From a virus: a stretch of 46,687 nt of DNA. How positions within the stretch are numbered: the stretch's first letter is position 1; the number at the start of each line of letters is the position of its first letter. The stretch is taken from IMG/VR virus record IMGVR_UViG_3300009173_000020, positions 1 through 46,687 of that record. One strand, 5' to 3'. A program made the translations under genes and the position numbers. Positions 1 to 46,687 of the stretch are shown in pieces. Under the pieces are notes generated by a model. The model did no database searches, was not told the origin of the DNA, and saw only the letters and a program-made list of their open reading frames with translations.

Positions 1-1
1 C

Positions 2-553
2 CGCGGCACCGTCGGTATCGAATCTGCGCACACGGCGACCGCCATCAACATCGAGGTACTTTATTGGACGGGCCATTGTGACGGGACGAACACATGGAAA
101 GGGCGAATCGCCCAGATTTGCGGCGTCCATGAGCTAGGAGAGCCCGACGGGGGCATCCCCCCCTGGTCGAAAAACCATGTGGACTTCGTTAATCACGCGG
201 CGGGGTCGCTCTATCTAAAGGAAGTCCACATCACAATGGCCGCGGGCGGGCTCAATGCAGCGGCTATAGCAGCCGCGAACCTCGACGCTTACGATTTTGC
301 AATTATGGTGGGCTCAAAGGCGCTTTGGGTGAATAATGCCCAGGGTGTTTTGTTGCAGGTCACAGGTTCCCCCGCCAATAGCCACGAACCCATGTTATTG
401 AGCGCGGTCAATCTGAATCACGAGATTCCAAAAAATCACATTCTCAGTGTGCGGTGCGTGGACTCGCCCCTAAAGGACGATGACGTATCAGGGCTGGGGC
501 ATGGGCTCAGCGTAACGCTGAAACTACACCGTAAAGCCGGGGATGGTGTCTAA
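2..553 (+). CDS. Virion/tail-region protein, 5'-truncated by the window edge
   Basis: The frame is open from base 2 with no stop until TAA at 551-553, so the gene starts upstream of the window; a GTG at 179 is only an internal candidate. The visible 183 residues are rich in Gly, Ala, Val, Asn and Trp with no membrane segment and no enzyme motif, as in beta-rich virion proteins. The stop overlaps the next start (TAATG at 551-555), which indicates translational coupling to the repeat-bearing structural gene downstream. I do not recognise the family. The structural role is inferred from position at the head of a run of tail or adhesin-like genes that leads into the lysis cassette. Confidence 0.6.
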   Translation, partial: RGTVGIESAHTATAINIEVLYWTGHCDGTNTWKGRIAQICGVHELGEPDGGIPPWSKNHVDFVNHAAGSLYLKEVHITMAAGGLNAAAIAAANLDAYDFAIMVGSKALWVNNAQGVLLQVTGSPANSHEPMLLSAVNLNHEIPKNHILSVRCVDSPLKDDDVSGLGHGLSVTLKLHRKAGDGV

Positions 554-2337
554 TGAAAACCTTAGTTGCCCATGATAGCACCAATGTCTTTACCCCGGTA
601 GGCGACGGTGTCCTTCGTTGGAAAGTATCCACCGCCGAAGTCGCCACCGCTACGGGTCTCACCACCTGGACACTGATGACGCCCCCCGTGGACGTTGTCC
701 TAGTGGATGCCTGGGTGGATATTGTCACGCCGTTTGGGCTTTCCAACCTCCGTGTGAGCTTGGGTGACGCGGACGGTGACGACTCTTTCCTTTTGCCGGT
801 ACAGGTCGGCTCTGCCTCTGCGGCGGGCCGAATTGCGCTGACCGCGGCTGAAAAAGGCCAGAAGCTAGGCGACCACCGGACGGGCCTGGTTAAAACCGCG
901 CTCACTGCCACCGTCGACACGGGCGGGACCGCTTCGGCGGGGGAATTTCACATTTTTGCAAAATTTGTGGAAATCTCTGTACCTGACCACGCGCTTGCGG
1001 GTTTCACAACCACCGCGGGCACCCCCGCGGGATACATCGGAACCGCGGCAGGCGCGGCATCAGGGGCGTGGAACATTAGCCCCAATGGTTCAACGACGGA
1101 TCCCATCGCTGCGGGCGAAACGCTGACAATTACAGGGGACGGGTCCACCGCTTCCACCGCGTATAACTCGGACACTAACACTATGACTGTGAGCGCAGCC
1201 GCTCAGAGTTGGACTGTGACCGACGGATCTGCTTCGGAAGCTATCGCCAACGGCGACACGCTAAAAATCACGGGGGCGGGCGCTACGAGCACCGCGTATG
1301 ATTCCGCTACAAACACCCTGACCGTCACCTCCAGCTCTGCGGGCACTACCACCTGGACAGCGACCGATGGGACAGTCACCAGCGGCGTGGCCGATGGCGA
1401 TACGCTGAAAATCACGGGGGGTGGGACTACAACATCAGCATTCGATTCGGCCACCAAAACATTTACAATCTCATCTACCGCGGCTCCCCTCCAAGGAATC
1501 ACCGCGACCGATGGCCTTGCTCTGACTGGATCGTCCACAAATCCCCAAGTCGAGATTGACGACATTGGCGCAACGAACCTGGTTTTGGCCAGGGACGACG
1601 GCACAAGTCTCGCAGCTTCCCTCGCTAAAACAGACCAAATCATGGTCAACCTGGCCACAGGCGCACCCCAGAGCGACCAACTCCACCGCTTTAGCCTGCA
1701 AGCGGCTGTCGAGAAAGTTACGTTCATTGAGCCCGCGTCCAGCAATTCGTTCTCGTTTGACCGTGGGCATTGGGGCGCAACGTCTAACTATATCACGTAT
1801 TTCTTAGCTCCTACGTCAAGCGCAGGGCATAGGGGCACCGCCGCACAGTTGGGCCATACTGCCTGCCAAAACTTCGAGGGGTCCGGCGTGGGCACCGCGC
1901 TGGCCAACGATATTGTACTTAATGCACATTGGCACATCCCTATATCGGATAAGGTTATGGATTTGGCCGCGGCGGATCTAACCTCCGTTTGGGTAGGGGC
2001 GACCGATAGCGGCATCGGGGGGAGCGCGATTAACACGCTCCTAACCTTTGACCTGTCTCTTTACGCAGACGCAACAGCCGCGGTTCTTCTCGCGGAAAAA
2101 ACCGGCCAGTCGCTAACCCTCACATCTACTAGCCCGCCCCTTTTGCAAAAAGTCACCCTTGCGACAAGCGATCTAACATCGGCAGGGGTGGCCTGGGCCG
2201 GTCCTACGGGAGAGCCTTCCCTACTAGTCGTCGTCAACTTCAGAATGGTGGCATCCGGCACGTCTCCTTTTGGGTCAGGGGATATTATCCACCTGGATGA
2301 GCACGCCATCGCATGGCCAACTAGGACACTCGGGTAA
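553..2337 (+). CDS. Tail/fibre structural protein with Ig-like repeats
   Basis: 594 residues. Roughly residues 190-320 carry three tandem units of about 40 residues with the pattern W-T-x-T-DG, GDTLKITG, a Ser/Thr/Ala-rich turn, YDS or FDS, and T-x-TVS. These are beta-sandwich-like repeats common in phage tail fibres and adhesins. The N-terminal 150 residues look like an all-beta attachment domain, and the C-terminal 200 residues a separate globular domain. No catalytic motif is seen. ATG 553 overlaps the upstream TAA, and the TAA at 2335-2337 overlaps the next ATG. The same GDTL-x-(I/F)-(T/V)-GG signature recurs in the fibre-like genes at 31766 and 33376. Structural role is well supported; the exact position in the virion is unknown. 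Confidence 0.7.
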   Translation: MKTLVAHDSTNVFTPVGDGVLRWKVSTAEVATATGLTTWTLMTPPVDVVLVDAWVDIVTPFGLSNLRVSLGDADGDDSFLLPVQVGSASAAGRIALTAAEKGQKLGDHRTGLVKTALTATVDTGGTASAGEFHIFAKFVEISVPDHALAGFTTTAGTPAGYIGTAAGAASGAWNISPNGSTTDPIAAGETLTITGDGSTASTAYNSDTNTMTVSAAAQSWTVTDGSASEAIANGDTLKITGAGATSTAYDSATNTLTVTSSSAGTTTWTATDGTVTSGVADGDTLKITGGGTTTSAFDSATKTFTISSTAAPLQGITATDGLALTGSSTNPQVEIDDIGATNLVLARDDGTSLAASLAKTDQIMVNLATGAPQSDQLHRFSLQAAVEKVTFIEPASSNSFSFDRGHWGATSNYITYFLAPTSSAGHRGTAAQLGHTACQNFEGSGVGTALANDIVLNAHWHIPISDKVMDLAAADLTSVWVGATDSGIGGSAINTLLTFDLSLYADATAAVLLAEKTGQSLTLTSTSPPLLQKVTLATSDLTSAGVAWAGPTGEPSLLVVVNFRMVASGTSPFGSGDIIHLDEHAIAWPTRTLG

Positions 2338-2951
2338 TGCGGGGGTATGGCTCACCTTCGGGCGGTGACGGCTCGGTCTTCGGGATGTCCACCACGGTTG
2401 CCCAGGATTGGGGCTATGGGGACCCTAGCAGCGGGATCGTTAACCCTGATTACCTTGACTTAGGGTATGGTTCTATCCGCCCGTCTAGGTATCACGCGGT
2501 AGTACTCAATCCAGGGCTTTCCGTCATGCCCGATGATGGCGGTGTGCTTATACAGTTGCGTATGGGGCAATGGCCAGGCAACGACGCCGTGAGGGGCAGT
2601 GCTCGCAGCGGGCCATTCCTGGTGCGATGTGTTAATTCGGCAACGGGCGATGTGTACCCAAAAGATATGTTCGGGTGTCACGCGGGACGGGTAGGTAAAG
2701 AGTGGGAGTGTGAGACGGATCTACGCCATGAGATCCTAAGTTTTGCACTACCTCCACTGCCTCCCGCCGAATATGATTTCACGATTGGCTACGGGGGGGC
2801 AGGGTTTCCCCACACGATCACCGTCCCTAGAGCTATCCGGGTCATCTACCGCGGGCGTTCTTCTGTAACTTTTGCCGGAAGGGAGGCGCTCCCTACTCGA
2901 TTTTCTGCGGGTGCGCGGAGTCCCCGCCTCACCGATCTCCAGGGGAAGTAA
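2337..2951 (+). CDS. Hypothetical structural protein of the tail cluster
   Basis: 204 residues. The N-terminus is Gly/Ser/Tyr-rich (repeated GYG-type words in residues 3-45). It is followed by a beta-rich central part (residues 50-175) containing a few cysteines, and a basic C-terminus. There is no signal peptide, membrane helix or known enzyme motif. The start ATG overlaps the previous stop (TAATG) and the next gene begins two bases after the stop, so it is co-translated with its neighbours. A virion role is inferred from the operon only; I do not recognise the family. Confidence 0.6.
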   Translation: MRGYGSPSGGDGSVFGMSTTVAQDWGYGDPSSGIVNPDYLDLGYGSIRPSRYHAVVLNPGLSVMPDDGGVLIQLRMGQWPGNDAVRGSARSGPFLVRCVNSATGDVYPKDMFGCHAGRVGKEWECETDLRHEILSFALPPLPPAEYDFTIGYGGAGFPHTITVPRAIRVIYRGRSSVTFAGREALPTRFSAGARSPRLTDLQGK

Positions 2952-2953
2952 CT

Positions 2954-3559
2954 TTGGCACTCGCAATCACAGGTACTCAATGGATTAATGTAACGACGGT
3001 AGATGTATCGTTCAATGGGGCAGTTGATCCCGAAGTCGCGGGACGGCCCAATGCTTGGTCCGTCGCTGCGACCGCTCCCGCTCCCGCGGTCACTATCTAC
3101 GGTACAGCGGTGAAGACGGGAGGGCTTACGGTCGCCGTTCGCATTGGCCCCGCGGCGATTCCGGGTGCTGCATACACAATATCTTGTGACATCGACGGGA
3201 ACACCATATCCGTTCTCACCACAGCGACGCCCACACTTCCTGTTATTCCGTCGCCCGAGTGGACGCACGGGCTTTTGCGTTCAATAACAGGCGCTTTCGG
3301 GGAGGCGGTACAGCGGTTTAACGGTAAGCCGCAGACGCTTGTTTGCTCTCCGCTAAAACCCGGAGACACGTCTATGTACGTCGAGTCAACTCTAGGATTC
3401 CCGCCCGTGGGTAGCTTGATCCTGCAAGGAAATAGATATACTTATGGGAGCGTCTCACCTATGGCTTTCAAGGGAATCGGGACATCTTCGCCGCAGTTTT
3501 TAACGGTCGCGCCTCGTGCGCTTGTGAGTTTCGATGTTAGATCCCATCTCCCAGACTGA
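2954..3559 (+). CDS. Hypothetical structural protein of the tail cluster
   Basis: 201 residues from a TTG start two bases after the upstream TAA. No ATG or GTG lies close to the in-frame 5' end, and a weak AGGGGAA sits about 7 bases upstream. Residues 1-90 (opening ALAITGTQWINVTTVDVSF) look like one beta-sandwich of Ig or fibronectin type. The C-terminal part contains a region (about residues 140-190) resembling an adhesin-like beta barrel. No enzymatic motif is visible. The 3' end overlaps the next gene by 26 bases. The virion function is inferred from context. Confidence 0.6.
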   Translation: MALAITGTQWINVTTVDVSFNGAVDPEVAGRPNAWSVAATAPAPAVTIYGTAVKTGGLTVAVRIGPAAIPGAAYTISCDIDGNTISVLTTATPTLPVIPSPEWTHGLLRSITGAFGEAVQRFNGKPQTLVCSPLKPGDTSMYVESTLGFPPVGSLILQGNRYTYGSVSPMAFKGIGTSSPQFLTVAPRALVSFDVRSHLPD

Positions 3560-5582
3560 GAGTGCATACCGCGACACCCTCATTGCAAAAGCACAGGGAC
3601 ACGGGTTTGATGCGCTCGCAAGACACTATAGCTTCCCGCGGCTCGCGTCCATCTCCCGAAAGTATTGGCGGCGGGCGCTACTGGCGCTGGTATTTGGCCA
3701 CAAAGGCACCTTGGGTACTACATTCGCGGTCTTAGAAGCGATATTCGACTTCTTCGCGGAGCCGCGAATGGTACACAGAGTCTCGGTTGATCCCGCAAAG
3801 CCCACCGCATTAACTCACTTGGACGCCTTCGCCGTGGGAGGGGCTCCTGGATGGCATTGCGGACACACAGGCCGCTTTCTAAGGTGCCTATCCCCGCCTT
3901 ACCTTGACAAGCTCTACTACTCGGAGCATCTCTCAGAAGGCAAGCTCTATCTGAGCGGCGTAACCACAAGCTACTGGACCGCCGCTGATTTTTCTGATGC
4001 AGATGATGAGGCAATCCTCCAGTTCAAAATACTACCTTTCACGTTCAGAGAACCGCAGCCTGGCCCCCCCTGGCTTGACGGTACAAATGATCGCGGTGAG
4101 CCGTGGCATCCCATCCGTCAACAACTCAATTTACCGGGAGGCGACGAGGGATTTCGCACGGCAGATACAGCACGATTCGAGATATTTATTGATGAGTTTA
4201 TTTGGCCGCTGCCCGCTACATATCTGCAAGCTGATGGCACTATAGATCGTACCGTTGCCGCGCCTGGGCAACCCTACGGCGGGCATATCATGGATCTCGT
4301 CGCAGCCGCCAACGACCCCGCTATCCCTGAGTCGGGCGACCCTCGCGGGGAGGGGCCACATCCTATCTATTTCTCATCCGGGACCATCGGAGCTGAGTTT
4401 TTCAACGCGCTCTTAGACACGATCCTTGCGAGCGGTGTATGGATGGACAGCGTTGTCTTTCCTTGGTGCGACGAGCCAGGAGCGAATGTTTTTGATCCCA
4501 TCTTTGACCTGGATGCGACCAAGGACAACGAAGTTAATGCGGGTCGTCTGCAAATGCTCCCCGGTTTTGGAGACAGAGCTGCTCAAGAGCACCCTTGGGA
4601 CTTTCAAAACCATGGCCTCCCTCGGAATTGGGATCCCGACAGAGACATCAATAATTTCCCAGAGAATGGCGCTCTCACAAGCGCTAATATCGGAGGGCTC
4701 GACGGCTTTACTCAGGTGTACGCCTACGACCAGCACATCTACTTCTTTGTGAGTACCCGCAATTACGACTTGTGGAACGGCTTTGTGTTCTTCCCCGAGC
4801 CCCCGCGGTCAAGTTGGCCATGGGGCGGAATGGACATGCGGGACGATGCCGACGGAATTTTCAGCGCGACCAGCGCCACTACCTTTGATTACACCATTGA
4901 CGGCGACACTACGAGTTTCTCTTGGGCGCTCTCCGGTGAGCTGCAACCCAATGGCGCGAGCGCAGCAGGCTATACCGGCACGCCCGTCCCCGGCGATGGT
5001 ACGCTTCTCAATTCCTGGTTAACGGCGCCCAGCTCAAACCCTGAGCACCCGACAATGTATCACATGATCCGAGAAAACGGTGGGCAGGTATGGCACCCTC
5101 ACTTCGAGAATTTTCTTGAGCGGTCCATTCTGCTCGACGTTACCCATAACAACGAAAACACCTTTCACAGAGTAGGCGGGCACGTTCCCGCGGGCATCCG
5201 CCAAGTGATTTTGGGCGCGAATCAAGCGCCCACCGTGCAGGTTGGATATGATAATCAGGCTCTTTGCTGGCGCGTCCCCCGCACTCAGATCGTGAGTTGG
5301 GACCAAGGGCTTGTGCAAGGCGAGAATAAAACGGGCGCAACATTTCGGATCGCGGACAATCAGATCTTTTTACCCCCCGGTCAGGGGACCGGCGTTCTCT
5401 CCGAGACATGGCACATCATCTATAATAACGCATATGCACCGTTGCCCGCGGGGGCTCTTCACGACGACAACGCGAGCGCAATATATGGTGGCCACGCCGG
5501 GATGGGACTACTGCCTGGACGGGCAGACGTGCCGTCCATGGATCTGATAGCTGAAGCCTTTAACGATGCAGGAATCCCATGA
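3534..5582 (+). CDS. Large tail/adhesin protein
   Basis: 682 residues from ATG 3534, overlapping the upstream gene by 26 bases. The N-terminal 80 residues are helical and basic (SAYRDTLIAKAQGHGFDALA, then an arginine-rich turn), which would suit a virion-attachment segment. The remainder is long, aromatic-rich (Trp, Tyr, Phe) and acidic with many Gly/Pro/Asp turns, typical of large beta-structured tail tip or receptor-binding proteins. No hydrolase motif could be identified. It is the last structural gene before the endolysin. Family not recognised; tail fibre or baseplate protein is the best reading, and a host-binding role is speculative. Confidence 0.6.
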   Translation: MLDPISQTESAYRDTLIAKAQGHGFDALARHYSFPRLASISRKYWRRALLALVFGHKGTLGTTFAVLEAIFDFFAEPRMVHRVSVDPAKPTALTHLDAFAVGGAPGWHCGHTGRFLRCLSPPYLDKLYYSEHLSEGKLYLSGVTTSYWTAADFSDADDEAILQFKILPFTFREPQPGPPWLDGTNDRGEPWHPIRQQLNLPGGDEGFRTADTARFEIFIDEFIWPLPATYLQADGTIDRTVAAPGQPYGGHIMDLVAAANDPAIPESGDPRGEGPHPIYFSSGTIGAEFFNALLDTILASGVWMDSVVFPWCDEPGANVFDPIFDLDATKDNEVNAGRLQMLPGFGDRAAQEHPWDFQNHGLPRNWDPDRDINNFPENGALTSANIGGLDGFTQVYAYDQHIYFFVSTRNYDLWNGFVFFPEPPRSSWPWGGMDMRDDADGIFSATSATTFDYTIDGDTTSFSWALSGELQPNGASAAGYTGTPVPGDGTLLNSWLTAPSSNPEHPTMYHMIRENGGQVWHPHFENFLERSILLDVTHNNENTFHRVGGHVPAGIRQVILGANQAPTVQVGYDNQALCWRVPRTQIVSWDQGLVQGENKTGATFRIADNQIFLPPGQGTGVLSETWHIIYNNAYAPLPAGALHDDNASAIYGGHAGMGLLPGRADVPSMDLIAEAFNDAGIP

Positions 5583-5592
5583 GGGGGAGTAA

Positions 5593-6255
5593 GTGAACGA
5601 CGACTTCAAGCGACGATGGAACCTTCGCCAAGTAGAAAGCGGAGTGCTCGAAGGGGATGCTCTGGGCGAGATTATTCGACGCGGAGCACTCGCGGTCCAG
5701 GCCGACGCGGAAATCTTGGCCGATGGTCTTTGCGGGCCGGACACGGTCTCTCAATTGGATCTTGACCGCGACCCCCCGCAAAGCGACGTACCCATACCGC
5801 GAGGACGGCGTGCGGATATTGAGCGCGTGTATGGTACGTTCGACTACGAAGAGAGCGAAGATACCAAGGGCGCGATCATCATAGAGCGGGGGTGGTCCCG
5901 CAGAAACATCGTCAAAGTTGATTTTTTTAACGGGCTTTACACCTACGCGCACAAGCTCGTAGCGCGGGAGATGGCAGAGCTTTTCGAGGCCGCCTGCCTC
6001 AAGTCGGGGTACACCCCTGAAAAAATTTGGAGCTGGGTACCCCGCCACAAGCGGCACGATCCCAAAGCTGGCCTTAGCACACATGCCTGGGGGATAAGCT
6101 TTGACGTTGACAGCGCAAAACATCGGCCCCACACCACCGATGGTCCCCTTTTCAGGTACCCTGCCTGGGCAAAAACTTTTACTGATGCCAATTGGACTTG
6201 GGGCCAGCACTGGACACGATACCCTGACCCTATGCACTTTCAACGCACGAAATGA
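5593..6255 (+). CDS. M15-family (VanY-like) peptidase endolysin
   Basis: 220 residues, predicted to cut the peptide part of host peptidoglycan at lysis. Residues 162-171 read STHAWGISFD, the SxHxxGxxxD zinc motif of M15 D-Ala-D-Ala carboxypeptidases, with likely ligands His164 and Asp171. His215 in DPMHF near the C-terminus would be the third ligand. Residues 35-57 (ADGLCGPDTVSQL) resemble a peptidoglycan-binding repeat, so an N-terminal wall-binding segment is likely. The GTG start at 5593 has GAGGGGGA at 5581-5588. There is no signal peptide, so release should depend on the holin-like genes just downstream. Its stop overlaps an out-of-frame ATG at 6252. The only odd point is the reduced wall-binding module. 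Confidence 0.85.
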   Translation: MNDDFKRRWNLRQVESGVLEGDALGEIIRRGALAVQADAEILADGLCGPDTVSQLDLDRDPPQSDVPIPRGRRADIERVYGTFDYEESEDTKGAIIIERGWSRRNIVKVDFFNGLYTYAHKLVAREMAELFEAACLKSGYTPEKIWSWVPRHKRHDPKAGLSTHAWGISFDVDSAKHRPHTTDGPLFRYPAWAKTFTDANWTWGQHWTRYPDPMHFQRTK

Positions 6256-6881
6256 GGACTTCCACCGATGAATACGCCGCCAAACAACCTAAAGCTAGGT
6301 CTAGGGATTGTGGGGACCCTGATCGCCGCCGTAATATCAATGTCAATGTATATCAGCCGAGTCGAGGCCAAGGCCGAAGCAGCCGCCGTCCAAGCCGTCC
6401 AAGCCAACAAGTCCCTGGGCGAGATCACGAAGGAGCTGCACCACCAACGGGAATTGATCGCGCAAATCCAAGGCGATTCTCGCGCTATTTTGCAAATTTT
6501 GCGATTGCGCTCGCCGCAGTAGCTTGCGCTCCGCAAGCATCAACCCCCGCCACGGGGGACGGGCAGGATTCAGCATTCGCGCACGCGCCAGACATCGGGT
6601 CAATCCCCACAGAGCATTGGTATGCGCAGTGGACGCGGGCTAGGTGTTCCGCATGTCCCGATTGCTGCGCCGAGTCCCCCCGTAAAAAGGCACATAAAAA
6701 GGCACATAAAAAGGCGCTCAAGAAACACCACAGGAAAAACCATCGTGACGGCGATCCCTGTATGGTACAACGTGCTCAGTCGGCTCAATTGATCAACGTG
6801 CGGCAGGACTTACAGGTGATCCGCAAATTGATCCGCGAAGACAAAAGGAAACGCAAAAATGCTGGACCCCCAACTGATTAA
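6252..6881 (+). CDS. Candidate outer-membrane lipoprotein (o-spanin-like), start uncertain
   Basis: The maximal frame opens at ATG 6252, but its first 67 codons look like a shadow of the gene at 6268. From about 6453 the frame encodes a lipoprotein signal: an Arg-rich start (RRFSRYF), a hydrophobic run (FAIALAAVA), then a lipobox-like AVAC-AP with Cys encoded near 6523-6534. The mature part is Pro/Thr/Ser-rich, then strongly basic with KKAH repeats from a 12-bp tandem repeat (about 6684-6720), and ends in a charged helix. No ATG, GTG or TTG lies in this frame just before the signal; an ATT at 6453 or coupling to the overlapping gene are the options. Position and lipobox suggest the outer-membrane partner of a spanin pair. 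The start and even expression are unproven. Confidence 0.45.
   Translation: MRTSTDEYAAKQPKARSRDCGDPDRRRNINVNVYQPSRGQGRSSRRPSRPSQQVPGRDHEGAAPPTGIDRANPRRFSRYFANFAIALAAVACAPQASTPATGDGQDSAFAHAPDIGSIPTEHWYAQWTRARCSACPDCCAESPRKKAHKKAHKKALKKHHRKNHRDGDPCMVQRAQSAQLINVRQDLQVIRKLIREDKRKRKNAGPPTD
6268..6522 (+). CDS. Small TM/coiled-coil lysis-cassette protein (inner-membrane spanin-like)
   Basis: 84 residues with one hydrophobic N-terminal segment (about residues 8-29) followed by an Ala/Glu/Lys/Gln-rich helix (residues 31-75) with coiled-coil periodicity. This is the layout of an inner-membrane spanin (Rz type) or of a small holin-associated protein. ATG 6268 has GAGGA at 6254-6258 with a 9-base gap, a well-formed ribosome site. 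A lipoprotein-like frame overlaps its 3' end in the -1 frame, as Rz1 overlaps Rz. A second gene of the same layout lies at 7112. Holin or holin-accessory is the alternative. Confidence 0.65.
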   Translation: MNTPPNNLKLGLGIVGTLIAAVISMSMYISRVEAKAEAAAVQAVQANKSLGEITKELHHQRELIAQIQGDSRAILQILRLRSPQ

Positions 6882-7128
6882 GATCGGCCTGCTCTGTGCC
6901 GTCGCGACATTCGGCATCGTCGAGGCCATCAAGCCCGCAATCCGTAAATTTGCGCCGGACTCCTGGCCACGGCTCGCCGTGCGCTTGGCCGCGCTGGGCG
7001 TGGGGGCTGGCTTTGGCTATCTTATGCTCATGGATTCGAGCGGGGCTTTAGCAGGCTGCGCGGGCGCTGCGCTCAGCTCCACCGTCGTGGGCGTTGTTAA
7101 GAAGTTAATCAGTGCTCGCGCTGCGTAA
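6859..7128 (+). CDS. Holin-like membrane protein
   Basis: 89 residues with two or three hydrophobic segments: about 7-26, 43-60 and 64-82. These are separated by a basic loop (KPAIRKFAPD) and followed by a short C-terminal tail. Size, layout and position beside an endolysin fit a class I or II holin, which would form the inner-membrane lesion that releases the endolysin. ATG 6859 lies inside the end of the lipoprotein-like frame, with AAAAGGAAACG upstream. The next gene's GTG at 7112 overlaps the 3' end by 17 bases. No named holin family can be assigned from sequence alone. Confidence 0.65.
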   Translation: MLDPQLIKIGLLCAVATFGIVEAIKPAIRKFAPDSWPRLAVRLAALGVGAGFGYLMLMDSSGALAGCAGAALSSTVVGVVKKLISARAA

Positions 7129-7438
7129 GGCGTTAACTTGGGTCAAGGGATTGCCGGGGTGGGCGTGGGCCTTGCTGGGCGCATTCGTGCTAGGCGCACG
7201 ATGGCGGCACAGTCGAGACACTGGGAAAATCATTGAGGTTCGCGCAGAACAGGCCGATGCCGAGGCCACCCGCGCCGATGCCGACGCCGACGCGCAGCAT
7301 GAAAAAGCGAAAAGCGAAAAAATAGCTCGTGACGCGCACGAGGTCCGAGAAACCGAGATTGAAAAAGAACAGGATAAGATCATACGTGCGGACCTGGACG
7401 ACTTAGCGGATTTCGTGAATGAGACTTTCGATGATTAA
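7112..7438 (+). CDS. TM/coiled-coil lysis protein (i-spanin-like)
   Basis: 108 residues. A hydrophobic segment at about residues 16-28 (GWAWALLGAFVLGA) is followed by RWRH and a long charged helix (residues 40-100) rich in Ala, Glu, Asp and Lys with heptad-like spacing. This is the classical Rz-type inner-membrane spanin layout. It starts at GTG 7112, overlapping the holin-like gene, and ends 20 bases inside the next gene, a signal-peptide protein. It is the second TM-plus-coiled-coil gene in the cassette. Spanin is the preferred call, unproven. Confidence 0.6.
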   Translation: MLALRKALTWVKGLPGWAWALLGAFVLGARWRHSRDTGKIIEVRAEQADAEATRADADADAQHEKAKSEKIARDAHEVRETEIEKEQDKIIRADLDDLADFVNETFDD

Positions 7439-7874
7439 CGCCATTATCCTCATTGCTCTTCTTACGCCAGGGGCCAGCGGTAACCTATCCGCAGCTCTTG
7501 CCGATGGCGACGGCGACGAAGCATCGGGCCTTTGCACGCAAACTGCGTCTATCTCACGCGGCCAAACTGCGTCTTGCACAGGCATTCTCTGGACAATCCC
7601 ACAAACGCGCCTTGCCCTCTCATGTGCGGGCGCAGACCTCCCAAAATGCAAAAACGATCTACAGCTCGCTAGGGCCTTATCCTCTACGCAATTGGATGCC
7701 TGTACCGCAAAGCTGGCCAACAGTGCCGCCTTGATTACTGCCTATAGGGGGTTGCTCGATGCAGCGACGCCGTTGACACACACCCTCCCTTGGTATCGCT
7801 CAGCTCCCTTCATCGCAGTTTTATCAGCCGCCGCGTTCGCGGGGGGCGTCTATACGGGGGTGGTAGTCTTTTGA
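7419..7874 (+). CDS. Lysis-cassette protein with signal peptide and C-terminal TM segment
   Basis: 151 residues. Residues 1-20 form a hydrophobic signal peptide (AIILIALLTPGASG). A periplasmic region of about 100 residues follows, carrying four or five cysteines. A C-terminal hydrophobic segment lies at about 128-150. A protein with an N-terminal export signal and a C-terminal membrane anchor beside an i-spanin-like gene could be a spanin partner or a unimolecular spanin, but no lipobox is seen. ATG 7419 is taken as the start, with ATG 7431 (GAG about 8 bases upstream) as an alternative. The TGA at 7872-7874 overlaps the next TTG start. Function is inferred from layout and neighbours only. 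Confidence 0.5.
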   Translation: MRLSMINAIILIALLTPGASGNLSAALADGDGDEASGLCTQTASISRGQTASCTGILWTIPQTRLALSCAGADLPKCKNDLQLARALSSTQLDACTAKLANSAALITAYRGLLDAATPLTHTLPWYRSAPFIAVLSAAAFAGGVYTGVVVF

Positions 7875-8191
7875 GATGTCCAAAGTGTGACCACGTCAAA
7901 ACACGTATTTACGACTCACGGCCCGCTCAGGGTGATCCCCGGCATGACGCGACCGCCCGCTTGGGCACCCCTGTCTGGGATTGGTGGGAGCCCCGCGGCT
8001 ATCGCATTCGCAAAAGGGTTTGCGCGGCGTGCCCTCACAAGTTTGCGTCTATCGAAATTGAGATAGCCGACTTGCAGCAAGCCATTAAGCATCTCGAAGA
8101 CATATCAAGCCAGCGGCTCGTGGCCCTGCGCGATCTAGAGTTAGAGAACGATGAGTTGCGGCAGATCATATCGGCGGCACAAGCCACTTGA
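7871..8191 (+). CDS. NrdR-like zinc-ribbon protein without ATP-cone
   Basis: 106 residues from TTG 7871, coupled to the upstream stop by TTGA. Residues 1-60 match the N-terminal zinc ribbon of the ribonucleotide-reductase repressor NrdR: MRCPKC at the start, IYDSRPAQ, then RIRKRVCAACPHKF, with four zinc-binding Cys (3, 6, 51, 54). About 20 extra residues lie between the two Cys pairs. Host NrdR continues into a nucleotide-sensing ATP-cone. Here that is replaced by a short charged helix (residues 62-100) with coiled-coil character. It could bind DNA as a regulator, perhaps at host nrd operators, but no phage reductase gene is in the window. An earlier in-frame start at 7790 would add residues with no NrdR similarity and is rejected. 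Confidence 0.65.
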   Translation: MRCPKCDHVKTRIYDSRPAQGDPRHDATARLGTPVWDWWEPRGYRIRKRVCAACPHKFASIEIEIADLQQAIKHLEDISSQRLVALRDLELENDELRQIISAAQAT

Positions 8192-8795
8192 TCCGCATAT
8201 CCGCACTGCCTTGCCAGCGCGTCCAGATAAACCATGCGTATTCGCTCGAATCTGTCCGCCCGTGGCGGAAACTTGGCCTTTTGGATAGTACCCCTAGGGC
8301 ATAGGGCGGGTGTCGCTCTAGCAGCGGTTTTCGGCGCTTTGAGGCCAAGAAACCAAGACGTAAGAGCGCGACCATGCTCTGTGCTTCCTCCAACCCCTTT
8401 TCTATCCATTCCTGGGCCGCTCGGTAGGGGGGGTTCATCAAGACGTGGTGGCCGGTCCAGCTTAACGCTAAACCATCGCCTTGTTCTACGAGACCCCCCG
8501 CCTCGACGACCAACGGCGGATCTAACTCAATCCCGCGAGGCGGTGCCCACCCGCGGTCTTTTAGCGGCGAAATGAGAGATCCAACGCCCGCGCACGGCTC
8601 TAGCGTGGGGCGGGGCAGTGATGGGAAAGCGTCGTATATTGCGTGGACGCACCACTCAGGTGTCGGGTAGAAGTCTCGGGAGTCTCTTTCTGTAGTGCTG
8701 GAGGGTCCGCGGCTTTGATGTGCTTCGCTTGTGGGATTTTTTCCCGGTGTGCCTTCTTCTTTTTCCAATTCGAGCCACCGTTCCCACCAGATCAA
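8166..8795 (-). CDS. DNA adenine/cytosine-N methyltransferase
   Basis: 209 residues. A DFYPTPEW segment (about residue 40) leads into motif I, EPCAGVGS (about 66-73), the S-adenosylmethionine-binding loop. The acidic IELD follows, then the catalytic NPPY tetrapeptide (about 119-122) of N6-adenine or N4-cytosine amino-methyltransferases. The expected role is self-modification of phage DNA against restriction, or overwriting of host marks. The gene is the last of the leftward operon and converges with the NrdR-like gene, overlapping it by 26 bases. The start is unsettled: only TTG codons (8795 or 8768) precede the conserved part, and both overlap the upstream HTH gene by more than 110 bases in another frame. 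Confidence 0.75.
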   Translation of the reverse strand: MIWWERWLELEKEEGTPGKNPTSEAHQSRGPSSTTERDSRDFYPTPEWCVHAIYDAFPSLPRPTLEPCAGVGSLISPLKDRGWAPPRGIELDPPLVVEAGGLVEQGDGLALSWTGHHVLMNPPYRAAQEWIEKGLEEAQSMVALLRLGFLASKRRKPLLERHPPYALGVLSKRPSFRHGRTDSSEYAWFIWTRWQGSADMRIKWLVPPI

Positions 8796-8982
8796 AATCG
8801 TTGAAATGCTGCCTTAACAAATATAGGTCGTCAATGGTTAAGGGATGCTCGCCGCGGCGCAGGTCCGTCAAGCACCTGACAGAAACTTTAAGGATAGCTG
8901 CGATACTCGCGTTGCCCTCCTCGCGGGTGAGCGCGTGTAAATCTCGGAGCCCAGGGGCCATTGGGCGCGTTTTCCAGCTCAT
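8656..8982 (-). CDS. Small HTH-like DNA-binding protein
   Basis: 108 residues from ATG 8982, which overlaps the upstream TGA (ATGA). Residues 8-60 have the feel of a helix-turn-helix: NASIAAILKVSVRCLTDLRR resembles a Cro/C1-type recognition region (A-x-x-L-x-V-S-x-x-x-L-x-x-x-R-x-G). The C-terminal 40 residues are very basic and lie over the start of the methyltransferase gene in another frame. It might be a regulator or a DNA-bending protein. The long out-of-frame overlap with the next gene (up to 140 bases) is unusual. The HTH assignment rests on pattern only. Confidence 0.55.
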   Translation of the reverse strand: MSWKTRPMAPGLRDLHALTREEGNASIAAILKVSVRCLTDLRRGEHPLTIDDLYLLRQHFNDFDLVGTVARIGKRRRHTGKKSHKRSTSKPRTLQHYRKRLPRLLPDT

Positions 8983-9233
8983 ACATCAGTCTCGACGTTG
9001 TAGATAGCCTGCACTCGGTTGTAGGTCTCAATCCAGCAACGCGCCCCGCACCCGAGCGGCTTGTGTGGCCGATAGACAACGCGGGCGATCTCGTTTCCGT
9101 CGTCATCGAGGATGATTGCTTCGTGCGCGTATGTGTTTGACTTGTAAGTTTTGATGCTCAAAACCGCGTCATTTCTGCCCGTTTTTGCATTACTGCGGAT
9201 TTTCGCTTTATTTACATGGATTCGCGTCTTCAA
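8979..9233 (-). CDS. Conserved small phage protein of unknown function
   Basis: 84 residues from TTG 9233, overlapping the phosphoesterase stop (TTGA). It opens MKTRIHVNKAKIRSNAKTG, continues with an SIKTYKSNTYAHEAIILDDDGN strand-rich stretch, and ends in RPHKPLGCGARCWIETY. This resembles small unnamed proteins I recall from replication operons of many phages (pattern HVN-x-x-x-IRxN-x-KTG ... PLxCGAR-x-W-IET), probably an all-beta fold. No catalytic motif or membrane segment. It lies between a phosphoesterase and an HTH gene in a coupled operon. Function unknown. Confidence 0.6.
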   Translation of the reverse strand: MKTRIHVNKAKIRSNAKTGRNDAVLSIKTYKSNTYAHEAIILDDDGNEIARVVYRPHKPLGCGARCWIETYNRVQAIYNVETDV

Positions 9234-10588
9234 AAATCAACCCCCGTGGCCCTGGCCAGCTCGCCCACGTAAGTATCCGCATTTCCCTGTAGAAATCGAC
9301 CGTTAATGACGGCTGAACCGTCATTAATAGGAATTAACGTCATGTGCGTATCGCTCTGGTCCGTCCGATGCACCAATCCCAGTCCTTGTTGCCAGTCCTG
9401 ATTCGGTCGGCCTTTTCCCGTGGGCACTACGCCCGCGACGGTTGAGCAGAGCGCCCCCGGTGACATTACATTGATCACGCGCTGTCCTCCTGGGCGCTTC
9501 GGGTCCATCAGCGTGCGGCTGCATAGCTCACGCCGATGGATATGCCCAACAATCTGTGAATGGGTTGCTGTGGCCACGATGGATGCCGCGGTTTTTCCGC
9601 CACCGCCTCGAACGACATGGCCGTGATGACAAAGAACATTCCAGAGCCAGTAAGGGGTACCGTAGGGCTGGACGTATTCGATCCCCAACTTATCTAGGCC
9701 TAGAAGAGTCTCGACGCTCATAGCGGGTGGCCCGTCCAGGTTGTCCACAGGGCGAACGTCGGCCAGAGCCCCCGCCTGGTGTTCTAGTAGAGAATTTCGC
9801 AAACGATATTCGTGGTTACCTTCTGTCCAGGCCACCAAACAATGACTGGGCACTGTACGCATAAGCGTTTGCAGGAACCACGCGCACTCGATGAGCGCGG
9901 GTTGCATCAAGTAACGGGTTTCGGGCTCTTGAGTGAATCGGGATAGCTCAGGGAAGTCGAGCCAGTCGCCCAGGATTAAGACCCTATCTGGCTGAAGAAT
10001 CTGGGCCGCTTGCAGAGCCAAATCCATTGCAGCTCGATCATGGAAAGGGATCAGATCGTTTCCTTTTTTGCGAAAACCAATCTGTGCGTCGGGCAGAATC
10101 AGCGCGGTCTCTATCTCGCCCACGCGCTTAGGTGCTGTCCGGCGAATTGCCTGTATAGGCTCGACCGCCTGAATATAAAAAGCAGGTCGCCGCTCTAGCC
10201 AGACCTTGATCTGGAATAGGGGGATCACTTCGGTGGTGCCATCTTCTCCACGACCTAAGCCATCCCACTTGTTGATAACCTTTTTTGTGATAATCCACTC
10301 CGCCAGATTGACTTCGGCCAAATTCAAAAGCTGCTCGACGTTGACAATCCGCCCGCCTTTGCTCGTTAGAACACGCTCGTTCCCTGTCGTTTCATCTTCT
10401 ACGCGGGGGCTGCGGAGCGGGGGCGACGTGGTCGGCGTTAGTCCTATTTCTCTGGCGACGGCGACACGACGACGTACAGTGTCTTTGCTCACTCGGAGCT
10501 TGCGCCCTGCCTCCCTAAAAGAGTCGGTTTCACAGTAGGCGTCGAGGGCTGCTTGTAGCTCGGAATGCCTGAGCGAGGGATCGTCCAT
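9230..10588 (-). CDS. HTH-calcineurin-like metallophosphoesterase fusion
   Basis: 452 residues. Residues 8-50 form a helix-turn-helix (FREAGRKLRVSKDTVRRRV), like the N-terminal domain of homing-type phage DNA-binding proteins. From about residue 160 a calcineurin-like phosphoesterase follows: LPDAQIG (metal motif I, with Gln where His is usual), ILGDWLDF (GDxxD), TEGNHEYRL (GNHE), CHHGHVV, and a final VGHIHR. These bind two metal ions and hydrolyse phosphodiesters, so the protein could be a sequence-targeted nuclease or a 3'-end processor in phage replication. It starts at ATG 10588 with no clear Shine-Dalgarno and 13 bases after the transglycosylase stop. Substrate is not predictable. Confidence 0.75.
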   Translation of the reverse strand: MDDPSLRHSELQAALDAYCETDSFREAGRKLRVSKDTVRRRVAVAREIGLTPTTSPPLRSPRVEDETTGNERVLTSKGGRIVNVEQLLNLAEVNLAEWIITKKVINKWDGLGRGEDGTTEVIPLFQIKVWLERRPAFYIQAVEPIQAIRRTAPKRVGEIETALILPDAQIGFRKKGNDLIPFHDRAAMDLALQAAQILQPDRVLILGDWLDFPELSRFTQEPETRYLMQPALIECAWFLQTLMRTVPSHCLVAWTEGNHEYRLRNSLLEHQAGALADVRPVDNLDGPPAMSVETLLGLDKLGIEYVQPYGTPYWLWNVLCHHGHVVRGGGGKTAASIVATATHSQIVGHIHRRELCSRTLMDPKRPGGQRVINVMSPGALCSTVAGVVPTGKGRPNQDWQQGLGLVHRTDQSDTHMTLIPINDGSAVINGRFLQGNADTYVGELARATGVDF

Positions 10589-10601
10589 GCGGGGAAGTAT
10601 A

Positions 10602-11018
10602 TCAGAAAGCGGAAAAACCCTTCACACTCTGTAGCTTACGAGCAATGCGCCGGACGGCCCTTGCGTATCGGCGGCTCCGGTCCCCGCAAGTGTTCCCCGC
10701 GTTGTAGTGGCAAAGCCATGTCTGCGGATACCGATACTTCCAAGAGCGGATTGCGCGAAAGCCTGCTTTGATCAGGTTGCACCCCTCGCGATCCCCCCCT
10801 GGGCAAAAGTACCTCGGGACTATCTGTAGTGGACCAATCGCCCCCGCCGATGATTCGGCGTTCGCAGAGAACCTGCTCTCAATCCAAGCCATTGCGATTG
10901 CAAGCGGGGGGTGTATTCCCTCTTCGCGTGCGGCCAGGCCGATTTGAGTGCAAATATTCGCCTGCGCGGGCGTGAGCGGCGTAGCCCATGATGCACATAC
11001 CAGGATTATGGTGATCAT
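10602..11018 (-). CDS. Exported lytic transglycosylase (SLT family)
   Basis: 138 residues. Residues 1-20 are a signal peptide ending in PAQA, so export to the periplasm is expected. The mature part is a lysozyme-like SLT domain: IAMAWIESRFS with catalytic Glu47, AGAIGPLQIVP (the GxxGxMQ-type motif), and a C-terminal HYNAGN. It would cleave glycan strands of peptidoglycan. ATG 11018 overlaps the polymerase stop (ATGA). Lying within a replication operon rather than the lysis cassette is unusual. It might serve local wall remodelling or a secondary lysis role. At 138 residues it is close to a minimal SLT domain. Confidence 0.8.
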   Translation of the reverse strand: MITIILVCASWATPLTPAQANICTQIGLAAREEGIHPPLAIAMAWIESRFSANAESSAGAIGPLQIVPRYFCPGGDREGCNLIKAGFRAIRSWKYRYPQTWLCHYNAGNTCGDRSRRYARAVRRIARKLQSVKGFSAF

Positions 11019-12898
11019 CCCATTAGCCCCGCGTCGGCGGCGTGCGCGGCGTCCTCAAAGGGATGTAACCGGCCATTGTACCAAAACGCTTCCGCGTCCT
11101 TCGACCATCGGCGCATGATGCACGGCTCTGCTTTGATGGGTATATCGGGCAACCACAGGCGTGCGCGGGTCTCCATGATTTTTTGTAATTCGATAGCCAC
11201 GTCATGAGCGCGGGTCTCCATCGCTTCTAAAATGATTTCGTCATGCACGAAATGCGTGATGCGGGCGCGAGCGCGGAACAAAGGCGAGTCCTGCTCGATA
11301 TAACAGGCCCTTGACACATGATAGAGCGCGTCGAGTGCGAAATCCGCAGCCAACCCCTGCATTGGGCTGTTGCAGCCGTCCGTATAGCCTACGCCCCCGC
11401 GTACACGCAGACTCCGCGGTTGAATCAACCGGAATTGGCCGCTGCCTAGGGATACCCGCTCTGCCACGTCTCGAAAGTATCGCGTCATCTCGGGATAAGC
11501 GTTCAACCATTTGCTGCGGAGGTCGCGGGCCGCTTGCTCTGTCATGTCGATGCCGTAGCTGGATTGCGCGAAGTCGGCTAGGCGGGCTGCGCCCAGGCCA
11601 CCTGGAATCCCAAAATTCCCAATTTTGGCAAATTGGCGGGCCTTTTTCACATCTTTGTCGCGCTTACGCCGGACAGCTTCGTCGTATTCGATGCCTAGCA
11701 GCTTGGATGCCATGTCCAGGTGTAGCTCGCGTCCAGCTTGAAGCGCCTGTGCCATTTTCGAGTGCCCGAATTTCCACAATAGGATTTGGGCCAAGCTGCA
11801 CAGCTCAGCGATTGAATAGTCCGCTTGGACATAGACGCGGGGTTCACCATCCCCGGCCTGCTCCGCGTTACGCGGTACATAGCACTCGCGCACGCCGCCG
11901 ACGCGGGGTTGGTTCTGAATGTTGGGAGCGCGGCAACTCGTCCGCCCCGTGTTCACCAGGGGGTTCCACCGTGGGCAAATGGGCCGCCTCGTGCCACCTT
12001 CGAGGACCGGCACATACGTGCTGGCCAGCTTCTCGTCATTTGATATGCTCCCCAGAAGTCGCAAGAGCGTATCCCCTGACTCCCAGAGCACTGCTTTCGC
12101 GGTGGATACCGCTCCTTTGTCCGTTCGCGGAGGGGAGCCCCGAAACGCGGAGCGTACACGATCCCTGATCAGGCTTAGATCCTTTGTCCCGTTTTCCCTA
12201 ATCAACCCCGTTGACTGGAGCACAGACCGCGCAGATGCGATGGATCCCCGCACGCGAATGGCCAGATCGTTGACGGCGACGGGGTCTGTCCTCAATCCCC
12301 ACGCGCCCGCCAATTGGAGCGCCCACGCTGCCCTCATTCGACGGGCGAGATCTGGTAAATCAAATCTCTCTTTTTGCTTTTTGGTGATGGCTAAGGTGTG
12401 GATAGCATCGTCCAGAGCGTACCGCGTCGCCGCAAGCGGCCATTCCGCAATAGGGGTAGTGTTCAATTCGCGGTAGCGGTAGCGCCATGCGTCCGGTTCA
12501 TCCTTACCAAGCATGTTCTTGGCCAGGTAGATTTGCGAAAGCGTGGCGAGAGAGTAGCTGAGTGGGCGGTCTGTGCGCGGGTCCTTGTTTGCCCACCCTT
12601 GGGATACGACGTACATCTTCTCTGCGATCATTGTGCAATATACACGCCCGTCGTTGTACGCTTGCCATATTGCAGGTTGCAGCTCTGGCCATTCTTGGCC
12701 GATCACGGCCATGTCAAACGCGATATTTTGCCCCGCGACGCATTCCTCCGCCAAGGCTTCCGCAATCCGCGGGACCGTTCGCGGGTCGTCCCTATGTAGG
12801 ATCAGCGAGCTATCCGCCCAGGCGAATTGTACTGATACGGGCTTTGGTGCTTGTCGACCTGGTCCGATTAACCACGTCTCTGTGTCGATAGCGATCAT
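11015..12898 (-). CDS. Family A DNA polymerase with 3'-5' exonuclease
   Basis: About 627 residues from ATG 12898, preceded by AGGGGG 7-8 bases upstream; a longer GTG start at 12955 lacks a ribosome site. Residues 1-190 are a DnaQ-like proofreading exonuclease: MIAIDTET (Exo I), GQNIAFD (Exo II), YALDD (Exo III). The polymerase domain has motif A QADYSIAEL (about 358), motif B with R-x-x-x-K then NFGIPGG (about 415-428), and motif C FVHDEII (about 550). No 5'-3' exonuclease domain is present. In motif B the Tyr corresponding to E. coli Tyr766 is replaced by Gly, a variant I recall in some phage enzymes. It is the probable replicative polymerase of this phage. Confidence 0.93.
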   Translation of the reverse strand: MIAIDTETWLIGPGRQAPKPVSVQFAWADSSLILHRDDPRTVPRIAEALAEECVAGQNIAFDMAVIGQEWPELQPAIWQAYNDGRVYCTMIAEKMYVVSQGWANKDPRTDRPLSYSLATLSQIYLAKNMLGKDEPDAWRYRYRELNTTPIAEWPLAATRYALDDAIHTLAITKKQKERFDLPDLARRMRAAWALQLAGAWGLRTDPVAVNDLAIRVRGSIASARSVLQSTGLIRENGTKDLSLIRDRVRSAFRGSPPRTDKGAVSTAKAVLWESGDTLLRLLGSISNDEKLASTYVPVLEGGTRRPICPRWNPLVNTGRTSCRAPNIQNQPRVGGVRECYVPRNAEQAGDGEPRVYVQADYSIAELCSLAQILLWKFGHSKMAQALQAGRELHLDMASKLLGIEYDEAVRRKRDKDVKKARQFAKIGNFGIPGGLGAARLADFAQSSYGIDMTEQAARDLRSKWLNAYPEMTRYFRDVAERVSLGSGQFRLIQPRSLRVRGGVGYTDGCNSPMQGLAADFALDALYHVSRACYIEQDSPLFRARARITHFVHDEIILEAMETRAHDVAIELQKIMETRARLWLPDIPIKAEPCIMRRWSKDAEAFWYNGRLHPFEDAAHAADAGLMG

Positions 12899-12908
12899 GA
12901 TTTTCCCC

Positions 12909-12989
12909 CTATAAGAAGGGCTGCTTGATGCCGAGAGCGCAGCCAACTCCCTCACTGAACACAGTGTCTCTCACCTTGCACTTATCCAT
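12909..12989 (-). CDS. Possible 26-residue small protein upstream of the polymerase
   Basis: An ATG at 12989 opens a 26-codon frame (MDKCKVRDTVFSEGVGCALG and six more residues) ending in TAG at 12911-12909, about 10 bases before the polymerase start and over its ribosome site. It fills part of an otherwise empty 128-bp gap in a tightly packed operon, and the placement would suit a leader or coupling peptide. No convincing Shine-Dalgarno is visible. It may be a chance frame. Confidence 0.25.
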   Translation of the reverse strand: MDKCKVRDTVFSEGVGCALGIKQPFL

Positions 12990-13026
12990 GTGCCGAATCT
13001 TGAGGGCACGCCTCGTCTAGGGTGTC

Positions 13027-13449
13027 TTAGGCCGCAGACCACGTAATCTTGGTAAAGGGGTTACCCTTCGACGTGGTAATGCCATACGCCTCACACTTTA
13101 CGGCGAGTCCGCCAGTGGGGTTCTCAGGCTGGCAAATCGCCATCATGCTCTCCGCCGTGACTTCGGCGTCGCCGCCGACCAGGGCCGACGCAAACGCTTT
13201 TACGTCTCCTAGCGCCTGGTTTTTGCTAAGATCCACCAGCCAGCTCACGGTGTCTCCTTGCTGATAGTCTTCGGAGGTCGTCTCGACCACGCGAAAATCA
13301 GCGATAAAGTAGGTGACGCCGCGCTTCTCGGGGTTCTTAGACTCGCGGAGCTTCGGCTGTACAACCTGGAGAGTGTAGCGCCCAGGCGTAATGTAACGCC
13401 CGCCCGCGGTTTGTTCGGCTGTCTCGATGCCTGTGAATGGATTATTCAT
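13027..13449 (-). CDS. Probable ssDNA-binding-like replication protein (DUF669-like)
   Basis: 140 residues from ATG 13449, with AAGGAAAA about 7-15 bases upstream; the longer frame from 13494 would add a low-complexity Asn/Lys/Glu segment and is less likely. The protein begins NNPFTGIETAEQ, then has alternating beta strands (YTLQVVQPKLRES, TYFIADFRVVET, GDTVSWLVDL) like an OB-type fold, and a C-terminal GNPFTKITWSAA. Proteins of this shape beside phage helicase and polymerase genes are usually annotated DUF669 or ssDNA-binding. It lacks the acidic C-terminal tail of canonical SSB. Assignment is by pattern and neighbourhood. Confidence 0.55.
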   Translation of the reverse strand: MNNPFTGIETAEQTAGGRYITPGRYTLQVVQPKLRESKNPEKRGVTYFIADFRVVETTSEDYQQGDTVSWLVDLSKNQALGDVKAFASALVGGDAEVTAESMMAICQPENPTGGLAVKCEAYGITTSKGNPFTKITWSAA

Positions 13450-13527
13450 ATCCGTTTTCCTTTTCGTTTCGTTTCCATTTTCGTTTCCGGTCAAGGGACC
13501 ACCCCTCGACGCGCCAGAGTACGCGGG

Positions 13528-15231
13528 CTAGGCCCACGTTGCAATTGTCAACTTTTGTATGTTGCCGCTAACATCCTCGATGTATCTCGCCTCGACTTTC
13601 GACCTGTCAAGCGCCCGCGCAAATGCTGGCGCGTGGGCGTATAGGTGAAAATGTACTTCATCAGCAGCCTGTCCTGGCCGGTGGTGGCGGCCTAAGAGCT
13701 GCTCCGTCAATTCGCCCCCCTGCCAAGTGAGCACCAGCGCGGTGCTCCATTGCTGAAGATTCTTACCAATGCCATTGGCCTTGATGCTCAAAGCACAAGT
13801 TTCGGCTTCTGCGGGCGGTTCTTGTCCCGCCGCATAGGTAGGCACTCCCATCGCCCGAAAAGCATCTTCGAGGGCGTGTCCGTCGTACCAGATAGCCACG
13901 GGCTCGCGCTGCGCTCGCGCCCATGCGACCGCGTGTTCAACTAGGTAGGTGTCAACCCACACGGCTTCACGCGGGGGCGGGGGCTTATGCCGCTCGGCGT
14001 CCCACGCTATCCATGAGCGGTGTAGTGCGCGTAACCGTCGCCCGCTCTCGATATGCCGTTGGACTTCGGTGGCCACCAGGAACGGCGAATCGTAACCCGC
14101 TCTAGCGCGGTGCTGTAGCTCCCCGCGGACTTGGCGGTTCCAGTCGGCCCGCGCTTCCATCCATTCCGTATCTTCGATGCCCTCGGGCCAGTCCCACCTA
14201 TAATAGAAACCGCACGTCAATTGACGGCGAACGCGCCACGCGGACAGGTCATCAGGCAAGGGGTCGCCTTGCGGGTCGGTACCAGGGTGTTCAACCAGGT
14301 CCAACCAGTGTTGGACTTCGGCGGGGATCTCAAGATCGCGAATCGGGTGCAAAACCAACGAGCACCCCAATGCGCCTACATCGCTTGCTACCACTCCTGG
14401 CGCTGAACGCAAGCGGTGCTGGAATGCGTGGCGAATGCTCCTGATTAACGTAGGAGGCATGTCAATGTGATTGGCCAGAGCCCACGCCTTGAGCGGACGC
14501 GCTTCCCATACGTCCGTTCGCGTAGGATGCCCTTCTACGTCGATAACAGCGGCCCAAGCATTTAGTGTGTGGCGGTTACGGGGCACGGGGCTGTGATGCC
14601 GCAGAGCCAATTCGGATAGGTGCCCAAAGTCGCATAGGGACTTAGACGTGATCGTGCCGCTGAGCGCCACAAATGCCACCTCGTGACGCGCCCTCATAAA
14701 ACGTAAAACACGTTTTGTCCTGGCCGCTTCTCGTCGCTTCAATCTATGGCACTCGTCGCACACTAGCACTATGTCTGAGTCCTGGTATCCCGCGATCAAT
14801 TCATCAAGGATCGCCGTCCCCTCCGGTCGCGATAGCTGAGAATAGCTCAAGATCCGCGTGGGCGGCATCCGATACATCAGCGACCACTCCATATATGTTT
14901 TTCGTAGCGTGTTGACGGTGGAAGCGGGGCACAGTATCAAGGCGAGCTTCGATTCAAGGACCGCGCCCGCCAATAGCGCGATAAGGCTTTTTCCCCAACC
15001 CACTCCAATGGGGAACAGGCCACCGCGGGTATCTCGGATCGCGGCAAGCGCCTGCGACTGAATCGGTCGCAGGCGCGTTGTTCCCTTTTTTCGTAATTCG
15101 TCGGTCAAGTCCACGTCCAGGTAGTGCTCGATGGGCAAGGCGCAGATGCGTTGTGCTTCTGTTTTAGGCACAGGGGCCACCGCGGGCGCGGTGGCTTTCT
15201 GGCGTGCGGCGATGGCTGCGAGGTAAGTCAC
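13528..15231 (-). CDS. SF2/SNF2-like DNA helicase
   Basis: 567 residues. RLRPIQSQALAAI (Q-motif-like, about 52-65) precedes Walker A GVGWGKS (about 76-82). Motif Ia is LILCPAST, motif II is CDECH (DEXH box, about 154-158) and motif III is ALSGTITS (about 189-196). The C-terminal helicase half has IWYDGHALED and later NLQQWS...LGRHHRPGQ, an acceptable motif VI (HRxGQ as in SNF2 enzymes). It would translocate on or remodel DNA in replication or recombination. GTG 15231 overlaps the upstream stop (GTGA). Distinct from the second helicase inside the 2661-residue protein. Confidence 0.85.
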   Translation of the reverse strand: MTYLAAIAARQKATAPAVAPVPKTEAQRICALPIEHYLDVDLTDELRKKGTTRLRPIQSQALAAIRDTRGGLFPIGVGWGKSLIALLAGAVLESKLALILCPASTVNTLRKTYMEWSLMYRMPPTRILSYSQLSRPEGTAILDELIAGYQDSDIVLVCDECHRLKRREAARTKRVLRFMRARHEVAFVALSGTITSKSLCDFGHLSELALRHHSPVPRNRHTLNAWAAVIDVEGHPTRTDVWEARPLKAWALANHIDMPPTLIRSIRHAFQHRLRSAPGVVASDVGALGCSLVLHPIRDLEIPAEVQHWLDLVEHPGTDPQGDPLPDDLSAWRVRRQLTCGFYYRWDWPEGIEDTEWMEARADWNRQVRGELQHRARAGYDSPFLVATEVQRHIESGRRLRALHRSWIAWDAERHKPPPPREAVWVDTYLVEHAVAWARAQREPVAIWYDGHALEDAFRAMGVPTYAAGQEPPAEAETCALSIKANGIGKNLQQWSTALVLTWQGGELTEQLLGRHHRPGQAADEVHFHLYAHAPAFARALDRSKVEARYIEDVSGNIQKLTIATWA

Positions 15232-15413
15232 TGGGGTTTCATCGCCTCACACAGTATTTGGTGAGCTTCAAGAAACAGATCCCGCTGCCCAACAAGGCGG
15301 TCTAACTGAAGCCTTGGCTCTACCTCGTGCCGCAGGTACATTGTCTGTAGCTTGCTGGCTGCTCGCTTTGCATCGAAGATCAAGCCCTCGATCAATGTGA
15401 TTGTCTTACTCAT
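15228..15413 (-). CDS. Small hypothetical protein
   Basis: 61 residues from ATG 15413, which overlaps the upstream TGA (ATGA), ending in an overlap with the helicase GTG. The composition is helical and charged (LIEGLIFDAKRAASKLQTMY, then RLVGQRDLFLEAHQILCEA), suggesting a short helical hairpin. No motif recognised. The longer frame from 15446 would overlap the upstream gene without benefit. Likely a helicase-associated accessory protein by position only. Confidence 0.5.
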   Translation of the reverse strand: MSKTITLIEGLIFDAKRAASKLQTMYLRHEVEPRLQLDRLVGQRDLFLEAHQILCEAMKPQ

Positions 15414-15751
15414 CCCGCACGCCCTCGGACAACGTACTTTTCCCAAGCGGCATAGGAGACATCAATCCAAATTCGGACCGCGTGGATCACTTCCCCTTCT
15501 TCGTCCTTGTGGAAGCTCTCGGCGTCCTCGGTTCCTGGCAAGACGCGGCAGATCCACTCGGTCCGCCACTCCCCCTCCCCGTGTGGGAAGCGCATAGCGC
15601 AGACGTGTAGCCCGCTTGAGTGTAGGACTTCAACAAGGGCGTCCGTCGCCACTCTGCGATTTGCCCCGCGCTTGTCCGCGTCCTCCGCGAGGCCCACGAG
15701 CCCCGCAGAGTCCGTCACATCAAAATCCACGGTGATAGGCTGCTCGGTCAT
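15410..15751 (-). CDS. Hypothetical protein
   Basis: 113 residues from ATG 15751, which overlaps the DUF932 stop (ATGA); the longer frame from 15877 covers the upstream gene and is rejected. It is acidic with mixed alpha/beta character, starting MTEQPITVDFDVTDSAGLVG and ending in YVVRGRAG. A Trp-rich middle (EWRTEWICR) and a final IWIDVSYAAWEKY look like packed strands. No known motif. It is embedded in the coupled replication operon. Confidence 0.55.
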   Translation of the reverse strand: MTEQPITVDFDVTDSAGLVGLAEDADKRGANRRVATDALVEVLHSSGLHVCAMRFPHGEGEWRTEWICRVLPGTEDAESFHKDEEGEVIHAVRIWIDVSYAAWEKYVVRGRAG

Positions 15752-16491
15752 GCCGCGGTCCTCCACGCCTGTTGATGCTGCCCTCGGAACCAATCGTGAA
15801 CGCCCGTTGAGCGATTGATCTGTGCGCCTGCGGGGCCTTTCTTCACCGCTTCGGTGTAGCAGTTGTAGAGTGACCACGCGGTCCGGTCAGCGAATTGCTC
15901 ATGGCGAGCGTTACGCCAGTCGGCCATCGCGATGGTCGCTTGCTGCGGGGCGAGAACGCCATCGTACAAGGCGCGGCCAATCAACTCGGCCCCGCGGGCC
16001 TCCTGGACCTCAACGGCCTTCCAGGCGCAAAAATCGGCGTCGAGCGCCTGATAGTTTGTGGCCGCGGCCATAATCGCGGTGTCTATAATCTCGGTTACCG
16101 ATTGCCACACGTTGACGGTGTGCTTCTTAACGACCTTGAAGGCGTCACCAGAAAAGCACAGGTTCGAGCAGACGAAGACAGAAGCGCCGGTCACGATGCC
16201 CACGCTCAAAGTCTTGTTGTACGAATTACGAAAACCGATGCTTAACCCGCGCTCTGCGTCGCCCACGTCAAATGTGTACGTCCCAAACATTTGCTGCCCT
16301 TTCTGGCTCAGACCGAATCGTCGAGACTTAACCGGCAACCCCACGATCTTATCGGTTCGCTCGTCGATCAAGTCGACCAAGTCGCGGTTAGACACGGGCG
16401 CGTAGCTCCGCGTGGGCGGAGGTGGCGGCACCATTAATACTTCGTTGAGGCTTGCGCCGTGGCTTCCGGCTACATCTAATAAGAGACCCAT
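15748..16491 (-). CDS. DUF932-like phage/plasmid protein
   Basis: About 247 residues from ATG 16491, with GAGGA seven bases upstream (the same bases end the previous gene). A TTG at 16509 is possible but has no site. The core, FGTYTFDVGDAERGLSIGFR, then NSYNKTLSVGIVTGASVFVC and NLCFSGD, is the signature of the DUF932 family found in phages and plasmids near recombination genes. The biochemical role is not established. Here it follows a Cas4/RecB-like nuclease gene, so a recombination or DNA-protection role is a reasonable inference. The C-terminal third is helical with WSLYNCYTEAVKKG. Confidence 0.7.
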   Translation of the reverse strand: MGLLLDVAGSHGASLNEVLMVPPPPPTRSYAPVSNRDLVDLIDERTDKIVGLPVKSRRFGLSQKGQQMFGTYTFDVGDAERGLSIGFRNSYNKTLSVGIVTGASVFVCSNLCFSGDAFKVVKKHTVNVWQSVTEIIDTAIMAAATNYQALDADFCAWKAVEVQEARGAELIGRALYDGVLAPQQATIAMADWRNARHEQFADRTAWSLYNCYTEAVKKGPAGAQINRSTGVHDWFRGQHQQAWRTAA

Positions 16492-16495
16492 TGTT

Positions 16496-18292
16496 TTATC
16501 CTCGCTCAATCACGTTGTAGGTATTGGCCAGTACAGCGATTGCTTCGTCGTGGCCAGGGATGCGGCTATCCGCGTAAATCTCGGGGGGAAGGTCGTTGGT
16601 GTCGAGCTGCGCCAGGGCTTCGGCAATCAGCTTCGAGCCGGTGACACCGTAGTCGGAAATGCACAGCCAGTGTCGGCCACGGGCTTCGGTGAGCTGGTCG
16701 CGTAGTTTTTGTAAAACTGCATCCAGGTGGGTGGGTGCGCTCAGGCGTGGGCGACAACCCACATAGAGCGTGCGGGACGGGGCTTGGGTAGGTATAGGCT
16801 CTTGCAGTCCTTCATTAAAGGCAATATCCCTTTTAGTAGGGGGCGGCGTTGGGATCAGGCGTACAGGCTCTTGCGGTGGCAGGGGGTCGACCGTAGGGGC
16901 CTGGGCCGCGATAATCTCGGCATAGGAGATAATCCGCGAAACAGGCTCGAACGCGGCAAACTCTTGCACCACAGGCTCTTGCACCACAGGCTCTTGCACC
17001 ACAGGCTCTTGCACCACAGGCTCTTGCACCACAGGCTCTTGCGCCACAGGCTCCAGGTCCGCGGGGATGGCCTTGACGAACGCGGACAATCGCTCGCGAA
17101 TCTCGCCCGCGGGGATATTCTTTCCGTCCACCTTCGCGGTCGGGTCGTAATCCAGGTGCGAATAGAGCGCCTGGATGTCCCCATTGGCGGTGACCGACGC
17201 CTTGAGATGGCCATAGAGAATGACCATGTCAGCTCGCTTCATTCGGCCCAGGTTGCCGCCGCCGAATTGCTCGGTCACCGCGGGAAACTTCGAGGGACGC
17301 CCTCGACGCTTCGAGGGAGGATCGGGTTCTTCGCTGTCCGGTATGCCATCGGGCGGATTGATCGGGCCACTGCCCAGAGCTTCGAGGGGAGGCATGGGCT
17401 CGGGCTCGGGCGCGGCAGTGGGCTCGGGCTCGGGGGCAGTGGGCTCGGGCTCGGGGGCAGTGGGCTCGGCAACCGCTCGATCTACCCCTTCCCTGCCGCT
17501 TTCTACGGGGGTTTCGGGATCTGCTTGTGTTTCTGCTTGTGCTTCTTTTCGCTTTTTCGCGAGCATCTCTAGGAAATTGCTCATTTCGTTATCCCCTTTC
17601 GGCGCGTTGAAAACGCCATCTAAAAAACAGATTGATCGGAGGTGACACCCTCCATAAGCGCCGCACGCGCTCGTGTTGGCGGGGGCCGCTTTTCGAGGCC
17701 CTCGCGAGTGATTCAGCATAATCCCGGCGTGGGCTTTAACTTCCGCGATCCCCTTGTCAATCTCTGCGTCGGTCAAAGTGACAGTCACGCGATGGGTCTT
17801 ATGGACACCTCGTGTCTGGACATATAGGTGTGAGAATGTATTCGATTTGGGCAAGTCGGGATGTACCCGTGAAGCCCACAAGTACACCAGGCATTGGACA
17901 TCCACCGCCAATTCTTCTTCTGTCTTTCCGTACTTCAGAATGTCAGATGTCGTCTTGATGTCTTCTATAGTGTTCTCGGCTCGCCTTACCAAGTCGATTT
18001 GGCCTTTGATCGTTAAGCCTTCGATGAAGGGAAGCTCAAAATTAACTTCGGGCTCACTGGCGCGGTCGATCATTGGAAGTAGAGCCATTGCGATCCGGCC
18101 AGAATGCGTGTCAGGGATTGGTCTGCCTTTGCGTAAGTAGTCCTCGACATGCTTATGCACATCTTTCCCGAGCTGCGCGGCCTTCCCTGTCGGGGACCTA
18201 CGTCCTTCTACTTTTTCTAGGTAATGCTTGCGCGGGCATAGGCGGTGCGTCTTGTCTTGGCTCGCGCTGGTATGTGTCATTTGCAAGTTCAT
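16496..18292 (-). CDS. Cas4/RecB-like PD-(D/E)XK exonuclease with long repetitive C-terminus
   Basis: About 598 residues from ATG 18292, overlapping the upstream TGA. Residues 1-225 form the nuclease: HRLCPRKHY with one Cys, GKDVHKHVEDYL, the core GQIDLV...ENTIEDIKTTS (Asp then D-x-K), and a C-terminal CGAYGGCHLRSIC. Together these give the four-Cys Fe-S pattern of Cas4/AddB-type enzymes. It would resect DNA ends for recombination. The rest is unusual: Pro/Glu/Ala repeats (PEPEPTA, about 280-300), a KRRGRPSKFP AT-hook-like patch (about 325), a folded middle, then five or six VVQEP units encoded by a 15-bp tandem repeat, and a C-terminal domain (from about 500; RHWLCISDYGVTGSKL) of unknown type. 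A fusion of nuclease and a separate domain is likely. Confidence 0.75.
   Translation of the reverse strand: MNLQMTHTSASQDKTHRLCPRKHYLEKVEGRRSPTGKAAQLGKDVHKHVEDYLRKGRPIPDTHSGRIAMALLPMIDRASEPEVNFELPFIEGLTIKGQIDLVRRAENTIEDIKTTSDILKYGKTEEELAVDVQCLVYLWASRVHPDLPKSNTFSHLYVQTRGVHKTHRVTVTLTDAEIDKGIAEVKAHAGIMLNHSRGPRKAAPANTSACGAYGGCHLRSICFLDGVFNAPKGDNEMSNFLEMLAKKRKEAQAETQADPETPVESGREGVDRAVAEPTAPEPEPTAPEPEPTAAPEPEPMPPLEALGSGPINPPDGIPDSEEPDPPSKRRGRPSKFPAVTEQFGGGNLGRMKRADMVILYGHLKASVTANGDIQALYSHLDYDPTAKVDGKNIPAGEIRERLSAFVKAIPADLEPVAQEPVVQEPVVQEPVVQEPVVQEPVVQEFAAFEPVSRIISYAEIIAAQAPTVDPLPPQEPVRLIPTPPPTKRDIAFNEGLQEPIPTQAPSRTLYVGCRPRLSAPTHLDAVLQKLRDQLTEARGRHWLCISDYGVTGSKLIAEALAQLDTNDLPPEIYADSRIPGHDEAIAVLANTYNVIERG
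16961..17050. repeat. 15-bp tandem repeat inside the Cas4-like gene
   Basis: Five perfect copies of the 15-base unit ctcttgcaccacagg and a sixth with one change run from 16961 to 17050. The repeat is in frame on the minus strand and encodes QEPVV pentapeptides, so copy-number change would lengthen or shorten a flexible linker without a frameshift. Confidence 0.9.
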
Positions 18293-18597
18293 GATAGCTT
18301 TTCCGAGCAACTCTTGGCTTCAGCCGCGGACGTAAACCCGCTCTCTCGGATACAGTTTTTGCATTTAATTTGACCTGTGCGGCTAGGGTAGGCGTTCCAG
18401 GGACCGAGTGTAGCCTCGCAGTCCTGGCACCCGCTCAGGACGGGGAAGCCCGCGTGCATGTACTGATTGATCAAGTCATCGTCGCAAAACTCCGCGCCCA
18501 CCTCCGACGCAAAGTCTATGTGTCCGTACTCGGCCTTGAAAATGTCGAGACAAGTAATGGGGCCTTCCCGACGTTTTTTGATTCGTATTTTTTTCAT
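18289..18597 (-). CDS. Small cysteine-rich protein, possible zinc binding
   Basis: 102 residues from ATG 18597 (ATGA overlap with the upstream stop). The start is very basic (MKKIRIKKRREG). Cysteines cluster as GCQDCEATLG and later IKCKNCI, two CxxC pairs about 20 residues apart that could form a zinc ribbon. Additional Cys are near residues 16, 38 and 95. The context is the replication operon just upstream of the nuclease gene. Possible DNA- or RNA-binding accessory; no family recognised. Confidence 0.5.
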   Translation of the reverse strand: MKKIRIKKRREGPITCLDIFKAEYGHIDFASEVGAEFCDDDLINQYMHAGFPVLSGCQDCEATLGPWNAYPSRTGQIKCKNCIRESGFTSAAEAKSCSEKLS

Positions 18598-19019
18598 GTT
18601 CTCTCCAGCTCGGCCATACGGCCCGCGAACGCTTCCATGACAGTCTCGTGGTGCCAGTCGCTCGGGTCTGCGGGCAAGACAATGCCGATCTCGCTGAACG
18701 CCCGCTCGATGACCTGGACAACCTTCTCAGAGAGGGCTGCGGCACCGCGGTAATCATCCAGATCTATTGTGTGTTCTTCTGCTTGGAGCGTAAGGTCTGC
18801 TTCCAGCTCCGCTATTTGTTCTTCGAGCTTCTCGATGGCCTCGCCCTGCGCGTGCTTTTCGCGTTCTACATTATCCGCGATGTCTTCGAGATCAGAGAAC
18901 ATCAACACCATGTCTGCCGCGTCGTTTCGTTCCGCGTGAGTAGTCAGCGATGCCAACGCCTCACGAGCTAATCGACTTGGGCGCTTTGTCGACCACGGGT
19001 AGGGTGACCACTCTTTCAT
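18594..19019 (-). CDS. Coiled-coil hypothetical protein
   Basis: 141 residues from ATG 19019 (ATGA overlap). Residues 55-90 (HAQGEAIEKLEEQIAELEAD and on) are a clear coiled coil, flanked by helical segments, with a final MEAFAGRMAELE helix. There is no membrane segment or catalytic motif. Placement among small coupled genes suggests an accessory or regulatory factor. Function unknown. Confidence 0.5.
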   Translation of the reverse strand: MKEWSPYPWSTKRPSRLAREALASLTTHAERNDAADMVLMFSDLEDIADNVEREKHAQGEAIEKLEEQIAELEADLTLQAEEHTIDLDDYRGAAALSEKVVQVIERAFSEIGIVLPADPSDWHHETVMEAFAGRMAELERT

Positions 19020-19426
19020 TTGGACATTCTCCGATACGCAATATTGTATTTTCGACGCCCCGCAGACTTGCTAAAGCGATGAACGCACGCGGGGTTCTTT
19101 TCAAATACGCCTGGCCGTAGCTCTGTGAGCACAATTCCCTCGCCTTGCTTACTGCCTTGGATCTCCATCTCAGGGGAATAGTGCGCCAGGATGTAAGATT
19201 TATCGGGCCGGTCCTGCGAGCTGCCCATGCCACGGAGCCACTCACATCGAAACGCTCGGCACGACGGCGGGCGGTCCTCATAGATAGTGCATCGCCGCCA
19301 GCCGCCAGGGCTGGCAGGGGATGCGCCTAGGTGAGGGCAAATCACAAACTCGGGCTTTGGCGGGGCCAGGTCTTCAACGCCCATAACAATACAACAGATA
19401 TTGCAGCTTCCGCACTTACGCGCCAT
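19016..19426 (-). CDS. YkgJ-type cysteine-cluster protein
   Basis: 136 residues from ATG 19426; the extended frame from 19507 adds an Arg/Ser-rich stretch over the upstream gene and is rejected. Residues 4-60 carry the cysteine pattern of the YkgJ/UPF0153 family: CGSCNICC, then ICPHLG, RRCTIYEDRPPSCRAFRC and EW. That family is annotated as zinc or iron chelating. The biochemical function is not known. Its presence in a phage replication operon is uncommon and may relate to metal supply or a redox step. The start overlaps the end of the upstream gene by 11 bases. Confidence 0.65.
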   Translation of the reverse strand: MARKCGSCNICCIVMGVEDLAPPKPEFVICPHLGASPASPGGWRRCTIYEDRPPSCRAFRCEWLRGMGSSQDRPDKSYILAHYSPEMEIQGSKQGEGIVLTELRPGVFEKNPACVHRFSKSAGRRKYNIAYRRMSK

Positions 19427-19808
19427 CGTTGTTCTCCCATTTGTCCGCCTCGAAGTCGGACGTAAAGGACTTTGCCTGCGCGGCGAAGACCCCCAGGAAA
19501 GCCTCAAGGGTCATATCCAGGATTTTGTCCGCGGGGTGAGGGTCGGGAGTCTCTTTTCTCGCGTTGGCCCACTGCCCAATAAAAAACACCATCGGAGCGC
19601 CATGCACTAGAGCGTGCCCGAGTCCGATGCACCCGATGGAAAAGTACGAAAATTGCACCGCCAAAAGGTCTTGGTCAGGAGCAATGTCAATCGCTGTGAT
19701 CGTGTCACACGCGGTAGCTGTCTCGGCTACTTGTGCGGCATCCCATATCGCGTCTTCGTCAAGGCCGCGGGCGTCGGCAAGCCCACGTAACCAGTCCTTT
19801 ACTTTCAC
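19416..19808 (-). CDS. Hypothetical protein, first gene of the leftward operon
   Basis: 130 residues from GTG 19808, with AAGGGGGA just upstream. It opens MKVKDWLRGLADARGLDEDA, a helical segment, followed by acidic residues, a moderately hydrophobic centre (LLAVQFSYFSIGCIGLGHAL, about 50-70) and an acidic C-terminus. The hydrophobic centre looks like a core strand-helix unit rather than a clear membrane span. As the gene closest to the divergent promoter region it would be expressed first. No family recognised. Confidence 0.5.
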   Translation of the reverse strand: MKVKDWLRGLADARGLDEDAIWDAAQVAETATACDTITAIDIAPDQDLLAVQFSYFSIGCIGLGHALVHGAPMVFFIGQWANARKETPDPHPADKILDMTLEAFLGVFAAQAKSFTSDFEADKWENNDGA

Positions 19809-20034
19809 AAGATCCCCCTTTGTTATCCTACGGCTCAGACGTTACGCTAGCACGTTATTCGACGGCTGAAAAGAAAAATGAAAGAAAAAAACAAGCGCCA
19901 CTTGAATATGCCTACAATGTATGATTGTGTACGCCTCCCCGTTATAGTCTCGGATGCACTGACAATGTCCATAAAGGGATCCGGTGATTATGGACCGGCT
20001 ATAGCGGGGTATCTCTAGTCGAAAGGATCTAACT
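19809..20034. promoter_or_regulatory. Divergent intergenic control region
   Basis: This 226-bp gap separates the leftward operon (first start 19808) from the rightward HTH/primase genes. It is the natural place for both early promoters, although I could not pick a convincing -35/-10 pair. It holds a perfect 8-bp inverted repeat gtccataa / ttatggac at 19967-19974 and 19988-19995 (centres 21 bp apart, two helical turns), an 8-bp palindrome gctatagc at 19998-20005, and a shorter acaat/attgt pair around 19915-19927. These look like operators for the HTH protein encoded at 20035. Confidence 0.55.
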
Positions 20035-20262
20035 GTGATGTTTCAGGATTGGCTACGTCTAAGTGGCCGTAGCACAAAGGAAATCGCGCTAGAGCTAGGC
20101 GTTTCCTACCAGGCCGTTAATCACTGGATTAGGGGGGTATCCATCCCGCGTTCTACACGCCTTGCCCGTCTCGAAGATATGAGCGGGGGGTTAGTCACTG
20201 CGAAGTCATTTGCGCGTTGTGAGGGGGTAGGGGATGCCGAAGCTAACTGCGTGGCCCACTAA
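20035..20262 (+). CDS. Cro/C1-family HTH regulator
   Basis: 75 residues. Residues 3-45 read as a Cro/C1-type helix-turn-helix: LRLSGRSTKEIALELGVSYQ, AVNHWIRG and SIPRSTRLARLE, including the typical S-x-x-x-IA-x-x-L-x-V-S-x-x-x-V-x-x-W-x-x-G. It should bind the inverted repeat just upstream and regulate the divergent operons. GTG 20035 with AAAGGA at about 20021-20027 is taken as the start; ATG 20038 is equally possible. The 3' end overlaps the primase-helicase start by 29 bases, so the two are coupled. There is no protease-like C-terminus, so it is not a LexA/CI type. Confidence 0.75.
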   Translation: MMFQDWLRLSGRSTKEIALELGVSYQAVNHWIRGVSIPRSTRLARLEDMSGGLVTAKSFARCEGVGDAEANCVAH

Positions 20263-22453
20263 ATTTGTAAAAGCGGCCCGCGGTGTAGAAGACGGCGACT
20301 CTTGGCCGGTTCTCAATGCCCGTGAAGCGTTGGAATATCGGTACGATACGGACGCTCATTTTGTCCCGTACTCTATCGAGGGTCACGACCAATGCCCGCG
20401 GCTACTCAAGCGTAATGTCGAGTGGGTCGATGGTGCGATCATTTGTGGTCTAGCTGTGCTTGACCTGGATGATCCGCAGGCGCACGCTCAGGGGACGCGG
20501 GCTACCGCCGAGTTTTGGGATTCAGTAGTGGGGGCCGCGGAGGCGCTCGGGGAGCATTTACACTGTGATGTAGGGTGGTACACCACCCGCGGCGGCGGGC
20601 GGTTGCTGGTGGAGTTGCCCGCGCCCGTAGATGCTGAGACCTACGTGGCCATCCTGGCCAAGCTCAGAGCCATCCTGGCCGCGAGTGGATTCGTGGCGGA
20701 CCCCCTCAAAGATTGGACCCGCTGCTATCGGTTCCCCTTTGTGGTTCGTGATGGTGAGCGGTTCGAGCCGGACTATGATTTTGAGTGGGGGACGATTCCC
20801 CAAGCTGTGATCGAGGGCTGGACAGCGAGTAACGCTTTCGAGGGTATTGAGCAAGCCGGTGAGCGGTTCGTTTTGCCAGATGCCATCGGTCCAGGAGATC
20901 GCAATCGCACGCTGGCCAGTCTGGCAGGCCAGCTTAGGCGCTCAGGCTGCGAGGCCGGTGAGATTCTGGAGCGGCTACGGGAAGTGAACGCCGAGCGGTG
21001 TGATCCTCCTGTCGATGATGGTGAGCTGGAGCGCATTACCGATTCGATTTCGCAATATCCAACGGGGCGCGAGCAGGCCGATGCCGGTGAGCTGGACGAA
21101 GATGATCGGGTTGTCCGGTTTGAGTTGGGCGATGAAGTGGAGATCGCAAAGGAGACGTTGCGGGTGATCGAAGACGGCCACAGGGAGTTGGTTTTTGATC
21201 GTGCGAAGCTCTGGAGGTATGCCGACGGGCGGGGGATCTGGTCAGAATTGAGCCCCGCGGTTGTGTACAGCGCCGTACAGCGGTTCTCGGGGGACCTGGT
21301 ACGTTCGGGTACGGATAGAGACGGCAATCCCCGCTACCGGCCCTTAAAGGTCTCAAACGCGATGACAGATTCGGTTCATCAGCTTGTGCGGAAGCGTAGG
21401 TGGGGGGTTGGACACTTCGCGGAAACAACGAAAGGCCTGGCCTTCGAGAATGGGTTTGTAAGGGCCGATGGCGGATTAGTGGACCATGACCATCGCCACA
21501 GGGCCACGGTGGCCGTACCGACGCGGTATGAGCCCGATACAGCGAATCCTGAGCGGTGGGAACAGACACTGCATGAGATCTTCGCGCCAGACGATGACGC
21601 GGACCAGAAGATCGCCATGCTCTACGAGTATATAGGCGTGGGCTTGTTGGGAGCGGCTCCCCGGCTGCAAAAGGGATTGATAATGGTGGGGGGCGGCGCG
21701 AATGGAAAATCGACGGTGGTCGATGTACTGGGCGCTCTGTTTCGATGGGCCGGGACGGAAGTTGCCGCGATACCGCCGCAGGAAATGGGCCAAGAGTACA
21801 ATCGGGATATGCTCTGCGGTGTCCGGTTGAATATCTGCTCGGAAATGCCAGAGGCGGATATTCTGGCCGGGGCGGCGGTCAAGGCGATTATTGCGGGGGA
21901 TCTGATTATTGCGAGACCTATTCGGGAAGCGCCGTATGCGTATCGGCCCGAGGCGCTCCAGGTCTTTTCTGCAAATTTTCTCCCCGCGGTGAAGGATTCG
22001 AGTCACGGTTTCTGGCGGCGGTGGGGGGCGATCACGTTTAACCGTGAGTTTTCTGAGAAAGAACGTGACCCCGTGCGAGCCAAAACGATTATTGCAAAAG
22101 AGCTGGCATCAATCGCGGTGCGAGCGGTCGAATACGGGGTACAAGCCCTGGCAAGGGGGGCGTACATCGAGCCGGGGTCCAGCGCGGAGGCCGTACACAA
22201 TTGGAGGCTGCAAGCGGATCAAGTTGCCTCCTGGCTAAATGACAGGTGCGTGCCCGCGGAGCTGGAAGATAATTGGAATGGTGGTCAGGCGTTGTACTCC
22301 AATTACACACAGTGGTGCTCGAACAGTGGCCACCGTATTATGTCAATCCACAAATTCGGGCGGCGGCTAGGAGAGCTAGGCGTGGAGAAGAAACGAAAAA
22401 CCAAAGGCGTATATTATGCGCTCGCTGTCCAGGCTAATCTAATGGCACTGTAG
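20234..22453 (+). CDS. Primase-helicase (prim-pol/PriCT plus D5/SF3 helicase)
   Basis: 739 residues from ATG 20234. The N-terminal third has an archaeo-eukaryotic-primase-like pattern: VLDLDD (about 75), TTRGGGRLL (about 117) and DWTRCYRFPF (about 160). Residues 215-275 match a primase C-terminal helical domain (GDRNRTLASLAGQLRRSG, ending in ITDSISQY). The C-terminal half is a superfamily 3 D5-like helicase with Walker A GGGANGKST (about 485), then NICSEMPEAD, a sensor-type QVFSANFLP, and a final winged region. It would prime and unwind DNA at the origin. The non-coding, repeat-rich gap directly downstream is a plausible origin. Confidence 0.88.
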   Translation: MPKLTAWPTKFVKAARGVEDGDSWPVLNAREALEYRYDTDAHFVPYSIEGHDQCPRLLKRNVEWVDGAIICGLAVLDLDDPQAHAQGTRATAEFWDSVVGAAEALGEHLHCDVGWYTTRGGGRLLVELPAPVDAETYVAILAKLRAILAASGFVADPLKDWTRCYRFPFVVRDGERFEPDYDFEWGTIPQAVIEGWTASNAFEGIEQAGERFVLPDAIGPGDRNRTLASLAGQLRRSGCEAGEILERLREVNAERCDPPVDDGELERITDSISQYPTGREQADAGELDEDDRVVRFELGDEVEIAKETLRVIEDGHRELVFDRAKLWRYADGRGIWSELSPAVVYSAVQRFSGDLVRSGTDRDGNPRYRPLKVSNAMTDSVHQLVRKRRWGVGHFAETTKGLAFENGFVRADGGLVDHDHRHRATVAVPTRYEPDTANPERWEQTLHEIFAPDDDADQKIAMLYEYIGVGLLGAAPRLQKGLIMVGGGANGKSTVVDVLGALFRWAGTEVAAIPPQEMGQEYNRDMLCGVRLNICSEMPEADILAGAAVKAIIAGDLIIARPIREAPYAYRPEALQVFSANFLPAVKDSSHGFWRRWGAITFNREFSEKERDPVRAKTIIAKELASIAVRAVEYGVQALARGAYIEPGSSAEAVHNWRLQADQVASWLNDRCVPAELEDNWNGGQALYSNYTQWCSNSGHRIMSIHKFGRRLGELGVEKKRKTKGVYYALAVQANLMAL

Positions 22454-22767
22454 GATGTAGGTTTCAAGTACCCGTGATCATTGCACAAAACCACCAACCA
22501 TGTAGATTATGTATGTTATGTAGCATAGCTGGCATAGGGTATATGTGTGTGCGTGTATGTGCGTGTGCATGTATGTGCATGTATGTGTGTGCGTGTGTGC
22601 GTGCGTGTATGCGTATGCGTGTAAGAGTATCCCAGGATATACTACATAGCTACATGATTGCTGTTTTACTCAATGATTTTGAGGATTTGGAATCTACAGG
22701 GTTCATAATTTTGAAGCTACAGTGTTGATGGAAGCTACATGATGTTTTTACAAAAAAGGAGTTTTTC
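22454..22767. other. Non-coding origin candidate with Z-DNA tract and ATGTAG/CTACAT repeats
   Basis: This 314-bp gap has no believable gene; the reading frame across it is low-complexity. It holds an 85-nt alternating purine-pyrimidine tract (22539-22623). To the left are three ATGTAG hexamers (22455, 22500, 22518). To the right are three inverted CTACAT hexamers (22642, 22650, 22735) plus two CTACA (22694, 22717). An 11-base direct repeat, agctacatgat, occurs at 22648 and 22733. Its position after the primase-helicase gene suggests a replication origin; this is inference. Confidence 0.45.
22539..22623. repeat. 85-nt perfect purine-pyrimidine alternating tract (Z-DNA-prone)
   Basis: Every step from 22539 to 22623 alternates purine and pyrimidine, built mostly from GT, GC and AT dinucleotides. 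Alternating GT/GC is the best-known Z-DNA-forming type of sequence under negative supercoiling. The tract ends where two adenines occur at 22623-22624. It is non-coding. Confidence 0.85.
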
Positions 22768-23124
22768 GTGGCTGCAAGCGAGCTGAGCGAGCAAATAGCG
22801 GTGGTTCGCATTTTGCAAAAAGGCGGAATTGTTTTTTGCGCGGTGCCTAACGGCGGAAAACGCCGATTGCACGAGGCGCGAATGTTAAAAGCGAGTGGTA
22901 CTCGTGCGGGCGTTCCTGATTTATTGCTTTTTTCAGTCCCCGATGGCGCGGACTTTTGCGGTGTGGCATTGGAAATGAAGCGTGCCGATGGCCGGATGAG
23001 TAATTTGTCAAAATCACAAAAGGAGTGGATTGCGAAGCTCGAAGATTGCGGCTGGTGTTGTTTGGTTGGCTTTGGGGCGCGAGACGCTTTAGGGAAATTG
23101 AGAGACCTGGGATATGGTATTTGA
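22768..23124 (+). CDS. VRR-NUC domain nuclease
   Basis: 118 residues from GTG 22768, with AAGGAG about 7 bases upstream. It matches the compact phage VRR-NUC type of PD-(D/E)XK nuclease: FCAVPNGGKR (motif with conserved N and K), SGTRAGVPDLLL with the catalytic Asp, VALEMKRADGR with the E-x-K pair, then QKEWIAKLEDCGWCCLV. Stand-alone phage VRR-NUC enzymes are thought to be structure-selective (Holliday or flap). It would process replication or recombination intermediates and sits beside the origin candidate. Confidence 0.85.
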   Translation: MAASELSEQIAVVRILQKGGIVFCAVPNGGKRRLHEARMLKASGTRAGVPDLLLFSVPDGADFCGVALEMKRADGRMSNLSKSQKEWIAKLEDCGWCCLVGFGARDALGKLRDLGYGI

Positions 23125-23194
23125 GCTGATGGTTTGGGTGCTTGTGACGGGGGGTTGGTTTTTTGTGATGGCGGGGTGGTACTTCGATGATTGA
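23114..23194 (+). CDS. Possible 26-residue single-TM protein
   Basis: ATG 23114 opens a 26-codon frame overlapping the nuclease stop region and the next ATG at 23187. It encodes MVFELMVWVLVTGGWFFVMA followed by GWYFDD, a nearly continuous hydrophobic segment with an acidic tail. Filling the gap exactly between two genes with overlaps at both ends supports expression. No clear ribosome site of its own is seen. Function unknown. Confidence 0.4.
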   Translation: MVFELMVWVLVTGGWFFVMAGWYFDD

Positions 23195-23504
23195 TGTGGG
23201 AAACGAGTGGCCACCCTGTCCAGGGTGCGTGATTGAGGACGCCGACGCTCTAGGGGCACAAGTGCTCTGGGTGCTCTATGAGTGCTTGGAGGCGGCGGAT
23301 CTAAATGCGGCGGCGAGCTTTGCTTCCCATTACGCGCTTGAAGTCACGTTGTCTGCGCAATGTCAGTGTAGTCCGCGCAGTGTCCATGCGCTCGTGGACG
23401 TATCCCACCAGTTAGATATGTTGTCACCCGCGGGGTGCTTTTTCGGGGTGGATCCCCTGGATTCTCGGCGTGTGGGGTGGTGGGTCGAGGGCGATGACGC
23501 TTGA
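23187..23504 (+). CDS. Hypothetical protein
   Basis: 105 residues from ATG 23187, overlapping the tiny TM frame. Cys-rich in places (PPCPGC near the start, CQCS in the middle), helical between (VLWVLYECLEAADLNAAASF). It ends in WWVEGDDA. The last 23 bases are the first copy of a 35-bp direct repeat whose second copy runs into the start of the gene at 23814. No family recognised. Confidence 0.5.
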   Translation: MIDVGNEWPPCPGCVIEDADALGAQVLWVLYECLEAADLNAAASFASHYALEVTLSAQCQCSPRSVHALVDVSHQLDMLSPAGCFFGVDPLDSRRVGWWVEGDDA

Positions 23505-23516
23505 CCTTTCCAAGGT
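23482..23516. repeat. 35-bp direct repeat, copy 1
   Basis: An exact 35-base match to 23802-23836, beginning gggtcgagg and ending tttccaaggt. This copy covers the end of the gene at 23187. It includes an ATG (23494) that opens the same first seven codons as the gene at 23814 (MTLDLSK) and then hits an early stop. Confidence 0.9.
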
Positions 23517-23576
23517 TAACAGCCCGTGTCCCACTTCGACGCAGAAACCCGCGTTGAGATAATAGGAGGTACAGAA

Positions 23577-23801
23577 ATGCCAATCAAAGATATGTTGAAT
23601 GAAGACCCATTCCAAAACATGGCCCTGCGGGGACCGGAAGACCTGAGTGAATGGGTGAGGATCCCCGGATTGTTCCGCAAGTGGGAGTTCGCAGATTTCA
23701 TCGAGGACAATGATGCTATTAGCTTTCAAGCGCGTGGCAAAATGGAAGACGGGTGCCAGCTATGGGCGCTCTATCGGCACAGGCCGGAGGCTCCGCTATG
23801 A
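23577..23801 (+). CDS. Small hypothetical protein between direct repeats
   Basis: 74 residues from ATG 23577, chosen because AGGAGGT lies at 23564-23570, an excellent ribosome site; a longer GTG frame from 23526 has none. It starts MPIKDMLNEDPFQNMALRGP and is acidic, mixed alpha/beta, ending RHRPEAPL. The gene lies between two exact 35-bp direct repeats, as if inserted or captured by recombination. No known motif. Confidence 0.55.
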   Translation: MPIKDMLNEDPFQNMALRGPEDLSEWVRIPGLFRKWEFADFIEDNDAISFQARGKMEDGCQLWALYRHRPEAPL

Positions 23802-23836
23802 GGGTCGAGGGCGATGACGCTTGACCTTTCCAAGGT
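23802..23836. repeat. 35-bp direct repeat, copy 2
   Basis: An exact repeat of 23482-23516, 320 bp downstream. It supplies the start of the gene at 23814 (ATG and the next seven codons). The gene at 23577 lies between the copies. Confidence 0.9.
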
Positions 23837-24293
23837 AGAGATGGCCGCGCTTTTAGGCGATTTGGGGGTGGTACACCTGGACCCATCGCGGGAGTGGGTG
23901 GGCGTTTTGGGGTTACTGGAGGTGAGCGGTGGATCCCCTGCGCTAGGCGTGGCACGCCCGCTCCCGTCGCCGGGGCCTGTACGCGAAGAGGGAGTCGCCT
24001 TGCTGCCCCTCGCGTGGGGGCTTCATTATCTTAGAGAGCGTAACCCGGATGCTATGTTTATGGATGGCCCTTATATAGATTGCTTTGTGGGGATATGGTC
24101 GCGCATAGGGGATCCACCACTGCCCGTGTACGACCGCTCTAAGGTGGTTCACAGGCTGGCCGTTGACTACGCGGTCTCCCAGGGGGACGCCAGCCTAGAC
24201 TACGGTCAAGCCGTTGAGCACTTTGAATCTGACATCGGATCTGCGTATATTGGAGAAGGAACGCCAGCGTTTTTAACCAGATACGTGGATTAA
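23814..24293 (+). CDS. Hypothetical protein
   Basis: 159 residues from ATG 23814, inside the second copy of the direct repeat. It has a Leu/Val-rich N-terminal half (ALLGDLGVVHLDPSREWVGV), Gly/Pro-rich turns, a central LPLAWGLHYLRERNP helix and an acidic C-terminal half with SKVVHRLAVDYAVSQGDASL. There is no signal peptide or recognisable motif. It ends four bases before the probable small terminase. Confidence 0.5.
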   Translation: MTLDLSKVEMAALLGDLGVVHLDPSREWVGVLGLLEVSGGSPALGVARPLPSPGPVREEGVALLPLAWGLHYLRERNPDAMFMDGPYIDCFVGIWSRIGDPPLPVYDRSKVVHRLAVDYAVSQGDASLDYGQAVEHFESDIGSAYIGEGTPAFLTRYVD

Positions 24294-24297
24294 GCCG

Positions 24298-24972
24298 ATG
24301 CCTGATAATGCAGAAAGAGAGCGTGAACACCCGATTTTACGCGGAATCAGCCTTCCTGCTCGCGCCCGTGGCCGTAAAACAAAAGATGACCGAGAGGCCT
24401 GGCTGGCCTGCGTCGATGAGCTGATGGCCCGCGGGATCTCGAACCCTAACCAGTTGCGTAATGTCACTGGCCTACCCTACAGCACTGCTACCACCTATCT
24501 CGAAGAGTGCAGAAAGCGAGCGGTCATGCACCTGGACACCGTGGGCGAATTGGCCACGCGGCGTGAGCTGCTCTACCGCGAAGCCGACGCGGTTGCAGCC
24601 GAGGCATTTCGCCGCTCATTCGATGAACAGAACGCAAGTTGTAGGGTCGGTTATATGCGGATTGTGCTCGAAGCCAATAAACGCAAATCAGCTTTACTGG
24701 GATTAGATTCAGTGGCACTGAATATTAATACAAAGACAGAGCTGCGAGCGATGGTTGACGTGGTTGCTAATGTGCAGGCGGAGTACGGGATCGCGCCCGC
24801 GGCCCTCGCTGCCATTGGCAGGGATGCCGCAAAGGCATTGACCACGGCGGTCAGGGACGCAGACGTACTCGATGTGGAGGTCGTGAGTAACGAGGCCGCG
24901 AGCGATGCCACACGAAAGGGGGAGGGGGCACCGCCCGCGGATCCGGCGACCGAGGCCGCGAGGCCAAAGTAG
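24298..24972 (+). CDS. Probable terminase small subunit
   Basis: 224 residues. Residues 10-85 contain a basic start (ARARGRKTKDDREAW) and an HTH-like segment (NPNQLRNVTGLPYSTATTYL). A helical centre follows (RELLYREADAVAAEAFRRSF, then YMRIVLEANKRKSALLGLDS). This order of HTH, helical oligomerisation segment and a final LLGLD-type helix is typical of small terminase subunits, which recognise the packaging site. The C-terminus is Ala/Asp-rich and disordered. It lies about 4 kb upstream of the large subunit. The repeats directly downstream (24973-25407) would be natural binding sites. No direct family match can be checked here. Confidence 0.6.
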   Translation: MPDNAEREREHPILRGISLPARARGRKTKDDREAWLACVDELMARGISNPNQLRNVTGLPYSTATTYLEECRKRAVMHLDTVGELATRRELLYREADAVAAEAFRRSFDEQNASCRVGYMRIVLEANKRKSALLGLDSVALNINTKTELRAMVDVVANVQAEYGIAPAALAAIGRDAAKALTTAVRDADVLDVEVVSNEAASDATRKGEGAPPADPATEAARPK

Positions 24973-25407
24973 CGGCACATGTCCCCACTTACAACTGCAA
25001 AGCCTATAGGTAGGGGCACACCGGCCAGCTCAGGCACGCGATAGGCTAGGGGATAGCCCAGGCACGCGATAGGGGCAGGGGGGGCGTGCAGAGGCGCTCA
25101 GGCACGCGCTAGGGGAGGGTAAGAAATCCTTGTTGGGAAATTCGATCCGCCACCCCCCCAAAGTAGTACCCATATAGATCCTAAGCAATCTCACTAGATA
25201 TAGCCCCACCCCCCTTTTTACAATTACGAGAATCTTTTTGTAGAAAGGACATGGCCCCTTGAAAATTTTTGTAGAAATTTTTTGCAGAAACCCCCCCTGT
25301 ACCTTGTACAATCCCTGAGAAGTTAAATAAGAGTATACAAGGACGGAACATATCCGTACTATATCTAGTGCGACCTGTGTTTCGCCCAACGAAAGGGGAG
25401 AATTAAA
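24973..25407. promoter_or_regulatory. Repeat-rich non-coding region downstream of the probable small terminase
   Basis: This 435-bp stretch has no convincing gene on either strand. It holds three 15-mers caggcacgcg(a/c)tagg (25031, 25059, 25099), three T-rich 12-mers tttttg(t/c)agaaa (25235, 25266, 25279), runs of six or seven C, and an inverted repeat ccttgta / tacaagg (25302-25308 and 25336-25342) overlapping the palindrome ttgtacaa (25304-25311). It ends in AAAGGGGAG, the ribosome site of the next gene. Packaging site or promoter/operator region are both possible. Confidence 0.5.
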
Positions 25408-25617
25408 ATGATGCGTTTTCAAGAATATGAGGCTGCGCGTGCTTGCCACGCTGAGATGGGGGGCTATCTCATATCCCACCAGTGCCCCCGCGAGGGGAGT
25501 GGGTACCTTGTCATAGACAATGTGGAGGCCGTTGCCTGGGAGTTGCCAGATCGGGCCAGCGATACTGCGTGGGCACTGGCCGGATGGGACGATACCCGCC
25601 TGGCAAGGGAAGCCTAA
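25408..25617 (+). CDS. Small hypothetical protein
   Basis: 69 residues from ATG 25408 with AGGGGAG about 7 bases upstream. It starts MMRFQEYEAARACHAEMGGY and is acidic with two Trp in the second half (VEAVAWELPD, DTAWALAGWDD). First of six tiny genes after the repeat-rich gap. The stop overlaps the next ATG (TAATG). No motif recognised; the size and setting are typical of early accessory phage genes. Confidence 0.5.
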   Translation: MMRFQEYEAARACHAEMGGYLISHQCPREGSGYLVIDNVEAVAWELPDRASDTAWALAGWDDTRLAREA

Positions 25618-25796
25618 TGCAGCTCTTTGGCACAAGGTCGGCAGCGGTCGCCTACTTATCACGCCTTGCTGCCTTGCGGCCTGAGTACGCTCGCCGTAGG
25701 GGAGTCGTCGGGCCGATGGTCTCGAAGAGCGATAAAAAGCCTGTGTGGGCAGTCTGCGAGACACCGATATTAATGACCACGAGAAGGAGACGCTGA
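25617..25796 (+). CDS. Small basic hypothetical protein
   Basis: 59 residues from ATG 25617 (TAATG overlap with the upstream stop). It is strongly basic, starting MQLFGTRSAAVAYLSRLAAL, with RRRG in the middle and ending in TTRRRR. The helical N-terminus plus Arg-rich tail suggests nucleic-acid or protein binding, but nothing specific can be recognised. A longer frame from 25482 covers the upstream gene and is rejected. Confidence 0.5.
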   Translation: MQLFGTRSAAVAYLSRLAALRPEYARRRGVVGPMVSKSDKKPVWAVCETPILMTTRRRR

Positions 25797-25797
25797 A

Positions 25798-26031
25798 ATG
25801 AGCGCACAGACAGACGCCAACAGAGCCGCCGCAGAGGGTGGGTGGCAAGCACGCGCAGCCGGACTCGGACTCACAAAGTCGGGTCACTATAACTTCGACC
25901 AATGGCGTCGCCTGTTCGGTCGAGGGTTTCGACAGCACTCACCCTACCTCGACGCCGAAGAGGCATACGAGTACTGGGTCGCCGGATGGCACGATGCCGA
26001 CGACCGCATCTGTCATGCCCAAACAAATTAG
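25798..26031 (+). CDS. Small hypothetical protein with repeated aromatic helices
   Basis: 77 residues from ATG 25798 with AAGGAGA about 7 bases upstream. Residues 8-30 (AAAEGGWQARAAGLG) and 50-70 (DAEEAYEYWVAGWHDADD) form two similar motifs with Gly-Trp and acidic ends, faintly like ribosome-modulation-factor-type small proteins but without their key residues. Between them is FDQWRRLFGRGFRQHSP. Unknown function, part of the small-gene block. Confidence 0.5.
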   Translation: MSAQTDANRAAAEGGWQARAAGLGLTKSGHYNFDQWRRLFGRGFRQHSPYLDAEEAYEYWVAGWHDADDRICHAQTN

Positions 26032-26043
26032 CAGGAGCGACAA

Positions 26044-26262
26044 ATGATTTATCGACTTAGCACCATGGGAGATAACTCCTCGCACGAAGGATACAGCTAC
26101 TTCGCCACGTACGATGGCGCGGACGACGTAAGACAGGGACTCATTCAGCAACACGGGTACGGCAAGGCCGACCTGACCATCACCAAGCGTCCCACCCCCA
26201 AGACGGCAGGCGAATACCTCGCACTGCTCAATCTTTGGGGTTCACACCCTGACAACGGATAA
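26044..26262 (+). CDS. Small hypothetical protein
   Basis: 72 residues from ATG 26044, with AGGAG about 7 bases upstream. It has Tyr-rich strands (MIYRLSTMGDNSSHEGYSYF, then ATYDGADDV), a helix (RQGLIQQHGYGKADL) and a C-terminal EYLALLNLWGSHP. No recognised motif. The 148 bp between this gene and the next hold no obvious gene. Confidence 0.5.
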   Translation: MIYRLSTMGDNSSHEGYSYFATYDGADDVRQGLIQQHGYGKADLTITKRPTPKTAGEYLALLNLWGSHPDNG

Positions 26263-26410
26263 CGAGAAGGTGACTTTGGGGCTACGCCTTGTCTAAATAA
26301 GGGTGTTTGACCGTGGACTCAACCGGGACCATTTGAGGCATCCCGTAGGTATGTGGGCTCTGAGGTGTCGGTCGAATATTGCGAAATCATCAAAGAAAGG
26401 CTCAAGACCA

Positions 26411-26602
26411 ATGTCTGATAAAACATTTTCCGGGGGTACCGCCTACGAGCTACTCCAGTGGCTTAAGGCTCTACGGGCCAAAGGGGCCGACCTGCATAAC
26501 CTGTACGTGGAAACCAGCGATGGCACCCTAGCCGACTTTGAGATAGTAGACGTAGTCGATGATGATGGACACCGGGAACGATCTGCCCTGGTTGTCGAAT
26601 GA
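26411..26602 (+). CDS. Small acidic hypothetical protein
   Basis: 63 residues from ATG 26411; a longer frame from 26303 adds an Arg-rich start without a ribosome site. It begins MSDKTFSGGTAYELLQWLKA, a helix, then has a strand-like acidic end (LYVETSDGTLADFEIVDVVD). The pattern suggests a compact alpha-beta fold. The weak site AAAGG lies about 9 bases upstream. Function unknown. Confidence 0.5.
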   Translation: MSDKTFSGGTAYELLQWLKALRAKGADLHNLYVETSDGTLADFEIVDVVDDDGHRERSALVVE

Positions 26603-26678
26603 GGGGAGCGAAACGGGGACAAGCTTTCGCCAGGCGGCGGCAAGTGGTTACTTTTCGTGACGGTAATAGGATTACAAC

Positions 26679-26831
26679 ATGAACGCCTACTCGGCACTGG
26701 TGACTGGCACGCCGCCACCAAACTTGGTACGGTGTAGCAATGTTCCTTTGCCCCAGAGCCCTCGTATAGGCACGAAGGGGGCAGGGGGTAGGTGCGTCTT
26801 ACTTACGTCCAGGGATGGAGGCCTAGCATGA
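26679..26831 (+). CDS. Possible 50-residue small protein coupled to the motif-bearing gene
   Basis: ATG 26679 opens a 50-codon frame ending in TGA 26829-26831, overlapping the next start (ATGA). AGGATT lies about 7-12 bases upstream. The peptide is Pro/Gly-rich (VTGTPPPNLVRCSNVPLPQS) and unstructured-looking. Coupling to the next gene supports expression, composition does not. It may be a leader. Confidence 0.35.
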   Translation: MNAYSALVTGTPPPNLVRCSNVPLPQSPRIGTKGAGGRCVLLTSRDGGLA

Positions 26832-28711
26832 GCATGACCTTCGCAAGCCTCACCAAAAACAAGCCATACAGCGGCAAGGGCAAGCGCAAGGGCACACCTG
26901 GGCACTACACCTATGATTACGATGAGCCCAAGGGGCGGGATAAGAAAGAGCACCGCGGTGCGGCCCGTATTCACGCAGCGAATACCGCGGCTATAGATTA
27001 TTTCAATGCTGAAAAGGACTCTTCCGTCGATGCTGTTGAGGATATGACGGAGCTTGCGTATGCGCCCGACGCTTACCCCAAGATGAAGGCGTTGGAGGGG
27101 TGGACAAAAGCGATGGGCCTAAAGGTGTTTGGCACAGGTGTGTCTGCCACAAGCGCCTACGTCACCATAGAAGCGCCAGGTGAAGACCTGTTTTCGGATG
27201 TGAAGGTGCGGTTTAGCGATCACGGGAACATGGGCAGGGGACATGCTGTGAGTGGTAAAGCCGACGTGAATATCGCGCAAGGCACGGCCCGCGATTTTGT
27301 CACAGGAATATGGGAGGCGCTAGATACTCTTTTAGACAGGCTCGAAATGGACGAAGAAGACGAGCCTGGGTATGAGGCGGCTGTGGCGCACATTAGCGAC
27401 GTGCAGGCAGCTCTTGTGCAAGTAAAGAGAGGGGAATTAGCGAAACTAGAGCACGCACGCCCTATCGAGGGTGCTCACATACACCCCAGGGTGCTTTCTG
27501 CGCAGCTAGAGATCCACGCTGCCCGCATATGGGGGCTTCAATCTAACCTTGAAAAAATGGCCGTTGCCAAAGGACTTCCTATGACCTTTTCAGATATAAT
27601 TAAAGCCCGAGGCGGCGGATACAGCGGCAAGGGCAAGCGCACGGGGAGCCCTGGGCACTTCAAGTATGATTACGATGAGCCCAAGGGACAGATCGGGTTC
27701 AGCGGGGTGGTGGTGGAGGCAAAAAAGCCAAAGAAGAGACGCAGCGATGCTCAGCGCCAGCTTTCAATGTTCGGTGAGGCAGAAGCCCCGCACATACCTG
27801 GAGCTGCGGCCCCGAAGCACACTGGCCGCGCAAAACCCGCCGCGCCTGGACAGGCCAGCATCTTCGACGCGCCCAAGGACACGAAGACGATTGACGTGGA
27901 AGAAGCCATCGCGGAGAAGAAAGCGCCCAAGGCAAAACTAACATGGCGGTCGGAGAAAGCGCGGGACATGAATATGCACCGCGACCCCAGCGAGCCGATA
28001 GCGGCGCTTATGGACGCCACGAGCCTGAGCGAATTGAAGGCGTTGATTGCGGCAGACCCGCGATTGGCGCTTGACGAGGTAAGAAGCGCAGGACGCAAGC
28101 ACATTGCCCGCGTGGTGATTGATGATGATCAGATGGGTGAGATCTCGATAGAAGAGGCCATCGCGGAGAAGAAAGCGGCTTTAACGCCCGCGAGCCTTGT
28201 TTCTTTCTTAAAGGAGGGATCCGGCACTAACTCTGTAAGCGCGAGCGAGCTAAAATACTCATTTGGGGGCACGGTTCAACAGCACACAAAAATGCTTACA
28301 AGCATGGTTCAAGGGGGCGAGCTTGTGAAAGAGGGCAAACAGTACCGCCTGGCGGAGGAGAACGCTTCGACGGCCACCGAATCAATCCTAAGCAAGATTA
28401 CACCCGAAAAAGTGATGGATTTTGTGACCCCCGGCAAAGGCCCACTTGCCGCCAGTAACGCCATAAGTATTGATGATGCTTTATTCTACTTGGGCGACGA
28501 TGGGCAGGAAGGGTATTCGGTTGAGCAGGGCCGTGAAGTAAAAACGCCTTTGCGAAAAGAACGGGAGGCGCTTGTCAGGCAAAAGCTGGACGAGATGGTG
28601 CAGCAAGGGACGCTAAAGAAAATTGGGCCAGAGGCATACGCACGACCAGATTTCGGCACAAAACCTGCGGGCGAGAATGAGTATTTTAGCGATTCTCCGT
28701 ATCGCACATAA
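26828..28711 (+). CDS. Multidomain protein with two Y-x-GKGKR/YDYDEPKG elements
   Basis: About 627 residues from ATG 26828 (GGAGG at 26817-26821). The shared element occurs at residues 14-36 and 265-287: Y-S-GKGKR, a short linker with PGH, then YDYDEPKG. The 200-residue segment between them is alpha/beta (AYVTIEAPGEDLFSDVKVRF) then helical. A Lys/Ala/Pro linker follows the second element, containing two EEAIAEKKA words. A winged-helix-like part comes next (PASLVSFLKEGSGTNSVSAS and on), then a C-terminal helical segment. No enzyme motif is seen. It lies between the small and large terminase genes. Related elements are in the proteins at 34389 and 36970. I infer a packaged or head-associated protein, unproven. 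Confidence 0.6.
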   Translation: MSMTFASLTKNKPYSGKGKRKGTPGHYTYDYDEPKGRDKKEHRGAARIHAANTAAIDYFNAEKDSSVDAVEDMTELAYAPDAYPKMKALEGWTKAMGLKVFGTGVSATSAYVTIEAPGEDLFSDVKVRFSDHGNMGRGHAVSGKADVNIAQGTARDFVTGIWEALDTLLDRLEMDEEDEPGYEAAVAHISDVQAALVQVKRGELAKLEHARPIEGAHIHPRVLSAQLEIHAARIWGLQSNLEKMAVAKGLPMTFSDIIKARGGGYSGKGKRTGSPGHFKYDYDEPKGQIGFSGVVVEAKKPKKRRSDAQRQLSMFGEAEAPHIPGAAAPKHTGRAKPAAPGQASIFDAPKDTKTIDVEEAIAEKKAPKAKLTWRSEKARDMNMHRDPSEPIAALMDATSLSELKALIAADPRLALDEVRSAGRKHIARVVIDDDQMGEISIEEAIAEKKAALTPASLVSFLKEGSGTNSVSASELKYSFGGTVQQHTKMLTSMVQGGELVKEGKQYRLAEENASTATESILSKITPEKVMDFVTPGKGPLAASNAISIDDALFYLGDDGQEGYSVEQGREVKTPLRKEREALVRQKLDEMVQQGTLKKIGPEAYARPDFGTKPAGENEYFSDSPYRT

Positions 28712-28743
28712 AGCTAAGGGGTGATTGAAGGGACGGAATTGAA

Positions 28744-28956
28744 ATGGACGAGGACCGTAGAGCTATCTTGCTGCCTCCTGGCCGTGATACTGCTCGCAAT
28801 AACCATATGGACAAAAACCTGATTTGCTTCGAGTGCGATCATCGCCAGAAAACGCCGGGATTTTGCGAAAAGTGCGGTGGCAGCACCGAAGAAATTGAGT
28901 TTTGGTATGGACCGGATTTTGTGAATGTCGGAAGTAGTAGCCCAACTTTTATCTAG
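28744..28956 (+). CDS. Small zinc-ribbon protein
   Basis: 70 residues from ATG 28744, ending 32 bases inside the large terminase gene. Residues 28-44 hold LICFECDHRQKTPGFCEKCG, two CxxC pairs (C28-x2-C31 and C41-x2-C44, approximate numbering), a zinc ribbon. The N-terminus is charged (MDEDRRAILLPPGRDTARNN). Possibly a nucleic-acid-binding or packaging accessory protein; the name of the family is not known to me. Confidence 0.55.
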   Translation: MDEDRRAILLPPGRDTARNNHMDKNLICFECDHRQKTPGFCEKCGGSTEEIEFWYGPDFVNVGSSSPTFI

Positions 28957-30622
28957 TGCCGAAGGACGGCGGGCGCTCAGCTTAGAGAGCCCTACGTTCT
29001 TCGACACATTCTATTGCAGTATGCGATGGGCCGCACACCGCGAGAATTGGCTAGAGACTTTCCACACCACCATCGCTTCGGCAAAAGAATCAATGGACAA
29101 GGCCAGATGCCTGATCCTCGCTCCGCGGGACCACGGCAAAACCGAGGCCGCGGTGACGCTCACATCCTGGGCGATATGCACAAACCGCGACATTCGAGTG
29201 CTCTGGATTTCTGAGAGCTTGGGCCAGGCCGAGAAACGGATGCGCCGTGTTAAGAGCCTGCTCGAATCCGAGCGGGTGGTCGAAGACTGGTGCAGCTCAC
29301 CAGAGAGCGGGTTCGGACCCTTTTTGCAGGCGGACACAGACCGCTGGATGGCCACCCAGGTCTACGTCGCCCGCCAACTCAATAGCGTGGACCCTACGCT
29401 CGAAGCTGTGGGCAGTGGTGGGGCGATTACTGGTGGTCACTTCGACCTGATCATTTGCGATGACATCGAGGATGACAAAACGGTCTACACTCAAGGCCAG
29501 CGCCAAAAGACCCGTGAGTGGTTTCGCGGCACCATCGGGCCGATGCTCGTGCGCGGGGGCACGATGATTGTTATTGGAACCCGCAAGCACCACGGGGATC
29601 TCTATGGGCATATGCTGACAGACCCTACGTGGCGGGTTATCTCGGACAAGGCAATTTTGACGTGGCCGGATAAGTACAGATTCGAGCTAGAGAAAGACGC
29701 TCGCGGGCGCGAGGTCATTACAGGCGTCATTGTCGAGGGCGAGCCCGAGGTGCTCTGGCCCGAAGAACGGGATATTGAATATCTGTTGCGCGAGCGCCAG
29801 GCCATCGGTCAGGTGTTATTTTCGCGAGAATTTCAGAATGAAGTCCAGGATGACAGTGCAGCAGCGTTCCGCATGGCGTGGCTCAAAGCCGCGATGGAGC
29901 GGGGAAAGGATCTGAGCTTCTACGAGATCCCAGACGTGACGGGGCTCGACGTTGTCCAGGGATGGGATCTCGCACTGGTCACGGACGCGAAGCACGCCGA
30001 GAACCGCGACACTGACTACACAGTGGGGATTACCTGGGCGCGTGACAATGACGGGAACCGCTATCTGATGGGCATTCGCCGCGAGCGCGGCCTTACGCCC
30101 GCGCAGCTCGAAGGTATCGTGAAACATGAATTTCACAAATTTGGGCTGCACGTCCGCAACATCGCCGTCGAGAAAAACAATTTTGGCGAGCTGATTTACC
30201 TGGGCCTACAGAAATCAACAGACCTACCCCTCAAGCCGCATATCACAACGGGTAGGGCGAAAGCCGACCCCTGGGAGGGCGTGCCCTCGCTAAGCGTGTT
30301 ATTCGAGAACGGAAAAGTGATTCTACCGTCAAAGACAAAGGAAGACCGCGAAATGCTGGAGCCTTTGATCAATGAATTGTGGGGTCTCGGTCGCGAAACG
30401 CACGACGATACTGTAATGTCTCTTTGGATTGCAGAGACAGTTTTGCGAAAAAGCTCATTTGTTCATCGTGTGAGCTTTGACGACAATGCTGAATTTAACG
30501 CGGCGGCGGACGACCGCTTACGACAACTCTACGGGGAGGATGCTCAGGGGGAGGTGCTTGATGACGAAGATGCCACCAACCCCCTAAGTGCATTTTGGGC
30601 GACGGTTCCCTGGAGAAGGTAG
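28925..30622 (+). CDS. terL: Terminase large subunit
   Basis: 565 residues. The ATPase half has Walker A LAPRDHGKTEA (about 64-74), Walker B DLIICDDIEDD (about 174-184) and a coupling segment VIGTRKHHGDL. The nuclease half begins near residue 345: GWDLALVTDAK with the first catalytic Asp, then a central KNNFGELI and a final HDDTVMSL with the acidic pair. It drives ATP-dependent DNA packaging through the portal and cuts the concatemer. Length and motif order are typical for tailed phages. ATG 28925 lies inside the zinc-ribbon gene. Next genes are fibre-like rather than the usual portal, which lies about 14 kb further on. Confidence 0.92.
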   Translation: MSEVVAQLLSSAEGRRALSLESPTFFDTFYCSMRWAAHRENWLETFHTTIASAKESMDKARCLILAPRDHGKTEAAVTLTSWAICTNRDIRVLWISESLGQAEKRMRRVKSLLESERVVEDWCSSPESGFGPFLQADTDRWMATQVYVARQLNSVDPTLEAVGSGGAITGGHFDLIICDDIEDDKTVYTQGQRQKTREWFRGTIGPMLVRGGTMIVIGTRKHHGDLYGHMLTDPTWRVISDKAILTWPDKYRFELEKDARGREVITGVIVEGEPEVLWPEERDIEYLLRERQAIGQVLFSREFQNEVQDDSAAAFRMAWLKAAMERGKDLSFYEIPDVTGLDVVQGWDLALVTDAKHAENRDTDYTVGITWARDNDGNRYLMGIRRERGLTPAQLEGIVKHEFHKFGLHVRNIAVEKNNFGELIYLGLQKSTDLPLKPHITTGRAKADPWEGVPSLSVLFENGKVILPSKTKEDREMLEPLINELWGLGRETHDDTVMSLWIAETVLRKSSFVHRVSFDDNAEFNAAADDRLRQLYGEDAQGEVLDDEDATNPLSAFWATVPWRR

Positions 30623-30632
30623 GGGTATATAT

Positions 30633-30962
30633 ATGAGGATAAGCACGATTACAACAACGGTCACGACCGCGGCTGATGGTAGCGCCACTCAGACGTTTTA
30701 TCGCGGGGATTTGCCTCGCGACCCATCGCTCTGCGAGCTGCAAATAAGCTTTACTTGCGCGGACGCGAACCCCACTGCCACCGTGAATATTTTGCCAGTG
30801 GGGGATAGGGCGGGGTGGAAGCAGCACGCCGCGGGTATCAGTGAGAGTGATACTGTCATGATCCAGTCTCCAACGATACAAGCGTTTCAGCTTGTTTTCG
30901 CAGGCGGCGGGGACACGAAAGACACCATCGTCACAACGACAATGAGGTCTAAGAGCATCTGA
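30633..30962 (+). CDS. Small structural-like protein
   Basis: 109 residues from ATG 30633, preceded by GGAGAAGGTAGGGG; a frame from 30588 would add a basic stretch within the terminase end and is rejected. Thr/Ser-rich beta strands dominate (TITTTVTTAADGSATQTF, ATVNILPVG, DTVMIQSPTIQAF), as in small decoration or fibre-associated proteins. The TGA overlaps the next ATG (TGATG). No motif recognised; role inferred from neighbours. Confidence 0.5.
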   Translation: MRISTITTTVTTAADGSATQTFYRGDLPRDPSLCELQISFTCADANPTATVNILPVGDRAGWKQHAAGISESDTVMIQSPTIQAFQLVFAGGGDTKDTIVTTTMRSKSI

Positions 30963-31756
30963 TGGCCACCCTCGTCGAAACAAAAGACGGGGTTATATCG
31001 GCATCGGGCAGAGTCTCGCTGCTACCCCCTGTGGCCACTTTGGCCACTTTGGCCGCAACCCCCGTCTACGGGCTAACCAATGGCATAGGTGCGTTGGTCC
31101 TTGGACAAGAAGATTACTATATCTGGATTGCGACCTCGACACATACGCCCGACGGGGCCAGCGTCATCCTTCCGGCCAGTTACAACCCTACAACCCCCTC
31201 AATGGGGAGGTGGGTCCGCGAGATTGAGAAAGCCCTGCCTGACGGCGTGGCCACTCTGGATAGTGACGGCGTCCTAGAACAGGCGGCGAAGAAAGTCTAT
31301 GCTCAATCCGAGACATTAACATGGGATGCGCTTGCCGATGGGATGCCCGTCGTGCGGAGCGGACCCACGATTGCATCAGGCGTACTGACGCAAGCGGTCA
31401 CCGCGAGCACTACGGATATACCAAGTGCCGCGGCGGTTAAAACATTTGTTGAGGCCCAAGCCAGCGCGGGCGGTGCGCTTACAGTAGTGTCCAAGACTGC
31501 GGATTATACAGTCTTGGCGACGGATAGCGTGATTTACGGTGATCCTGGTTCGCAGGCAACGATCACGATTACACTCCCTCAACCTTCGACGGTTGGGAGC
31601 GGGAAGGAGTATCGCGTAAAACATATAGGGACGAGCAATTCTGTAATTGTCGACACTAGCGGGGGCAACATTGATGGAAATAGCGCGGGCGAAACTTTGA
31701 CGCCGCTCGAATCAACTACAGTAGTCTGTGATGGTACTGACTATTGGATCCACTAG
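30962..31756 (+). CDS. Fibre-like structural protein
   Basis: 264 residues. The N-terminal third (LLPPVATLATLAATPV, then a Trp/Ile-rich stretch) looks like an attachment part. The centre (residues 90-170) has VAT/DS/SA words typical of fibre repeats. The C-terminal 80 residues (DYTVLATDSVIYGD, ITITLPQP, YRVKHIGTSNSVIVDTSGG, ending DGTDYWIH) match the beta-rich tip module seen at the ends of many tail-fibre and tail-spike proteins. ATG 30962 overlaps the previous TGA. Located between terminase and portal, unusual for a fibre gene. Confidence 0.65.
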   Translation: MATLVETKDGVISASGRVSLLPPVATLATLAATPVYGLTNGIGALVLGQEDYYIWIATSTHTPDGASVILPASYNPTTPSMGRWVREIEKALPDGVATLDSDGVLEQAAKKVYAQSETLTWDALADGMPVVRSGPTIASGVLTQAVTASTTDIPSAAAVKTFVEAQASAGGALTVVSKTADYTVLATDSVIYGDPGSQATITITLPQPSTVGSGKEYRVKHIGTSNSVIVDTSGGNIDGNSAGETLTPLESTTVVCDGTDYWIH

Positions 31757-31765
31757 GAGAGACCC

Positions 31766-33352
31766 ATGTCCCATAAGTTTTTTAAGTCGAATGTTGAAGC
31801 ATCCGACATTATTTCAGGAACCGTCGCCGCTGCGCGATTGCCCACCCTTGACGCGATAAGCACCGCCGCGGCGGATCTTGCAATGGGCGCTAACGCCATA
31901 ACAGGATTGAAAGATCCGTCCGCCGACCAAGACGCTGCGACTAAGAAGTTTATCGAAGATAACTACGATACGAGTACGTCGGTCGCGAGCACGTACTTGA
32001 CGCAGTCGAGCGCAACCAACACGTACTTGACGCAGTCGAGCGCAAGCGCAACCTACGCCACCACGGGCTACGTTAGCTCTGCAATCGAAGGCATCGACCC
32101 CAAAGAGATTTGCGAAGCCGCTACGTCGTCTTCGAGCGATACTCTAGGGTTCACATGGTCCGCGGGAGAGTACACAGAGTCAAGCGCGACTGGCGCATTG
32201 TCCATCGACGGGGTCACGCTCGCAAATGACGACCGTGTCCTGGTCAAGAACGACTCTACCGCCGCGCAGAACGGCATCTATGTGTGCTCCAACATTGACG
32301 GCTCTAGCGCGGTCAAGCTTACTCGCGCCACGGATACCGACTCTGTAGATGGACTAGTCAATGCGTACACGTTCATTAAGACTGGCGGGACTCAGAACGC
32401 GGGTAAGGGGTTCGTCCAGACGACTCTAACGGGTTCAGGTGTTATCAATTCCTCAGGTATAGGATTTACGCAATTCTCATCGTCGGTATCGGCGTTGACT
32501 TCCGAAGAAGTACAAGACATCGCAGGGGCCATGTTCTCATCGAACACCGAGACGGGCATTACTGCGGTATATCAAGACTTCGATGGCACAATTGATCTAA
32601 CGGTTGCCGACCTAACGGTGGATGGTGACACGGGCTCAACCGCCATGTCCCCCGGCGATACCCTCAAGTTTACGGGCGGCACCAACGTCCAAACATCCAT
32701 GAGCGGTGATATTCTCACTATCTCGTCCACCGACACCGACACTCAGCTCTCCCAAGAGCAGGTTGAGGACTTCGCTGGACCTTTGGTGGCGACTGGCGGC
32801 ACCAAGACTGGCATCACGGTGACTTACGACGATGTCAATGGCGACATGGACTTTGTTACCGAAATCACAGCCGGGAACATCAGCAGCCACGCGATCACAT
32901 CAGGGACGATCAATAACTTCGCTGTGACCAGCGTGCAATCATCTAACCCTGGGATCAGCGCCAACATTGCTAGTGGCACTCTTACTCTCGACATGGACGA
33001 CAACCCTGCTATCTCGATCAGCCAGGGCGCAGGTTCCACTAATTTCTTGGTCGCCTCCCACACCATCCCGTCCACGGCTGACGGCCCAAAGCAGATGTAC
33101 TGCTTCACGACAAGCACCGGCGATTTGACGCTCACGTTACCTCGTGCGGGCACACAATACGCTCCCGTCGGCACTTCCTTTGTCGTCAAACTGCTGAGTA
33201 CGGGCGGTGGCGATGTGACTGTGGCACGGTACAGCACTGACAAGGTAGACACCGTGGCTTCTGATGTCACCCTGGACACCGCGGGCGAGGCTCTCCGGTT
33301 CACAGCAATAGCCGACTCGGGTAATGGTACAACCACTTGGGTCATCAGCTAA
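31766..33352 (+). CDS. Tail-fibre-like protein
   Basis: 528 residues from ATG 31766 with AGGAGAG seven bases upstream. The N-terminal part carries the fibre-type word MGANAITGLKDPSADQDAAT and a coil of TYLTQSSA repeats encoded by a 26-bp direct repeat (31990-32045). The middle contains EICEAATSSSSDTLGFTWSA and VLVKNDSTAAQNGIYVCS, as in phage side-fibre proteins. The C-terminal half has GDTLKFTGGTNVQTSMSGD and a final tip module resembling the one in the gene at 30962. This layout is typical of trimeric tail fibres. Receptor specificity cannot be inferred. Confidence 0.75.
   Translation: MSHKFFKSNVEASDIISGTVAAARLPTLDAISTAAADLAMGANAITGLKDPSADQDAATKKFIEDNYDTSTSVASTYLTQSSATNTYLTQSSASATYATTGYVSSAIEGIDPKEICEAATSSSSDTLGFTWSAGEYTESSATGALSIDGVTLANDDRVLVKNDSTAAQNGIYVCSNIDGSSAVKLTRATDTDSVDGLVNAYTFIKTGGTQNAGKGFVQTTLTGSGVINSSGIGFTQFSSSVSALTSEEVQDIAGAMFSSNTETGITAVYQDFDGTIDLTVADLTVDGDTGSTAMSPGDTLKFTGGTNVQTSMSGDILTISSTDTDTQLSQEQVEDFAGPLVATGGTKTGITVTYDDVNGDMDFVTEITAGNISSHAITSGTINNFAVTSVQSSNPGISANIASGTLTLDMDDNPAISISQGAGSTNFLVASHTIPSTADGPKQMYCFTTSTGDLTLTLPRAGTQYAPVGTSFVVKLLSTGGGDVTVARYSTDKVDTVASDVTLDTAGEALRFTAIADSGNGTTTWVIS
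31990..32045. repeat. 26-bp direct repeat within the fibre gene
   Basis: Two exact 26-base copies (31990-32015 and 32020-32045, period 30 bases) encode successive 10-residue units TYLTQSSA(T/S)(N/A). A third degenerate unit follows. In-frame change of copy number would alter fibre length. Confidence 0.9.
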
Positions 33353-33375
33353 CCACCTGATCGGAGTACGTCCGC

Positions 33376-34203
33376 ATGGCATTTAATAAGGCATTCACGA
33401 AAATTCAAGTGAGCGGCCAAGGCGACGTTGATGCGGACGTACACACCGATGATCTGACCTTTGTGGCTGGATCAAACATGACCATTACCACGCTTGGCGA
33501 CGTGATCACGTTCACGTCGGCAAGCGGGGGTTCTGGTGGGGACGTAGTGGACGATACGACGCCGCAACTCGGCGGCGACCTAGACGTTAATGGCAAGACA
33601 ATTGCGTCGGTCGTTAACGGAGATATTACAATCGCTCCACACGGGAGCGGTGACTTGATTCTTGACGGCCACAAGTGGCCGCAGACCGATGGCACTAATG
33701 GCCAGGTACTTACAACGGACGGCGCAGCGCAATTGTCCTGGGCCTCCAGCAGCGGGTCTGGTGGGTTAGCTCTCACCACGGCGACCGCCACATTCGATAA
33801 AGATACTTCTTTCTGGTCAACGCTCACGGGCACAAGCCAGTACGGAGAAGTGCAATGGGACACGGGGATTAATTTACCGGCCAGCGCGGTGGTCATCGGG
33901 ATCACTTGCCAGGTTACCACCGTGTTTAACAACATGGCGGGCTACGAAGTGGTTGGCCCGTTCTACGCGCCGACATCGACGCGGGTTTCCCTCCTAGGTG
34001 GACATTATTCGGGCAGCTATGGGATTTCCTCCTACTACTCTGGGCAGATCCTCAATGTGGTAGGGACGGCGACAATGGGGATCCCATATGTGAATGGGAC
34101 ATCAGCGGTGGATCTAAAGTTGAATTTTTACCACTCGGCATATAGTACGCCCACCGCTCCGACACTGGGCGCGGCGACGGTAACGGTTCATTATTTGAGC
34201 TAG
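33376..34203 (+). CDS. Fibre-like structural protein
   Basis: 275 residues from ATG 33376, GGAG about 9 bases upstream. It starts MAFNKAFTKIQVSGQGDVDA, then has VHTDDLTFVAGSNMTITT (the same strand pattern as the Ig-like repeats elsewhere), a fibre-type centre (TTPQLGGDLDVNGKTIAS, GDLILDGHKWP, GNGQVLTTDG-like word at about 112-120) and a C-terminal globular domain ending ATVTVHYLS. The DVNGK / LILDGHKWP words are common in phage and prophage fibre proteins. Probably a second fibre or a short tip protein. Confidence 0.65.
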   Translation: MAFNKAFTKIQVSGQGDVDADVHTDDLTFVAGSNMTITTLGDVITFTSASGGSGGDVVDDTTPQLGGDLDVNGKTIASVVNGDITIAPHGSGDLILDGHKWPQTDGTNGQVLTTDGAAQLSWASSSGSGGLALTTATATFDKDTSFWSTLTGTSQYGEVQWDTGINLPASAVVIGITCQVTTVFNNMAGYEVVGPFYAPTSTRVSLLGGHYSGSYGISSYYSGQILNVVGTATMGIPYVNGTSAVDLKLNFYHSAYSTPTAPTLGAATVTVHYLS

Positions 34204-34215
34204 GGGAGGCGGCAA

Positions 34216-34386
34216 ATGATCTCGGGGATCTTTTTTATTGCGAGCGGGGTATCCTTTCCCGCAGTTTTGGTCCGCGACCTGGGAGGCGGGAGCCTTCTGA
34301 TTTGCGTTTTTACGGAAAATGGGCCAGAAATACGAACGGCCACAGACGACACAACGGAACACCCTGGTGTGTTCATTAGGGATTAG
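34216..34386 (+). CDS. Small hypothetical protein
   Basis: 56 residues from ATG 34216, with AGGGGAGG about 7 bases upstream, ending two bases before the ParB-like gene. It encodes MISGIFFIASGVSFPAVLVR, then a short Gly-rich turn, a strand LLICVFTEN and an acidic tail, ending VFIRD. The first 20 residues are hydrophobic enough for a signal or membrane segment, but could also be a beta core. Good ribosome site and exact fit in the gap support it as real. Confidence 0.55.
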   Translation: MISGIFFIASGVSFPAVLVRDLGGGSLLICVFTENGPEIRTATDDTTEHPGVFIRD

Positions 34387-34388
34387 AC

Positions 34389-36434
<2,046 letters not shown>

Positions 36435-36436
36435 CT

Positions 36437-36973
36437 GTGAGCGATTACTCAGAGTTGCTCAAGGCAAGCTCGAAAAGCGCAAAGCGCAAGCGCAAAGTCA
36501 AGGCTGCAAAGAAGCAGGCGAAGCGTGAATCTTCGGGATGGAAGCCCCCCGCAGGATATTCGGCCATTCCGAAGTCTAAAAAGGGAGGCTATCGAAAGAT
36601 GGTCGGCGGCAAGTGGGATTACAAGTATCCGCCCGTGGGGCAGCAGGGGCAGCAGGTATCTGCTCCAGGGGATCTGGAGACCGCGGCGAAGGTGCTTCGC
36701 GACGCCCCCAAGGTTGCCAGCAAGGCCGCGAAAACAGCCGCCTCATTATCTCAAAAGTTGGCCAAAGTATCTCGCGCCTCGGGGGGCGCTGTTTTCGCTG
36801 CGCTGCACGAAGTAGGCGCATGGTATAAAGCAAAGCATCACGAGATTGAAGAAGCTATACACATGGCTAAGGTCGCCAGTGATTTTTCAGTTGATCCTGG
36901 GCAAGCAGTTGACCTGATGCAGACCCTTTCTCAGATGGTCATGGCCCTCGACCTGGATGACGATGACGAATGA
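36437..36973 (+). CDS. Basic lysine-rich protein of the polyvalent block
   Basis: 178 residues from GTG 36437, AGGAGGT about 4-5 bases upstream within the end of the previous gene. It begins MSDYSELLKASSK, echoing MMDYEAVMLKATRG of the next protein, followed by a very basic patch (KRKRKVKAAKKQAKRES). A weak relative of the shared element comes next (GGYRKMVGGKWDYKYPP, about 54-70). The rest is helical (AAKVLRDAPKVASKAAKTAA and on) with an acidic end. The TGA overlaps the next ATG (ATGA). Probably DNA-binding or head-internal; a link to the antirestriction proteins is inference. Confidence 0.55.
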   Translation: MSDYSELLKASSKSAKRKRKVKAAKKQAKRESSGWKPPAGYSAIPKSKKGGYRKMVGGKWDYKYPPVGQQGQQVSAPGDLETAAKVLRDAPKVASKAAKTAASLSQKLAKVSRASGGAVFAALHEVGAWYKAKHHEIEEAIHMAKVASDFSVDPGQAVDLMQTLSQMVMALDLDDDDE

Positions 36974-39900
36974 TGGATTACGAAGCCGTTATGCTCAAGG
37001 CCACCCGCGGGCAAGCCTATCGCGGCAAAGGCAAGCGCCTTCAAACCGCCGACGGCTATCGTTACATTTACGAAAAGCCGAAGCGGGGACGAGCCTCGAA
37101 GCTGGGCATCTTACTCCAGGGGCTCACGCAGCTCTGGCAACCAGGACAGTCTAAGACCAAGGACACGGGCGCTCGCGCCCGAGGGCTCCTATCTGCGGAC
37201 TTTTGGCATGGCATCGTCAAGGCCACTGACCTGGACGCGCTGCGTTATCTTCGCGATTTTCTCACAGCTCACCAGACGAAGGGCGAGCGCAAGGAATCGC
37301 AAAAGCCCGCAGCCAGTCCAAAGAGTAAAGACCCGCGTGTCGACACGCCTCCTGCGCCCTGGGAGTCAATGGCCCATGTGCTACGTCATTTGAACCGACG
37401 CATTGCGAGCTTGGAGGCCGATCAGGTCGTTGAACAGCAGGGGTTGTTTGCAGAACCCGAGCCCATCGCGGAGCCCGAGCCCCCCGAGCCCCCAATCGCG
37501 GGAACCGGCAGAGTCGGGATGACCGTTGAGCAGCTCATCGCAGACCAGGACCGTCGAGCTGCTGAGAAAGAACAAAAAACTGCGGAAATGCAAAAACTCA
37601 TATCCGAGGGGACGGTTGAGTTTAGCGATGGAGCAGGACACCACGCCTCAATCACGCCCGAGCCCGCCGAGCCGGGGCGATGGCGCACAACCCGATATGA
37701 TGATCAGGGGATTAGCGGGCACACCGTATTCGATGCGCCTGAGTTGGCCATAGCGCGATTGATCGAGGACGGCCAGACCACCCCGGCCCCTGGCACGTTG
37801 GATCAATTTGGGGCGTTACAGCCCGAGCCCATCGCAGCCCCCGAGCCCATCGCGGAGCCTGAGCCCATCGCGGAGCCCGAGCCCATCGCGGAGCCCGAGC
37901 AGCAAATTACGGTAGGGGCGTCCGTTTGGGTCAAAGACGGAAATGGGATCTCTCCAGCGAAGGTCATAAAGGTGCGGCCTCACCCACGTTGGGGGGTATC
38001 ATACGACCTGGAGGTATTGACAGGCCCATCCCGAGGGCAGTTATTCGGGCGAAGCGCGGAGCGTTTGTCCGCACGAGAAACACATACGGCCCACCATCAG
38101 AGTACGTCGATAAGCGAAGCGAAAGAGCTGTCCGAAGGAAAGCCGTTTCGAGCGCCCCATTACTCAACGAGCGCAGCCGCAATTAAGGGCGAAGTCTCCT
38201 TTGCTCAAGGCGGGATCTTACACCTGGAGCAACTCGAACAGTTTTCGGAAAAAGCGATTTCCGCAGTTGTTCGCGCTTTGATTGAAGCACCGGACGTGAC
38301 GGTGACATGGAACACGGGGCAGGTGCTACAAGATTTGAATCGAGAAAGGTTAGCGCAGCATTTGCAGGCGCTAGGGCTCGAACCCGAAGAACCCGAGCCC
38401 ATCGCGGAGCCCGAGCGCCCGTCCCTGGCCGAGCAAATGGCGACGGTTGGCGCTCCAGGTGTCCAGAGCAGTCTACCGCACCCTGATTTCCCCTTGGGCC
38501 AAGCCGAATGGGATCTTTTGGTCGCATTGCGCGAGGCTACCAGTTTTGACGAGCGAGACCGCTTGGTCGAGGCGAACGAAGACGCCGCGTGGAAGCTCCG
38601 AGAAAATACCTTGCTCAGTATCATGGCTAACGTCGTGAACGATGAGCGAGCGGACCAATTCTTTGAGCCGCCCGCACCGGCCGCGGAGCCCGCACCCGTG
38701 ATCTACGGTGCCTACCATCGACCCGTAGCGTCCTCGACGGTCCCTAGAGGGTATTCAGGCATCGGTGCTCATCCCGACTTTGCCCACGGCACCGTAACTT
38801 ATCCCCAGGCACTTGACCCCGAAGAAGCAAAGCGCATGAGCTTGCGGGAGATCCCGTCACCTGAGCGCAAAGAAGAGGTGATTCAAGAGGCCCTCGCTGA
38901 CATGATGGAGGACCGGGACGATAACCTAGAGCTATTCGACGATGACCCCACCTACTTTGAGCGTATGGTCGGGTACGCCATCGACGACAACAACGTACAC
39001 ATGGACCGTAAAGAGCTTGCGGCAGAGGTTGCAAAGCGTCTGCGGGAGGCAGTTCTGAGCGAACCCGAAGATAACTTCGAGACCATGCCCGAGCCTGAGC
39101 CCGAGGTCTCTAGGCCGCGCTTTATGGACGCGGAAGGTCGTGTCGAGCCCGCGGTGCTTTACTCGATGCTCTACGAAGCGATGAAGGTAGATCCCCAGGT
39201 GCGTCTAACGGCCCAGGCGAACGATGAAGAGAATTTTATACACGGCGCGGCCCGTGTGATCTCCGGGAAAGCAACGGACTTGCTCGTCGAAGCCCTTGAC
39301 CAGGACGTGCCCGAGAATATCCGCGAGCAGAATACAGAAGTCCTGAATCGGTTTATTGAAATTTACAGCTCTGAGTCGGGCAAGTACGGCGAGCAGAACC
39401 GCGAAGTATTGGAAAAACTGTACGCCGATCTACGGCCCCCCGAGCCCGCCCCGCAGGTCATTCGTGGGGAAGCGGAAGGCGAGCGTAGAGAGCGTGAGGC
39501 CCTGCGTCCGACGGAACCCGCGCCCCCGCGCATAGACCTGGCCAGCCACATGGGCAAGAAGATGACCAAAGGCGAGCGCGAGAAAGCGAATGCTCGCGCC
39601 CAGGAATTGGTGCAGTCGGGCCGGGACTTGACCGATGCGGAAAAGCAGGAGGTCGCTGAGTTTTCGGGCGACGGGGGTATTGGCTCCAGTCTGAACCAAT
39701 ACTTCACGCGGCCAGACATCGCTTCTGCGATGTGGTCGATGATGCAAGCTCATGGCTTACCCGAGAACGCGAAGGTGCTAGAGCCCGCTTGCGGGGCAGG
39801 CGTGTTCCTAGAGACCGCGCCCGAAGGGATGCAGCTCACAGGCGTTGAGATTGATCAGGGCGTGGCCGACGTGGCGAGTGCGCTGCATGGTGACCAGAAC

Positions 39901-42900
39901 GAGATCCTTTCGGAGTCCCTCGAAGCTCATGCGCTGGTACGCGAAGGGCTAATGCCCGAATATCAGGGCGTGATCACGAACGCCCCGTTTCTTGCTCGCA
40001 CGGGCGGTACTCAGCTACTCCACAAGCCTGAGATCGCGGTGGCCGACGAATACTTCGTGGACACGAGCCTGGATATGGTCGAGGACGGCGGGCTGGTTGC
40101 GATGATTGTACATGGTCGTGTTATGCACGGCCCCAAGGCCGCTTTTCGCAAAAAGCTACTGGCAAAGGCCGAATTGGTAGATGCCTTCCGTCTTCCCGAG
40201 GAAGCTTTCGCACACGCACACACCGCTCCTATCTCTGATGTCCTGATTTTCCGCAAGCGGGATTCTGCGGTAGCCGCGGCGCTTAAAACGGGCGGTGAGG
40301 ATATGCTGCGGGCAGTGGACGCCTGGGACCAAGACTTTATTGACGGTAATTGGTTCGACGCCCACCCTGAGCGTGTGCTCGGAACAAAACTGAGTAAAGA
40401 AGAGACCGGATGGCGGGCGAAGATTACAGGCGACGCGGACACACTAGCCGCCCGAATGCTCGAATTGACGGAGGAAGGCGCGACTCCTGGTGAGGCCGGG
40501 ACGCCTGTGACCTGGGCGCAGTTACAGGCATTGGCGGAATCAAGCGACGTGTTTGAGACCGCGATCAATCACGCGAACAGCCTGGAGGCAAAGACGCCGC
40601 CCGTCGATGGCGAGGTTAAAGTCATTAACGGCAAGCAGCATATCCTGGTGCGCGGGCGCTGGACGCCCGTTGACCAGGTAGACGTGGTGGCGCTGATTGA
40701 TTCGAGCGATGAAGCGTTGACGCGGGCCATCGAGTCGAGCCGACTGGTGGCCAGCTTGCGGGACGCGGTTCTTGCGGGTGACTTCTTTAAGGCCCGAGCC
40801 TTGCGGCTTGAAGCATCCCAGGCCGTGAAGTCATGGTTTTTGGATTACGGACACCCGCTCGAACACAAAACGCTTGAGCTGCTGGCCAAAAAAGACCCCG
40901 CGGTCAATCTGCTGATCACAGCTATCGACACTGAGGGCGGGTTATCTGATTTACTCTCGAAGGATCCGCAGATTGCCGAGCAGGCGAATATTGACAGAAC
41001 CGACTTGCTGGAGGTTGCTCAGTACCTTGCGGAGATTGATAAACACGGGATTCTTGACATACAGCGGGTTCTTGATTTGTTCGAGGGGGAAGCTTCAAGA
41101 GCGGAAGCGCATGTCAAGATCTTGGCAAGCGGCAAGTTTGCTGTCGAGGCAGATGGTCAGATTCGACACTTCGAGGATTATGGCTCTGGTCTGATTTACG
41201 AAAAGTTTGATGCGGTAGAGCGCCAGCTTGCGGGCGAACAACCCACGGTGGCAGAAAAAGACCAACTCGAAAAGCAAAAACAATTCTTGGCCGAGCGGAT
41301 CGCGCAAATGCGCCGGTCAATTGATAATGCGGAGCTGAGCCTGCTCCACAAATGGATCCCCACGGAAATTATCGCGGAGTGGTGGACAGAGAGCCGTGGC
41401 GTCCCTCCGGGGTACAGCCACATTGACATTACGCAGGAGAACGGCGTCTACCACGCGGCGTATGTGGCACCTGATGGGTCGCGGGAGCCGTTGATATATG
41501 CGCGGGAGCGCGAAGAGACGGACGATCCTAAGAAGCGATATGTATATAAGGGACCCAACATTGACGTGATTATGCGGCATTGGAACCCTCAAGGGATGCA
41601 AATCACTGACCGCCACGCGCAAGAGTTTGCCGCGTTCGAGCAGGACTTCAAGGAGTGGTGCTTAACGTCGAACCACGCCGAGGGTCTGGACGAGATGTAT
41701 AACCGGACGTTCTTTGGAGACGTGCCGCGGGCGGTGGGATCTGCGCCATTGCAGCTCGAAGGGATGCGTGAGGGGATAACCCCCCATCATTTTCAAAATG
41801 AGGCCGCTCGGTTTTTCTTGGACCGCGGCAAAGGGATCATGGCGCTGGACGTGGGCCTGGGCAAGACGTTTGCGGCGATGATGCTGGCGCGGAGGCTTAA
41901 ACAGACGGGCAAGACCCGCCGCCCCACGGTTGTTTGTCCAAAATCGGTTCTCGTCAATTGGGCCGAGGAATTAGAGTTTTTGTTTCCAGGATCGAAGGTG
42001 CTTGTAGTCGGAGCATCGCCCAAGCGGGATCGCAAGGGCAACGTCGTTATGAAGGATGGCAAGATTGTCTATCGGGACGACACCAATAATCGAGAGACAA
42101 CGGCACGTAAGCTCACCGACATGATGCAGAATGACTACGACCTGGTGATCATGACCCGAGAGATCTTTCAGGGTATCTCTGTGAAAGAAGACACACTCCG
42201 CGACTTTACAGAGGGAGACTACTCGTTCCGCCGTGCGCGTGACCTAGCCGAGGCTCGTGGTAGAAAAACCAAGGAGTCGCAGGAGAAAGCGGAGGAACAG
42301 ATCAAGGCCAATTACGATTCCCAGATTGCGAGTGGCTTTAAGGGCACGGGCGGTCTCCCCATCTTCTTTGAGGACCTGGGCATCGACGCGATCATTCCAG
42401 ACGAAGCGCACGCATACAAAAACTTATATGGGCTGCCTCGAATCCGAGGCAAGAAGAAGCCGAAGCACATGGGCGGGGGGATGCAATCGCAGCGGGCGCG
42501 AGATATGCACCTAAAAGCGCGGTTGGTCCTGGAGCGACGGAAGGCAGGGGAGTCGAAGGAAGATCATCAGGCGCGTGTCGCGGCCATGCGGGCGCGTACA
42601 GGCGGCGAGCGCGGGGACGGCGTGTACTTCTTGACGGCCACGCCGACTCAGAATAGCCCGATTGAAGTCTACAATATGTTGGATATTCTCGCGCCCGAAG
42701 AGTTGGAGGCGCGTAGTATCCATGACGTTGAGGACTTTGTCACGAAGTATTGCGAGATCGAGGATCGCCTGGGCCTGGACGTTGGCGGAAATGTTGTAGA
42801 ACAATCGGAGGTCGTGGGGTTCAAGAATTTGCCGGAAATCCAGGGGCTCCTAGCTAAGTATCAGATTTACCGCACAGCGAAAGACGTGGGTTTGTCCATT

Positions 42901-44955
42901 CCTGACGCGCCCCATACCCGCCATGTGTTGGACATGACGGATCAACAACAGGTGATTTACGACGATGTCCAGGCAGAGATTGAAGCACTGCGTGCGTCGG
43001 GCGAGACCGAGGACCAACAGAAAGCTTTTGGGATGCTGTCACAGCTTGAGAAGATCGCGATGGATCTAAGCTTGTATGATCCCGTGGCGTTTCCTGATGC
43101 GTGGCGGAAAGCCCCCAAGTACCTGGCGGTTAGAGACGCGGTTGTTTCCCGAATGCCAGAGACCAAGAAAGAAGCAAAGACAAAGATCAAAGAGCTGGAA
43201 AAGCAGCTTAAAGCCGCCCCCGAAGAAGAGCGCAAGGCTCTGCAAAAGAAACTGGATTATTATACATTGATCGCAGAGCGCGGTGGCGGGCACATTATCT
43301 TTTGTGATTATCACAGCGGGGGCTCTCAAGACCGAATCAAGCAACTCCTGGTGGAGGCGGGGATTCCCGCAGACGAAATTGCAATCGTTAACTCGAAGAC
43401 CGCGGGCGCGTCGAAGCGGCAGGAGATCAGTAAGGATTTTAACGCGGGAAAAATCCGCGTCGTAATTGGGTCTAGTGTCATTGGCGAGGGCATAAATTTA
43501 CAAAAAACGTGTACGGACATTCACCACGTCACGATCCCTTGGAACAATGCAATTGTTCATCAGCGTAATGGGCGCGGTGTCCGCCAGGGGAACCCCGCCG
43601 ATACGGTGCAACTGCACGAATACGTGGCGCGGGGCACTTATGACGCCTACAAGGCCGCAACGGTCATGGGTAAAAAGGGCTGGCAGGACAAATTGCAAGG
43701 TGGCAGCGAGCGCATTGACATTGACTCTGAGAGCACGACACGTATGGAAGTCCTGATCGAGATCAGCAAGGATCCCGAAGCGGCCAGGGCCGAGTACGAA
43801 ACGCAAATGATTGAAATGCGCGAGGCGTTCACGGCCAAAAAAGAAGCCGACGCCATTAAAACGCTCTCGGAGCTGCGCCGAATGCGTTGGCTATATGAAA
43901 ACTCTTCTCCGAGCGAAATGAATGATCGGCGGCAGGCTAAAATCACGCAATTACGAAACCGTGCGCGAGGGAATCAGTTTCTACCCGCGCACTTGAAGGC
44001 GGCAATCGACGAGGATCGGGCGGGGTTTATTTCCGCAAAAGGCCAGGCATTTTTCGAGGGGCAGCTTATTCGCCGCGCTGGCCGTGAATACATCGTGGAC
44101 GCTATTGACTATCGGAAAAAGCGGATCGTTATCAAGTCTGAGGACAACGTATCTCCGCCCGTGTTGAAGCAGAGAGCCAGCGAGCGCGAGAGCGAAATCC
44201 GCTCAGAGCTGTGGGGCACGGGTAAATATCAAAGCGACGGGCTTTATGGACAAGCTCGCGTGCTCGTGGATGAAAATAAAAAAGACACGCCCGAGTACAA
44301 GGCGCTCAAAGATCGCGTAGGCGCTCTTGAAGCCGAGTTGAAGAAATGGGAGAAAGAGCAAAAAGGAAAGCGCGGGGCGACTCCCGATCAGCCGTCGTTC
44401 GTGGAGTTGAACGCGGGAGGCGTATCGACACGCCCAGGGAATGAGGCCGATATTGTCACTAAGCAACTGGAGTCGGTCTACCAGGTCTCGTCTATGACTA
44501 CTCGGTTTTCTTCGCGACAATTCGAGCGCCACGCGGACACAATGCAAGGGAAGTTGCAATCGCTGGTAGATAAGGGTGGCGGCTCCCAATATGACCGCGC
44601 CCCCGGCCTGATCGTTACCGCCGAGGGGGATATTGCCCGATACTTGGACGCTGAGTTGCCCCAGGGGGCGACCTGGTGGACGCCAACAGAGGCGGGTTTA
44701 GGCGCTTTGGCTCAGGCGATTGCGTCGGATTATGTTGAAGCGGGCTATCATCAACCGCTCAAGTCATACGACTGGTCGTGGGTTGCGCAGGACATGTCCG
44801 AATCAGGGCACCGCCTATCCGAGCTGTCGAAGACCTGGGCAAAATACAACCAGACTCCTGTGTGGGTCGCTTTTAACAAAAAGCTCAACCGTGAGATCCG
44901 GCACTTGCTTAAAGCAAAGGACGTGGCCCAAGAGATTGAGACGGAGGCTGCATGA
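36970..44955 (+). CDS. Giant polyvalent methyltransferase-SNF2 helicase (DarB-like antirestriction)
   Basis: 2661 residues. N-terminus: shared element at residues 17-41 (Y-R-GKGKR, YRYIYEKPK). AEPEP-type repeat linkers (about 155-180, 283-311, 470) separate a small beta domain (about 312-370) from a ComM/Mg-chelatase-like fragment (about 390-450, KPFRAPHYSTSAAA, GGILHLEQL). An amino-methyltransferase follows: motif I VLEPACGAGVF (about 936), motif IV NAPF (about 1004, where NPPF/Y is usual). SNF2-type helicase: Walker A DVGLGKT (about 1627), PDEAH (about 1810), FLTATPTQN (about 1887), SSVIGEGINLQ (about 2167), HQRNGRGVRQGN (about 2197). The C-terminus has coiled coil (about 2435-2475). Methylase plus helicase is the architecture of phage P1 DarB, a head-packaged protein protecting injected DNA from type I restriction. 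Confidence 0.85.
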   Translation: MMDYEAVMLKATRGQAYRGKGKRLQTADGYRYIYEKPKRGRASKLGILLQGLTQLWQPGQSKTKDTGARARGLLSADFWHGIVKATDLDALRYLRDFLTAHQTKGERKESQKPAASPKSKDPRVDTPPAPWESMAHVLRHLNRRIASLEADQVVEQQGLFAEPEPIAEPEPPEPPIAGTGRVGMTVEQLIADQDRRAAEKEQKTAEMQKLISEGTVEFSDGAGHHASITPEPAEPGRWRTTRYDDQGISGHTVFDAPELAIARLIEDGQTTPAPGTLDQFGALQPEPIAAPEPIAEPEPIAEPEPIAEPEQQITVGASVWVKDGNGISPAKVIKVRPHPRWGVSYDLEVLTGPSRGQLFGRSAERLSARETHTAHHQSTSISEAKELSEGKPFRAPHYSTSAAAIKGEVSFAQGGILHLEQLEQFSEKAISAVVRALIEAPDVTVTWNTGQVLQDLNRERLAQHLQALGLEPEEPEPIAEPERPSLAEQMATVGAPGVQSSLPHPDFPLGQAEWDLLVALREATSFDERDRLVEANEDAAWKLRENTLLSIMANVVNDERADQFFEPPAPAAEPAPVIYGAYHRPVASSTVPRGYSGIGAHPDFAHGTVTYPQALDPEEAKRMSLREIPSPERKEEVIQEALADMMEDRDDNLELFDDDPTYFERMVGYAIDDNNVHMDRKELAAEVAKRLREAVLSEPEDNFETMPEPEPEVSRPRFMDAEGRVEPAVLYSMLYEAMKVDPQVRLTAQANDEENFIHGAARVISGKATDLLVEALDQDVPENIREQNTEVLNRFIEIYSSESGKYGEQNREVLEKLYADLRPPEPAPQVIRGEAEGERREREALRPTEPAPPRIDLASHMGKKMTKGEREKANARAQELVQSGRDLTDAEKQEVAEFSGDGGIGSSLNQYFTRPDIASAMWSMMQAHGLPENAKVLEPACGAGVFLETAPEGMQLTGVEIDQGVADVASALHGDQNEILSESLEAHALVREGLMPEYQGVITNAPFLARTGGTQLLHKPEIAVADEYFVDTSLDMVEDGGLVAMIVHGRVMHGPKAAFRKKLLAKAELVDAFRLPEEAFAHAHTAPISDVLIFRKRDSAVAAALKTGGEDMLRAVDAWDQDFIDGNWFDAHPERVLGTKLSKEETGWRAKITGDADTLAARMLELTEEGATPGEAGTPVTWAQLQALAESSDVFETAINHANSLEAKTPPVDGEVKVINGKQHILVRGRWTPVDQVDVVALIDSSDEALTRAIESSRLVASLRDAVLAGDFFKARALRLEASQAVKSWFLDYGHPLEHKTLELLAKKDPAVNLLITAIDTEGGLSDLLSKDPQIAEQANIDRTDLLEVAQYLAEIDKHGILDIQRVLDLFEGEASRAEAHVKILASGKFAVEADGQIRHFEDYGSGLIYEKFDAVERQLAGEQPTVAEKDQLEKQKQFLAERIAQMRRSIDNAELSLLHKWIPTEIIAEWWTESRGVPPGYSHIDITQENGVYHAAYVAPDGSREPLIYAREREETDDPKKRYVYKGPNIDVIMRHWNPQGMQITDRHAQEFAAFEQDFKEWCLTSNHAEGLDEMYNRTFFGDVPRAVGSAPLQLEGMREGITPHHFQNEAARFFLDRGKGIMALDVGLGKTFAAMMLARRLKQTGKTRRPTVVCPKSVLVNWAEELEFLFPGSKVLVVGASPKRDRKGNVVMKDGKIVYRDDTNNRETTARKLTDMMQNDYDLVIMTREIFQGISVKEDTLRDFTEGDYSFRRARDLAEARGRKTKESQEKAEEQIKANYDSQIASGFKGTGGLPIFFEDLGIDAIIPDEAHAYKNLYGLPRIRGKKKPKHMGGGMQSQRARDMHLKARLVLERRKAGESKEDHQARVAAMRARTGGERGDGVYFLTATPTQNSPIEVYNMLDILAPEELEARSIHDVEDFVTKYCEIEDRLGLDVGGNVVEQSEVVGFKNLPEIQGLLAKYQIYRTAKDVGLSIPDAPHTRHVLDMTDQQQVIYDDVQAEIEALRASGETEDQQKAFGMLSQLEKIAMDLSLYDPVAFPDAWRKAPKYLAVRDAVVSRMPETKKEAKTKIKELEKQLKAAPEEERKALQKKLDYYTLIAERGGGHIIFCDYHSGGSQDRIKQLLVEAGIPADEIAIVNSKTAGASKRQEISKDFNAGKIRVVIGSSVIGEGINLQKTCTDIHHVTIPWNNAIVHQRNGRGVRQGNPADTVQLHEYVARGTYDAYKAATVMGKKGWQDKLQGGSERIDIDSESTTRMEVLIEISKDPEAARAEYETQMIEMREAFTAKKEADAIKTLSELRRMRWLYENSSPSEMNDRRQAKITQLRNRARGNQFLPAHLKAAIDEDRAGFISAKGQAFFEGQLIRRAGREYIVDAIDYRKKRIVIKSEDNVSPPVLKQRASERESEIRSELWGTGKYQSDGLYGQARVLVDENKKDTPEYKALKDRVGALEAELKKWEKEQKGKRGATPDQPSFVELNAGGVSTRPGNEADIVTKQLESVYQVSSMTTRFSSRQFERHADTMQGKLQSLVDKGGGSQYDRAPGLIVTAEGDIARYLDAELPQGATWWTPTEAGLGALAQAIASDYVEAGYHQPLKSYDWSWVAQDMSESGHRLSELSKTWAKYNQTPVWVAFNKKLNREIRHLLKAKDVAQEIETEAA

Positions 44956-45266
44956 ACGAGGCGCTCGCAACGAATATCCTATCTATCCTAGCTGTAGATC
45001 ACCTGTACTATCGTAACTTTGGTTGGTATTGGTGGGGCATTAAGCGCGAATTGAAGCGCCTGGGTCACGGTCCATCCGAGCTAAAGCATTTAGGCGACTA
45101 TTACGACGGGTCCGTAGACGTGTACTATGCAGATCTAGAGATACCCGATATGATCGACGCGGCGTTGGTGCATCAGGATCAGCATCGGTTCCACAAGCGG
45201 AATAACTCGCGCTCGTTTCTACCTGACGGCGAGCCGTATATTTTGTTTGACGAAGACGCGGAGTGA
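44952..45266 (+). CDS. Small hypothetical protein upstream of the portal gene
   Basis: 104 residues from ATG 44952, overlapping the giant gene's TGA (ATGA). Aromatic N-terminal half (YYRNFGWYWWGIKREL), then a helix (RLGHGPSELKHLGDYY) and acidic C-terminal half (DVYYADLEIPDMIDAALV), ending LFDEDAE. No recognised motif. Coupling to the giant gene on one side and three bases to the portal on the other suggests an assembly or packaging accessory. Confidence 0.5.
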   Translation: MNEALATNILSILAVDHLYYRNFGWYWWGIKRELKRLGHGPSELKHLGDYYDGSVDVYYADLEIPDMIDAALVHQDQHRFHKRNNSRSFLPDGEPYILFDEDAE

Positions 45267-45269
45267 CAC

Positions 45270-46687
45270 ATGGGATGGTTCGACAAGTGGTTTGGCAGTG
45301 ATGACACGACGGCGTTGGTGAAAGCCAAGGCGTCCGCCGTGCCGCAACCGACTGCCTGGAACCTTGACCCGATGGACTACACGCTTGGGACAATCTCAGG
45401 GGAGGCGTTGACGTACAGCGATTCGTCACGCGGCGTGGGTTACGATGTTCTTCGGTCGATGGCACGTACCCCCGTGGTCGCCGCTATCGTGAATACGAGA
45501 ACCAATCAGGTAGCTGAGTTTGCCACCCCGCAGAGCGATCCGTATAGTTTGGGGTTTTCTATTCGTTTGCGCGACCGCGAGAAGGAAGTAACTGCGGAAG
45601 ACCGAAAAGAGATCAGACGACTCACTGACTGGATAGAGACCTGTGGGGATCCTCGAATCTCGCCAGAGCTTGGGTTTGAAAGCTTCTTACGCCAGATCAC
45701 CCGTGATTCGTTGATCTTTGACCAAGCGTGCTTCGAGGTCATTAAAAACCGAGGCGGCGGGGTTGCGGGCTTTGTGCCTGTCGACGGGGCCACGATTCGC
45801 AGGGCGCAAATTAGCGACGCCGAGCGAGCCCAGGGCAGGCGGTCGCTCGACACGACTAGCTATGTGCAAGTCGTAGGGCAAAAGGTCGTGGCCGAATTTA
45901 CCGCGGCAGAGCTTGCGTTCGGAATCCGCAGGCCGCGCACTTGGGTTAAAGCGAATGGATATGGGTTCCCGGAGCTAGAAGAGCTGGTGCGAACGGTCAC
46001 GGCGTTGCTCGCAGCGGACACTCACAAGATTAATGATTACAGCCAAGGGCTTTCAACGGCGGGCATTCTCGCGGTTAAGTCAAAAATGAACCCGCAGCTT
46101 TTTCGCGCTTTCCGCCGTGAGTTTTATTCGATGCTGTCGGGCGCGGCGAATAGTCGCCGGACACCGATTATCCAACTTGACCCCGAGCACAAGGAAGGGC
46201 TGGAGTCGATCAACCTTCAATCCAACCGAGACTGGCAAGATTTCCAAAACTGGACGGGCTACTTGCTCAAGATCGCGTGTGCCATCTATCAGATTGATGC
46301 TGCCGAGCTAGGGTTTGTGTTTGGGGCCGAGGGCCAGACCGCGGCCATGAACCACCAGGGGCCAAGCGATAAGATTATGCTGTCCAAAGAGAAGGGGCTT
46401 AGGCCTTTGCTCCGGTCGATGCAAGGTTGGATCAACCGCTGGCTGATTTCTCCCCAGAACGAAGAATTTGAGCTGGTTTTCGGCGGCTTGAATGTCCGCA
46501 CCGAAGACGAAAAGCTCGACCAAGACATTAAGCGCGCCACGAAATTCATGTCCGTAAACGAGGTGCGTGCTCGATGGGACTTAGATCCCCTAGATTCGCC
46601 CGCAGCAGATATGGTCCTTGATCCTACATATATGAATACCGCGTTTCAAATGTCGATGAACGACGAAGGCGAGGAAGGCGAAGGCGA
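45270..46687 (+). CDS. Portal protein, 3'-truncated by the window edge
   Basis: Open from ATG 45270 to the last base, 472 visible codons without a stop. GGAG lies 6 bases upstream. The start MGWFDKWFGSDD, the segment RSMARTPVVAAIVNTRTNQV (about 75-95), a long central helical part (NDYSQGLSTAGILAVKSKMN, FRREFYSMLSGAANSR), LINE/LQ-type ENLQSN-like words, and a C-terminal region with RTEDEKLDQDIKRATKFMS and NEVRARWDLDPLD match tailed-phage portal proteins of the SPP1/HK97-like group. It forms the dodecameric DNA channel of the head. The protein seems about full length for the group at the cut. Head protease, scaffold and capsid genes should follow outside the window. Confidence 0.85.
   Translation, partial: MGWFDKWFGSDDTTALVKAKASAVPQPTAWNLDPMDYTLGTISGEALTYSDSSRGVGYDVLRSMARTPVVAAIVNTRTNQVAEFATPQSDPYSLGFSIRLRDREKEVTAEDRKEIRRLTDWIETCGDPRISPELGFESFLRQITRDSLIFDQACFEVIKNRGGGVAGFVPVDGATIRRAQISDAERAQGRRSLDTTSYVQVVGQKVVAEFTAAELAFGIRRPRTWVKANGYGFPELEELVRTVTALLAADTHKINDYSQGLSTAGILAVKSKMNPQLFRAFRREFYSMLSGAANSRRTPIIQLDPEHKEGLESINLQSNRDWQDFQNWTGYLLKIACAIYQIDAAELGFVFGAEGQTAAMNHQGPSDKIMLSKEKGLRPLLRSMQGWINRWLISPQNEEFELVFGGLNVRTEDEKLDQDIKRATKFMSVNEVRARWDLDPLDSPAADMVLDPTYMNTAFQMSMNDEGEEGEG

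What the first reader, a model, noticed from the sequence alone, without database searches (positions are those of the whole stretch)
26828..44955. A short element (Y-x-GKGKR ... YxYxYxEPKG) repeated five times across three separate phage proteins
Copies lie at residues 14-36 and 265-287 of the protein at 26828, about 193-215 and 330-352 of the protein at 34389, and 17-41 of the giant protein at 36970. A weak relative (GGYRKMVGGKWDYKYPP) is in the protein at 36437. Each is preceded by a (I/V/L)-K-(A/R) helix end, sometimes within a KKAL-x-x-FA unit. At DNA level three copies (about 26866, 27619, 34964) are almost identical through the GKGKR part, so duplication or gene conversion is likely. 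Copies sit at domain junctions. I infer a head-targeting, injection or proteolytic-processing signal shared by a set of co-packaged proteins. This may be an undescribed packaging tag.
Basis: partly seen in the sequence, partly recalled or inferred. Interest (0 to 1): 0.85.

Follow-up and report, generated by a model that had tools for sequence, protein, structure and literature searches.

The report
Cleavable tags on phage head cargo
Many uncultivated phages carry a short repeated peptide before each enzyme module of the proteins they probably inject; it sits next to what looks like the capsid protease's cutting site, which suggests these proteins are packed into the head and cut into separate effectors, although no experiment has tested this.

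Summary
The five copies are real, at the stated residues, and not chance. They are part of something larger. In a near-identical sister contig that runs past the window end, 13 such elements sit in seven proteins, all within the head/portal gene block, among them a DarB-like methylase-helicase next to a Ulx-like gene (both virion-packaged in P1). Searches of viral contigs found two wider tag classes: KYIRRVPKPGGGWRYFY-type, to which the window's GKGKR type belongs, and GPYIGPRGGKWAD-type. They stand at protein N-termini or just before effector domains (Mom-like, ART, zincin, PAPS reductase, ParB-like).

The new point is what precedes them. In 86-88% of non-redundant contexts an L-x-K-[A/G/S] site lies within 20 residues upstream (5-8% downstream, 16-17% background). 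The same site stands before the N-arm of every complete major capsid protein found in tag-bearing phages, where the homologous phage 812 mature chain begins (VVK|SFQTG).

I infer a head-cargo signal: the prohead protease cuts at LxK|A, removing a leader and probably splitting polyproteins so that each effector keeps its tag. Packaging and cleavage are inferred; no proteomics exists. The tag's own job (targeting or ejection) is open. New variant of the capsid-targeting/prohead-processing kind.

The parts
26828..28711 (+). Tagged protein A (627 aa), two tags; no family match at default cut-offs
   Evidence: SD-like GGAGG before ATG 26828
26867..26935 (+). Tag A1 YSGKGKRKGTPGHYTYDYDEPKG, N-terminal; upstream is SLTK-N, not a strict LxK-[AGS] site
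27581..27607 (+). Internal MTFSDIIKA: same form as N-terminal leaders elsewhere (MFSDLIKA in L160), holding the predicted cleavage site IIK|A; ATG with AAAGGA upstream could be an internal start
27620..27688 (+). Tag A2 YSGKGKRTGSPGHFKYDYDEPKG, internal
28925..30622 (+). Terminase large subunit (head-block landmark)
   Evidence: phrog_38 4e-75
34389..36434 (+). Tagged protein B (681 aa): acidic stretch, two tags, C-terminal ParB-like DGHHR domain
   Evidence: Pfam ParBc_2 only weak (E=0.07)
34965..35027 (+). Tag B1 YSGKGKRKGSPGHYTYDYGEA, preceded by DIIK|A
35376..35444 (+). Tag B2 YQGKGKRIDVGDTYRYEYDEPKG, upstream of the ParB-like domain; preceded by LVKR (not a strict site)
35706..36281 (+). 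ParB-like domain; homologues in other phages have different tags upstream
36437..36973 (+). Tagged protein C (178 aa), N-terminal SELLK|A
36542..36634 (+). Tag type ii KPPAGYSAIPKSKKGGYRKMVGGKWDYKYPP
36970..44955 (+). Giant DarB-like protein D (2661 aa)
   Evidence: phrog_11801 2e-232; phrog_10089 DarB-like 3e-85
37018..37086 (+). Tag D1 YRGKGKRLQTADGYRYIYEKPKR after N-terminal MMDYEAVMLK|A
39685..40263 (+). N6-adenine methylase region of D
   Evidence: PF02384, E=5e-4, just under its cut-off
41605..43917 (+). SNF2/helicase region of D
44952..45266 (+). Ulx-like antirestriction protein
   Evidence: phrog_1629 1e-8
45315..45326 (+). Predicted protease site LVK|A near the portal N-terminus
45270..46685 (+). 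Portal protein (runs off the window); in the sister contig it is followed by tagged proteins E (4 tags), F, G', then MuF, prohead protease, scaffold, capsid

Best explanation
The element is one member of a family of short tags carried by the head cargo (polyvalent, DarB-like injected effectors) of many phages. The working unit has two parts: a short leader ending in a prohead-protease site of the form [L/I/M/F]-x-K|[A/G/S], and, 1-15 residues later, a basic-aromatic tag of about 20 residues. Proposed mechanism: (1) the proteins are made with the head genes as single-module proteins or polyproteins; (2) the leader and/or tag brings them into the scaffold-filled prohead, as the N-terminal targeting signals of P1 DarB and T4 internal proteins do; (3) when the prohead protease fires, cutting capsid protein, scaffold and itself at LxK|A/S/G, it removes the leader and also cuts before internal tags, so each effector module becomes a separate protein that starts with its tag; (4) the modules are ejected with the DNA. 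Shown by sequence: the tag family, its position before modules, the coupled LxK site, the same site in capsid, scaffold, portal and protease. Inferred: packaging, cleavage, polyprotein splitting. Unknown: whether leader or tag targets, and what the retained tag does (prohead or DNA binding, or ejection).
For: Tags recur in the head block: 13 elements in seven proteins of the sister contig. Three consecutive genes of another phage start with the same MFSDLIKARQHKYIKRVPKAGGGYTYFY. Tags precede modules: tag-PAPS-like-tag-Mom-like-tag-zincin-tag-PAPS in protein E; tags at 230, 374, 642, 829, 1265 with GNAT 286-347, ART 683-817 and PAPS 1651-1725 in L252. The same tag starts a Mom-like protein in an unrelated phage with a divergent linker (GNAT/Mom fold). 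Site coupling, non-redundant: LxK[AGS] within 20 aa upstream in 73/85 and 98/112, downstream 4/85 and 9/112, background 16-17%. Same site in head proteins: sister contig head proteins 14 against 3.1 expected, tail/other 5 against 5.2; PHB04 head block 12/16 N-termini against 15/108 elsewhere, p=1e-6. All complete capsid proteins found have LxK|[AGS] before the N-arm, the position where the homologous phage 812 mature chain starts, VVK|SFQTGYG. P1 DarB N-terminal signal and SPN3US processing of ejected head proteins are precedents.
Against: No virion proteomics or N-terminal sequencing for any tagged phage. The site is short; 12-14% of tags lack it, including A1 and B2 in the window. I read the site from these phages before testing it, so counts in the sister contig and PHB04 are partly circular; the up/downstream contrast and the capsid proteins are cleaner. 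Head markers were built from related phages. P1 itself cuts its capsid protein at E|S and its DarB N-terminus does not resemble these. N4 vRNAP shows that large cargo can be packaged uncut. AlphaFold gave only a low-confidence helix plus possible hairpin (pLDDT 61 and under 40).
Confidence: 0.68

Rival explanations
1. The tag (with its leader) is only a capsid-targeting signal; internal copies are leftovers of gene fusion and polyproteins are packaged whole. Lysine-alanine sites near tags are not cut, or only the N-terminal one is.
For: P1 DarB N-terminal 30 aa are sufficient for targeting; the polyvalent-protein paper notes N4 vRNAP is packaged unprocessed; an internal MTFSDIIKA with a start codon in protein A looks like a fossil N-terminus.
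Against: The same LxK|[AGS] precedes internal as well as N-terminal tags and matches the capsid site.
Confidence: 0.2
2. The tag is a DNA- or RNA-binding hairpin that holds the effector on the packaged genome, or guides it to DNA after injection, independent of processing.
For: Basic first half and aromatic second half in all types; cargo domains act on nucleic acids (Mom, methylase-helicase, ParB-like, PAPS/Dnd-like).
Against: No resemblance to a known nucleic-acid-binding family; does not explain the coupled LxK site; ART and zincin modules carry it too.
Confidence: 0.15
3. Inert interdomain linker, or a recombination seam: near-identical repeats let modules shuffle and have no function in the virion.
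For: Three window copies and E2-E4 share codons beyond chance, and cassettes recur before unrelated domains.
Against: Conserved in protein across distant phages while the linker next to it diverges; N-terminal in many single-module genes; phage-wide head-block restriction.
Confidence: 0.08
4. Chance or low-complexity similarity of Tyr/Lys-rich linkers.
For: Short and compositionally biased.
Against: E down to 1e-8 between copies, HMM E to 1e-21, only five places in six frames of the window.
Confidence: 0.01

Closest known systems
Phage P1 DarB capsid-targeting signal and Dar system (PMC9024508)
   Same: Giant methylase-helicase with N-terminal packaging signal of 10-30 residues, next to Ulx; part of a set of head-packaged, injected proteins.
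   Different: P1 authors found no consensus shared among Dar proteins; here one unit is shared by up to seven proteins and repeated inside them. P1 capsid protein is cut at E|S, not K|A, and DarB's N-terminus has no such tag.
Polyvalent proteins (Iyer et al. 2017, PMC5512222)
   Same: Same multidomain proteins and domain repertoire (ART-PolyVal, ddrB-ParB, methylase-helicase, zincin, PAPS-like).
   Different: My text search of that paper turned up no short tag before each domain and no shared protease site; it proposes other processing (a metallopeptidase within DdrB).
T4 internal proteins/Alt capsid-targeting sequence with gp21 cleavage; phiKZ/SPN3US head propeptides (PMC10052503)
   Same: Short N-terminal leaders of packaged, ejected proteins cut by the prohead protease that also cuts capsid and scaffold.
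   Different: Glu-type sites there, Lys-type here; the identified SPN3US cuts remove N-terminal propeptides rather than dividing polyproteins into effectors; no retained tag described.
Staphylococcus phage 812 / SPO1-type capsid proteins (PDB 5lii, 9row, 9vel)
   Same: Homologous capsid proteins; mature 812 chain starts after VVK, the aligned LxK site.
   Different: Tags were not looked for in those phages here.

Membership tests
P1 Dar-type antirestriction cargo (DarB/Ulx) | DarB-like N6-methylase + SNF2 helicase protein | tested here: met
   phrog_10089 3e-85, phrog_11801 2e-232, SNF2 7e-20
P1 Dar-type antirestriction cargo (DarB/Ulx) | Adjacent ulx | tested here: met
   44952-45266, phrog_1629 1e-8
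P1 Dar-type antirestriction cargo (DarB/Ulx) | Proteins present in virion and protective against type I restriction | not testable with these tools
   needs virions and plating tests
Polyvalent proteins | Multidomain phage protein combining unrelated effector domains in head/early-injection context | tested here: met
   protein E, L252 and L103 architectures
Capsid-targeting sequence (T4/P1 kind) | Short N-terminal element shared by or sufficient for packaged proteins | tested here: inconclusive
   shared N-terminal element shown; sufficiency not testable here
Capsid-targeting sequence (T4/P1 kind) | Targets a reporter into heads | not testable with these tools
   needs fusion experiment
Prohead-protease substrate | Carries the site used in the phage's own capsid protein | tested here: met
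   LxK[AGS] before 73/85 and 98/112 tags and in every complete capsid protein found; capsid site anchored by 9row chain start. In the window A1 and B2 lack a strict site.
Prohead-protease substrate | Cleaved in vivo | not testable with these tools
   no proteomics
Known Pfam/PHROG/NCBIfam family for the tag itself | Model covering the tag | tested here: not met
   no model covered the tags in the proteins scanned

The most novel reading that the evidence does not exclude
Many phages encode their injected anti-host proteins as polyproteins that the capsid maturation protease divides into separate tagged effectors inside the head. This would be the phage counterpart of animal-virus polyprotein processing, with a sequence code (LxK|A plus tag) from which virion cargo can be predicted in genomes.
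Probability: 0.5. Interest if true: 0.9.

Novelty: new variant of a known kind. Interest (0 to 1): 0.8.

Why it matters
The P1 authors looked for a targeting signal shared among Dar proteins and reported none by BLAST (PMC9024508). Here such a shared unit is visible, and it comes with a protease site that can be checked against the capsid protein of the same phage. If right, virion cargo and injected effectors could be listed from genome sequence alone, their mature N-termini predicted, and the unit used to load chosen proteins into phage heads. It would also explain how very large polyvalent proteins could be packaged and delivered: as pieces.

Tried and rejected
Cultured phages and plasmids by tblastn with tag peptides: no real match; the KPP23/RSP hit lacks the aromatic half. 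A held-locus HMM later found one N-terminal tag in cultured Thermus phage Lalka27a gp4, so absence by tblastn is not proof. Bacterial genomes: one scan, one intergenic noise hit, with a narrow pattern. P1, PHB04 and Lalka27a DarB N-termini do not carry the GKGKR tag. Leptospira LE1: LxK sites in head proteins but no tag. AlphaFold of tags alone and of tag+Mom: too low in confidence to claim a hairpin. Protease N-terminal sites 15/15 but background 0.67 in those site-rich ORFs, so not counted as evidence. Distinct repeated modules in other polyproteins with the ParB-like domain (L116, L119-L121) were noted but not pursued.

Full report
OBSERVATION. The five copies exist as described: residues 14 and 265 of the protein at 26828, 193 and 330 of that at 34389, 17 of that at 36970. 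A looser six-frame scan found only these plus one chance match. The relative at 36437 belongs to a second tag type. Codon identity beyond codon usage supports recent duplication or conversion for the copies at 26867, 27620 and 34965 (15/16 against 6.7; 14/16 against 6.4), but not clearly for 35376 and 37018.

CONTEXT. The window is an uncultivated virus record. The tagged proteins sit with terminase (28925), a Ulx-like gene (44952) and portal (45270); the giant protein is DarB-like. A near-identical contig (IMG/VR 3300027844_001155) continues past the window: portal, protein E (1898 aa, four tags), F (tag type ii), G' (two tags, ddrB-ParB domain), MuF, prohead protease (phrog_1028), scaffold-like, capsid protein (phrog_752), tail genes. 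In all, 13 elements in seven proteins, all within that block.

GENERALITY. Scans of viral contigs show that the GKGKR element is one flavour of a wider set. Type iv (KY[IVL][RK]RxPKxGGG[WY]xY[FY]Y) gave 50 loci; type iii (GP[YF]xGPRGGKWADxxHxxxW) gave 72 loci and 126 unique elements; types i, ii, iii and iv co-occur in one phage, G003. Three consecutive genes in L160 begin with the same 35-residue sequence. Tags were absent from the cultured-phage and plasmid collections by tblastn, apart from one HMM-detected case in Thermus phage Lalka27a. Head genes lie in 27/34 and 67/72 tag loci against 9/81 control viral loci, at a median gap of 255 bp. The head markers were built from related phages, so these fractions are indicative.

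ARCHITECTURE. Tags stand at N-termini or before effector modules: E = tag-PAPS-like-tag-Mom-like-tag-zincin-tag-PAPS reductase; L103 = MuF-tag ii-zincin-tag i-ART-like (by eye; Pfam did not confirm zincin or ART there); L252 = tags at 230, 374, 642, 829 and 1265, with GNAT, ART-PolyVal and PAPS between or after them. A GKGKR tag starts a Mom-like protein in another phage with a diverged linker; the model of that region matches GNAT folds including phage Mu Mom. The ParB-like domain is preceded by different tags in different phages. In protein A the internal copy retains MTFSDIIKA with an ATG and an SD-like AAAGGA, like a fossil gene start.

THE SITE. The strongest regularity is upstream of the tag. 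With an HMM built on the tag core only, LxK[AGS]-like sites occur in the 20 residues upstream in 57/67, downstream in 3/67, against 16% background. After removing similar contexts: types i/iv 73/85 up, 4/85 down; type iii 98/112 up, 9/112 down; P3 mostly Leu, P1 Lys, P1' Ala>Gly>Ser. The same motif is enriched in head proteins of the sister contig but not in tail or early proteins, and in cultured phage PHB04, where 12 of 16 head-block genes have it in their first 60 residues against 15 of 108 others. The capsid proteins of these phages are homologous to those of Staphylococcus phage 812 and SPO1. PDB 9row's chain starts at S of EDVVK|SFQTGYG, and every capsid ORF with a complete N-terminus in the tag-bearing loci has LxK|[AGS] there. 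I did the motif reading before the counts, so the sister-contig and PHB04 statistics are partly circular; the up/downstream contrast and the capsid alignment are not.

MECHANISM. Shown by sequence: tag family, position, site coupling, same site in the capsid protein. Inferred: the prohead protease cuts cargo at this site, cargo is in the head, internal sites divide polyproteins. Precedents: P1 DarB's N-terminal 30 residues target a reporter to the head, with no consensus among Dar proteins found by BLAST (PMC9024508); SPN3US's protease removes short propeptides from ejected head proteins (PMC10052503). What the retained tag does is open. AlphaFold suggests a helix followed by a hairpin, at confidence too low to rely on.

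NOVELTY. None of the tag peptides occurs in the paper library (subscription journals mostly not held), and no Pfam, PHROG or NCBIfam model covered a tag in the proteins scanned. It works like capsid-targeting and prohead processing, hence 'new variant of a known kind'; polyprotein division of injected effectors would be the new part.

Noticed in passing
L132:12949-13695 and 14426-15808 (sister contig): The prohead protease C-terminus (171-204) carries a copy of the capsid protein N-arm (26-59): GNIGYQQSPQLAGAGSLSALVPQSM / GDVGYQTPASISGAGSLSALVPQSL.
   Followed up: partly
L001/L201 (Bordetella phage PHB04, NC_047861): Head-block enzymes (DarB-like, helicase, HD hydrolase, gp28) all start with a 5-8 residue hydrophobic leader ending FLKA/LTKA/LLKA; gp049 outside the block has ILFLKS.
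   Followed up: yes
L116 (2500-aa ORF): A different repeated unit LAxLGITADWWxDxSxEEQxxYLKxHPxSK, four copies between domains of a polyprotein.
   Followed up: no
L119-L121: Another repeated unit, YKNPxLNKxIKYKxxxGEDxEGxxGNLLRL...LPPEG, twice per protein upstream of the ParB-like domain.
   Followed up: no
window 36970-44955, residues 376-450: Mg_chelatase (ChlI) Pfam match above cut-off inside the DarB-like protein; a C-terminal ChlI match also in tagged L154 protein.
   Followed up: no
L187, L200, L180, L181 and others: Runs of genes each starting MFRYSxxxDxLxKAxxHKYIRRVPKGVTKTGxTKYxYFYAG.
   Followed up: partly
L203 (Leptospira phage LE1, KF114880): Capsid EIKK|SFSANT, scaffold-like protein with seven LxK[AS] sites, protease IIKATP: same site type without tags.
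   Followed up: partly
window 34389-36434: Protein B has repeated [L]xxFA units (LYAFA, LIAFA, LTDFA, LLAFA, LLDFA) and a long poly-Asp stretch before the tags.
   Followed up: no
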